Source of the DNA: Fodinicurvata sp. EGI_FJ10296
Lineage (GTDB): Bacteria; Pseudomonadota; Alphaproteobacteria; DSM-16000; Inquilinaceae
Reading direction: 5' to 3'
DNA length: 64,000 nt
NCBI RefSeq assembly: GCF_040712075.1
Contig: NZ_JBFCVL010000001.1
Location: 317,501-381,500 of the forward strand
Shown: in pieces, positions 1-64,000 of the stretch
Layout of the letters: every line of letters starts with the position of its first letter
Position numbering within the stretch: the stretch's first letter is position 1
Translations under genes and position numbers: made by a program
Notes under the pieces: model-generated
Databases searched by the model: none
The model's input: only the letters and a program-made list of their open reading frames with translations
Told to the model about the DNA's origin: nothing

Positions 1-553
1 CATGTGGCGCACCCGCAAAGTCCGTCTGGTCGAGCGCTTCGATCTGCGCATCCCGCTCGCCGAACGCGAGATGGTCAACCAGGGCATCATGCCCCGGACA
101 TACCCGAACAGCCCGACTGTCAGGCCGTCGAACTTCGTCGTGCTCGGCGCGCTAACCGAGCTCAACTACAACATCGTCAGCCAGGGCGCCGGGCTTTATG
201 TCGGCGGCGCCGGTCTGGGCGGACGTTCGGTCGTGATCAATGTCGGCCTCGACCTCAGGGTCGTGAACCCCGTCACCTTCGACGTCCCCTATGTGACCAC
301 GCTGCAAAAACAGATTTCCGGCTACGAAGTGGAAGCCAATGTCTTCCGCTTCTTCGGAGACCAACTCGTCGAGTTCGACGCGGGTCGTATCGAAAACGAA
401 CCGCTTCAACTCGGCGTGCGGTCCGTCGTGGAGATGGCAACCCATCAGATCATGACGGATTTCCTCGGACTACCCGCCAGTCCTGAATGCGAACTGGCCG
501 AGACCGAGTTCTTTACTGAAACCCTCAATCGCAATCGTACATCGGAGAGCTAG
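1..553 (+). CDS. CsgG/HfaB-like outer-membrane secretion protein, C-terminal part
   Basis: This is the C-terminal part of a protein of the CsgG/HfaB family; its start lies before the window. CsgG-family proteins form oligomeric outer-membrane pores that export curli or, in Caulobacter, anchor holdfast proteins (established for the family). Seen here are the family-like stretches YVGGAGLGGR, a following beta-rich segment with VNPVTFDV and VTTLQKQI, and a conserved-looking ending around LQLGVRSVVEMATHQI. About 183 residues are visible, against about 270-300 for a whole CsgG-like lipoprotein. The stop codon is followed after 2 nt by the next gene, so the two are probably one operon. The family call is firm; the holdfast role is inferred from the next gene. 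Confidence 0.85.
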   Translation, partial: MWRTRKVRLVERFDLRIPLAEREMVNQGIMPRTYPNSPTVRPSNFVVLGALTELNYNIVSQGAGLYVGGAGLGGRSVVINVGLDLRVVNPVTFDVPYVTTLQKQISGYEVEANVFRFFGDQLVEFDAGRIENEPLQLGVRSVVEMATHQIMTDFLGLPASPECELAETEFFTETLNRNRTSES

Positions 554-555
554 TT

Positions 556-1614
556 ATGAGAGTCTCACAAAAACTCGGCATGTATGCCGGCGTTTCCGCA
601 GCCGCCCTGGGCCTCGCGCTCATCGCCGTTCCCGCTTCAGCATTCGACGAGGTCAACTGGACCTGGAATGCCGCAATCGACGAAACCGTCACCAAGACGG
701 TCGATATCAATGTCGACCTCAACCCGACCGGCATGACCATGCTGGAAGACCTGCAAGTCTCGATCGGCGACCACACGGCCACCAGCAGCGTCAACGACAT
801 CTTCAACAACCAGCCCAGTGCCGGTGTCGACAACAACGGTGAAGCGACAGTCGATTTCAATTGGACCACGGAGGTCGATGACCTCGCCGCTGGTCAAGTT
901 AGCTCCACAACAATTCTCGACTCCGCTGACGACGTCATATTCCTGGACGAAGCCGGCAATGAAATTGACCCTCTTGAGCTGACTTGCCAGGGCACTGCTG
1001 AATGCGACGATAGCGGCGTTTTCTCCATCGTTGTCGAAGTTGACGGTGAGTTCATTGAACTCGACTCGCTCGATGCCGCAACCGAGTTGCCGGAAGTCAT
1101 CAGCGCCGCCACGGCCGTGGCGAACAACACGGCGATCGAAACCGACACCTCGGTCCAACTGCATGAAGGCCAGTTTGCCTTCGGCGGTGGAAACGGCGAC
1201 TCAGGCGACTTCAACGGTTTCAATGGCGTCGACGGCGACCCTGATGGCATGAACTCCAACCTGGTCGCTGCCAGCACGCTCGGCGCAGCCGCCATCCTCG
1301 GCATCCTGGACCAGGCCGAAATCAACGCCGACTCCCAGGTCGGTAACATACACAACGCAAGCGTCGACAGTTCGGCCACTGCGGTCGTCAACAACCTGAC
1401 GGTCGATGTCGCCGCCGAAGGCGACGACCGCCTGCTGATCGGGGATGCGGTTCAGTTCTCGTATGCCAACACCAACGCCATGTCGGATGTTAGCGGCGTC
1501 TACCTGAACAACTACACCAACCTCGGCGAGATCGACCGGGCGATCACCAACTCGGTCGCCACCGCAGTCGGCAACAACAAGTCGATCACCGTATCAGCGC
1601 CTGTGATCGAATAA
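556..1614 (+). CDS. Secreted HfaD-like adhesin/holdfast-associated protein
   Basis: A 352-residue secreted protein that begins with a clear signal peptide (basic MRVSQK, hydrophobic core, cleavage near PASAFDE). The mature part is acidic and rich in Asn, Ser, Ala and Val. Near the C-terminus there are repeating patterns of the type SxATAVxNNLTVxV and NSVATAVGNNKSI, which suggest a beta-solenoid or curli-like fold. It follows the CsgG/HfaB-like gene by 2 nt, with a GGAGAG ribosome site 6-11 bases before the ATG. The same order (hfaB then hfaD) occurs in holdfast-attachment operons of Caulobacter, so a surface-anchored or exported adhesin is likely. The HfaD assignment rests on context and general composition, not on a clear motif. 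Confidence 0.6.
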   Translation: MRVSQKLGMYAGVSAAALGLALIAVPASAFDEVNWTWNAAIDETVTKTVDINVDLNPTGMTMLEDLQVSIGDHTATSSVNDIFNNQPSAGVDNNGEATVDFNWTTEVDDLAAGQVSSTTILDSADDVIFLDEAGNEIDPLELTCQGTAECDDSGVFSIVVEVDGEFIELDSLDAATELPEVISAATAVANNTAIETDTSVQLHEGQFAFGGGNGDSGDFNGFNGVDGDPDGMNSNLVAASTLGAAAILGILDQAEINADSQVGNIHNASVDSSATAVVNNLTVDVAAEGDDRLLIGDAVQFSYANTNAMSDVSGVYLNNYTNLGEIDRAITNSVATAVGNNKSITVSAPVIE

Positions 1615-1797
1615 GTCTTTTTCGGATCCGGCACTCGATAGGCGGCTTTATCGGGTGAAGGTAGGCTGGGCGGAATGGGGAAACCCATTCCGTCCGACCG
1701 TTTTTCCGGGCCGTATTTTTCATTCGGCCGAAATTCAGATTTCTCCCGATCGGGCCGGTCGCGCCATTGCGGCCCGCAGGTCAGGAGATGACGATCC

Positions 1798-2331
1798 ATG
1801 GGAGACATGACAATGAGGTCAATAACCATTCTTTGCGGCGCCATCTGCGGTCTTTTTCTCGCCGATGCCGGCGCGACGGCGCTTCATCTGCCGACGCCGC
1901 TCTCCGTTCAGACGGCAGAAGCGCAACAGATGAGCAAGCAGCCCTGGAGCCCGACGGCGCGCAACAGGAGCCTGTCCGCCCAATTCCAGCATTCCGATCG
2001 TCAGCTCCGGGAAACCAGCGGCGGCGATGGAATGGGCGCCTTGCAGCAGTTTGTCGAAACCTACAACCACACCTACAACAGCTCATCGACATCGATTGGC
2101 AACCTGAACGAGATTTCACAGATCCTTTCAGATGGGTCGACCGGCAACGTCCAACAGGCAACCGACCAGGACAGCCAGGGCAATCAGGGATCGGCCGCCA
2201 ACACCGAAGCCGCGGTCGACAGTCAGACCAGTTCTACCAGCAGCGCCGCCACCAATACCAATGGCGGTGACGACGACAACACCGATGGCGGTGACGACGA
2301 CAACACCGATGATGGAACAGGCGCCAATTGA
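1798..2331 (+). CDS. Small secreted low-complexity protein of the holdfast/curli-like locus
   Basis: A predicted secreted protein of 177 residues, or 172 if translation begins at the ATG at 1813; both starts have a plausible purine-rich site, and the later one gives a cleaner signal peptide. After the signal sequence (cleavage near TAEAQQM) comes a Gln/Asn/Ser-rich stretch with YNHTYNSSST and IGNLNEISQI, reminiscent of the polar repeats of amyloid-type surface proteins. The C-terminus is very acidic, with two copies of a GGDDDNTD repeat. It follows the HfaD-like gene on the same strand after 183 nt and may be an exported partner of the CsgG-like pore. I do not recognise a named family; the role is inferred from position. 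Confidence 0.55.
   Translation: MGDMTMRSITILCGAICGLFLADAGATALHLPTPLSVQTAEAQQMSKQPWSPTARNRSLSAQFQHSDRQLRETSGGDGMGALQQFVETYNHTYNSSSTSIGNLNEISQILSDGSTGNVQQATDQDSQGNQGSAANTEAAVDSQTSSTSSAATNTNGGDDDNTDGGDDDNTDDGTGAN
2260..2307 (+). repeat. Two tandem 24-bp coding repeats
   Basis: Two adjacent 24-base units differ only in the first base and encode the repeated GGDDDNTD block at the C-terminus of the secreted protein. Such in-frame repeats can change copy number by slippage. Confidence 0.85.
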
Positions 2332-2350
2332 CGCGTTGGAGCTTGTCGAG

Positions 2351-2827
2351 ATGAACGCGCATTCAGCCGGAATCATGACCGCTCAGCCGGCCACCAGAAA
2401 CGACGGCAGCCCTCCGACGATCCTGCTCATTGGCGATAATACCCATTTCGTCGACTATGTAACCGCCGTGGGAGCCGCCGCCGGCACCGAGGTGGTCGGA
2501 CTCGCCGCTTGCCCGCGGCTACCGGAAAACCTTGGCCGGATTCTACCTCTCGCAGCGATCGTTGACATGTTGCGCCCGGACCACGATGCAGCGTTCGTTC
2601 TGCCCCAACTCGCCGCGGCCCGATCGATCGGGCATCTGGCCATCCTGGCCGATCACCCGTCGACATCCGCCGTGGCGACGGCGGAAAGGCTGGCCCGGTC
2701 GATCGCCCCATGGAGTGTGGAGGTCTGGGCAAAGCCGGTCCACGCCGCCTTTCTCAAATGGCGACTGGCCGCAATGGCAGGCAAGACATCAGAGACTGCC
2801 GGTTCGGGTTTCGACCAATCCCGATAA
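2351..2827 (+). CDS. Degenerate receiver-domain (REC-like) protein
   Basis: A protein of about 158 residues that resembles a stand-alone response-regulator receiver domain without an output domain. Visible are a beta1-like ILLIGDN, a possible phosphoacceptor aspartate in IVDMLRPDHD, an ILADHP strand and a WAKPVH segment like the conserved Lys-Pro. The acidic pair after beta1 is weak (GDN instead of DD), so phosphorylation is uncertain. I chose the ATG at 2351 because GGAG lies at 2338-2341 before it; an earlier ATG at 2309 would overlap the previous gene. It is the last gene of the holdfast-like cluster and could regulate it. The fold call is moderate and the function is not known. Confidence 0.5.
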   Translation: MNAHSAGIMTAQPATRNDGSPPTILLIGDNTHFVDYVTAVGAAAGTEVVGLAACPRLPENLGRILPLAAIVDMLRPDHDAAFVLPQLAAARSIGHLAILADHPSTSAVATAERLARSIAPWSVEVWAKPVHAAFLKWRLAAMAGKTSETAGSGFDQSR

Positions 2828-3071
2828 GACCGGTGCCGTCATCCACGTCCGGCCCGACTTCGCCAGTTGCGGCGGCCTTTCCCGTGGACGCCGCATCGCC
2901 GTGGCGGCACATTTGGGGGTGGCACCGCACAACCATGCCCATGTCAGCAACGGGCCGCTTGTAAAGACGTTGTCGCCGGAGTTTAATACGGGTGACCGAA
3001 CGGATAATCGGACAAGAGGCGAAGGACCGGATCGGTTGAACGGCTGAAGAATAAAAAAGTGGGGCGGGCTT

Positions 3072-4061
3072 TTGTCAAAGGAACTGCAAAAACGCCGGGA
3101 ATCAGCGTTAACCATGGCGCTAAGTCTCGATGGCGCCATGCTATTCTTATACATTGTGATTGGAATCTGGGCAGGCTCCATTACCATACTGGCAGAAGCA
3201 ACGCGAGGGGGCCTGCTGCTCATCGTCGGGCTTGCGTCCCTTGTGACGCTTCGCCGTATTCACCGTGGACAATTAGGCCTCTATGACTATGGTGCCGGAA
3301 AATTGGAGCAATCGTTAACCGTTGTCATAGGATTCCTGCTGATCGTCTCGGCGGCGTTGCTCTTCTGGCGATTGACCGGGCTGGAGCCCGTAGAAAGCAG
3401 AACATTCGGACAAGCTGCTTTTTCCATCACGAGCGTTACGGTTAATCTGATCATCAATGCATCACAGCTGTGGTTTTTACACAAAGCGAGCCGTGGCGGC
3501 GATTCTGTCATTATGACCGCACAGTATTGGTCACGCTGGGTAAAGACGGTGGCATCTTTTATCGTCGTTCTAACGGTAAGCTACGCAATGATTGCCGACG
3601 ATCCATCAAGTGCACTCGTGGCAGAACAGCTCGGCACGCTTTTGGTAGTCGCCATTATGATCGGCACAGGTGCCGCGATGATCAAGGGCAGCTTGCCCGA
3701 TCTGCTCGACCGGTCTCTGCCGGAAGCGATGCAATTTGCAATTAACCGGGTGCTGGCGGCAAATATTGACGGTTACGAACAAATCGGCCGTGTCCGGAGT
3801 CGGCGGTCCGGCAACACGACGCATGTCGAGATCGAAGTTTTTCTATCGCCGGTACAATCAATGCAGCAGGCATCAGACTTTGCCGCCAAAATGGAGGAGG
3901 GATTAAAGCGGGAGTTGCCGGGGACGGACCCGGTCATCATATTGCGGTCGATGCCGCCGATTGTTTCGGCGCCCACCTCTGACGCGGCAATCGGGCCGGA
4001 ACCGACGGACGCTGGACAACACTCAAGCGGTCAAGCCGTGACAACTGGCGCGGCAGGATAA
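3072..4061 (+). CDS. Cation diffusion facilitator-like membrane protein lacking usual metal ligands
   Basis: A 329-residue integral membrane protein of CDF-like layout: about six hydrophobic segments in residues 18-215 and a soluble C-terminal domain. The family signature is present in altered form (ILAEATRGG for a typical LADALHSLSD, then YDYGAGKLEQ for YxYGHGKxE). In the second and fifth membrane segments the expected HxxxD metal ligands are not visible (the fifth reads AQYWSRWVKT). It may therefore not transport zinc, iron or manganese in the standard way. The likely start is TTG at 3072, with a GGGGCGG purine stretch before it; ATG at 3114 is the alternative. The gene is visibly less GC-rich than its neighbours, which suggests separate origin. 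Confidence 0.7.
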   Translation: MSKELQKRRESALTMALSLDGAMLFLYIVIGIWAGSITILAEATRGGLLLIVGLASLVTLRRIHRGQLGLYDYGAGKLEQSLTVVIGFLLIVSAALLFWRLTGLEPVESRTFGQAAFSITSVTVNLIINASQLWFLHKASRGGDSVIMTAQYWSRWVKTVASFIVVLTVSYAMIADDPSSALVAEQLGTLLVVAIMIGTGAAMIKGSLPDLLDRSLPEAMQFAINRVLAANIDGYEQIGRVRSRRSGNTTHVEIEVFLSPVQSMQQASDFAAKMEEGLKRELPGTDPVIILRSMPPIVSAPTSDAAIGPEPTDAGQHSSGQAVTTGAAG

Positions 4062-4374
4062 ACTCGGCTCGGTTCAGGATGGCAGAATCAGGCGTCCCGA
4101 TGTCCAAATATCACAGTGTCTTCGCCCCACGTCTACGTCGGCAACATAGCGCGTGAATGCACGGTATTCGCGGGATTATCTGCGAGGGGCTGCCGGAGCC
4201 CTGGAACTCGGTGGATTCGACTCAACCGGCGACACCTGAATCTCATGCCGCCAAGTCCTTGAAAACCATGGTTTTTCCGGATCACATGCCACGTGCGACC
4301 GGATTTCCAGGGCCCTGTCGATTCATTCGAACCGACGGCGGCTGGAGTCTCCGCCGCTAAATCTTTGAAAAAAT
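4062..4374. other. Intergenic region without a convincing gene
   Basis: No supported gene lies here. The sequence contains two similar stretches (about 4249-4273 and 4349-4377, both near gccgc-aa-tc-ttgaaaa), a possible local duplication next to the 3' end of the tRNA gene. Confidence 0.5.
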
Positions 4375-4450
<76 letters not shown>

Positions 4451-4672
4451 GCCGGATTGGGATGCACGGCCTTTCGGACCGCGACGGCGCGGAATATGGT
4501 CCGGGTCGCCCCATGGTGTCAAGCGGATATCGTTGCGCCTGAGCCGGGTAAAGTTCAAAGCCGGCCAGTGGATCAGGCCCGCTCTTGTCGATCCGGAACG
4601 AACGGGCTAGCTTGCGCACCGGGTCGGACCGGGTAGAGTTTCCGACAGCTTGGCCAACAGCAAGGATAGCCG

Positions 4673-4969
4673 ATGCAATCCCTCTTTCTCCTCGTCGATA
4701 CCATCCTTAGTCTCTACACTTGGGTGATCATCATTTCAGTGATCCTGAGTTGGCTGGTGGCCTTCAACATCGTCAACACAAGCAACCGTTTCGTCTCGAT
4801 CATCGGCGACATCATCTGGCGCCTGACGGAGCCGGTCATGGGTCCGATCCGGCGCATGCTACCGAATATGGGCGGCATAGACCTGTCCCCGCTGGTAGTG
4901 CTGCTGCTTATCTTCCTGTTGCGCAACCTGATGCGTGAATACGGGCTGCTTGGTCCGGTAGGCTTCTAA
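4673..4969 (+). CDS. YggT family membrane protein
   Basis: A 98-residue protein with two strongly hydrophobic segments (about residues 2-28 and 68-88) separated by a polar loop containing LTEPVMGPIRRMLPNMGGIDLSP. That loop is the hallmark of the YggT family (LxPIRRxLPxxGGxDxSP). Length fits the short one-repeat members. The family is widespread and poorly understood; links to osmotic protection and membrane organisation have been reported for relatives. It is followed after 9 nt by a DUF167 gene, a pairing seen in many proteobacteria (yggT-yggU), so the two are likely co-transcribed. Confidence 0.93.
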   Translation: MQSLFLLVDTILSLYTWVIIISVILSWLVAFNIVNTSNRFVSIIGDIIWRLTEPVMGPIRRMLPNMGGIDLSPLVVLLLIFLLRNLMREYGLLGPVGF

Positions 4970-4978
4970 GGTCGTGGG

Positions 4979-5347
4979 ATGACGCCGCATCCCCCGATTG
5001 AAGCCTCGCCAACCGGCATTCCCTGCCTCGAAGCGAGGGGCGGTCGTACCATTCTGCATCTCAGGGTGACGGCGAAGGCGGCGAACAACCGGCTCGGCGG
5101 GGTCGTCGCCGACGCCGACGGGCGCCACAGGCTCAGGATCGCGGTCACCGCCCCGCCGTCCGACGGCGCGGCCAACGCCGCTGTCATCAAGTCTCTTGCC
5201 AAGGCGCTCGGGCTGCCCAAATCGGCACTGAGCATCGTCGCCGGCATGACCGATCGGAACAAGCAGATCGAGATCGCCGGCTTCGATGGTGACGGACAAT
5301 TGGCCGCCCGCCTGGGCGCACTGGCGCAAGATCGTAATCCATGTTGA
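4979..5347 (+). CDS. DUF167 (YggU) family protein
   Basis: A small basic protein of 122 residues belonging to the DUF167/YggU family. The characteristic core is visible: LRVTAKAANNRLGGV near residues 28-42, then RIAVTAPPSDGAANAAVIK and LAKALGLPKSALSIVAGMT, which match the conserved APPxxGxANxALxxxLA...VxxxxGxxSRxK pattern. No enzymatic activity has been established for the family. It follows the YggT-like gene by 9 nt, the usual neighbour. The ATG at 4979 gives a short N-terminal extension before the conserved domain. Confidence 0.92.
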   Translation: MTPHPPIEASPTGIPCLEARGGRTILHLRVTAKAANNRLGGVVADADGRHRLRIAVTAPPSDGAANAAVIKSLAKALGLPKSALSIVAGMTDRNKQIEIAGFDGDGQLAARLGALAQDRNPC

Positions 5348-5408
5348 CCGGGCGCCCCCAACCACGGGCCAACGACGAACGGACAGGATTCGCCATGGAG
5401 CGCGACGC

Positions 5409-6140
5409 ATGATAGCCAGCCCCGCCTGGATCGGAACAGGGCAAGACGCGCTGGCCACTCTGGCCATACTGTCGACGCTCTTCGTTCTGACCCATTTCGG
5501 ACTGGCCACCCAGGCTGTTCGGGATTTTCTTTCGGATCAACTGGGCGAGCGCGGCTATCGCCTGCTCTATTCCGCGATCGCGACCGCTCTCGTCGTGCTG
5601 ATGGTCCTAGCCTATCGCGCGGCTTCGGCAGGACCCTGGCTGTTCGACACCGGTTCGCTGGGGCCGACCGTGACGGCCGTGGCGCATCCGATTGCCGTGA
5701 TCCTGTTGGTCGGCGGCCTGACCATGCCCAATCCCACCGCCGTCGGCGGCGAACATCACATCGATGAATTGCAGCCGCTGACGGGCGTGCTCCGGATCAC
5801 GCGGCACCCGGTCCTGTGGGGCATCATGCTCTGGGCCGTATCCCACATCATCGCGGTGCCGACGGCGCGGTCTCTGATCTTTTTCGGCACCATGACCTTT
5901 GTCGCCGCCGTCGGCACGATTGCCATCGATCACAAGACCCGGCGGCGGCGCGGCGCGGCATTCGCCCCGATCGAGCTGTCGTCGTCCAATCTGCCATTCC
6001 TGGCGATCGCGCAGCGGCGGCAGAGCTTCGCAGCCGCTGCGCGCGAGTTCGGGACGCAGCGGCTGATGATCGTGGTCATTGTCTATGGGGTCGTCTTCTT
6101 CAGCCACTCCTGGCTGTTCGGCGTCGCACCCTATGGGTGA
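5409..6140 (+). CDS. NnrU family membrane protein
   Basis: A polytopic membrane protein of about 243 residues with roughly six hydrophobic segments. The motif ITRHPVLWGIMLWAVSHI near residues 127-144 and the preceding GVLR are typical of the NnrU family, which shares this RHPxxxG feature with isoprenylcysteine methyltransferase-like and MdpA/DUF1295 membrane proteins. NnrU was named from nitric oxide metabolism clusters, but many members, as here, stand outside any denitrification operon and have unknown function. The ATG at 5409 was chosen because it starts just before the first membrane segment; longer in-frame versions overlap the DUF167 gene. The 3' end converges on argG with 17 nt between them. 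Confidence 0.85.
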   Translation: MIASPAWIGTGQDALATLAILSTLFVLTHFGLATQAVRDFLSDQLGERGYRLLYSAIATALVVLMVLAYRAASAGPWLFDTGSLGPTVTAVAHPIAVILLVGGLTMPNPTAVGGEHHIDELQPLTGVLRITRHPVLWGIMLWAVSHIIAVPTARSLIFFGTMTFVAAVGTIAIDHKTRRRRGAAFAPIELSSSNLPFLAIAQRRQSFAAAAREFGTQRLMIVVIVYGVVFFSHSWLFGVAPYG

Positions 6141-6157
6141 GCGCAGCGCCGGTGCAC

Positions 6158-7387
6158 TCAGGACCCGCTGCGCAGCCGGTTCAACCTGAGGCGCAATGCA
6201 TTCAGCTTGATGAAGCCGGCGGCGTCGCGCTGATCGTAAACGTCGTCTTCCTCGAAGGTCACATAGTCCAGATTATAGAGGCTGACGGGACTGCGCCGGC
6301 CGACAACGGTTACGGTCCCCTTGTAGAGCTTGAGCCGCACTTCGCCCGTCACCGATTGCTGCGTGCTGTCGATCAGCGCCTGAAGCGCCTCGCGCTCCGG
6401 CGAGAACCAGAACCCGTTATAGATCAGCTCCGCATAGCGCGGCATCAGTTCGTCCTTGAGATGCCCCGCGTCACGATCGAGCGTGATGCTTTCCATCGCG
6501 CGGTGCGCCGTCAGCAGGACCGTGCCGCCCGGTGTTTCATAAACCCCGCGGGACTTCATGCCGACGAACCGGTTCTCGACCAGATCGAGCCGGCCGATGC
6601 CGTTGTCGCCGCCCAGAGTATTCAGCCGGGTCAGGAGCGCAGCCGGTGACAACGCTTCGCCGTCGATGGCGACGGCGTCGCCCTTCTCGAAGCCGACGGT
6701 AATATAGGTCGGCTTGTCCGGCGCTGCCTCGGGGCTGACCGACCGCGTGAACATGTCGTCGGCCGGCTCGACCCACGGATCCTCCAGCGCACGGCCCTCG
6801 TAGGAGATGTGCAGCAGGTTGGCGTCGGTCGAGTACGGCGGCTCGCCGCGCTTGTCCTTGGTGATCTCGATCTGCCGATCTTCGGCATAGGCGAGCAGCT
6901 TCGTCCGGCTGTTCAGATCCCATTCACGCCAGGGCGCGATGACCTTGATGTGGGGGTCGAGGCCGTAATAGCCGAGCTCGAACCTGACCTGGTCGTTGCC
7001 CTTGCCCGTCGCGCCATGGGACACGGCATCGGCACCGACCTGATGCGCGATCTCGATCTGTCGTTTTGCGATAAGCGGGCGGGCGATGCTGGTCCCGAGC
7101 AGATAGGTGCCTTCGTAGAGGGTATTCGCGCGGAACATCGGAAACACATAGTCGCGGACGAAAGTCTCGCGGACATCCTCGATGAAGATGTGTTCCGGTT
7201 TGATGCCGAATCGTTCGGCCTTGCGGCGGGCGGGTTCCAGCTCTTCGCCCTGGCCGAGATCGGCGGTGAAGGTCACCACCTCACAGTCGTAGGTGTCCTT
7301 CAGCCAGTGAAGAATGACCGACGTATCGAGGCCGCCCGAATAGGCCAGCACCACACGCTTGATTTCGCCTTTTTTGGCCGCAGCCAT
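6158..7387 (-). CDS. argG: Argininosuccinate synthase
   Basis: ArgG joins citrulline and aspartate using ATP to make argininosuccinate, the penultimate step of arginine synthesis in the cytoplasm. The 409-residue product has the N-type ATP pyrophosphatase signature [12 protein letters not shown] near residues 11-22, the TADLGQGEE segment, [15 protein letters not shown] and APWREW, all typical of the family, and normal length. The ATG at 7387 was chosen because AAAGGTG precedes it and conserved sequence begins right after it; the upstream in-frame extension has no homology-like features. The gene stands alone, converging with the NnrU-like gene. Confidence 0.98.
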
Positions 7388-7472
7388 GCCATGCACCTTT
7401 TGTAGGACGCGGGGGATTTCGCGCACCTTAATTAGCCGGCCGATGGCGGGCAAGCGTTCTCGCAGGGCGTTT

Positions 7473-7551
7473 GGATCCCGGGTGACGCTTCGCGTCTCCG
7501 GGAATGGGATGGAGGCGGATGTTGTGTCAACAGACACTGTTGCCCGACAGG
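7473..7551. repeat. Dispersed double-hairpin repeat, copy A
   Basis: An intergenic element of about 79 bp upstream of argG. It holds a hairpin at 7477-7502 (CCCGG and GACGC arms, TTC loop) and a second at 7524-7537 (GTGTC-AACA-GACAC). A related copy lies at 27367-27454. Both copies share the order of hairpins and the sequence ggcggatg between them, and their stems differ at paired positions in a way that keeps pairing. Confidence 0.8.
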
Positions 7552-7568
7552 TGGGTGTCGGGGGACCG

Positions 7569-7832
7569 TCAGGAGCGCGGTGCGGTGTATTTCCACGGAT
7601 TGTCGCGGCGGTCGACCCAACCTTCCGGGTCCTCGATGCGCGGCCACCGGTAATACGCGAAAATCCAGATCGCCAATGGCTGGACAAACGGCACCAGCAA
7701 CAACAGAACCCAAAGCGGGCTGCGGCCGACCCGCACCAGCACGAAGGCGCCGAAGCCCATCATCGCCGCCAATGCCGTGCCGTAAATGGTCAACGCCGCC
7801 CATAGCGGCAGACCCAGTATTGCCTCGCCCAT
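7569..7832 (-). CDS. Small membrane protein, unknown function
   Basis: An 87-residue protein with two hydrophobic segments (about residues 6-33 and 39-62) and a polar C-terminal tail ending PWKYTAPRS. No family is recognised. It starts 4 nt after the stop of another small membrane protein gene, which itself overlaps rlmN, so the three look like one transcript rlmN-orf96-orf87. Coding is supported by tight spacing and the regular hydrophobic pattern. Both small proteins have the cluster of Trp and Pro at membrane borders common in real membrane proteins. Confidence 0.7.
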
Positions 7833-7836
7833 GGTG

Positions 7837-8127
7837 TTACTCGCGCGTCGGAGCCGGTACGCCGGCGGTCGTCAGTTGATGGCGCAGGGCCGGCGATGCG
7901 CCCTGCGGATGCGCCACGCCGCCGGGGCGGACAACCGGCCAGCGCTGCAGGCACAATGCCGCCAGGACGGCCGCAATGCCGATCAACGGCAGAAAGACCA
8001 GCAGCGACCACCAGGGCTTCAGCCCCGCGCGCAGGAAGATGCGCCAGAACGGCCAGACCGTCAGCAGCCCGATAAGGATGCCGCTGCCCTCCGGCGTCCG
8101 CAGGAATAGCGCCACTGCGTCGATCAT
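7837..8127 (-). CDS. Small membrane protein, unknown function
   Basis: A 96-residue protein with two hydrophobic segments (about residues 14-33 and 39-61); the second begins with [15 protein letters not shown], which resembles short DUF805-like or 'signal-peptide-peptidase-like' membrane pieces but is not enough for a family call. Its ATG overlaps the rlmN stop (ATGA), indicating translational coupling. The last 30 residues are polar and rich in Pro and Ala. No function can be assigned. Confidence 0.7.
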
Positions 8128-9323
8128 TGCGCTTGCGACAGTTCTGCCGGCGCGCCTTCCGGCACCGAAACGTCGGGGGAAGAGGCTTCGGGCGCGGTCT
8201 TGTCAATCACGCGCCGCCGCTGGCGAACGCTGTCGGATTTCAGCTGCCCGCAGGCCGCCATGATGTCCTGACCGCGCGTGGCCCGGACCGGACTTGAATA
8301 TCCGGCATTCATCAGGATTTCCGCGAATACGCGAATCCGGTCCTGTGTCGAGCATTCATAAGGCGCGCCCGGCCACGGATTGAACGGGATCAGATTGACC
8401 TTGGCCGGCAGTCCGTCCAGGCGTCGAACCAGCTCCCGTGCGTCGGCCGCGGAGTCGTTCACACCCTTCAGCATGACGTATTCGAATGTGATGCGGCGCG
8501 CGTTGCTCGTGCCGGGATAGGAACGGCAAGCGTCCAGCAGTTCCGCGATCGGATATTTCCGATTGAGCGGCACCAGTTCGTCGCGGAGGTCGTCGCGGGC
8601 CGCATGCAGCGAGACGGCCAGATTGACGTCCAGTTCCTCGCCGCATTTCCGCATCATCGGAACCACGCCCGATGTCGACAGAGTGATCCGGCGTTTCGAC
8701 ATGGCGAATCCGTCGCCATCCATCAGGATCGACAGCGCCTTTGCCACGTTGTCATAGTTATACAGGGGCTCGCCCATGCCCATCATGACGATATTGGTGA
8801 AGCGCCTGTCTTCGTGCGGGATGCCCCATTCGTTCAACGCGTCGCGCGCCAGCATGGCCTGTCCGACGATTTCGGCCGGCTCCAGATTGCGCACGAGACG
8901 TTGTGTGCCCGTATGACAGAACCGGCAATTCAGCGTACAGCCGACCTGGGATGAAACGCAAAGCGCACCGCGATCGTCTTCGGGGATATGAACGGCCTCG
9001 ACTTCCTGTCCGTCGGCAAGCCGCAGAAGCCATTTACGCGTTCCGTCAAAGCTTTCCAGCGCGCGCGCCACGGTCGGACGTTCGATGACGAATCGCTCCG
9101 CCATACGGGTGCGCAACGGCTTTGCAAGGTTGGTCATCGCTTCGAAATCGGTAACGCCGCGATAGTAGATCCAGTGCCAGAGCTGCTTCGCCCGGAACGC
9201 ACTCTCGCCCATTTCGAGAACGGCATCATGGATCTCGGCTTTCGACAGGCCGACCAGATTCCGGCGGCCGTCCGACCGGGGCGGCAATGGCGCAAACATG
9301 CTGCTGTGCGATTCGAGTCCCAT
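8124..9323 (-). CDS. rlmN: Dual-specificity 23S rRNA/tRNA adenine C2-methyltransferase RlmN
   Basis: RlmN is a radical-SAM enzyme that methylates C2 of A2503 in 23S rRNA and of A37 in some tRNAs. The 399-residue protein shows the radical-SAM cluster motif CTLNCRFC (Cys-x3-Cys-x2-Cys), the [12 protein letters not shown] segment that follows in this family, STSGVVP, and the C-terminal MAACGQL with the cysteine that forms the protein-RNA intermediate. The ATG at 9323 has GAGGAA upstream; a TTG six codons earlier has no ribosome site. It is followed by two overlapping or adjacent small membrane-protein genes and preceded by an IalB-like gene on the same strand. Confidence 0.97.
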
Positions 9324-9458
9324 GACAGGGCTGTTCCTCAAAAGGAGTCGTTCAAAAAATGACGCAAGCGCGCCAGGACGGTTGGTCCCGGCACGCTACT
9401 GGGCATCTCATGAGCCCCTGGCGTAGATCGGCCGGCCCATCCGGCCCGCCGACCGAAT

Positions 9459-10001
9459 TCAGGTCGGGGCGCAGGCGCGGTCGATTTCTTCCAGCGCCGC
9501 CGTGAACCCCAGCAAACTGTAGGTGTCAGTCGTCAGTGTCCCGCGCGAGGACCGTCCCCGGACCACCATATTGAGACCGGCACGCATGGCGTCAACCAGA
9601 CGCGTGTCGGTTTCCGCATCATAGGCCCAGGCCGTGTCCTGGTGCGTGAACAGCGTGAAAGTCTCGTCGCCGACCGAAACGGTGACTTCGCTGTCGGACT
9701 GATATGTATAGCCCGTTATGAAGCTTATCTCGTTCCGGGAGTCCTGATAGGGGCGGTGGGTCACCAGCACATACACGTCACCGCGCTGGCTGTAATCGCC
9801 TTCTTCGTCGGTCGGTTGACTGGCGATGTAGCAGACGCGGTTGCCGTTCTCCGTCGTCTGAAACGCATGCCAATCGCGATGCGTGTTGATGTAGCTGACG
9901 TCCTGGGCCTGTGCCGTCGACGTACCGACGACCGGCATGAGCCCGGGGGACACAGCGAAAACCGCGAAGACAACCATCGAGAGCGCGAAGCCGAACCGCA
10001 T
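9459..10001 (-). CDS. Invasion-associated locus B (IalB) family secreted protein
   Basis: A 180-residue periplasmic protein with a signal peptide (cleavage near AQAQDVS). The mature part resembles IalB-family proteins: WHAFQTTENGNRVCYIASQP close to the N-terminus, then VYVLVTHRP, and VVRGRSSRGTLTTDTYSLLGFTAAL near the end, which matches the family's ...G....DtYSL.Gf..A. ending. Two cysteines (about 57 and 177) could form a disulfide. IalB was described in Bartonella, but most alphaproteobacterial members are of unknown function. It lies 135 nt upstream of rlmN on the same strand. Confidence 0.85.
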   Translation of the reverse strand: MRFGFALSMVVFAVFAVSPGLMPVVGTSTAQAQDVSYINTHRDWHAFQTTENGNRVCYIASQPTDEEGDYSQRGDVYVLVTHRPYQDSRNEISFITGYTYQSDSEVTVSVGDETFTLFTHQDTAWAYDAETDTRLVDAMRAGLNMVVRGRSSRGTLTTDTYSLLGFTAALEEIDRACAPT

Positions 10002-10332
10002 TGCGTAAGCCGTCCTTGATATTCCTGGTTGGGAGGCAATCCTGATCGTGATCCGATTTCCATTGCCCGTCGGGGAGCGCCGGAACCGATTCTCTGGCCG
10101 ACACTATAGGGTTTTCATGCCGCAACGCCAGAAGAAAGGCCCCGGCACCATACCAGCCGGGGTGACGGGAATTCAGGTAATTTGATGACATTTTCCGTTC
10201 CGGCGTCGCCCAACGATGGCAATCCGCGCATTTCGGGATGCGATGCACCGGGGCGAAGCTTGTCGCGTGCCGCTATTTGCTTTTCAATGACCGGCCGGGC
10301 TCAACGTCCGGGCACAACGATTGGCCAAGGTA
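10002..10332. other. Divergent intergenic region between ialB-like and sigma factor genes
   Basis: About 330 bp that must hold promoters for both directions. I looked for the RpoE-type TGATCC...TAAGA promoter of Rhodobacter in front of the sigma gene and did not find a convincing copy. No gene is supported here. Confidence 0.4.
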
Positions 10333-10929
10333 ATGACGGCGTCTGACGGATTCGACACCCCTGAAGCAACCGACACTGCGGGGCGCGGCGCAAAGCCGCT
10401 CGACCGTCTGATAGAAGCCGTGGGCGCATGTCAGGATCGTCAGGCGTTTCAGGCGCTGTTCGCGCATTTCGCCCCCCGCATCAAATCCTATCTCATGCAG
10501 TCCGGCAGCGATGCCGGCCAGGCCGAAGAGGTGGCGCAGGAAGTGATGATCACGGTCTGGCGGCGGGCGGCCCTGTTCGACCGGCGCCTTGCATCGGCGT
10601 CGACATGGATCTTCACCATCGCCCGCAACAAGCGGATCGACAGCATTCGGCGCCAGCGGCGTCCGCAGATTGATTTTGAAGATCCGGCATTCGTTCCTGA
10701 TCCGGTGGCGCCTGCCGACCGTATATTCGAGGAAGGTGAGGACGCCGAACGCGTTCGTGCCGCGATTGAAACCCTCCCGGAGGAGCAGCGGGCTCTCCTC
10801 CGCATGGCATTCTTCGAGGACAAACCGCACAGCGAAATCGCATCGCTGTGTTCTTTGCCTCTTGGAACGGTGAAATCGCGGATCAGATTAGCGATGACAC
10901 GGCTTCGCAAGCAGTTGAAGGACGAGTAG
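10333..10929 (+). CDS. ECF sigma factor of the RpoE/ChrR (singlet oxygen) type
   Basis: A sigma-70 family ECF sigma factor of 198 residues. Region 2 is visible as AEEVAQEVMITVWRR and WIFTIARNKRIDSIRR; region 4 as LPEEQRALLRMAFFEDKPHSEIASLCSLPLGTVKSRIRLAMTRLRK. The HSEIAxxxxLPLGTVKSRIRLA form is typical of the ECF11-like group, partners of ChrR anti-sigma factors. The next gene, 6 nt downstream, encodes a ChrR-like protein, confirming the pair. In Rhodobacter such a system responds to singlet oxygen made by light. ATG at 10333 has AAGG before it at close spacing; TTG at 10321 is an alternative. Confidence 0.92.
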   Translation: MTASDGFDTPEATDTAGRGAKPLDRLIEAVGACQDRQAFQALFAHFAPRIKSYLMQSGSDAGQAEEVAQEVMITVWRRAALFDRRLASASTWIFTIARNKRIDSIRRQRRPQIDFEDPAFVPDPVAPADRIFEEGEDAERVRAAIETLPEEQRALLRMAFFEDKPHSEIASLCSLPLGTVKSRIRLAMTRLRKQLKDE

Positions 10930-10935
10930 AGAACG

Positions 10936-11727
10936 ATGGCGGATCGGGACACCAGACAGGGGACTGCTCCGAAGGGGATCACTCCAGAGGGGATCGGCAG
11001 ATCGCCGTGTGACAAAGCAGCCGGTCCATCCCATCATATTCAGGACGAGATACTAATGGATTATGCCGCCGGAACCTCGTCGGAACCGGAAGCCGTTTTT
11101 GTTGCTGCGCATCTCGCGCTCTGCCCGCAGTGCCGTCGCAGGATCGAGGAACTGGAGGAAATCGGCGGCGCATTTCTTGAATCGGTCGGGCCGGCAGAGT
11201 GCGGCGAAGATGCCTTCGACGCCTTGATGGCCCGGATCGACGCCGGCGATGAAAGTTCGGATGAGCAGAGCGAAGGGGCACCGATCACTGCCCGGGCTGG
11301 CCCGGTTCTGCCGGGGAATCTCGATGACGCAACCGCCCGGATCATTCCCCGGCCACTGCGCGACTATCTGGACCAACCGATTTCAGCGCTGCCCTGGAAG
11401 TCGGTCATGCGCGGCCTGGACGAGGTATCGGTGCCGATCGGAGAAGGCGACTCAAAACGCAAGGCCCGCCTGCTGAGGATCAGGGCCGGCACGCAAATGC
11501 CGAAGCACACCCATGCGGGATCGGAAATGACGATCGTTCTTTCGGGGTCGTTCTCCGACGAACGCGGCGCTTTCGGACGGGGTGACGTCGCCATTCACGA
11601 CGACGACGTCGATCATCAGCCTGTGGCCGGTGACGAGGAAGATTGCCTGTGCTTCGTCGTAACCGATGCGCCGCTGAAGCTGACCGGCCGGTTCACGCGA
11701 TTCCTGAACCCGTTCGTCAAGTTCTGA
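10936..11727 (+). CDS. chrR: ChrR-like zinc cupin anti-sigma factor
   Basis: A 263-residue cytoplasmic anti-sigma factor partner of the preceding ECF sigma factor. Around residue 55-63 lies the zinc-binding anti-sigma motif HLALCPQC (His-x3-Cys-x2-Cys). The C-terminal half is a cupin with MPKHTHAGSEMTIVLSGSF and a later DVDHQP, giving the two His, one Glu and one His that bind zinc in Rhodobacter ChrR. In that system zinc binding holds the sigma factor until singlet oxygen triggers release (known for the family). All expected ligands are present, so regulated inhibition is likely intact. The N-terminus carries about 30 extra polar residues before the conserved HHIQDEILMDYAAG start of the domain. 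Confidence 0.93.
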   Translation: MADRDTRQGTAPKGITPEGIGRSPCDKAAGPSHHIQDEILMDYAAGTSSEPEAVFVAAHLALCPQCRRRIEELEEIGGAFLESVGPAECGEDAFDALMARIDAGDESSDEQSEGAPITARAGPVLPGNLDDATARIIPRPLRDYLDQPISALPWKSVMRGLDEVSVPIGEGDSKRKARLLRIRAGTQMPKHTHAGSEMTIVLSGSFSDERGAFGRGDVAIHDDDVDHQPVAGDEEDCLCFVVTDAPLKLTGRFTRFLNPFVKF

Positions 11728-11742
11728 CGGCAAAGGCCCGAA

Positions 11743-12270
11743 CTATCGCTTGCGGGTGATCTGGCCACCGTGAACATGCGGCGGCAGATCCTCGGTCGGG
11801 CCGCCTGCGCGTTCGGGCCGCGGCGCATGACGGCCGAGCGTGATCAGGCGGTCGTACATCACCAGGGCGCCAGCAAGGGACAGATTGATCGAGAACCGCG
11901 TCGGAATGCGGACGATGTGATCGGCGCGGGCAATCAGGGGTTCCGACAGACCGCCCCGCTCGGACCCCAGCAGATAGGCCGCCCGGCGCGGATGGCGAAA
12001 GCTGGGCAGGTCCACCGCATCGTCATGCAGTTCGATGGCCACGACCTCGCAGCCCTGCGGCAGGGTCATGGTTTCCACATCCGCAAAAGCATAAAGCGGC
12101 ATGTTCCGGCTGGCCTCGGACGTATCGGCCTGCCGAAAGGCCGAAGCATCGACCTGTCGGTCCACGGTAAAGGCGAAACTGGCGTCGAAGGCATGCGCCG
12201 TCCTCAGCAGCGCACCGACATTCGCCGCCTTGCTGATTCGTTCCACCCCGATTCCGAAATAGCCTCGCAT
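11743..12270 (-). CDS. SpoU/TrmH family RNA 2'-O-methyltransferase
   Basis: A 175-residue SPOUT-class methyltransferase that uses SAM to methylate a ribose 2'-OH in tRNA or rRNA; the exact substrate is unclear. Motif 1 appears as RISKAANVGALLRTAHAF, motif 2 as LLGSERGGLS, and motif 3 as RIPTRFSINLSLAGALVMYD, which carries the family's conserved Asn-Leu-Ser (normally SLNVSxA). It is short, with only the catalytic knot and no RNA-binding extension, like TrmL or the small SpoU proteins. ATG at 12270 has GGAG 4-9 nt upstream. It converges with the chrR-like gene (15 nt between stops). Confidence 0.88.
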   Translation of the reverse strand: MRGYFGIGVERISKAANVGALLRTAHAFDASFAFTVDRQVDASAFRQADTSEASRNMPLYAFADVETMTLPQGCEVVAIELHDDAVDLPSFRHPRRAAYLLGSERGGLSEPLIARADHIVRIPTRFSINLSLAGALVMYDRLITLGRHAPRPERAGGPTEDLPPHVHGGQITRKR

Positions 12271-12474
12271 GCTTCTCCGTTCTCCCGTCGATCGATCTTG
12301 TCGGACGCCCGTCCGCACCGGAAAGGCCCCGTCTGAAGAAAGTGAAACGCGGCATAGCAGAACCGCGCGCCATCGGCCACTGCTTCGGCCTCTGGTCATA
12401 CGCCGTCGGGTCCTTTATGTCTCGTATCCGCGTTTCCTGGCCATCCGGAACGACGCTGTCACCTGGAGTATCCG

Positions 12475-13539
12475 ATGCCGACCGACCCTTCTTCTTCTCC
12501 GGATTCCCGACCCGTCGCCCCCCTTCTCGTTGACGTGCTGCGCGGGCCGTTCGCCGAAAGCGGCCATCGCGGCCACGCCGTGGTCATCGACGCCGATGGC
12601 GGCCTGCTGGCCCATTGGGGCGAGCCCGACCTGTCGGTGATGCCGCGATCGGCCATCAAGTCGCTGCAGGCGCTCGCCCTGGTCGAGAGCGGCGCCGTCG
12701 AGGCTTTCGGCCTTTCGGCGGCCGATATCGCCCTGGCCTGTGCCTCCCATGGCGGCGAAGACAAGCATGCCCGCCGCGCAATCGATTGGCTCGGCCGCAT
12801 CGGGCTGACCGTCGCCGATCTGGAATGCGGCGCCCAGCCGCCCATGCACCGGGACAGCGCCGACGCGCTGGTGGCCGCAGGCACGTCACCGACAGCGGCC
12901 CACAACAATTGTTCGGGCAAGCATGTCGGCTTTCTGACCACGGCGGTCCATCTCGGCATCGACCATCGCGGCTATACCCGCCACGATCATCCCATTCAGG
13001 CCCTGGTCCGCCGGCACATGCAGGCCATGACCGACATCGATCCCGACGGCCGACCCTGGGGCATCGACGGGTGTTCGATCCCCGCCCATGCGCTGCCTCT
13101 GCGAAATATCGCCCTGGCCCTCGCCCGCCTCGACGCACACGGGGCCGACGACACGACCGCACACGGCCGGGCCTGCCGCCGGATCGTCGAAGCGTGGGGC
13201 GCTCATCCCGACCTCGTCGCCGGAACCGGCCGCTTCGACACCCGCCTCATGACGGCCGCGCAAGGACGGGCATTGACCAAGGCCGGGGCGGAGGGGGTTT
13301 CCTGCGCGATCGTGCCCGGACGCCGCATCGCCGTCGCTGTCAAGATCGAAGACGGGGCCGAGCGCGCCGCCTCGGTCGTCATGGCCGCGATCCTGTCCGC
13401 TTTGGGCGCCGTCGACCGAAACGACCCCGAAATCCGGTCACTTGCCGCGCCGACGCTGAGCAACTGGAACGGCATTAGCGTGGGTGGCCTGACGCCGACC
13501 GCGGAATTCGCGGAGTCGCTGAAGGCCGCTTTTTCCTGA
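12475..13539 (+). CDS. Asparaginase (Rhizobium AnsA/ReAII type)
   Basis: A 354-residue member of the asparaginase II family (PF06089 type), which hydrolyses asparagine to aspartate and ammonia and differs from E. coli-type asparaginases. Visible family segments are RSAIKSLQALALVESGA near residues 58-74 with the SxxK that serves catalysis in the Rhizobium etli enzyme, CASHGGEDKHARRAIDWL near 88-105, HNNCSGKHVGFL near 142-153 and the GCSIPAHALPLRNIA segment. Length is normal for the family. The ATG at 12475 is preceded by GGAG. It is the first of two plus-strand genes facing the pcl-pyp operon. Confidence 0.9.
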   Translation: MPTDPSSSPDSRPVAPLLVDVLRGPFAESGHRGHAVVIDADGGLLAHWGEPDLSVMPRSAIKSLQALALVESGAVEAFGLSAADIALACASHGGEDKHARRAIDWLGRIGLTVADLECGAQPPMHRDSADALVAAGTSPTAAHNNCSGKHVGFLTTAVHLGIDHRGYTRHDHPIQALVRRHMQAMTDIDPDGRPWGIDGCSIPAHALPLRNIALALARLDAHGADDTTAHGRACRRIVEAWGAHPDLVAGTGRFDTRLMTAAQGRALTKAGAEGVSCAIVPGRRIAVAVKIEDGAERAASVVMAAILSALGAVDRNDPEIRSLAAPTLSNWNGISVGGLTPTAEFAESLKAAFS

Positions 13540-13581
13540 GGACGCCATGACGGGAGCCGCGCAGACCAGGAGCAGCGCACG

Positions 13582-14904
13582 ATGACACCATCGGACAGCA
13601 AACCGCACGGAGTTGGCGGATCGGATGCCGATACGCGAACCGGTACGGGCGACGACCGCATCCGGCAGCAATACGAATCGCTGCCGTATCCCGAGCGACG
13701 GCCCGCCGACGAAGACAAACGGCTGGTGACCGGTTCGCCCAGTCATCTGCATGAAGTCGATCACCACCTCTTCGGCGGCCAGCTCGCCCGGAGGCGCGAA
13801 ACCTTTCGCGTGCTGGTCGCCGGCGGCGGCACGGGCGATGCGTTGATCATGCTGGCGCAACAGTGCGCCGATGCCGGTATCGACGCCCGATTCACCTATG
13901 TCGACCCCTCGTCGGCGGCCGGGGAAGTCGCGCGCAAGCGCGCCGCCCGCCGAGGCCTGGACGACCGGATATCGTTTCTCCAGGGCGGCCTGCCCGACCT
14001 GCCGCTGCCCGACGACGCGCAGTTCGACTACATCGACTGCTGCGGTGTGCTTCATCACCTGAGCGATCCGACAGCCTGCCTTGGCGCGCTGCGCGACCGG
14101 CTCGCCCCCGGCGGCGGCATGGGCATCATGGTCTACGGCACATACGGTCGCACCGGCGTCTACACCCTGCAATCCGCCCTTGACCGCATGGGCATCCGCG
14201 ATCTGACGCCAGCCGACGCGGTCAAGGCGGCACGCCGGGTGCTGAACGCCCTGCCGCCCTCGAACTGGCTGAAGCTCAATCCGTTCGTCGGCGACCACAA
14301 GATCTCCGATGCCGGGTTGTACGACCTGCTGCTGCACAGCCGCGACCGGTCCTATACCGTTCCGGCGTTTCTCGACCTCATCAGCGGCGCAGGTCTGGAG
14401 CCGGTCACGATGATGCTCCCCGCGGCCTATGATCCGGCGGCACTGCTGCCGGATGCCGGGCTGAAACAGCGATGGCAGGATCTGCCGCTGCGCGAGCAGG
14501 CGGCACTGGCCGAAGAGATCGCTGGCGGCCTGAAAGTCCATATCGCCTATCTCGCCCGCGCAGGCGAGACCCAGGGCCGACAGGCTCGACCCACCGGTGA
14601 CATGGTGCCGGTTCTGAAGGACAATGACGGCAAGGAGATCGCCAAGGCAACCCGGCCGGGAACGCCTCTCGGCATCACGATTGCGGGGCTGCGGCTGTCG
14701 GTGTCCATTCCGGCGCTCGGACCCGCCATCCTGTCGCGCATCGACGGCATGCGGACCATCGACGCCCTGTTCGACGACATCGCGGCGTCACGGGGCGGCC
14801 GGCTCGACCGGGACACGTTCGACCGCGATATGGCCGCCGTCGTGGACGGTTTCGCCGGCATCGGGCGGCTGCATCTGCGCGCAGCCGGGACAGACGCCGG
14901 ATAG
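13582..14904 (+). CDS. SAM-dependent methyltransferase with C-terminal extension
   Basis: A 440-residue protein whose central part is a class I methyltransferase: motif I is FRVLVAGGGTGDALIMLAQ (about residues 74-92), followed by TYVDPSSAAGEVAR and FDYIDCCGVLHHLSDP, the latter typical of methyltransferase motif IV-post-IV. The start YESLPYPERRPAD resembles proteins annotated as putative class I methyltransferases acting on small molecules or lipids. The last 130 residues form a separate domain of unknown role with a PqqD/winged-helix-like pattern (RIDGMRTIDALFDDI). The substrate cannot be read from the sequence. The gene ends 9 nt from the stop of pcl in the opposite direction. AGGAG lies 8 nt before the ATG. 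Confidence 0.75.
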   Translation: MTPSDSKPHGVGGSDADTRTGTGDDRIRQQYESLPYPERRPADEDKRLVTGSPSHLHEVDHHLFGGQLARRRETFRVLVAGGGTGDALIMLAQQCADAGIDARFTYVDPSSAAGEVARKRAARRGLDDRISFLQGGLPDLPLPDDAQFDYIDCCGVLHHLSDPTACLGALRDRLAPGGGMGIMVYGTYGRTGVYTLQSALDRMGIRDLTPADAVKAARRVLNALPPSNWLKLNPFVGDHKISDAGLYDLLLHSRDRSYTVPAFLDLISGAGLEPVTMMLPAAYDPAALLPDAGLKQRWQDLPLREQAALAEEIAGGLKVHIAYLARAGETQGRQARPTGDMVPVLKDNDGKEIAKATRPGTPLGITIAGLRLSVSIPALGPAILSRIDGMRTIDALFDDIAASRGGRLDRDTFDRDMAAVVDGFAGIGRLHLRAAGTDAG

Positions 14905-14913
14905 CACGACTTA

Positions 14914-16116
14914 TCAGGGCGCAGCGTCGACCGGCCAGTCGGCGAGTTTGCCGATCTCGTTCGTGGGCAGGTGGTCGCCGAAAGTCAGGCTGACCGGCCG
15001 CTCGGCGGTCGAAAATGCCTCCCGGACCCATTGGCGTATCGCCGTCGGCACATCGGAATCGGCCTCGCCCCCCTCATCGGCCAGAACGACAAAGGCCTTG
15101 AGGCGCAAGCCGCTGCCGGTATCGGTCGGGCGGACCGCGCAGTCGGCAACAGCGGGATGATCTCTAAGCCGGTCACGAATTTGCGCGGGATAGACGTTGG
15201 TGCCGCCGACCTGAACGGCACCGTCACGGCGGCCGATCGGCAGCAATCGGTCGGCGCCCTGCCATTCGACCCGATCGGGAAGAACGGCCACCCGGCCCGA
15301 CTGGTGACGCAGGCGATCGGCATCCAACCGGGTCCAGTGACCCAGCAGTCGGTAAGGGTCTTCCGGCGCGTCGCGCCACCCGATTCCTCCGGTTTCGGAC
15401 GATCCGTACAGTTCCAGCATGCGGCCCAGCCCCCGCCGCCTGAGCGCATGGATCACGACGGGATCAGCAGGCGCGGTGGAAGTGACGCCCGTGGCCTCGG
15501 CAGGCAGACCGGAAACGGCCGATGCCACATGACCCCACTGCACGGGGACGGCCACGATGAGGTCTCTGGATGCCACACCGCCGGGGACGGCTCCGCGCAT
15601 CACGATGTCCTGTGCAGAGGAGTCAGCGATCAATTCCGCTGACAGGCAGTCCGCGATCAACGCCCCCCAAAGGAACCCATAGATATGATGAAGGGGCGCC
15701 AGACACAGGACGCGGCGCGTCGGCCCGACGAGTTCGGCCAGTCGCTCAGCTTCGACGGTCAGATCGGCCATCGACTGAAAAATCGGTTTCGGGGCACCGG
15801 TCGTACCGCCGGACCGAAAGGTGACGCCTGACAGGCCGGCAACCGCCGAGGCCGCAACGACCTCCGCCCATGCATCCATCGTCAGGCGCCGAAGGAGATA
15901 GTCCTCGCCGCCTGCTTCGTGCAGGCGGAAGAACATGTTGACGGCGGTCGCGGCGGAAACGATTTCCAGCGAGTCGGCCTGGATCAGGTCGCCGTTCAGG
16001 GGCTCGTTGGATTGTAAACGTCGTTCCGTTTCCCGAAACGACGCGCCCCGCCCCCCCGATAACTCGGCAGCCACCACATGCCGGACCACCTGACGATACG
16101 CATCGCGGCTGAGCAT
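14914..16116 (-). CDS. pcl: p-Coumaroyl-CoA ligase for photoactive yellow protein chromophore
   Basis: An adenylate-forming acyl-CoA ligase of 400 residues. Its place 4 nt after pyp strongly indicates that it activates p-coumaric acid to the CoA thioester, which then attaches to Cys69 of photoactive yellow protein. Visible motifs are the ATP-binding FRSGGTTGAPKPIFQS (about residues 101-116), ELYGSSETGGIGWRD, GRRDGAVQVGGTNVYPAQIRDRL (A8 hinge region) and TNEIGKLADWP with the C-terminal catalytic lysine. It is much shorter than plant 4-coumarate ligases (about 540), with a reduced N-terminal part, as I recall for other PYP-linked ligases. G+C is high (42 of 60 bases at 15241-15300), unlike pyp. 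Confidence 0.9.
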   Translation of the reverse strand: MLSRDAYRQVVRHVVAAELSGGRGASFRETERRLQSNEPLNGDLIQADSLEIVSAATAVNMFFRLHEAGGEDYLLRRLTMDAWAEVVAASAVAGLSGVTFRSGGTTGAPKPIFQSMADLTVEAERLAELVGPTRRVLCLAPLHHIYGFLWGALIADCLSAELIADSSAQDIVMRGAVPGGVASRDLIVAVPVQWGHVASAVSGLPAEATGVTSTAPADPVVIHALRRRGLGRMLELYGSSETGGIGWRDAPEDPYRLLGHWTRLDADRLRHQSGRVAVLPDRVEWQGADRLLPIGRRDGAVQVGGTNVYPAQIRDRLRDHPAVADCAVRPTDTGSGLRLKAFVVLADEGGEADSDVPTAIRQWVREAFSTAERPVSLTFGDHLPTNEIGKLADWPVDAAP

Positions 16117-16120
16117 GAAA

Positions 16121-16498
16121 TTATAACCGCTTCACGAAAACCCAATAGCTGTCGCCGACGACGGCTTTCTTCATATGGACCTTAACTTTTGTCGGCTTCA
16201 TCTGGTAATCGAACGTGTACTCGAACATCGTCTCCAGTTTCCCCGAATCGACACCGGTCTTGAATCGACCGTAGAACTCTTTGCTATTCGTGCACGGCGC
16301 CACATCCGTGAAGAAGTTCTTCCCAAGAACTTCTTCAGGTTTGCGACCGGTTATCTCACCTTCAGCTTTGTTATAATTCAGAATTTTACCGGTTTTATCC
16401 AGTTGAATAGCGCCGAAAGCCAATTTATCAAGATCGCGGTCGCCCATCTTTGCAAGTGTGTTCTCGATATTGTCGGCACCGAATTTAACGACATCCAT
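16121..16498 (-). CDS. pyp: Photoactive yellow protein
   Basis: A 125-residue blue-light photoreceptor with a PAS fold, the same length as the Halorhodospira halophila protein. All key residues fall at the standard positions: Tyr42 and Glu46 (hydrogen bonds to the chromophore), Thr50, Arg52, chromophore-binding Cys69 in DVAPCT, and Met100. The C-terminus [14 protein letters not shown] and the segment [11 protein letters not shown] are nearly identical to that protein. The ATG at 16498 gives exactly 125 residues and has GGGAAAAGAAGAG before it; a TTG at 16561 would add 21 residues without a ribosome site. The gene is far less GC-rich than neighbours (30/60 and 25/60 in two lines counted), suggesting horizontal acquisition. 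Confidence 0.98.
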
Positions 16499-16586
16499 CT
16501 CTTCTTTTCCCGTTCTGATTTTGCCATTCCAGAACAAAATTGTATGCTCTATTTCTTTCAAGAACGTTAATTTTTCATCGTTTCAC

Positions 16587-16598
16587 TACTTCGAAGTA
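16587..16598. promoter_or_regulatory. 12-bp palindrome upstream of pyp
   Basis: The sequence TACTTCGAAGTA is a perfect palindrome 89 bp before the pyp start codon, in an AT-richer promoter region. It could be an operator for a dimeric regulator; no such regulator is known to me for this site. Confidence 0.3.
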
Positions 16599-16753
16599 CC
16601 GCAATGGACCGTTGCATTTCGGCAGGGATGCTCTCGGCCAATCGAGATAGCGCCCATTCCTGAAAGGACAAGGGGCGGCGCGCAGCCGAACACGGCTCTC
16701 GCGCCGGATTCCCCGCAATAGCCGACGTCCTCCGGCACGGCCATCGCTGGCGC

Positions 16754-16954
16754 TCAGAAATCGGTGCAGCGGCCGCCGACCTCCCAGTCGCCGTAGCGGG
16801 TCGGTTCGGGGCCTTTGCCGCCGCCGCGCTCCCCCGGTTTCTGCGGTGCGCCGCGACCGCGCGGCTCAGCCGCCGGCGTCGTGGTTTCCTTGACCGGTTT
16901 GTCATCCGCGCTGCCACGCGTTTCCCCACTCAGGCCACTTCGACCGCTCATCAT
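16754..16954 (-). CDS. DUF1674 family protein (succinate dehydrogenase assembly factor 4-like)
   Basis: A 66-residue protein with a disordered Pro/Gly/Lys-rich N-terminus and the conserved ending [19 protein letters not shown], the signature of DUF1674. The eukaryotic members (SDHAF4) bind the flavinylated subunit of succinate dehydrogenase during assembly; alphaproteobacterial members are presumed to act likewise. Start is set at ATG 16954 with GGAG 5 nt upstream; GTG at 16960 and ATG at 16951 are possible. It is divergent from htpX, a common neighbourhood together with rsmB in alphaproteobacteria. Confidence 0.9.
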
Positions 16955-17116
16955 TTCCACTCCGTCCCGATTTCAGCCTCTTTCGATGATAAGGAAATAG
17001 GGCCGGCCTGGGCGGGCGCAACCATATCGTACGATATCAACGCTGCCTTGAAGCCATCCGGCCATTGCCCACATCTCGGGTTGTCAAACCCGCCAACCAT
17101 TGGAGCGAAAATAAAA

Positions 17117-17986
17117 ATGGGATACGTCCGCACGGCGATCCTGATGGCTGCGATGACGGCCCTGTTCATGGGCGTCGGGTTCATGCTGGGCGGCGAGGCC
17201 GGTATGATTCTCGCCCTTCTGGTCGCAGCCGGCATGAATGTCTACAGCTACTGGAACTCCGACCGCATGATCCTGCGCATGCACAACGCGCGGGAGGTCG
17301 ATGACAGGACCGCCCCCGGCCTGGTCCCCATGATCCGCCAGATGACCGAGCGCGCGGGCATGCCCATGCCGCGCGTCTATATCATCGAAACCGAGCAGCC
17401 GAACGCCTTTGCCACGGGGCGGAATCCGGAAAACGCCGCCGTAGCGGCGACAAGAGGGCTGCTGCGCGCGCTGTCGACCGAAGAGGTGGCCGGTGTCATG
17501 GCCCACGAGCTCGCGCATATCAGGAACCGCGACACTCTCATCATGACCATTACCGCCACTTTCGCAGGCGCGATATCGATGCTGGCGAATTTCGCAATCT
17601 TCTTCGGTGGCAACCGCAACAATCCCCTCGGCATCGTCGGCGTCATCGCAATGATGATCCTGGCGCCGCTGGCCGCCGGATTGGTCCAGATGGCCATCAG
17701 TCGTTCCCGCGAATACGAAGCCGATCGTATCGGCGCAGAGATCTGCGGACGTCCGCAATGGCTGGCCGGTGCGCTGGAAAAGATCGACGTCCTGGCCAAG
17801 CGCATCGACAACAATGTCGCGGAGCGGAACCCCGCTACCGCCCATATGTTTATCATCAATCCGCTGCACGCCCATCGCTACGACAGCCTGTTCTCGACGC
17901 ACCCCGCCACGGCCAACCGGGTGGCGGCGTTGCGGGCCATGGCCGGGGCCGGTTCACCAGCAGCCAGCCGCCGCCCCTGGGGCTAA
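17117..17986 (+). CDS. htpX: Membrane zinc metalloprotease HtpX (M48 family)
   Basis: HtpX is an inner-membrane protease that degrades damaged membrane proteins. The 289-residue product has two N-terminal membrane segments (about residues 4-22 and 28-48), the zinc motif HELAH within [16 protein letters not shown] (about residues 128-143), two further hydrophobic segments, and [12 protein letters not shown] carrying the third zinc ligand (Glu). The [11 protein letters not shown]-like loop and [27 protein letters not shown] segment are typical. ATG at 17117 has GGAG 12-15 nt upstream, and the usual family length supports it. It precedes rsmB on the same strand. Confidence 0.97.
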
Positions 17987-18097
17987 CGCCGGCGAGCGGG
18001 GCTTGGCGGGACGGGCCATGCGGAAATTCGGGGGTTATTTTGCCGATCGGGCCGAGGATGCTTAATTTGCCGACGCGAATGGGTTAAAGGGGGAGAG

Positions 18098-19591
18098 ATG
18101 GAAGACGAACCCCCCGAAACCCGGACCGATGGTTCTCCCGACGCCGCGCCGTCGGGCACCACCACTGATGTCCTCGTGCCTCACAGCCCCTCACAGGGGT
18201 TGGCGAGCCGCCGCGCGGCATTCGACATCCTGCACAAGGTGCTGATCGAGCGCCGCCTGCTCGACGATGCCCTCGCCGACCTGCCCGCGGCGACGAAAGC
18301 GGCGCCGGTTTCCCCATCGGAACCGGAGCCAGGACCCGACGACGAACCGGGTGGCCTGTCGACACGCGATCGGGCGTTCGTTCGCCTGCTGGTCGGCACG
18401 ACGCTGCGCCGTCTCGGCCAGATCGACGCGCTGATCGCCTATTCGGTCGAGCGCCCCCTTCCCCGGCAGGCCGCCGCCGTTCGCGACGTGCTGCGGCTGG
18501 GGCTCTGCCAGTTGCTGTTCCTCGACACCCCGGGCCATGCCGCGGTCTCTACCGCCGTCGATCTGGCCGTACAGGTGGATGTCCGCAGCTTCAAGGGGCT
18601 GGTCAACGCCGTCCTCCGCCGCATGGCAGAAGAGGGGCCCGAGCTGGTCGCTGCGCAGGACGCCGCACGCATGAACACGCCGCAGTGGCTGTGGGAAAGC
18701 TGGGTCAAAGCCCATGGCGGCAACCGGGCGCGGGCGATCGCCAGCAGTCATCTACACGAGGCGCCGCTCGACATCTCGGTGAAAAGCGATCCTGATCGCT
18801 GGGCGGGACTGCTCTCCGGCACGCGGCTCCCGACCGGGACGATCCGGCGCGCGGCCGGCGGCATGGTGACCGACCTGCCAGGATTTGCCGACGGTACCTG
18901 GTGGATACAAGACGTTGCAGCCGCGCTGCCGGCACGCCTGCTGGGACCGGTGGACGGCCTGCGGGTACTGGATATGTGTGCCGCTCCGGGCGGCAAGACC
19001 GCGCAGCTTGCCGCCGCCGGCGCCGTCGTCACGGCAGTCGACCGCTCGGCGAAACGCCTCAACCGGGTCCGGCAGAACCTCGACCGGTTGGGCCTTGGTG
19101 CCGAACTGGTTGCCTCGGATGCGATGCTGCTGCAGCCATCTGAACTGTACGACGCCGTGCTTCTCGACGCGCCGTGCAGTGCGACCGGGACGATACGCCG
19201 CCATCCCGACATCCCCCATACCAAGGGACCGCAGGATGTCTCGAAACTGGCGGCGGCCCAGAGGGCGCTGCTTGGCCGCGCCGTCGATCTGGTCAAGCCG
19301 GGCGGTCTGATCGTCTGGTGTACCTGTTCGCTTCAGCCCGAGGAGGGTGAGCGTCAGGTCGATACCCTGATCAGGAGTGGCGCCCCGGTGGAACGCGTGC
19401 CGATCGGCGCCGAGGAAATCGGCGGTCTCCACGACGCCGTCACCGCCAAAGGGGACGTTCGGACACTGCCATATTTTTCGCCATTGGCCGCAGGTGAAGC
19501 CGGGGCCGACGGCGGGCGCAACAGAATCGACACCGGAGTTGCCAACGGCGGCATGGACGGGTTCCATATCGCGCGTCTGCGGCGTAGATAG
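18098..19591 (+). CDS. rsmB: RsmB-type 16S rRNA (cytosine-5) methyltransferase
   Basis: A 497-residue RsmB/NOP2 family enzyme that methylates cytosine 967 of 16S rRNA with SAM. The N-terminal half is a NusB-like RNA-binding domain (SRRAAFDILHKVL...RDRAFVRLLVGTTLRRLGQID, and VNAVLRRM near residue 175). The C-terminal half is the Rossmann methyltransferase with LDMCAAPGGKTAQLA (motif I), LLDAPCSATGTIRRHPDI (motif IV with cysteine) and WCTCSLQPEEGE (motif VI with the catalytic cysteine). An insert rich in Pro and Glu (residues 68-86) lies in the NusB part. The ATG has GGGGGAGAG directly before it. The gene order rsmB-rpe-heparinase is common in alphaproteobacteria. Confidence 0.95.
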   Translation: MEDEPPETRTDGSPDAAPSGTTTDVLVPHSPSQGLASRRAAFDILHKVLIERRLLDDALADLPAATKAAPVSPSEPEPGPDDEPGGLSTRDRAFVRLLVGTTLRRLGQIDALIAYSVERPLPRQAAAVRDVLRLGLCQLLFLDTPGHAAVSTAVDLAVQVDVRSFKGLVNAVLRRMAEEGPELVAAQDAARMNTPQWLWESWVKAHGGNRARAIASSHLHEAPLDISVKSDPDRWAGLLSGTRLPTGTIRRAAGGMVTDLPGFADGTWWIQDVAAALPARLLGPVDGLRVLDMCAAPGGKTAQLAAAGAVVTAVDRSAKRLNRVRQNLDRLGLGAELVASDAMLLQPSELYDAVLLDAPCSATGTIRRHPDIPHTKGPQDVSKLAAAQRALLGRAVDLVKPGGLIVWCTCSLQPEEGERQVDTLIRSGAPVERVPIGAEEIGGLHDAVTAKGDVRTLPYFSPLAAGEAGADGGRNRIDTGVANGGMDGFHIARLRRR

Positions 19592-19661
19592 GGGCCAGGA
19601 TCAGGGACTGCCTGCGCTATTGTTCCCTACCACCCGACCGACACGAGGAAACCAGAACCCG

Positions 19662-20321
19662 ATGCAGAAACCGACCCGGATCGCGCCGTCCATACTTGCC
19701 GCCGATTTCGCCCGCCTCGGCGACGAGGTTCAGGCGCTGACTGACGCTGGCGCGGATTTGGTGCATATCGACGTCATGGACGGCCATTTCGTGCCGAATA
19801 TCTCCATGGGCCCGGCCATCACCAAAGCCCTGCGGCCGCATTCCACCCTGCCTTTCGATGTTCACCTGATGATCGCGCCCGTCGATGCCTTCATTGGCGC
19901 CTTCGCCGACGCCGGCGCCGACATCATCACCGTTCATCCCGAGGCCGGGCCGCACCTGCACCGGACGCTGCAGACGATCCGCGTGGCGGGGTGCCGGGCC
20001 GGCGTCAGTCTGAACCCGGCAACCCCGATCAGCGTGCTGGATCACATCATCGACGATATCGACCTGATCCTGGTCATGGGCGTCAATCCGGGGTTCGGCG
20101 GACAGTCCTTTATCGAAAGCCAGATCGACAAGATCGCGCGCATCCGCAAGCTGATTGACGCCTCTGAACGCCCGATCGACCTGGAGGTGGATGGGGGCAT
20201 CAATTTCGAAACGGCGCCGCGGGCGGTCGCCGCCGGTGCGGATATGCTGGTAGCCGGCACGGCCACCTTCCAGGGCGGGCCGGAGCATTACGCCCGCAAC
20301 ATCGCGGCATTGCGCGGCTAA
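19662..20321 (+). CDS. rpe: Ribulose-phosphate 3-epimerase
   Basis: Rpe interconverts ribulose 5-phosphate and xylulose 5-phosphate in the pentose phosphate pathway. The 219-residue TIM-barrel protein has IAPSILAADFARLGDE, HIDVMDGHFVPNISMGP (metal-binding His and Asp), FDVHLMI, VMGVNPGFGGQSFI and EVDGGIN, all diagnostic. ATG at 19662 matches the usual N-terminus; the reading frame is open upstream inside rsmB but without homology. It lies between rsmB and the heparinase-like gene, whose GTG start is 13 nt after the rpe stop with AAGGAGG between. Confidence 0.98.
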   Translation: MQKPTRIAPSILAADFARLGDEVQALTDAGADLVHIDVMDGHFVPNISMGPAITKALRPHSTLPFDVHLMIAPVDAFIGAFADAGADIITVHPEAGPHLHRTLQTIRVAGCRAGVSLNPATPISVLDHIIDDIDLILVMGVNPGFGGQSFIESQIDKIARIRKLIDASERPIDLEVDGGINFETAPRAVAAGADMLVAGTATFQGGPEHYARNIAALRG

Positions 20322-20334
20322 AGGAGGCGGCCTC

Positions 20335-22077
20335 GTGACCGAACGGGACGATCCAGGCGACAACCCGGGCGGCAGCGACGACCAGGGCCCGGTCAAGCGG
20401 TCGGCGTCACGCTTTATCCGGCGGGGTTTGGCATCGTTAACCTATGGCAACCCGTTCTATACGATGACGCTTGGCCGCGGCGGCGCGCGCCAGTTCGCCG
20501 TTGGCTGGTCGGACCCGTGGCCCGGCGATGCGCGCGATGGCCACGCCTTGCTGGATGGCCAGTTTCGGTTCGGCGGCCAGACGGTGAAATTCGATGGCAC
20601 CGATCCCGAATCGGCGGCGGGCGCGGTCTGGCTGCCGGTGGGCGCGGGTGCCGATTTCCTTACCGAGCTGCACGGTTTCGACTGGCTGCGCGACCTTCGC
20701 ACCGTTTCGGGCGTCGATGCCCGTCGATTCGCCCGCGTGCTGGTGTCGTCATGGATCGAGTGTTTCGACGCGTGGCACGATACCGCGTGGCGGCCCGACA
20801 TACTGGGCATCCGTCTCGCCAATTGTATCGGATTCTATGACTTTTTCGGCCGCAGCGCCGACGATGAGTTTCAGGCCCGCTTCTTCGTCAGTCTCCACCG
20901 GCAGGCCAATCATCTGAGCCGCAGTCTGGCATCGCGCTTGTCGGAACCGATGCCGGGCGGGCGCGAAATCCTGGCATTGAAGGGGCTGATCGTTGCCGGC
21001 GTCTGCCTGGAACTCGGCGATCCGATCGTAATCGCCGCACTTGATGAACTGGAACGCGAAATCGGCGATCAGGTTCTTTCGGACGGCGGTCATGGCCGCC
21101 GCAACCCGGAACTCCATGTCGATCTCCTCCGTCACCTGGTCGATCTTCGCGCCATTCTGCGATCGGGGGACTGGGTCGTTCCGGATTCGCTGCTGGCGGC
21201 GATCGACAGCCTGACACCATCGGCCCGGATGTTCCGGCACGGCGACGGTTGTCTGGCGCTGTTCAACGGCGGACGCGAAGGCACGCCTGCCGCGGTCGAC
21301 GCCGTCATATCCCAGGCCGCACCGACCGCCCGCACCGTCCGCAGCCTGCCCGAGGCGGGATTCGAGCGCATCGCGGCCGGCCGCACGCTGGTCATCATGG
21401 ATACCGGCGCCCCCTTTGATCCGCCCTTCGACTATGGCGCCCATGCCGGGGCGCTGTCGTTCGAAATGTCGATCGGCCGTGACCGCGTCGTCGTCAATTG
21501 CGGCGGCTATCCCGGCCGGGCCAGCGAAGAGGCGCGGGCATGGAACGCCGTGCTCCGGGGAACCGCCGCGCATTCCACCATGGGCGTGGAGGACGGCAAC
21601 AGTGTCCGCCTGATCGCTGGCGGCGGGGTCCGGGACGACCCGTTCACGGTCACCGCCGACCGGGAAGACGCCGAAGGCGCCGTGCTGATCGAAGCCACCC
21701 ATGACGGCTATCTCGACCGATTCGGGCTGACGCATCTGCGCCGCCTGTATCTCAGCGCCGACGGCGACGACCTGCGCGGCGAAGATCGCCTGGACGGGCA
21801 TGCCGGGCAGTTCTTTACTGCCCGTTTCCACTTGCATCCCTCAGTGGCGGTCTCACCGGGCGAGGACGGCGCATCGGCGCATCTGCGCACGGCATCGGGA
21901 TTGACGCTGGTCTTTCAGGTCCGGGCAAGCGCTGACGACACGGCCCTGGAAGTCGAGGAAAGCGTCTATTGCGGCGGACGGGAGGCCATGAAGAGCCGCC
22001 AGATCGTCGTTTCGGGGATCACCAATGCCAGCGGCGCCACGCTGAAATGGGGTTTCCGGCGCGATCCGCAGCGGTGA
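20335..22077 (+). CDS. Heparinase II/III family protein
   Basis: A 580-residue protein of the heparinase II/III-like family found next to rsmB, rpe and purH in many alphaproteobacteria. The N-terminal (alpha/alpha) part includes WLRDLRTVSGVDARRFARVLVSSWI and HRQANHLSRSL; the C-terminal beta-sandwich part begins around SFEMSIGRDRVVVNCGGYPG and includes HSTMGVEDGNSVRL, the family's conserved AHSTxxxDxxxS. Relatives are lyases acting on uronic-acid polysaccharides, but the alphaproteobacterial housekeeping members have no confirmed substrate; a role in envelope polysaccharide turnover is inferred. Translation starts at GTG with a strong AAGGAGG. No purH follows; a tandem repeat array does. Confidence 0.88.
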   Translation: MTERDDPGDNPGGSDDQGPVKRSASRFIRRGLASLTYGNPFYTMTLGRGGARQFAVGWSDPWPGDARDGHALLDGQFRFGGQTVKFDGTDPESAAGAVWLPVGAGADFLTELHGFDWLRDLRTVSGVDARRFARVLVSSWIECFDAWHDTAWRPDILGIRLANCIGFYDFFGRSADDEFQARFFVSLHRQANHLSRSLASRLSEPMPGGREILALKGLIVAGVCLELGDPIVIAALDELEREIGDQVLSDGGHGRRNPELHVDLLRHLVDLRAILRSGDWVVPDSLLAAIDSLTPSARMFRHGDGCLALFNGGREGTPAAVDAVISQAAPTARTVRSLPEAGFERIAAGRTLVIMDTGAPFDPPFDYGAHAGALSFEMSIGRDRVVVNCGGYPGRASEEARAWNAVLRGTAAHSTMGVEDGNSVRLIAGGGVRDDPFTVTADREDAEGAVLIEATHDGYLDRFGLTHLRRLYLSADGDDLRGEDRLDGHAGQFFTARFHLHPSVAVSPGEDGASAHLRTASGLTLVFQVRASADDTALEVEESVYCGGREAMKSRQIVVSGITNASGATLKWGFRRDPQR

Positions 22078-22110
22078 TCGGGGCGGGCATCGAAGAATCC
22101 GGCACAGCCC

Positions 22111-22540
22111 TGATCGCTCCCGACGTCGATCGGGAGCCCCGAGACGGATGAGCCCGGTTCCCGTTTTCCGATCCCGAGAGCCGCCGCGCGAGGTCCCCGC
22201 TCAAGGCGGGGACGATCAGGAGGGTGAGGCGTCGGAGATCAGGCACAAATTCGCGACCAGCCTCCTGATCGCTCCCGACGTCGATCGGGAGCCCCGAGAC
22301 GGATGAGCCCGATTCCCGTTTTCCGATCCCGAGAGCCACCGCGCGAGGTCCCCGCTCAAGGCGGGGACGATCAGGAGGGTGAGGCGTCGGAGATCAGGCG
22401 CAAATTCGCGACCAGCCCCCTGACCGCTCCCGACATCGATCGGGAGCCCCGAGACGGATGAGCCCGGTTCCCGTTTTCCGATCCCGAGAGCCACCGCGCG
22501 AGGTCCCCGCTCATGGCGGGGACGATCAGGAGGGTGAGGC
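22111..22540. repeat. 155-bp tandem repeat array (about 2.8 units) with internal hairpins
   Basis: Units begin at 22111, 22266 and 22421 (period 155 bp); the third stops matching after 22539. Units differ at few positions. Each unit carries a GCTCCCGA...TCGGGAGC inverted repeat (22116-22137 in unit 1) and a GTCCCCGC...GCGGGGAC inverted repeat (22193-22213). It fills the gap between the heparinase-like gene and a DUF3576 gene. Open frames in it simply repeat with the unit and are not genes. Confidence 0.92.
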
Positions 22541-22606
22541 CGGGACGATTAGAAAATTGAGGCCCGAGAGTATCAGGGAGACGACAAAAGCGGCCGACTC
22601 CCGGTA

Positions 22607-23119
22607 TCAGCCGCGAGACTGGCGGAGTTGCAGCGCGCGTTCCAGAATGGCGTTTTCAAGCTGGCGCGCGGTCTGCGGGTCGACGGGGGCGTCAGCCCAA
22701 CCGCCGTTGGCGCGCACCTGACGCAGCGTGCCGACCGTGATCGCGTCCGACCGCAAGCTGCTGTCGAGGATGGCAACGTTCACGCGAATCCGCTCATTCG
22801 GGGTTTCGGGCCCGGAATACCAATCAGTGATCACGACGCCGCCGAACGGATCGGCCTGATCGATCGGCATGAACGAGACGGTATCCAGCGTCGCCTGCCA
22901 GAGATCGCTGTTGACGCCGATGGAGGCGGGACCGGCATTGCGCGACCGGCCCGGATCCGTGCTGAAGGTCAGGGCATCCCCGAACAGAAGCCCCCCCTCG
23001 TCACGCTCGATCTCTTCCGGTGTCCGGGTGTCGCCGCGGGGCGACATGTCCATGCCGCACGCCGTCAGAACGGGCAAAAGGCCGATCACGGCCAGGGCAG
23101 CGAGCAGTTTTCGGGTCAT
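22607..23119 (-). CDS. DUF3576 lipoprotein
   Basis: A 170-residue lipoprotein. The signal peptide MTRKLLAALAVIGLLPVLTACG contains the lipobox LTAC with cysteine near residue 21. The remainder matches the DUF3576 family of alphaproteobacteria: GVNSDLWQATLDTVSFMPIDQADPFGGVVITDWY, then ERIRVNVAILDSSLRSDAITV, and a C-terminal ENAILERALQLRQ. Function is unknown; outer-membrane or periplasmic location is inferred from the lipobox. ATG at 23119 has GAGGG upstream; a longer frame to 23221 lacks signal-peptide character. The gene lies downstream of the tandem porins, separated by a terminator hairpin. Confidence 0.92.
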   Translation of the reverse strand: MTRKLLAALAVIGLLPVLTACGMDMSPRGDTRTPEEIERDEGGLLFGDALTFSTDPGRSRNAGPASIGVNSDLWQATLDTVSFMPIDQADPFGGVVITDWYSGPETPNERIRVNVAILDSSLRSDAITVGTLRQVRANGGWADAPVDPQTARQLENAILERALQLRQSRG

Positions 23120-23245
23120 CGCGGGCAATCCCTCACCATCTCTTTGATGCATCGCCGGGACAATACGGAACAAGACGCCGCCACGCCACGGTTTTTCCGC
23201 CGGGGTGGGCCGGGGCGCCACTTCAATGCCCAGCCGATCAACAAG

Positions 23246-23275
23246 AACGCCCCTTGCCGGCTGGCAAGGGGCGTT
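23246..23275 (-). terminator. Hairpin terminator after porin gene 1
   Basis: A perfect 13-bp inverted repeat (AACGCCCCTTGCC and its complement) with a 4-nt loop, 45 bp after the stop of the downstream porin. The T tract in the minus direction is short (TTCTTGTTG). Confidence 0.75.
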
Positions 23276-23320
23276 CCTTCGATACAGTCCTCCGGATGCC
23301 GGTCTTGGGCAGGCAGTGGA

Positions 23321-24685
23321 TCAGAAACTGAGACGCGTCGACACCAGGCCGACCCAGCCGGCATTGTCCAGGGACAGCGAGTCCTCGTTGCCCGCCGCCC
23401 GCCGCGTGGACGTCCAGTCGCTGCGGAAATGGGTCAGGTCGCTGAGAATGTCGAGACCCGGCGCGACGCTATAGGACCCACCCAGACCGACGACACGTTC
23501 ACTGACCGTGAACGACGCGCCGTTGTCGGCGTCGCGGCTGACGCTGACTTTTTCTTCAGCATCGGCATAGTTGATACCAAAGCCCCAGGGTCCAACGGTG
23601 TATGTGGCACCGACGCTCCAGGTGCGGTCGGTCGACCCGCTCGGCTTGCCGGAATCCCGATTGTCGACATACTGCGCGCCAACCGTAAACCCGCCGACGC
23701 CCAGATTGGCACCCAGTTGAAAGGCGCTGAGGTTCTGGCTGGAAAATTCGAGATCGTTGACCGGATTGCCGTCCGCGTCGACGTCGTTGAGGTTGGTACC
23801 CGGCTGCCAGATGCGGAAGGTATCGCGTTCATTCGAAGTGCCGAACTCGTAACCGGCGCTGCCGGAAAGCGAAACGCCACTGAACTCGCCCTGATACTGC
23901 ACGGCCGCCGACACGGCGTCCTGGAAGCCGTCTTCGTTGTTGCGGGCAATCGTCCAATCGTTGGAACCGGTCTGCGGCGTATAGGACAGACCCAGCGTCA
24001 CGCCAGAATCGTCCAGCGCCGTGCCGGAGGTCAGATACGTAATGTTGGTACCGTCAGCCCCGGCCGTGCCGGTGTCGATGATGCCGGCGTTGAAGACATA
24101 ATCGCCCCAGTTGCCGTCGAACCCGCCAGTGCCGGCCGAGGGGCTGCCGATGCCCAGTTCGTTGGCGGCGGCGTCCCAGTCGCCCATGCGCACGGTACCG
24201 AAGGCACCCGACAGGAAAAGCTGCGCAGACGCGTTGGTCTCGCCCTTCAGAATATTGTAGGAGCCGCCATAGGTCAGGCCGTTGTCCACCGTGTTCGACA
24301 CACTGATCGTTACGTTGTCCGCGCGATTACGGAAGTCGCCGCTGCGCTCGGCGTCGGTGGCGGCAACTGATTCCGCGCCCGGATTGTAGTCGGCACCGGC
24401 GAATCCGTCGTCTTCATCCAGCGCTGCAGATAGGCCGGCACCTGTGATTTCGTCCAGGGACTCTTGCTTGTCCTGAACCGATCCGGGGGCGTCAAGGCCG
24501 AATGTATCCAGAAGATACGCGCCTTCAATCCCGGCACTGCCGGTGGCGCCGATGTCGTCGCTCATGGCCGCGCCGGCTTCGAAGTCGAGTTGGCCGCCGA
24601 CGGAGACTTCCATCTGTGCCGCTGCCTGGTTCGCCGACAGGGCGACGGTGAGCAGGGCGGATGCCGCAAGCAAAGATTTTGTCAC
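23321..24685 (-). CDS. Outer-membrane porin (paralogue 1)
   Basis: A 454-residue beta-barrel porin of the Gram-negative/alphaproteobacterial type. The signal peptide (cleavage at AAAQME) is followed by EVSVGGQLDFEAG, a typical start, and alternating strands such as LTYGGSYNILKGETNASAQLFLSGAFGTVRMGDWDAAANELGIGSP, where a GTVRxGxxD motif marks the family. It ends WVGLVSTRLSF with the terminal Phe needed for outer-membrane insertion. It is a paralogue of the next gene upstream; the two share long identical stretches. Each has its own promoter-length gap and its own terminator, so separate transcription is likely. Confidence 0.93.
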   Translation of the reverse strand: MTKSLLAASALLTVALSANQAAAQMEVSVGGQLDFEAGAAMSDDIGATGSAGIEGAYLLDTFGLDAPGSVQDKQESLDEITGAGLSAALDEDDGFAGADYNPGAESVAATDAERSGDFRNRADNVTISVSNTVDNGLTYGGSYNILKGETNASAQLFLSGAFGTVRMGDWDAAANELGIGSPSAGTGGFDGNWGDYVFNAGIIDTGTAGADGTNITYLTSGTALDDSGVTLGLSYTPQTGSNDWTIARNNEDGFQDAVSAAVQYQGEFSGVSLSGSAGYEFGTSNERDTFRIWQPGTNLNDVDADGNPVNDLEFSSQNLSAFQLGANLGVGGFTVGAQYVDNRDSGKPSGSTDRTWSVGATYTVGPWGFGINYADAEEKVSVSRDADNGASFTVSERVVGLGGSYSVAPGLDILSDLTHFRSDWTSTRRAAGNEDSLSLDNAGWVGLVSTRLSF

Positions 24686-24816
24686 CTTGATTCCCTCACG
24701 CGTTGGTCGGACCAGAGTGGCACCGGCGTTGGGGTCGTTTCCGACCGAATTTATTCATTTATTTCTATTAAAACGGGAAATCCCGAGCCCACGCAGGGCG
24801 TCGGCTCAGGATCCTG

Positions 24817-24847
24817 CGGGTACCGCCGCCGATGGCGGCGATACCCG
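24817..24847 (-). terminator. Hairpin terminator after porin gene 2
   Basis: A 14-bp stem (CGGGTAtCGCCGCC and partner, one wobble pair in the minus-strand RNA) with a 3-nt loop, 47 bp beyond the stop of the upstream porin. It lies just before the promoter-length region of porin 1. Confidence 0.7.
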
Positions 24848-24894
24848 TTCAGGTCAGTTCCCGATTTATCGGCCCGTTTGATCAGCCCGGTTGA

Positions 24895-26247
24895 TCAGAA
24901 CGACAGACGGGTGTTCACCAGACCAACCCAGCCATCGGTCGACATCGTGACGTCGCGAGCTTCGCGGCGGATGCCGTCGGACTGTGTCTCGCTGGCGTTC
25001 CAGGTGTTGTCGTAGTAGGTCAGGTCGGCGAGAATATCCAGACCGGGCGCCACGGAGTAGCTGGCGCCGAGGCCGAAGCGCTGTTCTTCGATCTCTTCGT
25101 TGACGCTCGCCGTCAAGCCGTCGTCCGATTCAGAGTACGAAACTTCCTGCGCGCCATTGGCGTAGTTGGCGCCGACGGTCAAAGCACCCATGGCATAGGT
25201 TACACCGACCGAGACCGTGCTGTGGCGGCCGCCGCTGAGAAGACCGGAATCGCCGTCGTCGACCCACTGACCGCCAAAGGTGAAGCCGCCAAAACCGACA
25301 TTGGCGCCCAATTGATAGGCGCTGAGGTCTTCATGATTGCGGGTGCCAAAGAAGGCGCCCAGATCTTCGGTCTCGTTGGAGGTGCCGAATTCATAGCCGG
25401 CGCTGGCGGACAGCGAGACGCCGCTGAATTCACCCTCGTATTTCGCTGCCACGGAAGCGGCGTCCTGGAACCCGTCAGCATTGTCCCGCTCGATGGTCCA
25501 GTCGCTTGAATCGGTTTGCGGCGTATAGGAGATACCCAGTGTCAGGCCGGTATCGTCCAGCGCCGTGCCGGTGGTCAGATACGTGACGTTGGTACCAGCA
25601 GCCCCGGCCGTGCCGGTCTGGATGATGCCCGCGGTCGGCACATAGTCGCCGAAGTTGCCGTCGAAGCCGCCGGTGCCGGCGGAGGGGCTGCCGATGCCCA
25701 GCTCGTTGGCGGCGGCGTCCCAGTCGCCCATACGCACGGTACCGAAGGCACCCGAGACGAAAAGCTGTGCCGAGTCGTTGCCCTCACCCTTCAGGACGTT
25801 ATAGGAGCCACCATAGGTCAGGCCGTTGTCGGCCGTGTTCGACACGCTGATCGTCAGATTGTCCATACGGTTGCGGAAATCGCCATTCCGCTCGGAGTTG
25901 AGCTGAGCAGGCTCAAAACCTAAGATTCTGTCCGGCGCGTCAATATCAGTATCGTTCGGGTCAATCGGACGGGTGAAATTGGCGAAGCGGCCGTCGTGTT
26001 CGATAAGACCAATCTCTTCGAACGCGTCTGTGATTTCGTCGCGATCGAGAGCTTCTGTTTCGTCGATGTCTAAGCCCGGTGCACTGTCGTCTCGGTCGAT
26101 CGAACCGCTGAAATTGTCCTGGATTACCATGCCGGCCTCGAAGTCGAGCTGGCCGCCCAGGGATACTTCAATCTGTGCTGCGGCTTGGTTGGCCATCAGG
26201 CCTGCGGCGGCCATGGCGGATGTCGCCAGAAAAAGCTTCTTCATCAT
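24895..26247 (-). CDS. Outer-membrane porin (paralogue 2)
   Basis: A 450-residue porin with the same layout as its neighbour: signal peptide ending AAAQIE, IEVSLGGQLDFEAG, the shared GTVRMGDWDAAANELGIGSP block and the WVGLVNTRLSF ending. The paralogues differ mainly in an acidic, probably external, region near residues 35-120, where this copy has extra Asp/Glu-rich sequence, and in other loops. That pattern suggests duplication followed by loop diversification and hence different permeability or phage/antibody exposure (inference). The start is ATG at 26247 or the adjacent ATG at 26244. Confidence 0.93.
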   Translation of the reverse strand: MMKKLFLATSAMAAAGLMANQAAAQIEVSLGGQLDFEAGMVIQDNFSGSIDRDDSAPGLDIDETEALDRDEITDAFEEIGLIEHDGRFANFTRPIDPNDTDIDAPDRILGFEPAQLNSERNGDFRNRMDNLTISVSNTADNGLTYGGSYNVLKGEGNDSAQLFVSGAFGTVRMGDWDAAANELGIGSPSAGTGGFDGNFGDYVPTAGIIQTGTAGAAGTNVTYLTTGTALDDTGLTLGISYTPQTDSSDWTIERDNADGFQDAASVAAKYEGEFSGVSLSASAGYEFGTSNETEDLGAFFGTRNHEDLSAYQLGANVGFGGFTFGGQWVDDGDSGLLSGGRHSTVSVGVTYAMGALTVGANYANGAQEVSYSESDDGLTASVNEEIEEQRFGLGASYSVAPGLDILADLTYYDNTWNASETQSDGIRREARDVTMSTDGWVGLVNTRLSF

Positions 26248-26544
26248 ATTCCTCGTTGGCTTGGGGTATATCCCCGGTTGCTATCGACCCGTATGGTGCT
26301 TTTCGACCAGATGGTTTTGCCCGCAAAAGGTGCAGGGACTGGATAGCTGATGGGGCACCGCGACAGAAGCCGAAAAGTTGTTTTTTGGACACGTATCGCA
26401 TCTTGTGTGCGTTTTATACAACAACAGGTAGTTCTCTATCTAATAATCGCCGGTGACCGGCCGGGGCTTGCGGAAAGCCTGGAAATCGGCGCGGTCCCGG
26501 CGTTATGGTCCGGTACCGACTGAACCCAGCCGCCGGACCCGCGC

Positions 26545-27252
26545 ATGACCGCTGCATCGACATCACCGATCGAGGCCGAAATCTCGGCCAATCTTGCGGC
26601 GCTGAACGCCCGCATCGCCGCAGCGGCAGCGGAGTCCGGGCGCCCGGCCGAGGCCGTGACGCTGGTCGCGGTTTCCAAGGTCCAGCCCGACGCGCGGATC
26701 GACGCGGCGTTGGCGGCGGGCCACAGGGTTTTTGGGGAAAACCGGGTGCAGGAGGCGATGGAACGCTGGACGGGACGGCGCGGCGCCTACCCGGATCTAC
26801 GGCTCCACCTGATCGGGCCGCTGCAGACGAACAAGGTGCGCGATGCCGTCGCCCTGTTCGACCGGATCGAATCGGTCGACCGGCCCAAGCTTGCCCGCGC
26901 TCTGGCGCGCGTTATCGCCGAAGAGGGGCGGGACGTCGATTGCCTGATTCAGGTCAATACCGGAGAAGAACCGCAGAAGGCGGGCGTTCTTCCGAAGGAT
27001 CTGGACGATCTGGTAAGGGTGTGCCGTGAAGAATGCGGCCTGCCGCTGGCGGGGCTGATGTGCATTCCGCCCGTCGAACAGCAACCCGCGCCGCATTTCG
27101 CTTTTCTGGCCGAACTGGCCGATCGCCATGGGCTGCCGGTGCGCAGCATGGGCATGAGCGGCGATTTCGAGACCGCGATCCACCAGGGCGCCACCCATGT
27201 ACGGGTCGGCACCGGCGTCTTCGGCGAGCGTGATTACGGCGACAAGGTTTAG
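26545..27252 (+). CDS. YggS/PROSC family pyridoxal phosphate homeostasis protein
   Basis: A 235-residue alanine-racemase-fold protein that binds pyridoxal 5'-phosphate and maintains the cellular vitamin B6 pool (role known for YggS/PLPBP). Family segments: VTLVAVSKVQPDARIDAALAAGHRVFGENRVQEAMER, with the PLP lysine in VSK, HLIGPLQTNK, VDCLIQVNTGEEPQKAG, LAGLMCIPP and VRSMGMSGDFETAIHQGATHVRVGTGVFG. Length and order are normal. It is a single gene, divergent from the porins. Confidence 0.96.
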   Translation: MTAASTSPIEAEISANLAALNARIAAAAAESGRPAEAVTLVAVSKVQPDARIDAALAAGHRVFGENRVQEAMERWTGRRGAYPDLRLHLIGPLQTNKVRDAVALFDRIESVDRPKLARALARVIAEEGRDVDCLIQVNTGEEPQKAGVLPKDLDDLVRVCREECGLPLAGLMCIPPVEQQPAPHFAFLAELADRHGLPVRSMGMSGDFETAIHQGATHVRVGTGVFGERDYGDKV

Positions 27253-27366
27253 CGGCGAGTCGGGGATTTGGCGCGGGAGAATTCCCCTTCCCCGGACGCG
27301 CTGCGGCACGGACGTGACGCGGCGCTGATCCGGGGACCACACTGTCATCGCTCTACCGGTGCGTGT

Positions 27367-27454
27367 GGACCCCGGATGGTGCTTTCGCACCTCCGGGGAT
27401 GAGGCAGGGGGCGGATGCTGTGTTAATAAACACAGTTGCCGGGGATGAGACAGG
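27367..27454. repeat. Dispersed double-hairpin repeat, copy B
   Basis: The second copy of the element at 7473-7551. Hairpin 1 is 27370-27398 (CCCCGG and GGTGC arms), hairpin 2 is 27418-27435 (CTGTGTT-AATA-AACACAG). It lies between the convergent yggS-like and L,D-transpeptidase genes. Confidence 0.8.
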
Positions 27455-27471
27455 GGCGGAAGCGCGCGTAT

Positions 27472-28029
27472 TTAGCCAGGTGGCTTGACGACCAGCGCAC
27501 CGCCGGGGGCGCAGAAGGCGAGCACGCGGCGCAGATCGTCGGGCGCAAGGGCAACGCAGCCTTCGGTCGGGGCATAATCCGGTCGCGCAATGTGTATGAA
27601 GATGGCGCTGCCGCCGCCGGGTATCGGCGGGGCATCGTTATGGCCCGGCACCACGACCAGATCGTAGAGCCCATCGTCCCGCCACATCCGCTCGTGCCCG
27701 CCCGGCCTCGGCAGGGTGACGAGGCGGTTATAGCCGTCCGGATCGGCCGGGTCGTCGCCCCACCCGTCAGTCTCGCCGATCGCCGCGACAGGCAGGGCCG
27801 TTTCCGGCGCGTCCAAACGATCCGGCCGGTAAAAGCACCGGCGCAGATCGAATCGGCCGATCGGCGTCACGCCGTCGCCCTCGCGCTTGATCAGGCGAAC
27901 GCCGCCACGGCCCAGCGCGCAGTCAAAATCCGGCGACAGTCGCCGGCCCAGGCGATCGATCACGGCCAACCAGCCGGACCGGCTGTCACCCGTCGGCGTG
28001 ACGACCAGATCGGCAGCGTCAGGCGTCAC
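27472..28029 (-). CDS. L,D-transpeptidase-like (YkuD domain) protein
   Basis: A 185-residue YkuD-type protein. The catalytic segment HIARPDYAPTEGCVAL near residues 146-161 carries the His and the nucleophilic Cys of L,D-transpeptidases (usual pattern HxnSxGCxxL). Upstream are GVTPIGRFDLRR and YDLVVVPGHND, also typical. Such enzymes form 3-3 cross-links or anchor proteins to peptidoglycan. No signal peptide is seen, so it may be one of the small cytoplasmic-looking YkuD proteins, or use another route. The GTG start at 28029 overlaps the end of the DUF971 gene by 11 nt, indicating an operon. Confidence 0.85.
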   Translation of the reverse strand: MTPDAADLVVTPTGDSRSGWLAVIDRLGRRLSPDFDCALGRGGVRLIKREGDGVTPIGRFDLRRCFYRPDRLDAPETALPVAAIGETDGWGDDPADPDGYNRLVTLPRPGGHERMWRDDGLYDLVVVPGHNDAPPIPGGGSAIFIHIARPDYAPTEGCVALAPDDLRRVLAFCAPGGALVVKPPG

Positions 28030-28420
28030 GGCTCATCCCGGCGGCGCTCAGCGCGGCGGAATAGCGGTCCATGATTTCCGACTGCCGATGGCCGAGATCG
28101 TAGAGATAGCGCCAGGTGAACAGGCCGGTGGCATGGCCGTCATCGAATCGGATGCGAATCGCATAATGACCGACGGTGTCGACCTCGGCGATCGCGACGT
28201 TCCGCTTGCCGGCAACCAGCACCTTCTGCGCCGCATTGTGCCCCTGAACTTCGGCGGACGGGCTCTCGACCCGCAGCAGTTCCGCCGGCAGCGACACCAT
28301 CGTGCCGTCGTCGAAATCGACGTCCAGGCATCGATCGGCCCTGCGGACACGAATTTCCTTTGGCCATGGCGCCGTCTCGCTGGACGGCCCGGAAACGGCA
28401 TTGCGTGCAGCATCGGTCAT
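28019..28420 (-). CDS. DUF971 family protein
   Basis: A 133-residue protein of the DUF971 family (the N-terminal domain of gamma-butyrobetaine hydroxylase-like proteins). Typical segments are PKEIRVRRADRCLDVDFDDGTMVSLPAELLRVESPSAEVQGH and HYAIRIRFDDGHATGLFTWRYLYDLG. Stand-alone members often neighbour iron-sulfur or Mrp-like genes and their role is unsettled. ATG at 28420 lies 2 nt after the stop of the Trm112-like gene, and the protein's 3' end overlaps the L,D-transpeptidase start, so the genes are coupled. Confidence 0.9.
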   Translation of the reverse strand: MTDAARNAVSGPSSETAPWPKEIRVRRADRCLDVDFDDGTMVSLPAELLRVESPSAEVQGHNAAQKVLVAGKRNVAIAEVDTVGHYAIRIRFDDGHATGLFTWRYLYDLGHRQSEIMDRYSAALSAAGMSRDA

Positions 28421-28422
28421 GA

Positions 28423-28659
28423 TCAAACGCTCTCGGTATCGGGGTCGAGCCGCCGGGCTTCATCGACGAGCATGATCGGAATGCCGTCGCGAATCGGATA
28501 GGCAAGCCCGGCCTGCTCGCTGATCAGCTCCTGCGCCTCGGCATCGTAGGCCAGCGGCGTCTTGGTCACCGGGCAGACGAGCACTTCCAGCAGCCGTGGG
28601 TCTATGCCCGGCGCCGCGGGGGCATCCGGGGCGCGGGGATGCTCGTTGTCGTCATTCAT
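28423..28659 (-). CDS. Trm112 family protein
   Basis: A 78-residue Trm112/YcaR-type protein. Visible are [50 protein letters not shown], the standard core of the bacterial family. Only the cysteine of VCPV is kept, so it lacks the full zinc site of eukaryotic Trm112, as is usual in bacteria. Trm112 proteins activate methyltransferases; the bacterial partner is not known here. An N-terminal Pro/Ala-rich extension of about 18 residues precedes the domain. Confidence 0.93.
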
Positions 28660-28718
28660 CGTCTCGTCTCCTCCAGGCCTTGCCGACCGACCTTCCGTGA
28701 GCCTGCCGCAGCAAACCG

Positions 28719-29381
28719 TCAGTGCCGGGCGGCCTCGTCGTCATCGCCGGTCATGACGGCCATTTCAAGCAGGCTGATCAGCATCGCGCCGCGTTCCGAC
28801 ATGGTCCCGACCTCCAGCAGTGCCTGCTTTTCCGGCACCTCCAACGGGCAGATCATGGACAGCGAGGTAATCAGCCGTTCGTCAGCCGTATCGTCGATTG
28901 CCTGCCAGTTGGCCGAAATGCCGTGCTGGTCGAAATAGGGCCGCAACACCCGGCCCAGGCGGTCGCGGTCGATGCACATGGCTTCGGCGGCATCGAAATC
29001 GGCGGCGAAGGCCGACCAGTCTGCCCGCACGCGGCGATACCCGCGCCGGGTTTCGAGTTCTTCCGCCACCCTGAACCGGCAGACGCCGGTCAGGGTGAGC
29101 AGGTAGCGGCCGTCGTCGGTCTCGTCCAGCGACGTGATCCGTCCGGCGCATCCGACGTCGAACACCGTCAGGGCGGCGTCGTCCTTGTCTTCCGGCCGGG
29201 GCTGGATCATGCCGATCAACCGCGATTGCGCGAGCGCATCGTCGACCATCGCGATATAGCGCTGTTCGAAAACATTCAGAGGCAGTTGCCCGCCCGGCAG
29301 CAGCAGCGCCCCTTCCAGCGGAAAGATCGGAATCTCTCCGGGAAGGTCGGCAAACCGGGGTAGGCGTGGGTTTCTGGTCAT
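28719..29381 (-). CDS. Lon substrate-binding-domain protein
   Basis: A 220-residue stand-alone LON N-terminal (PUA-like) domain protein without protease or ATPase parts. The start [39 protein letters not shown] is the family signature (IFPLxxxVLxPxxxLPLxIFExRY). The C-terminal part includes a helical region ending in [29 protein letters not shown]. Function is unknown; substrate recognition or regulation is guessed from the domain. Its ATG overlaps the stop of the thioredoxin-like gene (ATGA), the same order seen in many alphaproteobacteria. Confidence 0.92.
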
Positions 29382-30295
29382 GAAAACAATATCGATGACA
29401 GTTTGCGGCGGCCGGAGATCGTCAACGGATCAGTCGGGCCGAGCGCCTCGAAGAGCTTCAGTAACTCTAGGCGGCCGGCGCCGTCATTCCAGTCCCGGTC
29501 CTTGCGAATAATCGTCAGCAGGTGGTCCATCGCCTCCTCCTTCCGATTGGCGCCGAAGAGCGCACGGGACAATTCCAGCCGCGATTCGTGATCGGCGGGA
29601 TTTGCGGCCACGGCGGATTCGAGTTCCGGCAGGTTCTCTGCCGCCTTGCGCGCCTGTTCGGCCATTTCCAGCGCCGACCGCACGGCCGCCACGGCGTCGC
29701 TTTTGGCCCGCTCTTCGGATAGCGAGTCCAGCAACTCGCGGGCGGAGGCCAGATCGCCCAGCTCGATCAGCGCCCGGACCACGCCGATCGCGGCGCGCTC
29801 GTTCTCGGGATCGTGCTGCATGACCTGCTGATAGAGCCCGCCGGCGGTGCGGGCATCGCCCGCCGCCAGTGCCTGGTCGGCCTGATCGAGGGCTTCGGCC
29901 ACCGGATCGCCCTGGTCGCCCCCGGAAGACGCCAGCAGCTTTTCCACGAATTGCTGAAGCTGGCTTTCAGGCTGGGCGCCCTGGAACCCGTCGAGCGGCC
30001 GCCCCTGATAAAAGGCAAAGACCGTCGGCAGCGACTGGATGCGCAGCTGGGAGGCGAGCTGCTGGTTCTCGTCGACATTGATCTTGACCAGCTTGACCTT
30101 GCCCCTGGCGGCGCGAACGACTTTCTCCAGCGCCGGGCCAAGCTGCTTGCACGGGCCGCACCACGGCGCCCAGAAATCGACGATGACCGGCACCTGCATC
30201 GATGCGTCGATGACGTCGGCCTGGAATTGGGCGGTATCGCTGTCCTTGACCGGGTCTTCTTCGGGGCTGCCGCCGCCTATGATCAGATCGTCCAT
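29378..30295 (-). CDS. CnoX/YbbN-like thioredoxin-TPR chaperone
   Basis: A 305-residue protein with an N-terminal thioredoxin domain (VIVDFWAPWCGPCKQLGPALEKV with active-site WCGPC near residues 45-49, and SLPTVFAFYQGRPLDGFQGAQPE) followed by TPR-like helices (residues 135-300). This is the layout of CnoX (YbbN), a holdase that protects proteins from oxidation by hypochlorite and passes them to chaperonins. Unlike the E. coli protein, which has lost one cysteine, both are present here, as in Caulobacter-type CnoX, so it can also act as a disulfide reductase (inference). It heads a minus-strand operon with the Lon-like gene. Confidence 0.92.
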   Translation of the reverse strand: MDDLIIGGGSPEEDPVKDSDTAQFQADVIDASMQVPVIVDFWAPWCGPCKQLGPALEKVVRAARGKVKLVKINVDENQQLASQLRIQSLPTVFAFYQGRPLDGFQGAQPESQLQQFVEKLLASSGGDQGDPVAEALDQADQALAAGDARTAGGLYQQVMQHDPENERAAIGVVRALIELGDLASARELLDSLSEERAKSDAVAAVRSALEMAEQARKAAENLPELESAVAANPADHESRLELSRALFGANRKEEAMDHLLTIIRKDRDWNDGAGRLELLKLFEALGPTDPLTISGRRKLSSILFS

Positions 30296-30355
30296 TTTCG
30301 ACCCTTCGCGTTCGTGCCTGTAAGGTAGCGCCCCCGTCGCAGGGAGCGCGTGGAA

Positions 30356-30895
30356 TCAGTCGGCATCCAGATCCACTATGTGTGGTGTGTGCCCGCATGC
30401 CTCAATGAATTTGAGCAAATCCTCGCGCCGAATCGATGTCGTTCGGCCGTTGACCAGAGGATGGTAGTTCAGCACGGCATTTTCCATCATCCGGGCGTCC
30501 AGAATCGGTTTCACCGACAGCGACCGGTCGTTGATCAATGCGAACGGCGTCACCGATCCGGGCGCGACACCCAGAGTTGCCATCAGCCGGTCGGCCGATC
30601 CGAACGACAACCGCCCGGCGCCCAGACGTTCGCCCAGCCACTTCAGATCGACGGTCCGGTCCTCGTCGCACACGATCAGCCACATTTCCTTGCGCTTGTT
30701 GCGCAGGAACAGGTTCTTGCAATGCCCGCCGGGAATCAGCCCGCGCAGATGCCGGCTTTCATCAACGGTGAATACCGGATCGTGGTCCCGGGTCGTCACC
30801 GAGATCCCCAGCGCCTCGAACCGGCGAAAGAGATCGTGGGGCGTTGCATGTCCCGGGGTCTCGGGCCCCACTGTTTCGGGCTGGTCCTTGTCCAT
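30356..30895 (-). CDS. YbaK/ProX family aminoacyl-tRNA deacylase
   Basis: A 179-residue protein of the YbaK/ProX editing family, which clears mischarged tRNA (alanyl- or cysteinyl-tRNA-Pro). Evidence: HDPVFTVDESRHLRGLIPGGHCKNLFLRNKRKEMWLIV, with the catalytic Lys in GHCKNLFL, SFGSADRLMATLGVAPGSVTPFALIND and LDARMMENAVLNYHPLVNGRTTSI. The last two match ProX (PrdX-like) free-standing deacylases. ATG at 30895 was chosen because the conserved sequence begins shortly after; the upstream in-frame extension has no domain character. It lies 60 nt upstream of the CnoX-like gene and may share its transcript. Confidence 0.92.
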   Translation of the reverse strand: MDKDQPETVGPETPGHATPHDLFRRFEALGISVTTRDHDPVFTVDESRHLRGLIPGGHCKNLFLRNKRKEMWLIVCDEDRTVDLKWLGERLGAGRLSFGSADRLMATLGVAPGSVTPFALINDRSLSVKPILDARMMENAVLNYHPLVNGRTTSIRREDLLKFIEACGHTPHIVDLDAD

Positions 30896-31130
30896 GGCGT
30901 CCACGGCGTGCCTCGTCGGCTTGAAACGGAAAAAGCGTTCTCCGGCATGGCTTATAACGCACGCGGCAGGGGCCCGGAAGCCCGCTGCCCATGCTTTGAA
31001 GCAGATTTCCCCGCGGAGGCGAATTTGGTGTTGCATTCGCAATGCGCTTGGCTATATTCCCGCTCACAACGTCGGGCGCCGCAACAAGGTGGCCGACAGG
31101 CGATCCGGCTTCCGGATCACCGCATGGAGC

Positions 31131-31205
31131 GCGGGCGTAGCTCAGGGGTAGAGCACAACCTTGCCAAGGTTGGGGTCGAGAGTTCGAATCTCTTCGCCCG
31201 CTCCA
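31131..31205 (+). tRNA. tRNA-Gly (anticodon GCC)
   Basis: A complete 75-nt cloverleaf: acceptor GCGGGCG paired with CGCCCGC, D arm GCTC-AGGGGTA-GAGC, anticodon arm with loop TTGCCAA giving GCC, T arm GAGAG-TTCGAAT-CTCTT, discriminator T and encoded CCA at 31203-31205. Confidence 0.97.
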
Positions 31206-31329
31206 ATACTTTCCCGAATATCGGTCGGACCACAGGCCGGACCGCCAACTGGCGCCGCCGCCGCGATAGCGTCGGTCACGGCCGGGTTTTCACGCGCCGA
31301 CTACTGGTTGCGTCCCTCGCCCCCGTCGA

Positions 31330-32007
31330 CTATCCCGTTACCCTTCCATCCCCCACGACGATCTGCCGTCGGCATCGCGCGGCGATCTTCTCGTCATGGG
31401 TCGAGATCAGGAAGGCGGTGCCCTCTTCCCGATTGATTTCGCCGATCAGGTCCATCACCTGCATGGCCGTGGCCCGGTCCAGATTGCCCGTGGGCTCGTC
31501 CGCCAGCACCAGTTCGGGTCTGTTCATCAGCGCCCGGGCGACGGCGACGCGCTGCTTCTGGCCGCCGGACAGCTTTGCCGAGGGGAAGTCGACACGCGAC
31601 TCCATTCCCATTCGCACGAGCAACTGGCGCCCGCGCGCCCGCGCCGCACCTGTCTCGCGCCCCGCACGCACCGCGGTGGGGAAAATGACGTTCTCCAGGG
31701 CGGTGAAATCAGGCAACAGGTTGTGAAACTGAAATACGAAACCGATGTAGCGGTTGCGGAACTCGGTCAAAGCGGCATCATCGGCACTGACCAGATCCTG
31801 CCCCAGCATCCGAAGACTGCCTGATGTAGGCTTCATCAGTGTGCCGAGGATGGTCAGCAGGGTGCTCTTGCCCGACCCCGAAGGACCGAGCAGGGCCGCC
31901 ATCTCACCCGCCTCCAGCGTCAGGGACAGCCCGCGCAGGACATGGGTCGCCGCATCGCCCTCGCCGAAGGTCTTGATCAGGTCGCGAACCTCCAGCAACG
32001 CGGTCAT
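31330..32007 (-). CDS. ABC transporter ATP-binding protein (LolD/MacB/DevA-like)
   Basis: A 225-residue ATPase with Walker A GPSGSGKST, signature LSGGQKQRVAVARAL, Walker B LVLADEPTGNLD and switch His in ISTHDE, all intact. The GSLRMLGQDLVSADD and FVFQFHNLLPDFTALENV segments mark the LolD/MacB subclass. It is the last gene of a three-gene minus-strand operon (adaptor, permease, ATPase) with overlapping reading frames, the arrangement of DevBCA-like or split MacAB-type exporters that drive a periplasm-spanning efflux or lipid export path. The substrate is unknown. Confidence 0.93.
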   Translation of the reverse strand: MTALLEVRDLIKTFGEGDAATHVLRGLSLTLEAGEMAALLGPSGSGKSTLLTILGTLMKPTSGSLRMLGQDLVSADDAALTEFRNRYIGFVFQFHNLLPDFTALENVIFPTAVRAGRETGAARARGRQLLVRMGMESRVDFPSAKLSGGQKQRVAVARALMNRPELVLADEPTGNLDRATAMQVMDLIGEINREEGTAFLISTHDEKIAARCRRQIVVGDGRVTG

Positions 32008-33209
32008 TGCCCGATCGCCGTGACCGGGTCGACTCGCGCCGCAGCCCGGGCCGGCAGGATCGAGGCGAGGATGGCGCCCAATACCGTGAGCGTGACGGCA
32101 AGCCCGTAGGAGCCTTGCGTGATGTCCATTGGCAAAGTGCCGGAGACGAATTCATCGCGCGTGGGAAAAGGCAGCAGGGCCAGATAACCGAGGACGGCCC
32201 CGGTGATCCCGCCCATCAGCCCCACAAGAGCGCCCTGTGTGACGAACACGAACACGACAAAGCCACGCCCGGCCCCCATCGCCCGCATGATCCCGATCTC
32301 GGGGCGCCTGCGATAGGTCGAAAGCAGCAGCGCCGAGGCGACGCCGATTACAATGGTGATCAGCGCGAAGCTCTTGAGAAAGTACCCGGTCTGGGCCTGT
32401 GCGTTCAGCGCCTCCATCAACTGCTCGGCCCCATCCGTCCAGGGTACGGCATCGAGCCCGGTCAGCGCCCGGATGCGCACGGCCGTGGCATCGGCGGCAT
32501 TCAGGTCGTCCAGTTTAATCTCGATCCGCGTGACCCCCTGTGGAATCGCAAAGAGCGTGCGCGCGGTGGGAAGACTGACAAAGACGCTGGACCGGTCCAG
32601 CATGCCTGTTCCGGTCTGGAAAATGCCCCCGACAGTCAGCGCCGCCGTCACGCCGTTGGAGGATTGCAGCCGCAGCACCTGCCCGACCGAAAGGTCAAGC
32701 TCGTCCGCCAGGCTGCGACCCAGGACGATCACGCCGGAGCCCAGTCGCGCCGACCCTGCAACGATATAGCCTTCCAGATCCAGGATGGCCGATTCACGGC
32801 CCGGCTCCAGCCCCGTCACGCTGACCTGCGCCACCTGCGCGCCGCGAGTCAGAAAGCCCGCACCGGTGATCTGGGGCGACACGGCCCTGACGCCGGGAAC
32901 AGCGTCGATCATCGGCGCCCAGGTCTCTGCATCGCGCAGGGTGGCGGTGCGAAGGCGGCCCGGCTCGACCGCCGTCAACAGATGCCCGTCGACATCGATC
33001 AGGACGGCCGGGTCGGCGCTTTCCGCTTCGATCGTCACATGGCTGATGTCGCCTACGGTGCGCGACAGGATGAACTCGGCCAGCCCACCGATCAGCGCCG
33101 ACATGAAAATGAAGATGAACACGCCAACCGCCACGCCCGAGACCAGAAGTGCGGTCTGCGCCTTGCTGGCGGTCAGGTAGCGCGTCGCGATCTTGAGACC
33201 GTAGAGCAT
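32004..33209 (-). CDS. ABC transporter permease (FtsX/MacB/LolC-like)
   Basis: A 401-residue inner-membrane permease with one N-terminal membrane segment (about residues 20-42), a large periplasmic domain (residues 45-275), and three C-terminal membrane segments, the FtsX/MacB_PCD layout. Segments such as IATRYLTASKAQTALLVSGVAVGVF and YRRRPEIGIMRAMGAGRGFVVFVFVTQG match the DevC/LolC-like subgroup. It overlaps the adaptor gene by 1 nt and the ATPase gene by 4 nt. The permease carries mechanical force from ATP hydrolysis to the periplasmic adaptor and an outer-membrane channel not present in this window. Confidence 0.92.
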   Translation of the reverse strand: MLYGLKIATRYLTASKAQTALLVSGVAVGVFIFIFMSALIGGLAEFILSRTVGDISHVTIEAESADPAVLIDVDGHLLTAVEPGRLRTATLRDAETWAPMIDAVPGVRAVSPQITGAGFLTRGAQVAQVSVTGLEPGRESAILDLEGYIVAGSARLGSGVIVLGRSLADELDLSVGQVLRLQSSNGVTAALTVGGIFQTGTGMLDRSSVFVSLPTARTLFAIPQGVTRIEIKLDDLNAADATAVRIRALTGLDAVPWTDGAEQLMEALNAQAQTGYFLKSFALITIVIGVASALLLSTYRRRPEIGIMRAMGAGRGFVVFVFVTQGALVGLMGGITGAVLGYLALLPFPTRDEFVSGTLPMDITQGSYGLAVTLTVLGAILASILPARAAARVDPVTAIGQ

Positions 33210-34387
33210 CAGGGCGCGTCCCGGCTTATACGCAGCCCGTCGCTGAGGCCTGCCGCGTCGACAATCACCGGGTCGCCGGGCGCCAACCCGTCGGTAACGA
33301 TCAGCCGGGCGGCGGGCCAGTCGGTCACCGTGACGGGCTGGAGCCTGGCCACCTCGTCTCGCGCCAGAAAAACCGCCGCGCCGTCTCCTTCTGTCACGAT
33401 CGCCGTGCGCGGCACGGTCAGGGCGGCATCGCGCTCATCGACCACGATATTTGCGGTCACGGTCAGACCGATGGGCGCGCTGACCGGCGCATCGAAACCG
33501 ATCTTCACGGCAAGGCCGCCGGTGGCCGCATCGACCCGGCCAGACACGGCATTGACATGCCCCGTCCGTGTCTCAGTCTGTCCCGAAAAACGCAAAACCG
33601 CCGGCTGGCCGACGGCGATCTGGCTGGCATACCCTTCATCAATATCGGTTTCGACGATGAGGTCGTCCAGATCGGCGACGGTCATCAGCGCGGTCGCCGT
33701 GTCAGCGACCTGGCCCCTCTCGGCATCCACCGCCACGATCGTGCCTGAAATGGGCGCGCGCAAGGTATGGCGGGCCAGTTGTACCTGCGCCTGTTCCAGC
33801 AGTGCCCGCATGCGCGCGACCTCCTGCACCGCAGATTGCAACGCGCGGCGGTTCGCCTCCAGTGCGGCAACGCTGATGTTGGCCCCCAGCGCCAGAGACC
33901 GCGCGTAAGTCGCATCGGCCTGTTCCTGCGCGACCAGCGCAGCGTCGAGCGCGGCCCGACTCTGCCGTACGATCGCATCCTGTGCCGCGGCATCGATCCG
34001 GGCGAGCACCTGCCCGGCTTCCACCCGTTGCCCCTCGCTTGCCGACACCTCCGTCAGGGTGCCGGTCACCTGCGGGCGCAGGTCGACCGAATGCCGCGCC
34101 GCGATCCGGCCGTTGACCGCCAGCACACGGGTGACGGGGGCCATCGCGACCTGCTCGACGGCAACGGATATCGGCGTCGGGCTCCAGGGTTGCAGGTAAC
34201 CGATGGCCGCCGCCAGCGCGGCAGCAACGCCTGCCGCCAACCATAGCCATCGACGCGGCTTCCGGCCGCGTGCTGGCATCTCCGGTGACGGGCGAAGCAC
34301 ATGCACAAGTGGCGAAGTCGGCTCAGACGATGCCCGCTCCGTTGGCAACCCTTCGTTTTGCTGCCTCGGAGGTTCAGGCAAAATCAT
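33209..34387 (-). CDS. HlyD/MacA-type periplasmic adaptor of tripartite exporter
   Basis: A 392-residue membrane-fusion protein: an N-terminal cytoplasmic tail, a membrane anchor (about residues 47-64), a lipoyl half-motif RHSVDLRPQVTGTLTEV, a coiled-coil hairpin (about residues 150-200 with ALDAALVAQEQADATYARSL and ALQSAVQEVARMRALLEQAQ) and beta-barrel segments such as GTIVAVDAERGQVADTATALMTVADLDDLIVETDI. It heads the operon adaptor-permease-ATPase. Its role is to link the ABC permease to a TolC-like channel. The ATG at 34387 has a weak ribosome site; ATG 35 codons later is possible. Confidence 0.9.
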   Translation of the reverse strand: MILPEPPRQQNEGLPTERASSEPTSPLVHVLRPSPEMPARGRKPRRWLWLAAGVAAALAAAIGYLQPWSPTPISVAVEQVAMAPVTRVLAVNGRIAARHSVDLRPQVTGTLTEVSASEGQRVEAGQVLARIDAAAQDAIVRQSRAALDAALVAQEQADATYARSLALGANISVAALEANRRALQSAVQEVARMRALLEQAQVQLARHTLRAPISGTIVAVDAERGQVADTATALMTVADLDDLIVETDIDEGYASQIAVGQPAVLRFSGQTETRTGHVNAVSGRVDAATGGLAVKIGFDAPVSAPIGLTVTANIVVDERDAALTVPRTAIVTEGDGAAVFLARDEVARLQPVTVTDWPAARLIVTDGLAPGDPVIVDAAGLSDGLRISRDAP

Positions 34388-34476
34388 CGCACCATCGTTT
34401 TCAAGGAATGAACGAGCCTTGAAAAATACATTGGAGTGAACGGGGCCGACTTCAATCGATTGCCTTCGTCGACTTG

Positions 34477-34498
34477 ATCACAGTATTTAAATTGTGAT
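34477..34498. promoter_or_regulatory. Inverted repeat ATCACA-N10-TGTGAT upstream of the exporter operon
   Basis: A 22-bp dyad with 6-bp arms around an AT-rich 10-bp centre, 90 bp before the adaptor start. The spacing fits a dimeric helix-turn-helix regulator; which protein binds is not known. Confidence 0.4.
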
Positions 34499-34632
34499 GA
34501 TGGCACCGGATCAATTCGTCGTTCGATGCCATCGATTGCCGTCTTCCGGTTTGGGACCAACCATTCAGCCGGAGGCAGCGTAGACCGCGTCGCGCATCTC
34601 GGCAGGAAACGCGCCAATGACGCCAGCGAGCG

Positions 34633-35010
34633 ATGTGTTTGTCAGGACGACTACAGACGACGCCCGCTCCGGAACCCTACCCCGTCGCCCGAATGGCCCA
34701 GTTGTCCGACCTGCCCGAGCGCACCTTCAAGCGCCGTTTCAAGGCCGCCCCCGGCTATGCCCCGATCGACTATGTCCAATCCCTGCGCGTCGAAGAAGCC
34801 AAGCAATTGCTGGAAACGACTGGCGATGCCACGGATGCGGTGGCCCAATCCGTCGGCTACGAGGAACCCGCCTGTTTTCGCCGCCTGTTCAAGCGTCTGA
34901 CCGGTGTCACGCCGGCCGCCTACCGCCGGCGGTACCGCTTCATCGGCATGGCCGGACAGAACGGGCACACAGATCGATCCGGCCGGGCAGAGCGCCCTAT
35001 CTCTGGGTGA
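34633..35010 (+). pseudogene. AraC/GlxA-type regulator, truncated to the DNA-binding domain
   Basis: About 100 residues match the C-terminal double helix-turn-helix domain of GlxA-subfamily AraC regulators: PVARMAQLSDLPERTFKRRFKAA, then GYAPIDYVQSLRVEEAKQLLETT, AVAQSVGYEEPACFRRLFKRLTG and VTPAAYRRRYR. The roughly 200-residue N-terminal DJ-1/PfpI-like domain expected in this family is missing; the region upstream (34440-34640) has no recognisable remains. The first codons have no clear start or ribosome site. The stop overlaps the convergent HlyD-like gene by 14 bp. Most likely this is a decayed remnant; a free DNA-binding domain product is possible. Confidence 0.75.
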
Positions 35011-36415
35011 ACAGACGATCCTGGATGAAGCGCAACGGCTTGAACAGATATTCCAGAAGGGTCTTTTCCCCTGTGATCACATCGACCTGCGCGGTCATGC
35101 CGGGCAACAGGCGGATGTCCGGGTCATCGGGCAGCGCATCCTCATCGACGGTCACGAAGGCCTTGAAATAGGACCTGTCGGCCTCGTCGACAAAGGTCGT
35201 GGGGAGAATATCGTCGATGCGGCCGTCGATGGCGCCGAGCTGTGCGAAATCGAGCGCCGGAATCCGGATCATCACCGGGTCGCCGGTCTCGATCACCGCG
35301 ATATCGCGAGGGTCGATACGGGCAGTGATTCGCAGCGGGCTGTCCAGCGACGCGATGCGGGCGATCTCCGCGCCCGGCGCGATCACACCGCCAACGGTGT
35401 CGGCGAAGGATTCCTTGACGATGCCGGCGGTCGGCGCGGTGATCTCCGCCCGCGCCAGCCGATCGTCCAGTCCGCCGATGGTCTCAAGCAGTTCCGCCCG
35501 CTCGCGCAGCACCTCGTCCCGGCGGCCGAGATAATCCGCGCGCAGATTGGCATCCAGTTCGTCCAGTCGGCGCTCTGTCTCGGCGATCGACTGCTGAAGT
35601 CGGGTCAACTCCCCCTCTATGCGGCCGACATCGGTGCGCGCATCGCTGTGGCGCAAATCGGCCTCGATCACCTGCAGCCGGCTCGCCGCGCCGCTGGCGG
35701 CGAGTTGCTGGCGCATCGACTGTTCCTCGCCCACCAGGGTCAGAATCGTTCGGGCCTCTCCCAGCACACGCTCGGATGAGGCGATCTCTGCCTGAAAGGT
35801 ATCGATCTGGCTTTCAAGCACGCCGCGCCGGCTTTCCTCGGCCGCCCACTGGCCGTCGTACAGCGCCTGTTGGGTGGCGATCACGGTGTCGGGGGCATCC
35901 GCGACAGAGTCGAAGTCGGGCCGGCGACCCTCCAGCAGCGCCGACAGTCGCTCCGCATCGAGCGCCAGCGACTGCGACCGCACGACCAGTTGCGCCCGCT
36001 CGGCCAGGATCGCGCGGGTATCCAGACGCACCAGCAGATCCCCGCGCTCGACCAGCTGGCCGTCCTCGATTGCGATATCGGCGATGATACCGCCCTCAAG
36101 GTGCTGGATGCGCTGAATCGGCGCCATCGAGACGACCTCGCCCTCGGCATGGGCCATTTCCTTCATCCGCGCCATCGACGCCCAGACCACGAACGCGGTC
36201 AGCACGATCAGGACGACGAAGACGACCCAGCGCAGAAGGTTCGGCGAGGACCGTTCCTCCAGCAGGATCGAGTGGTTGAGAAACGTATCCTGACGCCGGA
36301 TTCTGGCCGGCGCGCGCATGTTGTCGCGCCCACGCCCCGGCAGGGCGTGTTTCGAGTTCCGGGCCGGCGGTCGCGCGTCGCGTCCGGTGGGTTTGTGATC
36401 GATGATGACGGTCAT
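34997..36415 (-). CDS. HlyD-family type I secretion adaptor
   Basis: A 472-residue type I secretion membrane-fusion protein. A cytoplasmic N-terminus is followed by a membrane anchor (residues 61-80), the lipoyl half AEGEVVSMAPIQRIQHLEGGIIADIAIEDGQLVERGDLLVRLD, a long coiled coil (residues 150-300, for example TRLQQSIAETERRLDELDANLRADY) and the typical C-terminal RIDPRDIAVIETGDPVMIRIPALDF and LLPGMTAQVDVITGEKTLLEYLFKPL. The ending LLEYLFKPLrxxqdRlFTQR is typical of LapC/PrtE-like adaptors of surface adhesin exporters. It is downstream of two ABC genes and completes the inner-membrane part of a type I secretion system. Confidence 0.95.
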   Translation of the reverse strand: MTVIIDHKPTGRDARPPARNSKHALPGRGRDNMRAPARIRRQDTFLNHSILLEERSSPNLLRWVVFVVLIVLTAFVVWASMARMKEMAHAEGEVVSMAPIQRIQHLEGGIIADIAIEDGQLVERGDLLVRLDTRAILAERAQLVVRSQSLALDAERLSALLEGRRPDFDSVADAPDTVIATQQALYDGQWAAEESRRGVLESQIDTFQAEIASSERVLGEARTILTLVGEEQSMRQQLAASGAASRLQVIEADLRHSDARTDVGRIEGELTRLQQSIAETERRLDELDANLRADYLGRRDEVLRERAELLETIGGLDDRLARAEITAPTAGIVKESFADTVGGVIAPGAEIARIASLDSPLRITARIDPRDIAVIETGDPVMIRIPALDFAQLGAIDGRIDDILPTTFVDEADRSYFKAFVTVDEDALPDDPDIRLLPGMTAQVDVITGEKTLLEYLFKPLRFIQDRLFTQR

Positions 36416-36541
36416 GCCGGAACCGCGTGATGGCGTGGAAATTCGAAGGACGTCGCCATTCGTAGCGCCATGTGCGCATAGAAATGCTTAACGCCGGCAG
36501 CATTTTCACGCAAAACTGGCTGGACCCGGAGGCTTTATCCA

Positions 36542-38746
36542 TCACAGGATATCGGCCGGCTTGCCGTTCTTGGCGACCATACCGTTGTTGATCACCAGCA
36601 GACGGTCGGCCTTGCGCATGGTCGACGGCCGGTGAGTGACCAGAATCACCGTCGTCTCGCCGCGCATCCGGTCGAGTTCCTCGTAGAACAGCGCCGTGCG
36701 TTCATTGTCCAGATTGTCGATGACCTCGTCGATCAGCAGCACCCTGGGCTGGCGGGCATAGGCCGCCGCCAGGGCGATGCCATTCAGCAGCATGGTCGAT
36801 ATCTGCCCCATCTTCTGGTCGCCGACGCGATGGGCATAGCCATCGGGCAACCCCTCGATCAGGTCGTGGACCCCCGCCCGCCGGGTGGCGGCTTCGATCC
36901 GGTCGCGGGTCGCGGTCGGCATCGATAGCCGCAGATTCTGCATCACGGTGCCGAAGAACAATTCGAAATCCTGCGGCACATAGCCGATCGCCTGACGCAC
37001 CGTGATCGCCGCATGCTGACGGATGTCGATGTCGTCGATATGGATGCTGCCGGCCTGGGGCTGATAGAGGCCGAGTATGACTTTCAGCACCGTCGATTTG
37101 CCGGAACCGTTGGGGCCGGTGATCGCGACCACTTCGCCCGGCGCGAATTCCGCGCTGACGCCGAGCAGCGCCGGGTCCATGTCGCTTGCATAGCGGAACG
37201 AGACCCGCGACAGCGCGACCTTGCCGTCCTGGACCACGGCGACATCCTTGCCGGCCGTGGTGCCGTCCATCTCCTGCGGGCTTTTCATCGCCTGATTGAG
37301 CCCGTTGATTGTGGACTGGAGCTGTCCCAGACGGGTCAGCAGCAGAAAACCGGCCTGCAGCGGGCTGATGGCACGCCATGTCAGTGTCATGACGGCAATC
37401 AGCGCGCCCACCGACATCTGGGCATTCATGACCTGCACGGCGCCCAGAGCAATGGTCAGCATGCCGGTCATGACCATGACTGACTGCCCGACGGCCGTTG
37501 CCGCTGCCGATGCCTGGGCCGCCTTATAGGTCGAGAAGGCCGCTCTGCCCGATAGCTCTCGGTATCGTCGACGCCAGGCCGCGGTCGCGCCGCTCATTCG
37601 CACCGCATCGTGTCGCGCGACGGTTTCGAAAAGGAAGTCCTGGCGTTCCAGCCCCTGCCTGGCCGCGGCGGAGGTCAGCGCCGTCATGCGTGGCGCCATC
37701 AGCCAGGCAATGGCGCAATATATCAGCGCAGCGGCCAGCGGCACCGCCGCCAGCCACCCGCCCAGCAACGCCAGCGCGACGAGAAACACCAGCGCGAACG
37801 GCAGCTCCACGATCGTCGTCGCCGCCGATCCGCTGAAGATGTCGCGAATGGTGTCGGTCTGGCGCAATCGCTGGACCTGCGAGCCCAGACGCATTCGTTC
37901 ACTCAGCGCCAGCGGCAGCCGGAGCAGATGCGAAAATATGCCACCGGCAACGAGAATGTTCAGCCGCGAGCCGATATGGGCGAACAGCCGGCCGCGCAAC
38001 AGCCGCAGGCCGGCCTCGCCGAGCAGGGCCATGACCGCGCCGGCCAACAGCATCTGAAGCGTGGTCAGTGACCCCGACGGGATCACCTGATCGTAAAGCA
38101 CCATGATGAAGACGGCCGGGGTCACCGCCAGCAGGTAGGTCAGGAAAGTCAGTCCGGCGATCCGCGCGAACAATCCCCTGAATCGGGCGACGATGAACCA
38201 GATCCACCGGCCGCTTTCCGCGGCTTCCCTGGCGCCATCATGTCCCTCGGCACGCGTGAACAGATAGATATCGCCCTTGAGCGCGCGAAGATCGCGGCTG
38301 ACGATGCGGCCGATCGCCGGATCGAACAGCATCACCTGACCGCGGCCGGTCGCCCTGAGCAGCACCAGCGCCGGCGCCCCGGGGCGGATAAGCAAACAGG
38401 GCAGCAGTCGGGAATCAATGCGGTCGCAGCGGGCCGCGGGTACGACGACGCTGGCATAACCCAGCAGCGCAAGGACGTCGCGCAGTGCCGCCGGGTCCAG
38501 GCGCTCGGCGAAATGGGGCAAGGCTTCGGCGACGCTGCGGGCATCGCCGCGCCAGCCAAGGGCCTCCAATAGCGGCCAGAGGCATACGGCGATATCGTCG
38601 ACGTCGTCCAGGACCGACAGGCTGGCCTGGACCGTCGCGGCAGTCGCCCCCGGCCCGGATCCGAAGCGATTGGCCTTCGTGTTCTCGCCGTCATCCGATG
38701 GAACCGGCGTGTCGTTGACGGGTGGCGCGGACCGGGCCACGGTCAT
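36542..38746 (-). CDS. Type I secretion ABC transporter with C39-like domain, altered signature motif
   Basis: A 734-residue ABC exporter. The N-terminal 35-150 region resembles the C39-peptidase-like domain of LapB/HlyB transporters but lacks the protease cysteine motif; the membrane domain spans about residues 165-440; the nucleotide-binding domain has Walker A GPNGSGKST (near 543), a Q-loop GYVPQDFELFFGTVMQNL, Walker B VLLIDEVIDNLD with the catalytic Glu, and switch His in VTHRPS. The LSGGQ signature is replaced by ISTMLLNGIALAAAYAR. This loss is expected if it pairs with the next protein as a heterodimer, where only one of two ATP sites works. ATGA overlap couples it to the preceding ABC gene. 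Confidence 0.92.
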   Translation of the reverse strand: MTVARSAPPVNDTPVPSDDGENTKANRFGSGPGATAATVQASLSVLDDVDDIAVCLWPLLEALGWRGDARSVAEALPHFAERLDPAALRDVLALLGYASVVVPAARCDRIDSRLLPCLLIRPGAPALVLLRATGRGQVMLFDPAIGRIVSRDLRALKGDIYLFTRAEGHDGAREAAESGRWIWFIVARFRGLFARIAGLTFLTYLLAVTPAVFIMVLYDQVIPSGSLTTLQMLLAGAVMALLGEAGLRLLRGRLFAHIGSRLNILVAGGIFSHLLRLPLALSERMRLGSQVQRLRQTDTIRDIFSGSAATTIVELPFALVFLVALALLGGWLAAVPLAAALIYCAIAWLMAPRMTALTSAAARQGLERQDFLFETVARHDAVRMSGATAAWRRRYRELSGRAAFSTYKAAQASAAATAVGQSVMVMTGMLTIALGAVQVMNAQMSVGALIAVMTLTWRAISPLQAGFLLLTRLGQLQSTINGLNQAMKSPQEMDGTTAGKDVAVVQDGKVALSRVSFRYASDMDPALLGVSAEFAPGEVVAITGPNGSGKSTVLKVILGLYQPQAGSIHIDDIDIRQHAAITVRQAIGYVPQDFELFFGTVMQNLRLSMPTATRDRIEAATRRAGVHDLIEGLPDGYAHRVGDQKMGQISTMLLNGIALAAAYARQPRVLLIDEVIDNLDNERTALFYEELDRMRGETTVILVTHRPSTMRKADRLLVINNGMVAKNGKPADIL

Positions 38747-40602
38747 GACGGCGTCCTTCGTCGCCGGGCGCGGATGACGGTGGCCGGCTTCTGTGGCTCA
38801 TTTTCAACCAGACGACCGTCCGACAGCGTGAATGCCCGGTCGACGATTCGCAGCAGCGAGGGGCGCTGGCTCACCACGATCAGCGTCTTTGCGCCCTTTT
38901 GCTCTTCCAGCACGCCGCGCACCAGAGCGTCGCCGTTGGTGTCCAGCGCGGTGTTGGCGGCGTCGAACAGGATGACCGGCGGATCGGCGAACAGGGCACG
39001 GGCGATCGCGATGCGCTGAACCAGTCCATGCGGCAAAATATAAGGGGATCCCGGCCCGATCACGGTATTGAAACCGTTCGGCAGCCGGCCGGCCAGCGCC
39101 GTCAGCCCCAGGCGCGCCGCGATCGCGTAGGCCCGCTCCCGGTCGCGCTCGATGCGATCGCGGACGGACGATGTACCGCTGTCCGCGTCACTGCCGCCCG
39201 GATAATCCGGCGTATCCTCAGCCGCCATCCCGTCAGCGGGTGAAATGTCCTGTTCGGCGAACATCGTGATGTTGTCGAGCAAACTGCCCGCGAAAATTGT
39301 CCCGCGGCTGGGGATATAGGCGATCCGGGACAGGACGCTTTCTTCGGTAAAAGCCCATGGATCCTTCGCGCCGTCGAGGCGCACCGTGCCCGTGTCAGGC
39401 CGGACCAGCCCCGCCATGACCATCAGCAGCGTCGTCTTGCCCGAACCGGCCTCACCGGTGATGCCGACCGCCTCGCCCGGGCGTACGTCCAGATTGACGC
39501 CATCCAGGATGGCCGGCAGCGACGGACCGTACCGCAGCCCGATATCATGCAGCACGATCCCGCCCTTGATGCGGGGAAGTACACGCGTGCCCCATGGCCG
39601 GGACAAGGGCAGGGTCATGCCCTCGCGCACATGGTCGTTGTGAAGCGACAGTTTCTTGTAGCTGGTCCAGATACCGAACGCGCGCTGCAAGGGCTGAAGC
39701 GCCCGATTGGCCAACAGCGTGCAAGCCGCCAGTTCACCGATCGACAGCGCGCCATCGATGACGGCCACGGCACCGCCGGCGGCGACGGCGATCATGGTGA
39801 TGCCGCCCAGTGACGCCGACATTGCGCTGGCGGTCGCCGCGTTGGCGGCAATAGCATGATCGTTGCCGGTGGAGGTCCTGAGGAGCCGTTCGTAGCGGCG
39901 CATCATCGGCGCTTCCAGCGCTTCGCCCTTGATCACCGTCATGCGCCCCAGCGTCTCCAGTTCGAAGTTCAGACGATGGGTATGGGCCTTGTCGGCCGCC
40001 CGCAGCAGAGGCTTCAGGAAAATGTCGCGAAAAGCAAAGATCGCCAGAAATATGCCGAAGATCGCCAGCGGTATGGCAGCGACCCAACCCCCGATGATGT
40101 AGATCAGGCCGACGAACAACGCGACAAAAGGGATGTCGGCGGCAACGCCGAGCGCCTGTCCGGCGTGAAACTCCTTGATTTTGCCGACGGAGGCAAACCG
40201 TTCGCAGTGCTGACCGTTGCCGCCGCCCGCGATCGCGGTCCGGTCAGCCGCCAGAAACCGCGACAGCATGTCCGTGCCCAGGATGTGTTCGAACCGGGCA
40301 CCGGCCCAGGCGATACTGGTGGACCGGATATAGGTCAGAAGCGCTTCGAGCACGAGCGCGACGGTCACTCCCAGGAAGAGCACGGTCAGCGTTTCGATCG
40401 CCGAATTCGGGATGATGCGATCATATAGCTGCAGGATCGCCAGCGGCATTGCCAGGGACAGGACGTTCATCCCGACCGACGCGGCCACCAAAGGCATGGA
40501 CCGCCAAGAAAGCAGGCGGGGTCGTGCCGGTCGCCGCCCATGGCCGTCCTGCGCAATGGTCTCAGCGACCATGGCAACCATGGCCGCACCGGAGGTGATC
40601 AC
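38743..40602 (-). CDS. Type I secretion ABC transporter subunit with degenerate ATPase
   Basis: A 619-residue half-transporter without a C39-like domain: membrane domain at residues 40-320 and a nucleotide-binding domain with intact Walker A GEAGSGKTT (near 382) but a changed signature ILPHGLVQRIAIARAL, Walker B VILFDAANTALD in which the catalytic Glu is Ala (near 549), and VVSQRPS with the switch His replaced by Gln. It cannot easily hydrolyse ATP itself, so it probably forms a heterodimer with the product of the next gene. An acidic insert of about 40 residues (DISPADGMAAEDTPDYPGGS) lies inside the ATPase domain. GTG at 40602 is a weak start; ATGs at 40581 and 40572 are alternatives. Confidence 0.9.
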   Translation of the reverse strand: MITSGAAMVAMVAETIAQDGHGRRPARPRLLSWRSMPLVAASVGMNVLSLAMPLAILQLYDRIIPNSAIETLTVLFLGVTVALVLEALLTYIRSTSIAWAGARFEHILGTDMLSRFLAADRTAIAGGGNGQHCERFASVGKIKEFHAGQALGVAADIPFVALFVGLIYIIGGWVAAIPLAIFGIFLAIFAFRDIFLKPLLRAADKAHTHRLNFELETLGRMTVIKGEALEAPMMRRYERLLRTSTGNDHAIAANAATASAMSASLGGITMIAVAAGGAVAVIDGALSIGELAACTLLANRALQPLQRAFGIWTSYKKLSLHNDHVREGMTLPLSRPWGTRVLPRIKGGIVLHDIGLRYGPSLPAILDGVNLDVRPGEAVGITGEAGSGKTTLLMVMAGLVRPDTGTVRLDGAKDPWAFTEESVLSRIAYIPSRGTIFAGSLLDNITMFAEQDISPADGMAAEDTPDYPGGSDADSGTSSVRDRIERDRERAYAIAARLGLTALAGRLPNGFNTVIGPGSPYILPHGLVQRIAIARALFADPPVILFDAANTALDTNGDALVRGVLEEQKGAKTLIVVSQRPSLLRIVDRAFTLSDGRLVENEPQKPATVIRARRRRTPS

Positions 40603-40664
40603 GCCGGAGATCGCGACCCCGGAAAGCGTTGGTGGCCGGCGTCAGCCGCACCGCATGCGGGCGC

Positions 40665-43600
40665 TCATACGCATGTCTCCAGACCCGTCGGATCGCAATC
40701 GAACGAGCCATCGTCACCGCCGATGCCATCGAAAACGGGGTCGTCGCCACCCGCGTCGCCACCGCCGGCGTCGCCACCACCGTCATCGAAGGTGAAAAGG
40801 TCATCTGCCGCCCCATCGTCCGATCCACCATCTGATGTGCCGTCATTCGCCGGTGCGTCCGGAAACGGCCTGTCGCCGTCTTCGGTGTCGTCGATGATCG
40901 ACGCGGCCTTGTACGCATCTGTCTCCGGTGGCACCGCAATGTTGATTTCCGGAGCCTCGCCGCCCTGTTCCACGACAGTATCCGCATAGGCGTCCGCGGC
41001 GTCGGCCGCATCGGCCATGGCATCGCGATAACCTTCATAAGCAGAGTCCGCCATCAGGGCGGCCGCCCTTACCGAATCGACATCGGCGTCCGCCGCATCC
41101 GCAGCGGCCCGATAGTCTTCCAGCGCACCGGCATACGCGTCCTCGGCCTCCTGGTAGGCTGCCAGTGCTTCGTCAAAGTCACTGCGCGCCGCCGCGACAG
41201 CGTCCGCTGCACCATCGGCCGCCGCTGCCGCGGCCTCGAACTCCGCCGTTACTGCTTCGTAGGCCGGTACGACGGCGTTTTCGAACACGGCCACGGCCTG
41301 ATCATAGGCACCCGACGCCTGACCGAAGTCGCTCCAGGCTTCCTCGGCCGCGTCACCCGCAGCGTCGGCCTGCGCCCGCGTTGCGGCCAGTTCCTGCTGG
41401 GCGGCGGTGTAGTCGGCGTCCGCTGCCGAAAATTGCTGACCGGCGGCCTCGAACGCGGCGTTAGCGGCATGGGCCTCGGCGGCGAGGCCTTCGTAGTCGT
41501 CCACCAGCGCTGCCAGACGGTCTTCGGCCCCTGCAATGCCGGCCTTCTGATCGGCCAGTGCTTCGTTCAGCGCCTCGATCCGGCCGAGGTCCGCGTTATA
41601 GTTTCCGACCGCCTCGTCGAGGCTCGCGCGCGCTTCGTCATGGGCCTCGATCGTCTGCTCGTACCGCGCCTGAAGATCGCTGCGCCCCGGGTCGCGTGCC
41701 AATGCGCCATGGGCCTGACCGACAGCATCCTGAAGCTCACCGACGGTGGCCTTCATCGATTCAATGGACTGCCGGTCCCCGTCAGCGGCATCGGTCGCCT
41801 CCACGATCGACGCCTGGGTGGCCGACGCTTCATCGACCAGCGTCGCCAGCTCCGCCCGCGCGGACGCGATCTCGTCTGCTTTCGTCTCTGCGGCCTGGCG
41901 GGCGGTCATCGCCGCGTCGCGCGCCGACAGCGCCGCGCTGCGGGCGTCTTCGGCCGCCGTCAAGGCCGTCGCGGTCTGGGCTTCCGCTGTATCGACGGCG
42001 CGGACAGCGTCGTCATAGACACCCTCGGCTGCAACGGCCGCATCATGAGCCGTGCGGGCGTCGGCTTCGAGCGTCGAAATCGTATCGATTGCCTGCTCGG
42101 CCTGTTCACGCACGTCGGCCACGCGATCATGCGCCGCGTCGGCAACCGCGACGGCGGCCTCATGAGCATTCACGGCATCGGCAACATCCGATTGTGCCGC
42201 ACTCACCTGCTCGTGAGCGGTTTCCATCGCTGCCGCGCGTTCTTCGGATACGTCCCATGCGCCCAGTGCGGCGTCTATGGCGGCATCCGCCGCGTCGGCG
42301 GCCTCTGTCAGCCCTGTATGCGCCGCGTCATAGGCAGCGAATGCCTCGTCTGCAACAACCATGGCATCGGCAACCGCGCCGTGAGCATCGGCGATCTCGT
42401 CGTTGCCGGCCTCGACCCGATCCTTTTCGGCCGCCCACGCCGCCATAGCGGCATCGTGCTCGGCGGCGATCTCGATGTTGCTCGGCCCGGTCCGGATGAC
42501 CGTCGGCGACGGCGCGTTCACGGCGTCGTCGGGATTATGGGCGACGCGGACGACCGACTGGACAATGTCGCTGTCGCCGCCCTGGCCGGAAACCTGAAAA
42601 CCGACCAGCCGGTCTCCTTCGGTCAGGGTGTCGCCGTCGGCATTGACGGTATCGATCTCGACCGAATCCAGCAGCGATTCGAAGACCGATGGCGGTGCCA
42701 TCCCCGCGGTGCTGAATTCGACCGTCGCGCTTTCGCCGTCCGCGGCCCGATCGACGACGAACGCGACGTCATGGCCGTCGACCTGGAGGACGCCTTCGCT
42801 GTCCGTGCCATTCCACCCGTCGAAGCCGAACACGGCGCCATCGAGTTGATCGAAGGTCACGACCGCACGATTCAGGGTGTCCCCGTCATCGCCATGGCCC
42901 AGCGAAACACGCGGCGAGGTCGAGACCGTTTCCAGGTTTTCGATGAAGACCGGATCGACGTTCAGCCGGAATACGAGGTCGTTGAAGTCGCTGTCGCCGC
43001 CGGGACGAGCCAGATCCTCGAACCCGATCAACAGTTCACCGGTATCGACGCCCCAGGCATCCAGTTCGCCGCGGTCCTCGCCGACGACGCCACTCATGGC
43101 CTGCTGCTTGTTCGACGTGTTCAGGCCCAGCGTGTCGCCGTTGGCGGCCGTGTGGAAAACGTCGTTGGAGACGGTCCCGCTGCGGGCATTGCCGTGATCG
43201 TCGACATAGTCGAAGGTCAGGCGCGGCGTGCCTGCCTCGCCGCTGACTTTCGCCGGGTTGCCATCGGCGTCCCTGAACGAGAGAGCCGCCCGGCCGCTCT
43301 CCATCGCTTCACGGAAGTCGCGGTTGTTGTTGCCGTTGGAAACGAGAAAGAAGCCGAAGGAATCGCCGGCCGAAAGGTTGGCCAACTCTACCGTGCTCTG
43401 GCCCGGCACCAGATCGCCGCCCTGATTGATGCCGCCATAGATGCGGTTGATGGCGGCCAGCTGGTCGGCGTCGGCGCCCTGATCCTGCCATGCCTTGAGC
43501 ACGTCGGCCTTGTTGGCTCCGGACGCATTCTCCCAGATCATCGACACGTCGCTGATCGTGCCGTCTTCACCGATCTTGTAGTAGCCGAGCGCGTTCTTGT

Positions 43601-44846
43601 GACCGGCACCCTCGCCGACAAAGGTCACGCTGACCGGAAAATCCTGCTCCAGCGACAGGTTGTTGATCTTCTTGGTACCGTTTATGTACTCCGGATTGAC
43701 GTGGCTGCGCTCGCCGCTGAACGGGTCCAGATACTCCCATGTCTCCGATTCGTCCGGCGGGTTCAGCATTTCACCGGCGGAATCGAACACGATCAGCCCG
43801 CTGCTGGCGTTGATCTCGGGGCGGAACGCGACCGGGTCCGGTGCATCAGGCACGGTCATCTGTACGGGCTGTCCCGCGCCAGCCAGTCCGATGGCCGGCC
43901 CATCGGCCAAAGCCGGAATGGCGAACATGCCGTAGTCCGGCGCCGATGCACTATCGGCGAAAAGATCCGGCGTATCCGGCACCGACAGCGCGGTTGCCTG
44001 CCAGGACGGCAGATCGGCAATCTCCAGATCCGAGGGGCTGAACGACCGGCTTTGGATGGCCGAAGGTGTCCAGACCGCAGGCGACGCGACAGTGGCGGCA
44101 AACGGCGCCACGCCGTCGAGGCCGCTCAGCGTCGTTTCACCCAGTGCATCCGGGCCCACCGGTACCGGTCCGGGAGCATCCAACGCCGGCAGTTCGTCGA
44201 AGCCGGGAAGTTCGGGAACTGCGGCGGCGGCGTCAGGTTGCGGGCGATCCGGCACCGCTGCCGATCCATCAGCAGGCGTGTTCGGGCCGTCATCCGGGCC
44301 GGTGCCTGCGGGCGGCGGAACGTCTGCAGCCGGTATGCCGCTGTCCTGCCGAAGGTCAGCATTAGAAGCCGCCGCTCCGCTGCGGCCGGCATCGCCCCTG
44401 TTCTCGCTTTCCCTCGCTGCGGATGTCAGGGTGTCGATGGTGCCGCTGTCGCCGGGCTCGATCCCCGACTCAATACCCGATTCAAGACCGGGCGCCGTCG
44501 TCGTGGAGAACCGGGCACCGGTCCCGACATCGCCCCCGACGGCAGCCCCGAGATCCGGGTCGACGAACCCCAGGGGGTCGGCCGGATAACCAGCGCCACG
44601 GGCGGTCGTCGGTGTGTCCGTGGCCGATCCCGTTACACCCTCGGGGGGCGCGGGCACGGCGGCCGGATCAGGATCCTCGCCATGCAGGACCTGGAGGGTT
44701 TCCAGCCGGGCATCATTGACGCTGACCGAAACGCCGCCAGCGTCGTTGGTCTCGGCCGCCGGTTTCAACGCCGCTCGCGACAGAGCTGTCAGCTCGTCGT
44801 TGATCACGTCGTCCGTCAGTTGCGCGCCGTCCTGCTGCTCCGCCAT
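40665..44846 (-). CDS. Large DUF4114/coiled-coil protein, probable type I secretion substrate
   Basis: A 1393-residue acidic protein without a signal peptide, 62 nt upstream of two type I ABC genes and an HlyD adaptor; it is probably their substrate. Layout: a disordered Pro/Asp/Ala-rich N-terminal third (1-330), a beta-rich part (340-760) with a DUF4114 motif LLIGFEDLARPGGDSDFNDLVF near 610, a very long Ala/Asp/Glu-rich coiled coil (about 790-1285), and an acidic Gly/Asp-rich tail (1330-1393) with DDLFTFDDGGGD that ends in two cysteines. DUF4114 occurs in calcium-binding surface proteins. The tail resembles uncleaved C-terminal type I signals but has no GGxGxDxUx nonapeptide array. GGAGGG precedes the ATG. 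The coiled coil suggests a filament or stalk. Confidence 0.75.
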   Translation of the reverse strand: MAEQQDGAQLTDDVINDELTALSRAALKPAAETNDAGGVSVSVNDARLETLQVLHGEDPDPAAVPAPPEGVTGSATDTPTTARGAGYPADPLGFVDPDLGAAVGGDVGTGARFSTTTAPGLESGIESGIEPGDSGTIDTLTSAARESENRGDAGRSGAAASNADLRQDSGIPAADVPPPAGTGPDDGPNTPADGSAAVPDRPQPDAAAAVPELPGFDELPALDAPGPVPVGPDALGETTLSGLDGVAPFAATVASPAVWTPSAIQSRSFSPSDLEIADLPSWQATALSVPDTPDLFADSASAPDYGMFAIPALADGPAIGLAGAGQPVQMTVPDAPDPVAFRPEINASSGLIVFDSAGEMLNPPDESETWEYLDPFSGERSHVNPEYINGTKKINNLSLEQDFPVSVTFVGEGAGHKNALGYYKIGEDGTISDVSMIWENASGANKADVLKAWQDQGADADQLAAINRIYGGINQGGDLVPGQSTVELANLSAGDSFGFFLVSNGNNNRDFREAMESGRAALSFRDADGNPAKVSGEAGTPRLTFDYVDDHGNARSGTVSNDVFHTAANGDTLGLNTSNKQQAMSGVVGEDRGELDAWGVDTGELLIGFEDLARPGGDSDFNDLVFRLNVDPVFIENLETVSTSPRVSLGHGDDGDTLNRAVVTFDQLDGAVFGFDGWNGTDSEGVLQVDGHDVAFVVDRAADGESATVEFSTAGMAPPSVFESLLDSVEIDTVNADGDTLTEGDRLVGFQVSGQGGDSDIVQSVVRVAHNPDDAVNAPSPTVIRTGPSNIEIAAEHDAAMAAWAAEKDRVEAGNDEIADAHGAVADAMVVADEAFAAYDAAHTGLTEAADAADAAIDAALGAWDVSEERAAAMETAHEQVSAAQSDVADAVNAHEAAVAVADAAHDRVADVREQAEQAIDTISTLEADARTAHDAAVAAEGVYDDAVRAVDTAEAQTATALTAAEDARSAALSARDAAMTARQAAETKADEIASARAELATLVDEASATQASIVEATDAADGDRQSIESMKATVGELQDAVGQAHGALARDPGRSDLQARYEQTIEAHDEARASLDEAVGNYNADLGRIEALNEALADQKAGIAGAEDRLAALVDDYEGLAAEAHAANAAFEAAGQQFSAADADYTAAQQELAATRAQADAAGDAAEEAWSDFGQASGAYDQAVAVFENAVVPAYEAVTAEFEAAAAAADGAADAVAAARSDFDEALAAYQEAEDAYAGALEDYRAAADAADADVDSVRAAALMADSAYEGYRDAMADAADAADAYADTVVEQGGEAPEINIAVPPETDAYKAASIIDDTEDGDRPFPDAPANDGTSDGGSDDGAADDLFTFDDGGGDAGGGDAGGDDPVFDGIGGDDGSFDCDPTGLETCV

Positions 44847-45163
44847 GAGCCCCTCCGTCCTTCATCGACCGGTCAGTCGCCGATCGGGATATGCGAGGAT
44901 CGCCGTGCACCAGCGCCGGCCGATCCGATCAATCAAATCTGGTTTCAATCGACAGAGCGGACACAATTAATTCTATAATAAGTTGCAGTTAATGCGGTGG
45001 ACCCGGCCGCAGCTGGCGCCGACACCGCTCTACAGACTGCCGAGGAAACGTTAACAAGGTGTTGATACGGTCCATCGGGATACCCGCCGCTGGAAAAGGC
45101 AGCTGAATCCCTTATGTTATTGAGGGACGCGGGGGCGTGACTGCATTTCCGGGAGGATGAACG
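44847..45163. other. Divergent promoter region
   Basis: About 317 bp between the large secreted-protein gene and a lipoprotein gene, AT-richer around 44930-44990 and 45040-45070. It must hold promoters for both; no gene and no clear operator is seen. Confidence 0.5.
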
Positions 45164-45361
45164 ATGACGAAGGCCGCACTAGTCGCCCTGATGACCGCCA
45201 CTATCGTCGTGGCCGGCGGTTGTACGACCAATCAGCAACGGCTGAGCGGTGCCGCGACAGGCGCGGCTGGCGGCGCTGTAATCGCCGGACCGATCGGCGC
45301 CGCTGTGGGTGGTGTCGGCGGCGCGCTTGCCGCACCGACGGTCGTCCGCGAAACGCGATGA
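45164..45361 (+). CDS. Small glycine-zipper lipoprotein
   Basis: A 65-residue lipoprotein. The signal peptide MTKAALVALMTATIVVAGGC ends in a lipobox (VAGGC, cysteine 20). The mature part is a glycine-zipper segment, AATGAAGGAVIAGPIGAAVGGVGGAL, of the type found in small outer-membrane lipoproteins and entericidin- or SlyB-like proteins. GGGAGG lies 6-11 bases before the ATG. Stress-related or envelope-stabilising roles are usual for such proteins but not shown. It is divergent from the large coiled-coil gene. Confidence 0.8.
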   Translation: MTKAALVALMTATIVVAGGCTTNQQRLSGAATGAAGGAVIAGPIGAAVGGVGGALAAPTVVRETR

Positions 45362-45410
45362 CCGGACCGTTCCGATCCACCCTTGGCCTGTTCAGTCCTG
45401 CGGGGCCGAT

Positions 45411-46118
45411 CTATGCCTGTGGAGGACGAAAACGATCCAGGGCCGCAAACGCCGACTCATAGGGCGCAAATCGGTCCATCTGGTCGTTCTTCTCAGCCAT
45501 CGTGGCCGGTTCCTGTTCGCCGTCGGAGTCGGCGTGCGGGCCGACAAACCCCATGATCGGGCCGACGGCCTCGCGGGGTGATCCGTCGGCTCGCGGCCGG
45601 TTGATCACGGCGTCTACGATGCGCCGGAACGCGGACTCGGCCTCAACGGCCGGAAGGATGAAAAACCGCCAGTCATCCGGCGTCTCGCGCTTGCCCACCG
45701 GCCGTGCCGGCGTGGCGAGCACCAGGAAATCGGCCTGGGCCTGCGGCGCGGCTGCACGGTTGACGATGGGCGCACCGTCGCGGACGCTTTCCGTCACACT
45801 GCCCCCGGACACCCAGCCATAGCGATTGGTGGCCGTCACCGCGAGCTGGGCCTCCCGCTCTCCGTTGATGATATGCAGATCGACGTTGTCGCTGAGTGGC
45901 GCATCGACCGTCGGCAGGACCGTCCAGCCCCGCGATTCCAGGGCGTCGGTCACCGCGTCAATACCGGCCGACGCGAGCGCCTTCTGCCAACCTGTCTGTT
46001 TTCCCGCGCTGCTCTTCGCCAAGGCCGTAACCCTTCCTGATTGTTCGCCTGATTTCTCGATTGCACGCCGATCATCCTGCACATGGATATCGGCCGCGGC
46101 TATCCCAAGGCCCCTCAT
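45411..46118 (-). CDS. Unrecognised protein
   Basis: A 235-residue protein I do not recognise. The part from about residue 44 reads like a compact alpha/beta domain: WQKALASAGIDAVTDALESRGWTVLP, VDLHIINGEREAQLAVTATNRYGWVSGGS, FLVLATPARPVGKRETPDDWRFFILP. The pattern Asp-x-x-hydrophobic...Glu-x-Gln-x-x-Val is loosely like the core of PD-(D/E)XK nuclease-fold proteins, but that is a weak impression. Coding is supported by codon pattern and hydrophobic periodicity. The ATG at 46118 has no good ribosome site and no other Met occurs in the first 200 residues, so a later GTG or TTG start is possible. Confidence 0.55.
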   Translation of the reverse strand: MRGLGIAAADIHVQDDRRAIEKSGEQSGRVTALAKSSAGKQTGWQKALASAGIDAVTDALESRGWTVLPTVDAPLSDNVDLHIINGEREAQLAVTATNRYGWVSGGSVTESVRDGAPIVNRAAAPQAQADFLVLATPARPVGKRETPDDWRFFILPAVEAESAFRRIVDAVINRPRADGSPREAVGPIMGFVGPHADSDGEQEPATMAEKNDQMDRFAPYESAFAALDRFRPPQA

Positions 46119-46287
46119 ACCGGACCCGCGCCAACCACGGAAGAGGGATCACCCCGAATACTCCCGCCCGATACTCCCGCCCGCCCCCCGGAAAGACGCA
46201 GCGGCGCAGACGAACCGCATGCCGACAAATGCGCGGGAATATGTCATTCTCGCCGCAACGACTGCCACGACCGAACTGGAACCATCA

Positions 46288-47763
46288 ATGCGTATCGCCC
46301 TTGCCGGATTCAACCTGGAATCCGTCAGTTTTCTGCCCTCCGAAACCAGTATCGCCGATTTCGAGCATTTCGAAGCCAAAGGCGATGCCATCATTCCCCG
46401 ATTCCGGGGCACCAACACGGTCATGGGCGGATTCATCGACGCCTGCGACGCGGCCGGGGCCGAGATGCTGCCCATCGTCCAGACCGAGGCCGGCGCCCGC
46501 GGTTCGGCGTCGGAGGCCGCTTTCAAGCATTACGCCTCGATGATCGTCGACGCGATCCGGGCCGAGGCCGGGCGGCTGGACGGCGTGCTGCTGCACCTGC
46601 ACGGTGCGCTGACCACCCCCAGCCGCACCGACCCGGACGGCGACATCGTCGCCATGGTGCGCGCCGCCATCGGCCCGGACATGCCGATGATGCTAGCGCT
46701 CGACTACCACGCCAACATCGATGCCGCGTCGATCGGCGGCGCCGACGCGACCTTCGGCTATCACTACTCGCCCCATATCGACATGGGCGAGACCGGGCGC
46801 CGCGCCGGAAACTGCCTGGTCCGGACGCTGCGGGGCGAGATCAGGCCGACAACGGCGATCGTCAAGCCGGGCCTGATGGTGCCCAGCATTCTCAGCGCCA
46901 CCGGACTGCACCCATTGGCCGAATTCGTCGAACAGTCGCTGCGCCTGCCGGCCGAGGACGCCCGCATCATCGATGCCACCGTGTTCGCCGGATTTTCCTA
47001 TGCCGATGTGCCGAACTGCGGGTTCTCGGTCGTCGTTGTCACCGATGGCGATCCCGACCTGGCGCACCGAACCGCACTGACGCTGTCGGACAAAATTTTC
47101 CAGGCGCGCGAGGCGCTTTACAAACCGGGTTTCGCAATGGAGATGGCCACCGGCGTCGACCACGCACTTGCCGTGGCCGCCACGGCCGACGCACCGGTGG
47201 TGATCCTGGAACATGCCGACCGGATGAACGACAGCACCCACATCCTCCGCACGCTGGTCGAGCGCGGCGCCAAGGGTGTTGCCGTTCCCTATCTTTGGGA
47301 CGCCGAAACCGCCCGCGACGCCTGCGCTCTCGGTACCGGCAGCGTGGGCAGGTTCATGGTCGGCGGCAAGTCCGACCCTCGCGCCGGCGGACCTGTCCTG
47401 ATGGAAGCAGAAATTCTGTGGGCGGGACACAAGCAGTATATCGGCACGGGACCGTTGCGCAAAGACAGCCCGGTCGATCTCGGCTGTACCGCCGTTCTGC
47501 GCAGCGGCGGCATCACCGTCAGCGTGACCGAGGTGCCGACGACCGCCATTGACGAGGACCCGTTCCGGCAGTTCGGCATGGCGCCGGGAGATTTCGACAT
47601 CGTTGTCCTGCGATCGAAAACCCATTTCCGCGCCATCTGGGAGCCGATCGCCGCTGAAATCGTCATCGTAGACACACCGGACTGGGGACCGGCGGACCTT
47701 CTGTCGCTGCCCTATCGGCATGTGCCGAAAACTGCTTATCCGTTCTCGGCGGCTGGCTCCTGA
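46288..47763 (+). CDS. M81 family metallopeptidase (MlrC-like)
   Basis: A 491-residue protein of the M81 family, named from microcystinase MlrC. The conserved start MRIALAGFNLESVSFLP, the HLHGALTTPSRTDPDGDIVAMVR region, LALDYHANIDAASIGGADATFGYHYSPHIDMGETG with the metal-binding Asp/His pattern, and the C-terminal half VPYLWDAETARDACALGTGS and VVLRSKTHFRAIWEPIA are family features. Substrates of most members are unknown; microcystin linearisation is known only for the Sphingomonas type. The ATG at 46288 follows GGAA; the frame is open upstream but without homology. Its 3' end faces a small membrane-protein gene. Confidence 0.9.
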   Translation: MRIALAGFNLESVSFLPSETSIADFEHFEAKGDAIIPRFRGTNTVMGGFIDACDAAGAEMLPIVQTEAGARGSASEAAFKHYASMIVDAIRAEAGRLDGVLLHLHGALTTPSRTDPDGDIVAMVRAAIGPDMPMMLALDYHANIDAASIGGADATFGYHYSPHIDMGETGRRAGNCLVRTLRGEIRPTTAIVKPGLMVPSILSATGLHPLAEFVEQSLRLPAEDARIIDATVFAGFSYADVPNCGFSVVVVTDGDPDLAHRTALTLSDKIFQAREALYKPGFAMEMATGVDHALAVAATADAPVVILEHADRMNDSTHILRTLVERGAKGVAVPYLWDAETARDACALGTGSVGRFMVGGKSDPRAGGPVLMEAEILWAGHKQYIGTGPLRKDSPVDLGCTAVLRSGGITVSVTEVPTTAIDEDPFRQFGMAPGDFDIVVLRSKTHFRAIWEPIAAEIVIVDTPDWGPADLLSLPYRHVPKTAYPFSAAGS

Positions 47764-47790
47764 GGGCTGCGGCGCTGTGCGGGCAGGAAC

Positions 47791-48324
47791 TCACGCGATG
47801 ACGATGGGTTCGCAGACCACGCGGCGGATCGGATCGTTCGGGTCGATCGCGGTCCAGGTATTCGGCCTGGTCAGAACGGTTGTGTCTCCCGGCTCGACCG
47901 CATCGAGACGTTGCGGGTTCACGCAATCATAGATCTGCCGCTGAAGGACCATCGACCCGAACCGCTGCACCAGCATCACATCCACGACAGCGAGGGACGG
48001 AGAGTCTGCCGGACGGACGATGGTGGCACGATCGACGGCGGCAAAGCGCTTGACCGGGGGCGCGATCAGTGTCCAGGGCTCAAACGGGCTGGCGCCGGTA
48101 GCCGTTTCCACGACGATCACACTGGCGGGCAAGGTCCGGGCGACCGATCGAAACCATGTGTAGTCGGTCCAGACATGGAAAACGAGCATCGCAATGCCGG
48201 CGCCGATGATCGGCAACCATCCCGCAGTGGGCTTTGCTACCATCCGTCTGAACGCAATAACCAGAATGGCGGCCACGATACCAATCGATACCGTACTCAG
48301 AATTGTCAGCAGCATCGTTCGCAT
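47791..48324 (-). CDS. Membrane protein with periplasmic domain, unknown function
   Basis: A 177-residue protein with two N-terminal hydrophobic segments (about residues 4-22 and 31-50), then VWTDYTWFRSVARTLPASVIVVE and a soluble domain ending PNDPIRRVVCEPIVIA. Similar short proteins with a WTDYxWF-type sequence after two membrane helices occur in alphaproteobacteria as uncharacterised genes; I cannot name a family. ATG at 48324 has GAGGC upstream; the frame runs on to 48504 without domain character. It overlaps no neighbour and converges with the M81 gene. Confidence 0.65.
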   Translation of the reverse strand: MRTMLLTILSTVSIGIVAAILVIAFRRMVAKPTAGWLPIIGAGIAMLVFHVWTDYTWFRSVARTLPASVIVVETATGASPFEPWTLIAPPVKRFAAVDRATIVRPADSPSLAVVDVMLVQRFGSMVLQRQIYDCVNPQRLDAVEPGDTTVLTRPNTWTAIDPNDPIRRVVCEPIVIA

Positions 48325-48543
48325 GCCTCGGTTCGGCGCCGCGAGGGGGCGGTGTTTTCTTGGTGCGCCTGTGGCCCCCGAGATAGACCTCGTGATAGCC
48401 ACAAGGAAGTTACCACGTCGAACGGCCGATTCGAGGCCAAATATTTGGATGCTGAGCGTCATCGGCGTTCCGACGTTGCCAAGCCCGCCGACCATGGGCA
48501 CCATCAGGCTGAATCAGACATCCATATTCAGGAGCCCCGGCCC

Positions 48544-49767
48544 TTGTCAGCATCGACCCCATCGCCCGACAGCCACCCTGGAAGCGCATTGTCGGCTGTC
48601 CGCCAGCCGATCCTTGACCTGCCGAAAAGCGGCATTCTCGATGTCGTGGACTATGCGCGCGGCCGCGACGACATCCTGGCGCTCTGGTTCGGCGAAGGCG
48701 ACCTGCCGACTCCATCCTTTATCTGCGACGGAGCGTCGCGCGCCATGGCCGAGGGTCATACATTCTATACATGGCAGCGCGGCATCCCGCCACTGCGCGA
48801 CGCCCTGTCGTCCTATCTCGGCCGGTTGCATGCCCAGCCGGTGCCCGTCGACCGGATCACGGTGACGACATCCGGCATGGCAGCGATCATGATCACGATG
48901 ACTGCCCTGGTCGGTCCCGGCGACGGCGTCGCCGTCGTCAGCCCGGTCTGGCCGAACGTCTTCGCCGCGGCAGAGATCGCCGGCGCCCGGGTCACATCGA
49001 TCCCGGCTGAACGGGAGCCGTCGGGCCACTGGACTCTGGATCTGGACCGGCTGTTCGCCGCCTGCGATGCCGATCCGTCGATCAAGGCGATCTTTCTCAA
49101 TTCGCCCTGCAATCCCACCGGCTGGGTCTGTCCGGCGGCGGACATCGCGCGTCTGCTTGACTACGCCCGACGGCGCGGCCTCTGGATCATCGCCGACGAG
49201 GTCTATGGCCGCTTCACCTACGACACGGTCAGTGGATCACCGGCCGCCACCGCGCCAAGCTTTCTGGACATCGCCGATCCTGAGGACCGTCTGATCGTCG
49301 TCAACACCTTCTCCAAGAACTGGTGCATGACCGGATGGCGTATCGGCTGGATGGTCACGCCGGCATCGTTGGGGCCGACCCTGGAAAAGCTCGTTCAATT
49401 CTCGACGTCCGGCACCGCACCGTTCCTGCAGTATGGCGCGCTGACCGCTCTTTGTGACGGCGAAGACTTTTTCCAGGACCTGCTCGCCCGCTGCGCCGCT
49501 GCCCGGCATACCGTCGTTGACACGCTCGCAGGCCTGCCGTCCGTTGACCTGGCGGCGCCGATGGGCGGATTTTACGCGTTCTTCCGTGTCGCGGGAGAAC
49601 CGGACAGCGCCCGGCTGGCCAAACGGCTCATCGATGATGCCGGTGTCGGGCTGGCCCCCGGTGTGGCTTTCGGGCCCGGCGGCGAGGACTATCTGCGGCT
49701 GTGCTTTGCCGGGTCGCCCGATCTGGTCGCACGGGCGACGAAACGGCTGGCGGACGCTCTCAGCTGA
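48544..49767 (+). CDS. Class I/II PLP-dependent aminotransferase
   Basis: A 407-residue fold-type I aminotransferase of the aspartate-aminotransferase superfamily. Features are GEGDLPTPSFI near the N-terminus, TTSGMAAIMITMTALVGPGD (cofactor phosphate loop), NSPCNPTGWV, IIADEVYGRFTY (PLP-ring Asp and Tyr), NTFSKNWCMTGWRIGWMV with the PLP-binding lysine, and a C-terminal YLRLCFAGS with the substrate-carboxylate arginine. The amino acid substrate cannot be told. TTG at 48544 is the likely start: AGGAG sits 9 nt upstream and the homologous region begins about 20 residues later. The upstream open frame on this strand is an artefact. Confidence 0.9.
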   Translation: MSASTPSPDSHPGSALSAVRQPILDLPKSGILDVVDYARGRDDILALWFGEGDLPTPSFICDGASRAMAEGHTFYTWQRGIPPLRDALSSYLGRLHAQPVPVDRITVTTSGMAAIMITMTALVGPGDGVAVVSPVWPNVFAAAEIAGARVTSIPAEREPSGHWTLDLDRLFAACDADPSIKAIFLNSPCNPTGWVCPAADIARLLDYARRRGLWIIADEVYGRFTYDTVSGSPAATAPSFLDIADPEDRLIVVNTFSKNWCMTGWRIGWMVTPASLGPTLEKLVQFSTSGTAPFLQYGALTALCDGEDFFQDLLARCAAARHTVVDTLAGLPSVDLAAPMGGFYAFFRVAGEPDSARLAKRLIDDAGVGLAPGVAFGPGGEDYLRLCFAGSPDLVARATKRLADALS

Positions 49768-49791
49768 CCGCCGGCCCGGCGCGGGAAGCAT

Positions 49792-51183
49792 TCAGGCCGG
49801 CCCCACCGTGCCCTCTGGCCGGTCGCGCGGCGGGGCCGCGACGGTCATCAAGATGGCGCCGCCCGCCGCCAACGCCAGGACGATCGTGGCCATCCCCGCC
49901 CGCTGGCTCTGAAACAGGCTGGTGGCAACGCCGTACATCACAGGCCCGATGAACGAGATTGACTTGCCGGCAAGGGCATAGAGGCCGAACATTTCCGTCT
50001 CCATGCCCTTTGGCGCCATTCTTGCCATCATGGATCGGCTGGCCGCCTGCGTCGGACCGACGAAGGTTCCAAGTGCCAGCGCCAGTACGATGAACAGTGT
50101 CGCATCGGAGATGGCCAGAATCGTAATCCCGAGGCCCACCAGCGCCGACAGCGCGACCAGGATCGTCGGCTTGGGTCCAACCCAGTCATCGATGAAGGCG
50201 AAACCGGCCGCGCCCAGTCCCGCTGTCACATTCAGGCCGATCGCGAACATCAGGATCTGTTCAAAGGTCAGGCCGAATGTCCCGGCGGCATAGAGCCCGC
50301 CGACCGCAAACAGCGTCGAGAGCCCATCGCGATAGAGCGCGCTGGCGATCAGGAAGCGCACCAGATTGGCCTGTTGTCGAATCTGTTTCAGGGTATGCCA
50401 GAGGATCGACAGACCCCTGGTGATCTGGCGTGGCATTGGTTCGCCGGTGGGCGGCGTGTCCGGCGTGAAAAGAAAAAGCGGTATCGCGAAAACCGTGAAC
50501 CACACCGCGACCAGCAGGGCCGTGGCACGCACATTCTCGGCGTTCTCCGTCGAGAAGCCGAATATCGGCGTCTCGGCCTGGACCAGCAGGAAGAGACACG
50601 CCGCAAGGCAGGCAAGGCCGCCGGCATATCCCATGGCCCATCCCCAGCCGCTGATCCGGCCGATCATGCCGGGCGGTGCGATGGTGGGCAGCATGGCGTT
50701 GTAGAAGACGGAGCCCAGCTCGAAGGCGACAGACGCGATGATGATAAGGACGAGCGCATAGATCACGAATGCGTCATCCGGCTCGGCGAACCACATCATG
50801 GCCGTTGCGGTGACGGTCACCGCCAGAAAAAAGAGGATCCACGGCTTGCGCCGGCCGCCGCGGTCCGCGATGGAGCCGAGAACGGGGCTGAGTAGCGCCA
50901 CCGCCAATCCGGCAACGCCGATGGCATAACCCCAGACCGCAGCGCCGTCGGTTTCGTCGCCATAGATCCCGCGCGCGAAATAAACCGAGAAAATGAACGT
51001 GCCGATGACGGTGTTGAAGGCAGAGTTGGCCCAATCATACAGGCACCACGCTCCCAGACCCAGACGCCGGCGCGCCGGCGTCTGGGCCGCGTGACTGTCA
51101 GCAGGCGATATATCGGTGTTGCGATCGGGCACGGGGGTTCGGGCTTTCCTGGTCGATCCGAAAAACGCCCGAGACCCTACCAC
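49792..51183 (-). CDS. MFS transporter, UMF1 (Atg22-like) family
   Basis: A membrane transporter of about 463 residues with 12 hydrophobic segments. LGLGAWCLYDWANSAFNTVIGTFIFSVYFA at the start of the membrane part is the UMF1/Atg22-like signature, followed by SIADRGGRRKPWILFF (MFS motif between segments 2 and 3) and VGPTQAASRSMMARMAPKGMETEMFGLYALAGK. Fungal Atg22 exports amino acids from the vacuole; bacterial members are uncharacterised. Start is uncertain: GTG at 51183 with AGGA 6 nt before it is my choice, TTG at 51225 or a later GTG are possible. It converges with the aminotransferase gene. Confidence 0.88.
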   Translation of the reverse strand: MVGSRAFFGSTRKARTPVPDRNTDISPADSHAAQTPARRRLGLGAWCLYDWANSAFNTVIGTFIFSVYFARGIYGDETDGAAVWGYAIGVAGLAVALLSPVLGSIADRGGRRKPWILFFLAVTVTATAMMWFAEPDDAFVIYALVLIIIASVAFELGSVFYNAMLPTIAPPGMIGRISGWGWAMGYAGGLACLAACLFLLVQAETPIFGFSTENAENVRATALLVAVWFTVFAIPLFLFTPDTPPTGEPMPRQITRGLSILWHTLKQIRQQANLVRFLIASALYRDGLSTLFAVGGLYAAGTFGLTFEQILMFAIGLNVTAGLGAAGFAFIDDWVGPKPTILVALSALVGLGITILAISDATLFIVLALALGTFVGPTQAASRSMMARMAPKGMETEMFGLYALAGKSISFIGPVMYGVATSLFQSQRAGMATIVLALAAGGAILMTVAAPPRDRPEGTVGPA

Positions 51184-51277
51184 GGCAATTCCTGCCGCAA
51201 TCACGATAAAATGCCGTGCCCGCAACCGATTCGGTCAGATGCCGCTCCCGCTGCGCGTGAACGACACCCGCGACCGG

Positions 51278-51814
51278 TTATTCTTCGCCTTCGTACTCGG
51301 GAAGTTCGTCGAATTCTGCCTCGGTTATCGACAGCACAACGACTTCGTTCTCCTGGTCGAACGTGATATCGGCAACATCGACCGCCTTGGTCTCGGCGCC
51401 GAGTCCCAGCAGGCCGCCGGTCTCGATGAGGATTCTGCCACCACCCTGCTGAATGACGTCTTCGACTTCGCCAAGTTCCTCACCATCGCTGCTTTCGACC
51501 GTCGCGCCGATCAGCGCCTCGGTATCCAGGTCGCCGAGAACGGTGGCACCCGCATCCGCGCCTGCTTCCGCTTCGGTATCCGTTTCGGTGCCCATATCGG
51601 CATCAGCATCCACGTCCATATCGGCGTCCGCATCGACATCGGCGCCGACGTCAGCATCGGCCTCACCGTCCGTGCTGCCTTCGGTTTCGAGCTCGGCTTC
51701 GATATCGGTTTCCGCGCCGACGCCGGCGTCGGTATCCTGCTGCGCAGCCACCAGTGAGGTGCCGGACATGGTCAGTGCCAGAGCGGACACGGCGGCGATA
51801 AGTTTGCTTCTCAT
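51278..51814 (-). CDS. Secreted PRC-barrel protein with acidic repeat region
   Basis: A 178-residue exported protein. Signal peptide to about residue 23 (SLVAAQQD), then a long Asp/Ala-rich low-complexity segment with ADADVGADVDADADMDVD (residues 30-95), then a PRC-barrel domain: GATVESSDGEELGEVEDVIQQGGGRILIE and DVADITFDQENEVVVLSI. PRC-barrel proteins of this exported type are common in alphaproteobacteria and often respond to stress. The acidic region could bind cations. GGAGGATCAA precedes the ATG at 51814. A TGTCACA-N15-CGTC promoter-like motif lies 88-113 bp upstream. Confidence 0.88.
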   Translation of the reverse strand: MRSKLIAAVSALALTMSGTSLVAAQQDTDAGVGAETDIEAELETEGSTDGEADADVGADVDADADMDVDADADMGTETDTEAEAGADAGATVLGDLDTEALIGATVESSDGEELGEVEDVIQQGGGRILIETGGLLGLGAETKAVDVADITFDQENEVVVLSITEAEFDELPEYEGEE

Positions 51815-51901
51815 TTGATCCTCCAATGCAGAGATGAACGAGAAGGCATTTGGCGCCTTCAATCATAACAACACGGAGACCACTGGATGAAGTCCATGCT
51901 C

Positions 51902-51928
51902 GACGAATGTTGTCACACGCTGTGACAA
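51902..51928 (-). promoter_or_regulatory. Candidate ECF promoter/dyad upstream of the PRC-barrel gene
   Basis: On the minus strand TGTCACA (51927-51921) is followed after 15 nt by CGTC (51905-51902), close to ECF-type promoter patterns. The -35-like part belongs to the perfect dyad TTGTCACA-CGC-TGTGACAA (51910-51928). The 11-mer ATGTTGTCACA here also occurs upstream of the sigma gene at 53526. Confidence 0.45.
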
Positions 51929-52048
51929 AAAACGTGGCTGGCGTTATTGATGGAACCTTGTCGGAGCGACTAGTAACGGCTCAGCTTTTCGTTATTTCGC
52001 ATCGATCATGACGGCATTTTCTTAAAATACCGCCACGACGCGATCAGA

Positions 52049-52954
52049 TTACTCCCCGCCGCCTAGCCATGCTTCCAGCCCGGGGAGGCCCTCCAATCCG
52101 GCCGGTGCCGCCAATGCATAGGCCAGCATCCCTTCGGCGCGATACTGGAAGGCGATGTCGTCACGTTCGATCGCGTTCTGGAAGCGACCGTCCTCACTCC
52201 AGTTGGGCTGGACGTAGAGGCTGACTTTTCGCCCCTCGTCATCGATATAGTGGAAGACCGCGCCGACCCGGCCTTCTACGGGAATAATTTCCGACGACAC
52301 GAGACGGAACGAGTCCCGCGACATCGGCGGTTGGAAACTGGCTCCGCCCAGTCCTTCGGCAAGGGTCGTCAGAACCGAACTCAACCGGTCTTCGCTGATG
52401 GCGTCGCTGGCCGTATCCGGCGAATACAGATTATAGGCGGAATAGGCCTGATTCATGAAGGTCTGGGCCTGCGCTTCGGCATAGATGCCCTGAATATAGC
52501 GCGCATGCCCGATCCAGCCGCCTGCCAGAGACGCGCCGAGCAGCAGCACGGTACCCGTCGCGGCGACGGCATACCGCCTCCACCGAGTCCGGGATGCACC
52601 AGCCCCGGATTTTCCAGCACGTATATTGCCGCCCCTCGCATCGCCATCCGAAAGCAATCCCGGCCTTCCCTGCAGTGCCGCGGCCGATTCCTTCCCCGGA
52701 CTCGCATTGGCGGGTTCGGCCGCAGGCTGCCCATAGATAAGGCGGCGGAGATGTTCCGGCGTTTCGGCCGGCAGTTTGCGATCGTACAGCGCCCGTAATG
52801 CCGCGCCCTGGAACCGGTAATCCTCTGCCCGAGCCATCGCCTCGGGATCGTCGCTCAACCGATATGCGGTATACGCAAGCTGCTCCGGCGCCATTTCGCC
52901 ATCCAGATAGGCGTTCAGCTCGTCATCGGATATCTTGCGGGATGCGTCTGTCAT
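52049..52954 (-). CDS. Transmembrane anti-sigma factor (pair A)
   Basis: A 301-residue regulator encoded directly after an ECF sigma gene (4-nt overlap). The N-terminal cytoplasmic part, ISDDELNAYLDGEMAPEQLAYTAYRLSDDPEAMARAEDYRFQGAALRALYD, has the layout of anti-sigma domains that begin DxxLxAYLDGEL and lack a zinc motif. A single membrane segment (about residues 128-146) leads to a periplasmic domain (residues 150-301) with VSSEIIPVEGRVGAVFHYIDDEGRKVSLYVQP. It would hold the sigma factor until a signal reaches the periplasmic side. A similar pair lies at 56730-58411. Confidence 0.85.
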   Translation of the reverse strand: MTDASRKISDDELNAYLDGEMAPEQLAYTAYRLSDDPEAMARAEDYRFQGAALRALYDRKLPAETPEHLRRLIYGQPAAEPANASPGKESAAALQGRPGLLSDGDARGGNIRAGKSGAGASRTRWRRYAVAATGTVLLLGASLAGGWIGHARYIQGIYAEAQAQTFMNQAYSAYNLYSPDTASDAISEDRLSSVLTTLAEGLGGASFQPPMSRDSFRLVSSEIIPVEGRVGAVFHYIDDEGRKVSLYVQPNWSEDGRFQNAIERDDIAFQYRAEGMLAYALAAPAGLEGLPGLEAWLGGGE

Positions 52955-53526
52955 TTGACCTCCCGAGCCTGCTGTTGAGTGTCGGATGCTTCCAGCCAAT
53001 CCCGCAACGCGGATCGTGCCCGCGAAAGCCGGGATCGAACAGTGCCGACCGGCACATCGAGCGTCTCTGCCGCCTCCTCGTAGCCCATTCCCTCCAGACC
53101 AATCAGGAATAGGACGGTCCTTTGATCGAATGGAAGGCGCCACAATGCCGCTTCAAGATCACGCAACATAATGTGGTCGTCCTGGGTAGCTGCGGCAATG
53201 TCCGACGGCACCGTCCCGTCCTCTGTCGTCGACTCCCGCCAGCCGCGCCGTTTCCCGTTAATGAACAGATTGTGCTGAATTGTGAACAGCCATGCACGCA
53301 TCTTCGTTCCGGGTGTCCAAAGATGGATTCGGCTGAGGGCCCGGACGAGCGTGTCCTGTAACAGATCATCGGCCGCCGTCGCGTCGCGGGTCAGAAACAA
53401 CGCATACCGTTGCAAGTGCGGTATTTCCTGCTCAATCAGACTTTGCGGCTCGGGCATGATGTCCATGGACAGTGTCGGTGCAGCGCGGTCCGGCACGAGG
53501 TCCGTGGCGCCTGACGTGATTATCAT
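52951..53526 (-). CDS. ECF sigma factor (pair A)
   Basis: A sigma factor of about 191 residues. Region 2: EIPHLQRYALFLTRDATAADDLLQDTLVRALSRIHLW and MRAWLFTIQHNLFINGKRR. Region 4: LPFDQRTVLFLIGLEGMGYEEAAETLDVPVGTVRSRLSRARSALRDWL. It is closely related to the sigma factor at 57818-58411 (same EIPHLxRYA start and LW/RAW spacing). The start is unclear: ATG 53526 gives a polar tail before region 2, ATGs at 53466 and 53457 begin closer to it; none has a strong ribosome site. It is followed by its anti-sigma gene with ATGA overlap. Confidence 0.88.
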   Translation of the reverse strand: MIITSGATDLVPDRAAPTLSMDIMPEPQSLIEQEIPHLQRYALFLTRDATAADDLLQDTLVRALSRIHLWTPGTKMRAWLFTIQHNLFINGKRRGWRESTTEDGTVPSDIAAATQDDHIMLRDLEAALWRLPFDQRTVLFLIGLEGMGYEEAAETLDVPVGTVRSRLSRARSALRDWLEASDTQQQAREVK

Positions 53527-53539
53527 CGTACCACGCGGT

Positions 53540-53555
53540 TGACAACATGTTGTCA
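53540..53555. promoter_or_regulatory. 16-bp perfect palindrome upstream of sigma gene A
   Basis: TGACAACATGTTGTCA is a perfect palindrome 14 bp before the possible ATG at 53526. It shares ATGTTGTCACA (53548-53558) with the region upstream of the PRC-barrel gene. If translation starts at 53466 or 53457 it would lie in a normal promoter position. Confidence 0.45.
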
Positions 53556-53634
53556 CAAGCACAGCCCACGCGGTGAACGCGCCGCAAGGGACGGCAACCG
53601 GGCACCGGCAACGTCAGCTTCTGCTATGCCGCCT

Positions 53635-53718
53635 TCAGGCGATGACGAACGCGATCACCGCCGCAACAAAGGCCGCCGCCAGACCGAAAACCAACCGCCC
53701 AAGGGTGGCGTGACGCAT
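53635..53718 (-). CDS. 27-residue single-pass membrane peptide
   Basis: A short frame of 27 codons beginning MRHATLGRLVFGLAA and continuing with a hydrophobic run (AFVAAVIAFVIA). It has an excellent ribosome site (AGGAGGGGG directly before the ATG at 53718) and starts 12 nt after the stop of the flavocytochrome gene. It would form one membrane helix. Possibly a small accessory subunit of that enzyme. No homologue is known to me. Confidence 0.5.
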   Translation of the reverse strand: MRHATLGRLVFGLAAAFVAAVIAFVIA

Positions 53719-53730
53719 GACCCCCTCCTG

Positions 53731-55140
53731 TCAATCGTACTTGAATCTTTCGGCGACGATCCGATCGCCTGGCACGCCCATACCCACCAGCGCATCCTCC
53801 ACCACCGTCATCATCATGGCCGGCCCGCAAACCAGATAGAGTGTGTCGCGAGGAAGTGCGTCCGGCAGACATGCGCGCAGTACGTCGGGCGTCAGATTCC
53901 CGACTTTGCCCGTCCATCCCTCGGGCGGCTCCGACAGGACCAGATCGACCCGCATGTCAAGTACAGCCGCGGCCTGCTCCAGGCGATCGCGGTACATGAT
54001 CTGGGATTCCAGACGATTGCCGTAAATCAGATGAACCGGTAGCGGATAATTCGTATCGACCAGATGCGCCAGGATTCCCGCCATTGGCGCCAGCCCGACG
54101 CCCCCGGCGATCATGACCAGGCCGGCGGAATCGGCGCTCTGCGCGGCACCTTCCGGCGCGCGTCCGTCGACAGGACGATCGCGGCCAGTCGTCGTGAAGC
54201 TCCCGTGCGGGCCGTCCAGAAAAGCCCGTGTACCCGTTGCTATTTCGCCGATCCGACTGGTGAAATCACCACTTTCCTTGATGGCGAAACCGATCCTCGG
54301 CAGGGCGGATGGCGGCGTCGCTATCGAGAACGGATGCTCGGTGAGGCTATAGGGTTTGTGGCCCAGATTGAGCCAGGCGAACTGGCCGGGTGCGTGCACC
54401 GGAATCCTGCCATCGGCATGCTCCGGTTCGACGACCACCTCCCAGGTCCGGTCGGCGATCCGGCGATTTGACACGACGCGATAGGGACGGCGAGCCTTGA
54501 TGACGGGCTTGACACCGTAGACGAACAGCACCGATCCGACGGCCACCGCCGTCATTGCCATCCAGTACCACGCCAGCAGCCCGGAACCGCTGTGGGTCCC
54601 GACTGCCAGAGTGTGATCCAGCGCCAGAACGGCAATAGCAACCGCGCCGACGCCATGGCTGAGGCGCCAAGCCTCGTAGCCGACCCCAAGCCGGTCGCGG
54701 AAGATGGCCATCACGACCAGGACGATCAACAGTACCCATGCGACGACACCGGTGCGGAGCCCGGTCGATGAGACCATCCCCACAAGCATCGCCCAGGCAC
54801 CGGCCGGATTGTCGGGGAGCCGGGCCAAGGGGTAGAGCAATGGGTGCGCAACGATGAAGCCGAGCACGATCCACGCGGCGAGTTGATGGAAACGCATCGT
54901 GACATCGATGCCCACCTTGCCCGAAACACGCTCGAACCGTCCTGACAAGACGAACTGCACAAGCATCAGCGAGAAAGCCACCATCACAAGTCCGCCGGAA
55001 AGCGCGCGCAGAATTGGCTGGTCGCCCGCATCGCCGAACCAGGCAATGATCAACGGCAGAATGCCCAGCAGAAAATACCCGCCGATCAACGCGGCGGGCG
55101 AAAGTCCGGGCAGGTGCCGCGGGGCTTGGGTCGATGGCAT
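53731..55140 (-). CDS. Ferric reductase-like flavocytochrome (heme b/FAD/NAD oxidoreductase)
   Basis: A 469-residue membrane oxidoreductase. The N-terminal ferric-reductase-like membrane domain has about six helices with paired His in RFHQLAAWIVLGFIVAHPLLY and LSHGVGAVAIAVLALDHTLAVG that can ligate heme. The cytoplasmic part has FAD-binding HPFSIATPP, a FGPxG-like GPHGSF, NAD-binding MIAGGVGLAPMAGIL and a CGPAMMMTVVEDALVGMGVP ending with RFKYD. Such proteins carry electrons from NAD(P)H across the membrane, to ferric iron, copper or oxygen. ATG at 55140 with CGGAGCC upstream is preferred over ATG 55200. It lies between two ECF sigma pairs. Confidence 0.9.
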   Translation of the reverse strand: MPSTQAPRHLPGLSPAALIGGYFLLGILPLIIAWFGDAGDQPILRALSGGLVMVAFSLMLVQFVLSGRFERVSGKVGIDVTMRFHQLAAWIVLGFIVAHPLLYPLARLPDNPAGAWAMLVGMVSSTGLRTGVVAWVLLIVLVVMAIFRDRLGVGYEAWRLSHGVGAVAIAVLALDHTLAVGTHSGSGLLAWYWMAMTAVAVGSVLFVYGVKPVIKARRPYRVVSNRRIADRTWEVVVEPEHADGRIPVHAPGQFAWLNLGHKPYSLTEHPFSIATPPSALPRIGFAIKESGDFTSRIGEIATGTRAFLDGPHGSFTTTGRDRPVDGRAPEGAAQSADSAGLVMIAGGVGLAPMAGILAHLVDTNYPLPVHLIYGNRLESQIMYRDRLEQAAAVLDMRVDLVLSEPPEGWTGKVGNLTPDVLRACLPDALPRDTLYLVCGPAMMMTVVEDALVGMGVPGDRIVAERFKYD

Positions 55141-55209
55141 GACGGCTCCGTTGCAGGTTTCGGTCGTTGCCAAACTATTGCGCCGGCCAGAGTTCGACAT
55201 TGAGCAGGA

Positions 55210-56562
55210 TCAATGTCTGACCGAGACGTCGCCCTGTTGATCGGTGGGACCGCTTTCCGCTGCCGGATCCTCAACGGGATCCGCTGCCGGCCCCACGGTT
55301 GGCCCGGATTCCGGTTCGGTCCCGTCGGCTTCGACCTCAGCCATCGACAGGGATGCCTGCGTGGAGTTGCGCGCGATCCCGACATAGCTGCCCTTCTCGT
55401 CGGATGACGGCGCCGATCGCTGACGCAGGCGGTGCAGGGTGAACAGCGTGAACACCCCGTGGACGGCCGCCGTGAATGCGAACAGGCCGCTATCGCCCAA
55501 TTGGCGCATGGCCAGAGCTGCCATCGCCGGCCCGACCGCCGCGCCGATGCCATAGACGACAAGAAGGCCGCTGGAGGTCGCTACAAATTCATCCCGCGGC
55601 GTGAAATCGTTGGCATGAGAAACCGCCAGCGGATAAAGCGGGTAGATGAACAGACCATAGACGCCGACGCCGACGATCAGAACCATCGGCGACAATGCTG
55701 GCAGGAACCGCGGGCCGGCGACAAGGGCGATGCCGATCACGCTGGCAGATACCGTGCAGGCCAGCATGATCTTGCGTCGGTCGAAGATATCGGACAGCCG
55801 GCCGAGCGGAAACTGGGCCAGGGCACCACCCAGCAGGGACGCCGCCACGAACAGCGCGATCTCCGGCGTCGCAAGACCGAGGCGCTGGGCGAAAACGGCG
55901 CCCAGCGCACCGAACGCGCCATTTGCCAGGCCGACAGCCAGACACCCGCCGACGCCGACCGGCGAAATCTGATAGAGACGCCGAATATCGAGCCTGATGC
56001 GGGAAACCGTCGCCGGCGCCGCGACCTTCGACAGCGCCGTGGGAATGAGCGAACAGACAACCGCGATCGTTGTAATCGCAAAAAGCGTGAATGCCATGGG
56101 ATCGGCCGCGCCCAGCAGCAGGGTCCCGGCCATCACGGCCGCCAGGTTGACGGCCATATAGAGGGAAAAAACCAGCCCGCGGCTTGTATTGGTGGCCTTT
56201 TCGTTCAGCCAGCTCTCGGTAATCATCGCCAGCCCGGCAAGGGCGAACCCGGTGATGACGCGCAGCGCCACCCACGCATATTCATCCAGTATCAGGGGAT
56301 AGAGCAGAACGGTCGCGGCGGCGATCGCCGACAGGACGGCCAGGGTTCGGACATGCCCGACGCGTTGAATCATCCACGGCGTAATGAGACAGCCCAGGAT
56401 GAATCCGACCGCATGAGAAGCCCCCATCAGGCCGATCGACAGGATCGAGAATCCTTCCAGCCCCGCCCGAACCGGCAGCAGGACTGCCTGCAGGCCCGTA
56501 CCAATCAGAAGTATCGCGGCGCCCAGAAGAAGGGCAGAGATTGGCAGCAGGGTCTGACGCAT
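55210..56562 (-). CDS. MFS transporter (YcaD-like group)
   Basis: A 450-residue transporter with 12 hydrophobic segments in residues 5-385. It starts LLGAAILLIGTGLQAVLLPVRAGLEGFSILSIGLMGASHAVGFILGCLITPWMIQRVGHVR, the pattern of the YcaD-like MFS group, and has LGRLSDIFDRRKIM between segments 8 and 9. The C-terminal 60 residues form an acidic, Pro-rich cytoplasmic tail (EADGTEPESGPTVGPAADP) unusual for the group. The substrate is unknown. Its stop lies 69 nt before the flavocytochrome start, on the same strand. Confidence 0.88.
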   Translation of the reverse strand: MRQTLLPISALLLGAAILLIGTGLQAVLLPVRAGLEGFSILSIGLMGASHAVGFILGCLITPWMIQRVGHVRTLAVLSAIAAATVLLYPLILDEYAWVALRVITGFALAGLAMITESWLNEKATNTSRGLVFSLYMAVNLAAVMAGTLLLGAADPMAFTLFAITTIAVVCSLIPTALSKVAAPATVSRIRLDIRRLYQISPVGVGGCLAVGLANGAFGALGAVFAQRLGLATPEIALFVAASLLGGALAQFPLGRLSDIFDRRKIMLACTVSASVIGIALVAGPRFLPALSPMVLIVGVGVYGLFIYPLYPLAVSHANDFTPRDEFVATSSGLLVVYGIGAAVGPAMAALAMRQLGDSGLFAFTAAVHGVFTLFTLHRLRQRSAPSSDEKGSYVGIARNSTQASLSMAEVEADGTEPESGPTVGPAADPVEDPAAESGPTDQQGDVSVRH

Positions 56563-56729
56563 GAATCGGGCCGATAATTCGCGGAAAAGGGGTCGCGGAA
56601 AACGGCGACCGCAGGGACTGATTCCGCCGTAGGCGCATGGCGACCCGAGACGATGCCAAAGACGCCGACGCCGTTGCCTTACTTTCCGTGAAACAGCCCC
56701 GGGACGTCAATGGCGTCACGGCATCTGCG

Positions 56730-57821
56730 TCACATTTCGTGATCGGACTGCTGTACGGGCATCGGGCTTACAACCGAGTCCGGCACCATGATCCGTTCAG
56801 GATCCTGGCCGGCGTCCATGTTCGGAACAACGGATCCGGCCGTCGTGGCGGTTGTCGTGGCCGGCGCCGACTCCGGTGGCTCGGGCACCTGGACCGGGAC
56901 CGGTGGTGGATCGTCGGGGGCCGCGCCTTCGCCCTCCAAAGGCAGTGTGCCCGCGGGATGCGTCAGGGCCGGACTGGACAGTCCTCCGGCCTTCATCACC
57001 TCGTGGACCGAAATGCCGAGATCGCGGATCACCTCCGGCTGCGCGTCGCCGGCCAGCGCAAGCGCCAATGGGCCATCATACCAATAGGCGGTCGAGACGT
57101 CGTTGTGCTGCGCTGCGCGAAAACGCGGCTGGCTTTCCTGCCATCGGGTCGTCATGAACAGCGCCAGCCTCTCGCCGGCCGAATCCGTGTAATTGATTTC
57201 GACGATGTCGCCCTGCCCGGTCTCGGCCACGCGCTGTCCGACCATTGTATAACCAAGGCCGGTCAGATCCGGCGCCTGCACCTCGAATGTCATCCGGTCG
57301 TTCAAAGCTGAAACGGCGGCCGCATTGCCATCGCCTGCCGATGCCACGGTGACCGGGCCGCTCGATCCGTCACCGGCGGCGTCGAACTGCGGTTCGTCCA
57401 GATAGGCCGTCGTAACCTGGGAAAGAAGCCGCTGATCAACGGCCAGGCCTGTCGGTGCCTGGGTCTGACCACCGGCCCACCAGCCCAGAAACCCGGCCCC
57501 GAGGACCGAGGCCGCCATGGCCGCGACCCGGGTTGCGCGCATCGGGTTTCTGTCAGAGCGGCCGCGAAGCGCCGCTTCCAACCGCTCGGGTACCGGTTCG
57601 GTAATGACCGGGTTATAGAGCGTCCTGATCGCTTCGGTGATGGCAATATCGGTCTGGATATCTGCGGCGTCATCCGGGCGCGCCGCAAGCCACGCTTCGA
57701 CTTGCCGATGCCGATGAGGATCGAGGCGTCCGTCGACATAAGCCATGAGATCGAAGTCGCTGACGGCAGGCTGCGCGGCCTGATGGCTGTCGGCCGTATG
57801 TCCGTTGGTTCGATCGTTCAT
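56730..57821 (-). CDS. Transmembrane anti-sigma factor (pair B)
   Basis: A 363-residue membrane regulator whose ATG overlaps the stop of the preceding sigma gene. The cytoplasmic N-terminus includes VSDFDLMAYVDGRLDPHRHRQVEAWLAARPDDAADI, the DxxLxAYVDGxL anti-sigma layout without zinc ligands. A membrane segment lies near residues 98-115 (VAAMAASVLGAGFLGWWAGG). The periplasmic part contains TFEVQAPDLTGLGYTMVGQRVAETGQGDIVEINY, similar in plan to pair A's anti-sigma domain, and a C-terminal Pro/Thr/Ala-rich tail (300-363). It should hold sigma B at the membrane. Confidence 0.85.
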   Translation of the reverse strand: MNDRTNGHTADSHQAAQPAVSDFDLMAYVDGRLDPHRHRQVEAWLAARPDDAADIQTDIAITEAIRTLYNPVITEPVPERLEAALRGRSDRNPMRATRVAAMAASVLGAGFLGWWAGGQTQAPTGLAVDQRLLSQVTTAYLDEPQFDAAGDGSSGPVTVASAGDGNAAAVSALNDRMTFEVQAPDLTGLGYTMVGQRVAETGQGDIVEINYTDSAGERLALFMTTRWQESQPRFRAAQHNDVSTAYWYDGPLALALAGDAQPEVIRDLGISVHEVMKAGGLSSPALTHPAGTLPLEGEGAAPDDPPPVPVQVPEPPESAPATTTATTAGSVVPNMDAGQDPERIMVPDSVVSPMPVQQSDHEM

Positions 57822-58411
57822 TTGACTCTCCTCAACCAGCCGGGGCCACCGGCACCCGTCGCGCCTGCTTTCTCGTCGACCTTCTCGCCGGCACGGGCAC
57901 CGGCTTGACGGCCAGCGCCCCGGGCCACCAATGCCCGCAGCGCTTCCCGTCCCCGCGAAACCCGCGATCTCAGGGTCCCGATCGGGATTCCCAGAGTTGC
58001 CGCCGCCTCGTCATAGGGCATGCTTTCCAGGCTCACCAGCAACACCGCGTCGCGTTGCTCGGGCGGCAATTCCTCCAGTGCCTGGGCGACCCGCCAGCAT
58101 TCGATACGCTTGTCCGGAGCCCCGTTGACCGACAATATATCCGGCGCCAGGCTGTCCGGCGCGTCGTCGATATTCACCTGAGCCTGCTGGCGTTTTCTTG
58201 CGCGTCCGCCATTGAGGAACAGGTTGTACAACATTCTGAACAACCAACTCCTGAGGCTGCCTTTCTGGGTCCAGAGCTGTCGCTTGTTGATCGCCCTTTC
58301 CAGACAGTCCTGCACGAGATCGTCGGCCTCGTCGGCGTTGTTGGTGAGCGACCGAGCATAGCGCCGAAGATGCGGGATCTCCTGCGCGATCAGCCATTTC
58401 GTGTCATCCAC
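57818..58411 (-). CDS. ECF sigma factor (pair B)
   Basis: A 197-residue ECF sigma factor related to pair A. Region 2: IAQEIPHLRRYARSLTNNADEADDLVQDCLERAINKRQLW and LRSWLFRMLYNLFLNGGR. Region 4: LPPEQRDAVLLVSLESMPYDEAAATLGIPIGTLRSRVSRGREALRALV. The C-terminus carries 40 extra basic/Gly residues beyond region 4, absent from pair A. It is read divergently from a DUF4168 gene, and both have a GGAACCG-N16-GTCC motif upstream, consistent with self-activation. Confidence 0.92.
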   Translation of the reverse strand: MDDTKWLIAQEIPHLRRYARSLTNNADEADDLVQDCLERAINKRQLWTQKGSLRSWLFRMLYNLFLNGGRARKRQQAQVNIDDAPDSLAPDILSVNGAPDKRIECWRVAQALEELPPEQRDAVLLVSLESMPYDEAAATLGIPIGTLRSRVSRGREALRALVARGAGRQAGARAGEKVDEKAGATGAGGPGWLRRVK

Positions 58412-58460
58412 CCGTACTTACCTCCAGGCTCGGAACGTCGCAGCATGCTCGCTGTCGAAA

Positions 58461-58487
58461 GGACACTGTAAAACCCGAAACGGTTCC
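58461..58487 (-). promoter_or_regulatory. Candidate ECF promoter of the sigma B/anti-sigma B operon
   Basis: On the minus strand GGAAC (58487-58483) is followed after exactly 18 nt by GTCC (58464-58461), about 50 bp before the ATG. The plus-strand copy for the neighbouring gene has the same spacing. Confidence 0.6.
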
Positions 58488-58501
58488 CGTCAGAAAAATC
58501 A

Positions 58502-58531
58502 GGAACCGATCGCGACCCCGTCTTGTCCGTT
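58502..58531 (+). promoter_or_regulatory. Candidate ECF promoter of the DUF4168 gene
   Basis: GGAAC (58502-58506) is followed after exactly 18 nt by GTCC (58525-58528), then GTT. Both this and the divergent copy read GGAACCG-N16-GTCC-(G/T)TT, with the start codon 54 bp downstream. Confidence 0.6.
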
Positions 58532-58584
58532 GGGGGAGCCGCAATCAAGCGGCTTGACGAAAGCAGACACCAACGGAGTTTCCG

Positions 58585-58962
58585 ATGTTCAGGAACACCA
58601 CGCGCACCGCCGTTCTCGCTCTTGCAGCGGCCGCATTCGTTTCGGGCCCCGCCCTTGCCCAGGAACAACAGCCACAGCAGCCGCCCCAGATCGAAGTGAA
58701 CGACAGCCAGCTGGATGCGTTCGTCGATGCCACCGTCGAAATCGTCGACATCCGCGAGGATTACCAGTCGCGGGCGGCCTCCGTCGAATCGCCCGAAGAG
58801 ATGGGTGAACTCGAAACACAAGCCAATGCCGAAATGATCGACGCCGTCGAAGGCGCCGGTCTGCAGGTTGAGGAATACAACCAGATCGCTCAGGCCGCAC
58901 AGCAGGATCCGGAACTCGATCAGCAGATCGTCGAGATGATGACCGAGCGTCAAGAGCAGTAG
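58585..58962 (+). CDS. DUF4168 secreted protein
   Basis: A 125-residue periplasmic protein of the DUF4168 family. After the signal peptide (cleavage at ALAQEQ) and a Gln/Pro linker, the mature part is helical and acidic: VNDSQLDAFVDATVEIVDIREDYQSR and MIDAVEGAGLQVEEYNQIAQAAQQDPELDQQIVEMM, the latter being the family hallmark (Ixxx-LsxexYxxIxxaaxxDpeLxxrI). Function is unknown. The gene has a good terminator and is divergent from sigma B, with a shared type of promoter, so it is likely a member of the sigma B regulon. Confidence 0.92.
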   Translation: MFRNTTRTAVLALAAAAFVSGPALAQEQQPQQPPQIEVNDSQLDAFVDATVEIVDIREDYQSRAASVESPEEMGELETQANAEMIDAVEGAGLQVEEYNQIAQAAQQDPELDQQIVEMMTERQEQ

Positions 58963-59017
58963 TCTTTTCTCCAGTGGACGATAACCGGTCCCTTGGCCCC
59001 AAGGTTCGGTTAATTCT

Positions 59018-59051
59018 CCGGCGTCGCGGACTTCGCGGCGCCGGCTTTTTT
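59018..59051 (+). terminator. Rho-independent terminator of the DUF4168 gene
   Basis: A GC-rich stem (CCGGCG-T-CGCG with CGCG-G-CGCCGG, 5-nt loop) followed by TTTTTT. It overlaps the stop codon of the convergent HprK/PqqD gene. Confidence 0.9.
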
Positions 59052-60312
59052 ATGCCGACTCTATCAAACGGCTTTCCACGAATCGCGCAAACAGAGCCGT
59101 AACATCACCGGCAACCACATTCGACGGGACCTCGGGGAACGCGCCCTGCAGGATGGCCGTCGCCTCTGCCGGAGACAGCGGCTCGGCCAGCAACGCCCAC
59201 ATTCCCCGCGCCGTGGCGTTGAGCGCATGGACTGAACCGTACTGCGGATGGGCAACGAACATTGTGTCACCCAGGGTAACCTCGTTCGCGTCGGCAATAC
59301 GAACATACTGTGCGGTCGGGTCCGTTCCGGCGGACAGATGCCTGCCCGCCACCGCTTCCGGACCCGTCGCTTCCGGACCCGCCGACCCGCCGGCCGCCGC
59401 CTGCGAAGGCGCGCGCGATGGCAAACTGTGGCCGGCGGCGACACTTTCAAGGGTATTCAGCAGCGTGACCGCAGCCTCGTCGGATGCCGAATAAGTCAGT
59501 CGGATGCAAAGTGACGATGCGACGAGCGCCACAACCTGCTTGACTAACTCTTCGATCAACATCGAGCCGGAGAATGTCTTCACGATCAGTTCGGCGAATG
59601 CCGCGTCCGGATCCATGCACGCCACCTCGGCCGGCCCCTCGGTCCGGCGATCCAAAAAAACCAGCCCACCCAGGGGCGCGGTTGAGCCGAACGGCGCCTG
59701 CGCGATCGTGTCGGGCCGCAAATAGAGATAGCGTCCGTCTTCCGGTCCGCGGTGGTCGTTGTCACCCTCCGCAACAATCCTGCCTTGAATGGCTGGCGGC
59801 AGCGGAAGCCGAAGCCGCGGGGGAATTCCCATCGACATCCCGACGCGCGCATCGAGATCGACAAGAAGAATGTCATCGGTGAAGACCCTGACTCCCCTGC
59901 AGGCAAGATCGGCGATCAACGTGCTTTTGCCGGCCCTCCAGGGGCCGACCAGCAGGACGAGGCAGCCATCGACCTCGATCGCACCGCAGTGGAGACAGCG
60001 CCAACGCGGCTGTCCGTCCGCATACGCGCGGACGAGGTCGACCAGCAGGCTGCAGGCCGCCGCAACCGGTGTATCGGCCGCCAGGTCCTCGCGGCGCCAC
60101 GGCGCGCAGACACGGTAGCCGACGCCCTCGCGCCGCACGGCGATTTGTGGCGGGAGGGACGGTTCGAGGGTGCTTTCGAAATGCCAGCCCCAGAGCAGGG
60201 CTCTGAGGACGGACGCGACGTCAGCCGCATCATCAAAGCAGACCGGGTGATAGACGCCAGTGAAACGGGCGCTCGAAGCTGCCTTCCCCAACCGGCTCAA
60301 GCCGGAATCCAC
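59050..60312 (-). CDS. Fused HprK-like kinase and PqqD/RRE-domain protein
   Basis: A 420-residue two-domain protein. Residues 15-290 resemble the P-loop core of HPr kinase-related proteins: HCGAIEVDGCLVLLVGPWRAGKSTLIADL with Walker A GPWRAGKST (about 123-131), VFTDDILLVDLDARVGMSMGIPPRLRL. Residues 335-420 match PqqD-type domains: PTAQYVRIADANEVTLGDTMFVAHP then VHALNATARGMWALLAEPLS, and a C-terminal helix DVTALFARFVESRLIE. PqqD-like (RRE) domains bind ribosomally made peptides. HprK-like and PqqD-like proteins occur together in lasso-peptide and the 'HPr-rel-A' type clusters (family knowledge). A small Tat protein gene lies 6 nt upstream and may be its partner. Confidence 0.85.
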   Translation of the reverse strand: MDSGLSRLGKAASSARFTGVYHPVCFDDAADVASVLRALLWGWHFESTLEPSLPPQIAVRREGVGYRVCAPWRREDLAADTPVAAACSLLVDLVRAYADGQPRWRCLHCGAIEVDGCLVLLVGPWRAGKSTLIADLACRGVRVFTDDILLVDLDARVGMSMGIPPRLRLPLPPAIQGRIVAEGDNDHRGPEDGRYLYLRPDTIAQAPFGSTAPLGGLVFLDRRTEGPAEVACMDPDAAFAELIVKTFSGSMLIEELVKQVVALVASSLCIRLTYSASDEAAVTLLNTLESVAAGHSLPSRAPSQAAAGGSAGPEATGPEAVAGRHLSAGTDPTAQYVRIADANEVTLGDTMFVAHPQYGSVHALNATARGMWALLAEPLSPAEATAILQGAFPEVPSNVVAGDVTALFARFVESRLIESA

Positions 60313-60318
60313 GCGTTC

Positions 60319-60678
60319 TTAACGCCAGAAAAAGCTCGGCCACCGAATGGTCCAGTTGCCGGAGGCCGATGATGAGCCGCCTCTGGAATCGCTGCCGGCG
60401 CTTGCCCGGCTTGCCGAACTGCCGCGACTGGCCGGACTTCCCCGACTAGCGGGACTGGCGGCACTGGTAGCGCTGGCTGCACTGGCAGCGCTTCCCCCGC
60501 TGCCGGCACTGCCGGACGAGCCCGAACCGTTTGACGCGGCCTGGGCCGACCCCAGGCGCGAAACGCTTGGCGCCAGGTATGCGGCGCCCGCCGCAAGTCC
60601 CAGTCTGGTGAGAAACTGCCGGCGATCCGGACGGGTATCGCTGTCCCCGTCGTTGTCGTTTACGTTATCGCTGGGCAT
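60319..60678 (-). CDS. Small Tat-signal, Ser/Ala/Gly-rich protein with aromatic C-terminus
   Basis: A 119-residue protein. After a polar Asp/Asn-rich start it has a twin-arginine signal, RRQFLTRLGLAAGAAYLAPSV (about residues 19-39), then a 55-residue low-complexity region of Ser/Ala/Gly/Arg (for example SASRASAGSD) and a compact ending GNWTIRWPSFFWR with three Trp and two Phe. GGGAG lies before the ATG. The protein would be exported folded or with a cofactor. It is followed by the HprK/PqqD gene, so the tail could be a recognised or modified peptide. I know no named family. Confidence 0.7.
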   Translation of the reverse strand: MPSDNVNDNDGDSDTRPDRRQFLTRLGLAAGAAYLAPSVSRLGSAQAASNGSGSSGSAGSGGSAASAASATSAASPASRGSPASRGSSASRASAGSDSRGGSSSASGNWTIRWPSFFWR

Positions 60679-60821
60679 CGACGTCTCCCTTATGCAGAAG
60701 GCCACGCAAGCGAACAGCTTATCACCGGGACCAGCGAGATTTGTGACTAATGGGAGACAAGTGCAGCACCTGTAATGGGCCGCCCGAAGCCTGCATTCCT
60801 CCGCCAACATTCCTGAGGACG

Positions 60822-63800
60822 TCACAACACCATCATGCCTCGCAACCGGCGATTGGCGACCGCAAGCATGCTGAGGTCGAGGTGGTCCATGGCCTTCAGC
60901 TCGGTAACCAGCTGATCGACCCGGTCGACGGCATCCGGCCGACCCGAGATCCACCGTTCAAGCGCATCGTGGGCGTCACCGATGGCGCAGCCACCCGGAC
61001 CATCCTGCCTCAGCGCACCGATGACGCGAATGGTCAGGTCGGCCTGAAGGGCATAGAGATCATCCACGATCGCCGCGACGGCCTGCTTGTGCCAGTGATC
61101 GGTCGATTTGCTGTTGGTCGCGGCATCGCGCAACCAGGCCAGACCGAGCCGGTCGCCCAACGCGAAGTACAGCGGCGCCGCGTCGGACAGGGACAGCGAG
61201 AAATCGTCCGTGATCCGGATCAGATCGGTTGCGGCGGCCATCAGATTCAAGGACGAGACCCGCAGCGCCAGTTCCCTCGGCACGCCAGCCTCGATCAAGC
61301 CATCGGAGCGTGCCTCGATGACCTGCCGGGCCGCCGGATACAGGACCGAATCCAGCGACCCCGTCAGCGTCTCGATCCCCTGGCGATAGCGGTCGGCCAG
61401 GTCGGCAATATCGAGCCGGTCGCCGCAGTTCCTGAGGAACCAGGCCGTCATGCGGTCGACGAGACGGATTGTCATGGACATCATCCGGATCTGGGTTTCG
61501 GCAGGCACCTTGTTGTCGAGCGCCTCGATCGATGCCCAGATCGCCGGCAAGGCGAAACTGCGTTCCGTCATGAGATAGGCACGGGCAACATCCGCCGGAC
61601 CCATGCCGGTTTTCTCGACCATGTCCATGACGAAGGTCGGCGTCGTCCTGTTGATGATCACATTCGTGACGATGGTGGCGATGATCTCGCGGTGCAGCTT
61701 GTGACGGTCGATCGCATCGCTGTACCGGGCCAGAGCGTCGGGGAAATACGACCTGAGATCGGCCGTGAGACTGGGATCGTCGGGCAGCGTGCTGGCCAGT
61801 ATGTCGTCGTAGAGGGTGATTTTGGAATACGACAGAAGGATCGACATTTCAGGCCGTGACAGGCCCGCGCGATGAGCCGCCAGATCCGCCAGGTCCTCGT
61901 CGTCGGGCAGGGCCTCGATCGCCCGGTCGAGCCGCCCCGCCTTTTCGAGCCCCTTCATGAACCGGGTCTGCTGATCCAGATGCTCCGATGCCTCCGACAT
62001 CACCAGACTGAGCGCCTGGGTCTGGAGATAGTTGTCGCGGAGTACGAGTTGCGCCACATCGTCGGTCATCGACCCGAGCAGCGCGTTGCGCTGTTTCAGA
62101 GTCATGTCGCCCTCGGAGACGACATCGTTCAGCAGAACCTTGATATTGACCTCGTGGTCGGAGCAATCGACGCCCGCCGAATTATCGATGAAGTCGGTAT
62201 TGACACGCCCACCGGCGCGGGCGAATTCGATGCGCCCGCGCTGCGTTACGCCCAGATTGGCGCCTTCTCCAACCACGCGCGCGCGGATGTCGCGGCCATC
62301 GATACGCAAGGCATCGTTCGCCTTGTCGCCAACATCGGCATGGGACTCCGAGGAGGCCTTGATATAGGTGCCGATCCCGCCGAACCAGAGCAGATCCACC
62401 GGCGCCCTGAGCAACGCCGAGATCAATGTGTTCGGCGTGACGCTGGCCTGGGTCAGCCCGGTCAGCGTCTTGATCTGAGGCGTGAGCGTAATCGATTTCG
62501 CCTTGCGATCGAAAACGCCGCCCCCTTTCGAAATCAGCGCCTTGTCGTACTGGTCCCACGACCCGCGACCCAGTTCGAAAAGCCGTTTACGCTCCTTGAA
62601 CGTCACAGCCGGATCGGGGTCCGGATCGATGAAAATATGCAAATGATTGAAGGCGGCCTGAAGGCGGATTCCCTCCGACAGCAGCATGCCGTTGCCGAAA
62701 ACATCGCCGGACATGTCGCCCACGCCGATGGCGGTGAAAGTCTGGGACTGGGTATCGAGACCGAGTTCCCGGAAATGCCGCTTTACGGACTCCCACGCGC
62801 CCCGCGCGGTGATGCCCATCTTCTTGTGATCGTAACCCGCCGATCCGCCCGATGCGAAGGCATCGTCGAGCCAGAACCCGTAGGACTGGCTGACGCCGTT
62901 GGCGATGTCGGAGAAGGTGGCCGTGCCCTTGTCGGCGGCCACGACGAGGTAGGGATCGTCCTCGTCGTGGCGGACCGTCCGTTCGGGATGCACGACACTG
63001 TCGCGAACGATGTTGTCGGTGATGTCGAGCATGCCGCGCATCAGCGTCTTGTAACACTCGATTCCTTCGGCCTGCATGGCTTCGCGCCCGCCCTCGCGCG
63101 GGGGTCTCTTGACGACGAACCCGCCTTTCGATCCCACCGGCACGATGACGGCATTCTTGACCACCTGCGCCTTCATCAGCCCCAGAATCTCGGTTCTGAA
63201 ATCCTCGCGCCGGTCCGACCAGCGGATGCCGCCGCGGGCAACCTTGCCGCCGCGCAGATGAACCCCTTCGACGCGCGGTGAGTAGACGAAGATTTCCCGC
63301 CACGGACGGGGCTTGGGAAGGTCGTCCAGCATCGCGCTGTCGAGCTTCAGCGACAGATACGGCTTTGGCTCGCCGTTGTCGTCCGTCTGGTGGAAATTCG
63401 TCCGCAGTGTCGCCCGGACGCAGTTGATGAACCGCCGGAGGATCAGGTCCTCGTCGAGATTGGACACTTCGTTCAGCTGCGTATTCAGCACGTCCAGCAC
63501 ACTTTCTTCCACCGCCTCGCGGTCCGCACCGTCGGGCCCATCGACATCGAAGCGGACCCGGAAAAGATCGACGATCTTGCGCGAGATATCCGGATGGGCA
63601 GCGAGTGTGTTTTCAAGGCTGTCCTGGCTGAAGGTAATCCGCGCCTGCCTGAGGAACCGGCCATAGGCCCGCAACACGACGACCTCGCGCCATCCCATGC
63701 CTGCCAGCAGAACGAGGCGATTGAACCCGTCATCCTCCATGCCGCCTTCCCAGATGCGGGCGAAAGCCGACTGGAATTTTTCCTTCAGTGTCTTGACGTC

Positions 63801-64000
63801 GATGGCGGACCCGTCCTGGGTCTCGGTCGCGAAATCGTGAATCCAGACAAGGACGCGGCTGGTTTCGTGGTCATGGCCGCGCACGCGTACGTCATAGGGA
63901 TTCTCCGCGATCACCTTCAGGCCCATATGCTCCAGCATGGGAAGGACATCGCTGAGCGGCACGGGCTGGCCGGCATGGTACAGCTTGAAACGGACCTGGT
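60822..64000 (-). CDS. NAD-specific glutamate dehydrogenase, large (~180 kDa) class, partial
   Basis: The C-terminal about 1059 residues of an NAD-dependent glutamate dehydrogenase of about 1600 residues, which converts glutamate to 2-oxoglutarate and ammonia. The start lies beyond the right edge. The catalytic core shows GVHLRGGKVARGGIRWSDRREDFRTEILGLMKAQVVKNAVIVPVGSKGGFVVK, with the catalytic lysine region KGGF, then GIGDMSGDVFGNGML (NAD-binding fold begins near here), VIGEGANLGVTQRGRIEFA-like VVGEGANLG, and NTDFIDNSAGVDCSDHEVNIK. A C-terminal helical domain with PAIWASIEALDNKVPAETQIRMM follows. The open frame continues to base 64000. Confidence 0.97.
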   Translation of the reverse strand, partial: QVRFKLYHAGQPVPLSDVLPMLEHMGLKVIAENPYDVRVRGHDHETSRVLVWIHDFATETQDGSAIDVKTLKEKFQSAFARIWEGGMEDDGFNRLVLLAGMGWREVVVLRAYGRFLRQARITFSQDSLENTLAAHPDISRKIVDLFRVRFDVDGPDGADREAVEESVLDVLNTQLNEVSNLDEDLILRRFINCVRATLRTNFHQTDDNGEPKPYLSLKLDSAMLDDLPKPRPWREIFVYSPRVEGVHLRGGKVARGGIRWSDRREDFRTEILGLMKAQVVKNAVIVPVGSKGGFVVKRPPREGGREAMQAEGIECYKTLMRGMLDITDNIVRDSVVHPERTVRHDEDDPYLVVAADKGTATFSDIANGVSQSYGFWLDDAFASGGSAGYDHKKMGITARGAWESVKRHFRELGLDTQSQTFTAIGVGDMSGDVFGNGMLLSEGIRLQAAFNHLHIFIDPDPDPAVTFKERKRLFELGRGSWDQYDKALISKGGGVFDRKAKSITLTPQIKTLTGLTQASVTPNTLISALLRAPVDLLWFGGIGTYIKASSESHADVGDKANDALRIDGRDIRARVVGEGANLGVTQRGRIEFARAGGRVNTDFIDNSAGVDCSDHEVNIKVLLNDVVSEGDMTLKQRNALLGSMTDDVAQLVLRDNYLQTQALSLVMSEASEHLDQQTRFMKGLEKAGRLDRAIEALPDDEDLADLAAHRAGLSRPEMSILLSYSKITLYDDILASTLPDDPSLTADLRSYFPDALARYSDAIDRHKLHREIIATIVTNVIINRTTPTFVMDMVEKTGMGPADVARAYLMTERSFALPAIWASIEALDNKVPAETQIRMMSMTIRLVDRMTAWFLRNCGDRLDIADLADRYRQGIETLTGSLDSVLYPAARQVIEARSDGLIEAGVPRELALRVSSLNLMAAATDLIRITDDFSLSLSDAAPLYFALGDRLGLAWLRDAATNSKSTDHWHKQAVAAIVDDLYALQADLTIRVIGALRQDGPGGCAIGDAHDALERWISGRPDAVDRVDQLVTELKAMDHLDLSMLAVANRRLRGMMVL

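Follow-up and report, generated by a model that had tools for sequence, protein, structure and literature searches.

A photoactive yellow protein gene and its p-coumarate ligase gene in a Fodinicurvata genome that appears to lack a tyrosine ammonia lyase

The closest described counterpart of the locus reported here is the pyp-pCL-TAL operon of Halorhodospira halophila, which, in the accessible sections of PMC12826048, comprises a gene for a single-domain photoactive yellow protein (PYP) of 125 aa, a downstream ligase gene and a tyrosine ammonia lyase (TAL) gene. According to the same sections of that survey (2025), 5% of predicted pyp operons contain TAL and 32% contain pCL; the accessible sections of PMC9664959 give TAL in at least 10% and pCL in 30%. 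The origin of the chromophore where TAL is not adjacent is left open in PMC12826048, either elsewhere in the genome or by uptake, and some bacteria, it is stated there, may lack TAL and take up p-coumarate. As far as these sections go, a TAL-less locus is thus already known as common, uptake has already been proposed, and neither survey describes a test across whole genomes; the original prediction had treated the missing neighbouring TAL as remarkable, which these frequencies do not support. The window analysed here, a 64-kb stretch (C1:317501-381500) of the genome of Fodinicurvata sp. EGI_FJ10296 (4.83 Mb, 32 contigs, 99.44% complete), resembles the H. halophila operon, as presented in PMC12826048, in its single-domain 125-aa PYP, the same pocket and the ligase downstream, but no TAL gene follows pcl and none was found elsewhere in the genome. 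The hosts differ too, as the reaction-centre protein PF00124 is absent from the Fodinicurvata genome and a phototrophic host is thereby ruled out by gene content.

The pyp gene (16121-16498, minus strand) encodes a protein that scored 208.1 bits against TIGR02373 (photoactive yellow protein; curated cut-off 143.05) and aligned without gaps to H. halophila PYP at 74% identity. All pocket residues are kept, namely Ile31, Y42, E46, T50, R52, F62, V66, A67, P68, C69, T70, F96, Y98 and M100, in agreement with the prediction of a complete PYP with its chromophore residues in place. The intact pocket suggests that the protein is chromophore-competent, and covalent attachment of p-coumarate, a band at ~446 nm and a photocycle are predicted from it. 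The open frame itself opens at a TTG at 16561, but the ATG at 16498 aligns with the starts of other PYPs and was taken as the start. The AT-rich 5′ flank (16499-16616, minus strand; GC 0.417 in 16350-16649) is the probable site of a promoter or leader of the pair. The span 14914-16616 originally assigned to the pair was therefore right for the two genes, whereas its upper limit takes in ~118 bp of AT-rich DNA upstream of pyp. Together with this flank (16121-16616), pyp makes up the part of the window that is poorest in GC (0.46 for pyp versus 0.64). The GC content of pcl is normal, unlike that of pyp, and the GC3 gap between the two is the second largest among the 80 pairs from the best 80 of 248 loci.

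The pcl gene (14914-16116, minus strand; 400 aa) begins 4 nt downstream of the pyp stop, as predicted, and its product is a p-coumarate (4-coumarate)-CoA ligase of the kind that serves PYP activation, judging from its linkage to pyp and from TIGR02372 (4-coumarate-CoA ligase) as its best NCBIfam model. The score of 308.5 bits over residues 2-392 lies below the curated cut-off of 334.7. This shortfall is ordinary, because 8 of the 10 PYP-linked ligases tested, Pcl included, miss the cut-off, although some scores are slightly low since nine of the ten were entered as their aligned part only. For all ten, TIGR02372 was the sole model with a match at E 1e-40, and its cut-off looks too strict for PYP-linked ligases. 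The frame carries the motifs SGGTTGAPK and YGSSETG and a C-terminal GK. Activity of Pcl on p-coumarate is predicted from these features.

The pair is flanked by a methyltransferase gene (13582-14904) that converges on pcl and lies 9 bp from its stop, and by a divergent htpX (17048-17986). Further neighbours are rlmN, an ialB-like gene, an ECF sigma factor gene with a ChrR-like partner, and genes for a SpoU methylase, an asparaginase, rsmB and a heparinase II/III. Pfam scans of 43 of 53 ORFs picked from the window (the remaining 10 are mostly short) gave no two-component, GGDEF/EAL or chemotaxis domain, and the 13 GGDEF matches genome-wide, two of which are pieces of one frame, all lie outside the window. 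The genes near pyp-pcl thus suggest no signalling partner. The ECF sigma factor with its ChrR-like cupin partner (10321-11727) is encoded ~3 kb away from pcl, and further on, at 57818-58411, lies the gene of a PhyR/EcfG-type sigma factor, a type associated with alphaproteobacteria, which points to a host of that class. Both sigma factors are a possible light- or stress-response context, with no evidence of a link to PYP. The region 32004-44846 encodes two ABC exporters, two HlyD-type fusion proteins, a MacB-like permease and a DUF4114-domain protein of 1393 aa, a set that resembles a type I secretion system together with its large substrate. In a distant genome of the same class (G034), a receptor-like protein (L004:1-1908) ends in a PYP domain that keeps Cys69 and has Gln at the Glu46 position; its chemotaxis-receptor look was judged by eye.

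A pair of residues at the selectivity site tells TAL, HAL and PAL apart. The search of the rest of the genome proposed in the original prediction was run with PF00221 at E 0.001 and returned two proteins only (C1:32094-33395 and C6:129610-130986), both outside the 64-kb window, as the prediction of no lyase within it had stated. One is HutH (TIGR01225, 668.7 bits), with the selectivity pair SH and an intact ASG triad, and it adjoins a probable hutU, read by eye as urocanase. The other (C1:32094-33395; L002:1303-2847) is an ergothionase-like protein of the aromatic-lyase family: its selectivity site reads AH, it lacks the ASG (MIO) triad and has GSIGCADIG where TAL has GTVGASGD, its best PDB match is the ergothionase 6s7j, and its gene adjoins one for an S-Me-THD-like protein. 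Neither has the His-Leu pair that, with the ASG triad, marks a TAL. Both are present in the lyase beside pyp-pcl in Indioceanicola, used for comparison, whose best match is 2o6y, which we take to be the R. sphaeroides TAL. Lyases without ASG also occur in two Azospirillum genomes and in Arenibaculum (L196, L197, L203). The assembly thus appears to contain no TAL candidate. Of the two alternatives originally offered, a lyase elsewhere in the genome is unlikely, because both PF00221 proteins lack His-Leu and the genome is 99.44% complete, and the leading reading is now an outside supply. A TAL gene just outside the window is rejected, since the whole-genome search gave no TAL-type lyase, and the chromophore pocket appears intact; on neither point is the original prediction overturned.

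We then asked how unusual such an absence is. The best 80 of 248 PYP loci in the genome collection were kept, so that all fractions apply only to PYPs near the window PYP, and the retrieval patterns contain Cys69, so that the selection itself accounts in part for the conservation of residues 62-69. The 79 genomes that hold these loci were searched for PF00221, and the lyases were classed by the residues at the selectivity and MIO positions. A His-Leu TAL was present in 25 of the 79 genomes and a TAL-like fragment or split gene in three; 24 have a Phe-His type lyase and 10 a Tyr-His type. HutH is the only ASG lyase in nine (an unclassifiable short fragment, L206 in G185, is counted among these), one has a MIO-less protein only, and seven have no PF00221 match. 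If the Phe-His and Tyr-His types are generously taken as TAL, 17 of the 79 genomes are TAL-less; if only His-Leu and the three fragments are, the number is 51. The 79 genomes came without completeness figures, so that single TAL-less cases may be assembly gaps, and 12 of the 17 are not labelled metagenome bins in their record titles. Seven of the 17 have no PF00221 match whatever, and HAL promiscuity therefore cannot serve those.

In 45 of the 80 loci, a lyase is found no more than 5 kb from pyp. In 11 loci (L061, L062, L068, L069, L071, L075, L077, L079, L081, L082 and L084), all from Idiomarinaceae and Arsukibacterium, a Phe-His lyase, not the His-Leu TAL type, is located downstream of pcl, and in nine spirochaete loci a Tyr-His lyase is on the opposite side of pyp. 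Both look like non-orthologous replacements of TAL. A full-length pcl stands beside pyp in 76 of the 80 loci; of the exceptions, L034 and L099 are cut short by the contig end, only 123 bp follow pyp in L045, and in the TAL-less Marinobacter bin L054 (852-1286) a truncation within the contig leaves a pcl of ~145 aa, for which decay of the system is a better fit than an outside supply in that genome. Among the 17 TAL-less genomes, 14 have a full-length pcl, the others being L045 and L099, cut by the contig end, and L054.

Loss of TAL can be followed in the halomonads, in which 12 loci share pyp, pcl and aceK (the last read by eye). TAL is present between pcl and aceK in six of these, split in one and absent in five, in which 78-99 bp are left between the two genes. 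The split gene (L033:11623-13205), in two reading frames between pcl and an aceK-like gene on the complete chromosome of Halomonas sp. A40-4, may represent an intermediate step in the loss of TAL or may stem from a sequencing error. Two of the five TAL-absent loci (L029, L038) come from genomes that still encode a Phe-His lyase at another site. By parsimony on the Pcl tree, the five absences amount to four changes, and the generous TAL-less state requires 10 changes on that tree, from which L034, L045, L054 and L099 are missing; on the PYP tree, many forks of which are open, it takes 13. In an Ectothiorhodospiraceae bin, an internally deleted TAL remnant of ~600 bp (L021:5236-5865) follows an apparently full-length pcl; this genome was classed as a fragment, not as TAL-less. 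No account of a TAL lost next to PYP turned up in the open-licence literature.

The dN/dS values of pyp and pcl are 0.047 and 0.144 between the sisters L025 and L036 and 0.067 and 0.185 between L090 and L092, and both genes are under purifying selection in these two TAL-less sister pairs; the more distant TAL-less pairs gave 0.161 and 0.251 (L094/L095) and 0.307 and 0.5 (L094/L096). Between the window pyp and that of L020, an Aquisalimonas sp. bin, dS is saturated, so selection could be estimated directly in other pairs only. Given that a PYP-type ligase would be useless without free p-coumarate, its upkeep suggests that TAL-less cells obtain p-coumarate, L054 being the exception.

Among the loci compared (best 80 of 248), it is this Aquisalimonas bin that provides both the PYP (80%) and the Pcl (45-46%) nearest to those of the window. 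In the Pcl phylogeny, the window branches with L020 (support 93) and then with Halovibrio salipaludis and Vreelandella utahensis (95, starred). A constrained tree that unites the window with 11 alphaproteobacterial Pcl rows, a group named after the Pcl tree had been seen, was rejected (AU p 0.0003). The PYP tree agrees on the placement with weak support; the placement was taken from the Pcl tree, as the PYP alignment has too few columns. Of 116 genomes searched, our own included, a PYP above the cut-off was found only in our own. Because the pair groups with halophilic gammaproteobacteria and not with alphaproteobacterial PYPs, it was probably acquired horizontally, as a unit, from a halophilic-gammaproteobacterial PYP lineage. 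The low GC of pyp is weak proof of recent transfer, as PYP genes are GC-poor relative to their surroundings in nearly all loci. Carriage of pyp by phages was rejected, no PYP having been found in the phage collection at E 1e-8. In 16 regions around htpX in relatives (five shorter than 8 kb), neither pyp and pcl nor any other upstream window gene was found at E 1e-12, so that an empty site is not definable. TAL comes immediately after pcl in both V. utahensis and H. salipaludis. The L020 locus is like the window in having pyp-pcl without a lyase, but its genome, unlike that of Fodinicurvata, keeps a His-Leu TAL (L112) on another contig (C100), and separation of TAL may therefore predate the transfer of pyp-pcl.

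Taking these results together, we lean, with fair but far from full confidence, towards pyp-pcl as a two-gene photoreceptor unit of gammaproteobacterial origin that works without a dedicated TAL on external p-coumarate. Free p-coumaric acid would enter the cell from outside, Pcl would activate it with ATP and CoA to p-coumaroyl-CoA, and this would load Cys69 of PYP, which, as in the known system, would then be a blue-light photoreceptor running a normal photocycle. Supply from outside is probably the best remaining reading for the sensor of the window, in view of the intact PYP pocket, the PYP-type ligase, the apparent lack of a TAL-type lyase in the assembly and the recurrence of this configuration. 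The plant or lignin material originally suggested as the supply found no support: hydroxycinnamoyl-CoA hydratase-lyase (NF006588, E 1e-60) and the tannase/feruloyl-esterase family (PF07519, E 1e-20) are both absent from the genome, which gives no sign of life on plant phenolics, and breakdown of lignin or hydroxycinnamates as the source was rejected. Among the 80 genomes, NF006588 occurs in six, three TAL-less and three not, too few for a test, and PF07519 in three, one of them TAL-less. Free p-coumarate of any source would serve. In Niveispirillum, an alpha/beta-hydrolase-like gene (fold assigned by eye) follows pyp-pcl (L018:8727-9437), and its product could release p-coumarate from esters.

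The strongest rival to an outside supply, though in our judgement an unlikely one, is that p-coumarate is made in the cell by a promiscuous or unrecognised enzyme. The candidates are HutH, if weakly active on tyrosine, the ergothionase-like protein and some non-MIO route. A slight activity of HutH on tyrosine is conceivable, as is a TAL of unknown family; small amounts of chromophore would suffice, and HAL or PAL may stand in for TAL according to the accessible sections of PMC9664959. The two lyases at hand are poor candidates, however, as HutH has the histidine signature and the odd lyase lacks the cofactor triad and adjoins an S-Me-THD-like protein, and seven of the 79 other PYP genomes have no PF00221 match. 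A route through hydroxyphenyllactate dehydratase was rejected, PF06050 being absent from the genome and present in only one of 18 (our own and the 17 TAL-less ones). Still less probable is that pyp-pcl was acquired recently and is without function or in decay, with an apo-PYP that is never loaded or that has a light-independent role. The probable horizontal acquisition, the occurrence in one of 116 genomes, the odd base composition of pyp and the truncated pcl of L054 are consistent with it, but both frames are intact with every pocket residue kept, a ligase useless to an apo-protein is retained close by, and both genes are under purifying selection in the two other TAL-less sister pairs. Very unlikely, finally, is a genuine TAL in a small unassembled part of the genome: the assembly is in 32 contigs and an unlinked gene is plausible from the example of L020, but only ~0.56-0.6% is missing by the completeness estimate, and the absence recurs in other genomes, including the clean deletions in halomonads.

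The window thus holds an ordinary PYP and ligase in a genome that appears to lack TAL, as a member of a recurrent TAL-less set with supply from outside as the preferred reading. Among the members, Halomonas sp. ALS9 and SpR1 (L025, L036) likewise keep pyp-pcl and have HutH as the only lyase-family member, but in these strains the absent gene is the TAL of a syntenic pyp-pcl-TAL-aceK locus, and they carry the hydroxycinnamoyl-CoA hydratase-lyase that the window genome lacks. Azospirillum, Arenibaculum, Skermanella stibiiresistens and Falsiroseomonas (L090-L092, L094-L096) also have pyp-pcl and no genomic TAL candidate, the short unclassified lyase fragment of G185 being left aside, whereas their ligases lie elsewhere on the tree, apart from that of the window. 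That TAL loss has made PYP a two-input sensor in scattered bacteria, an AND gate for blue light and external p-coumarate derived from plants or microbes, is a speculation to which we give little weight. The uptake reading is made directly testable by our own genome and the 17 of 79 others, and the halomonad loci offer closely related wild strains that differ in having or lacking TAL at one site, in which the effect of TAL loss on light responses could be measured. The recurrent TAL-less set thereby makes a testable case of what the literature had left as an open remark.
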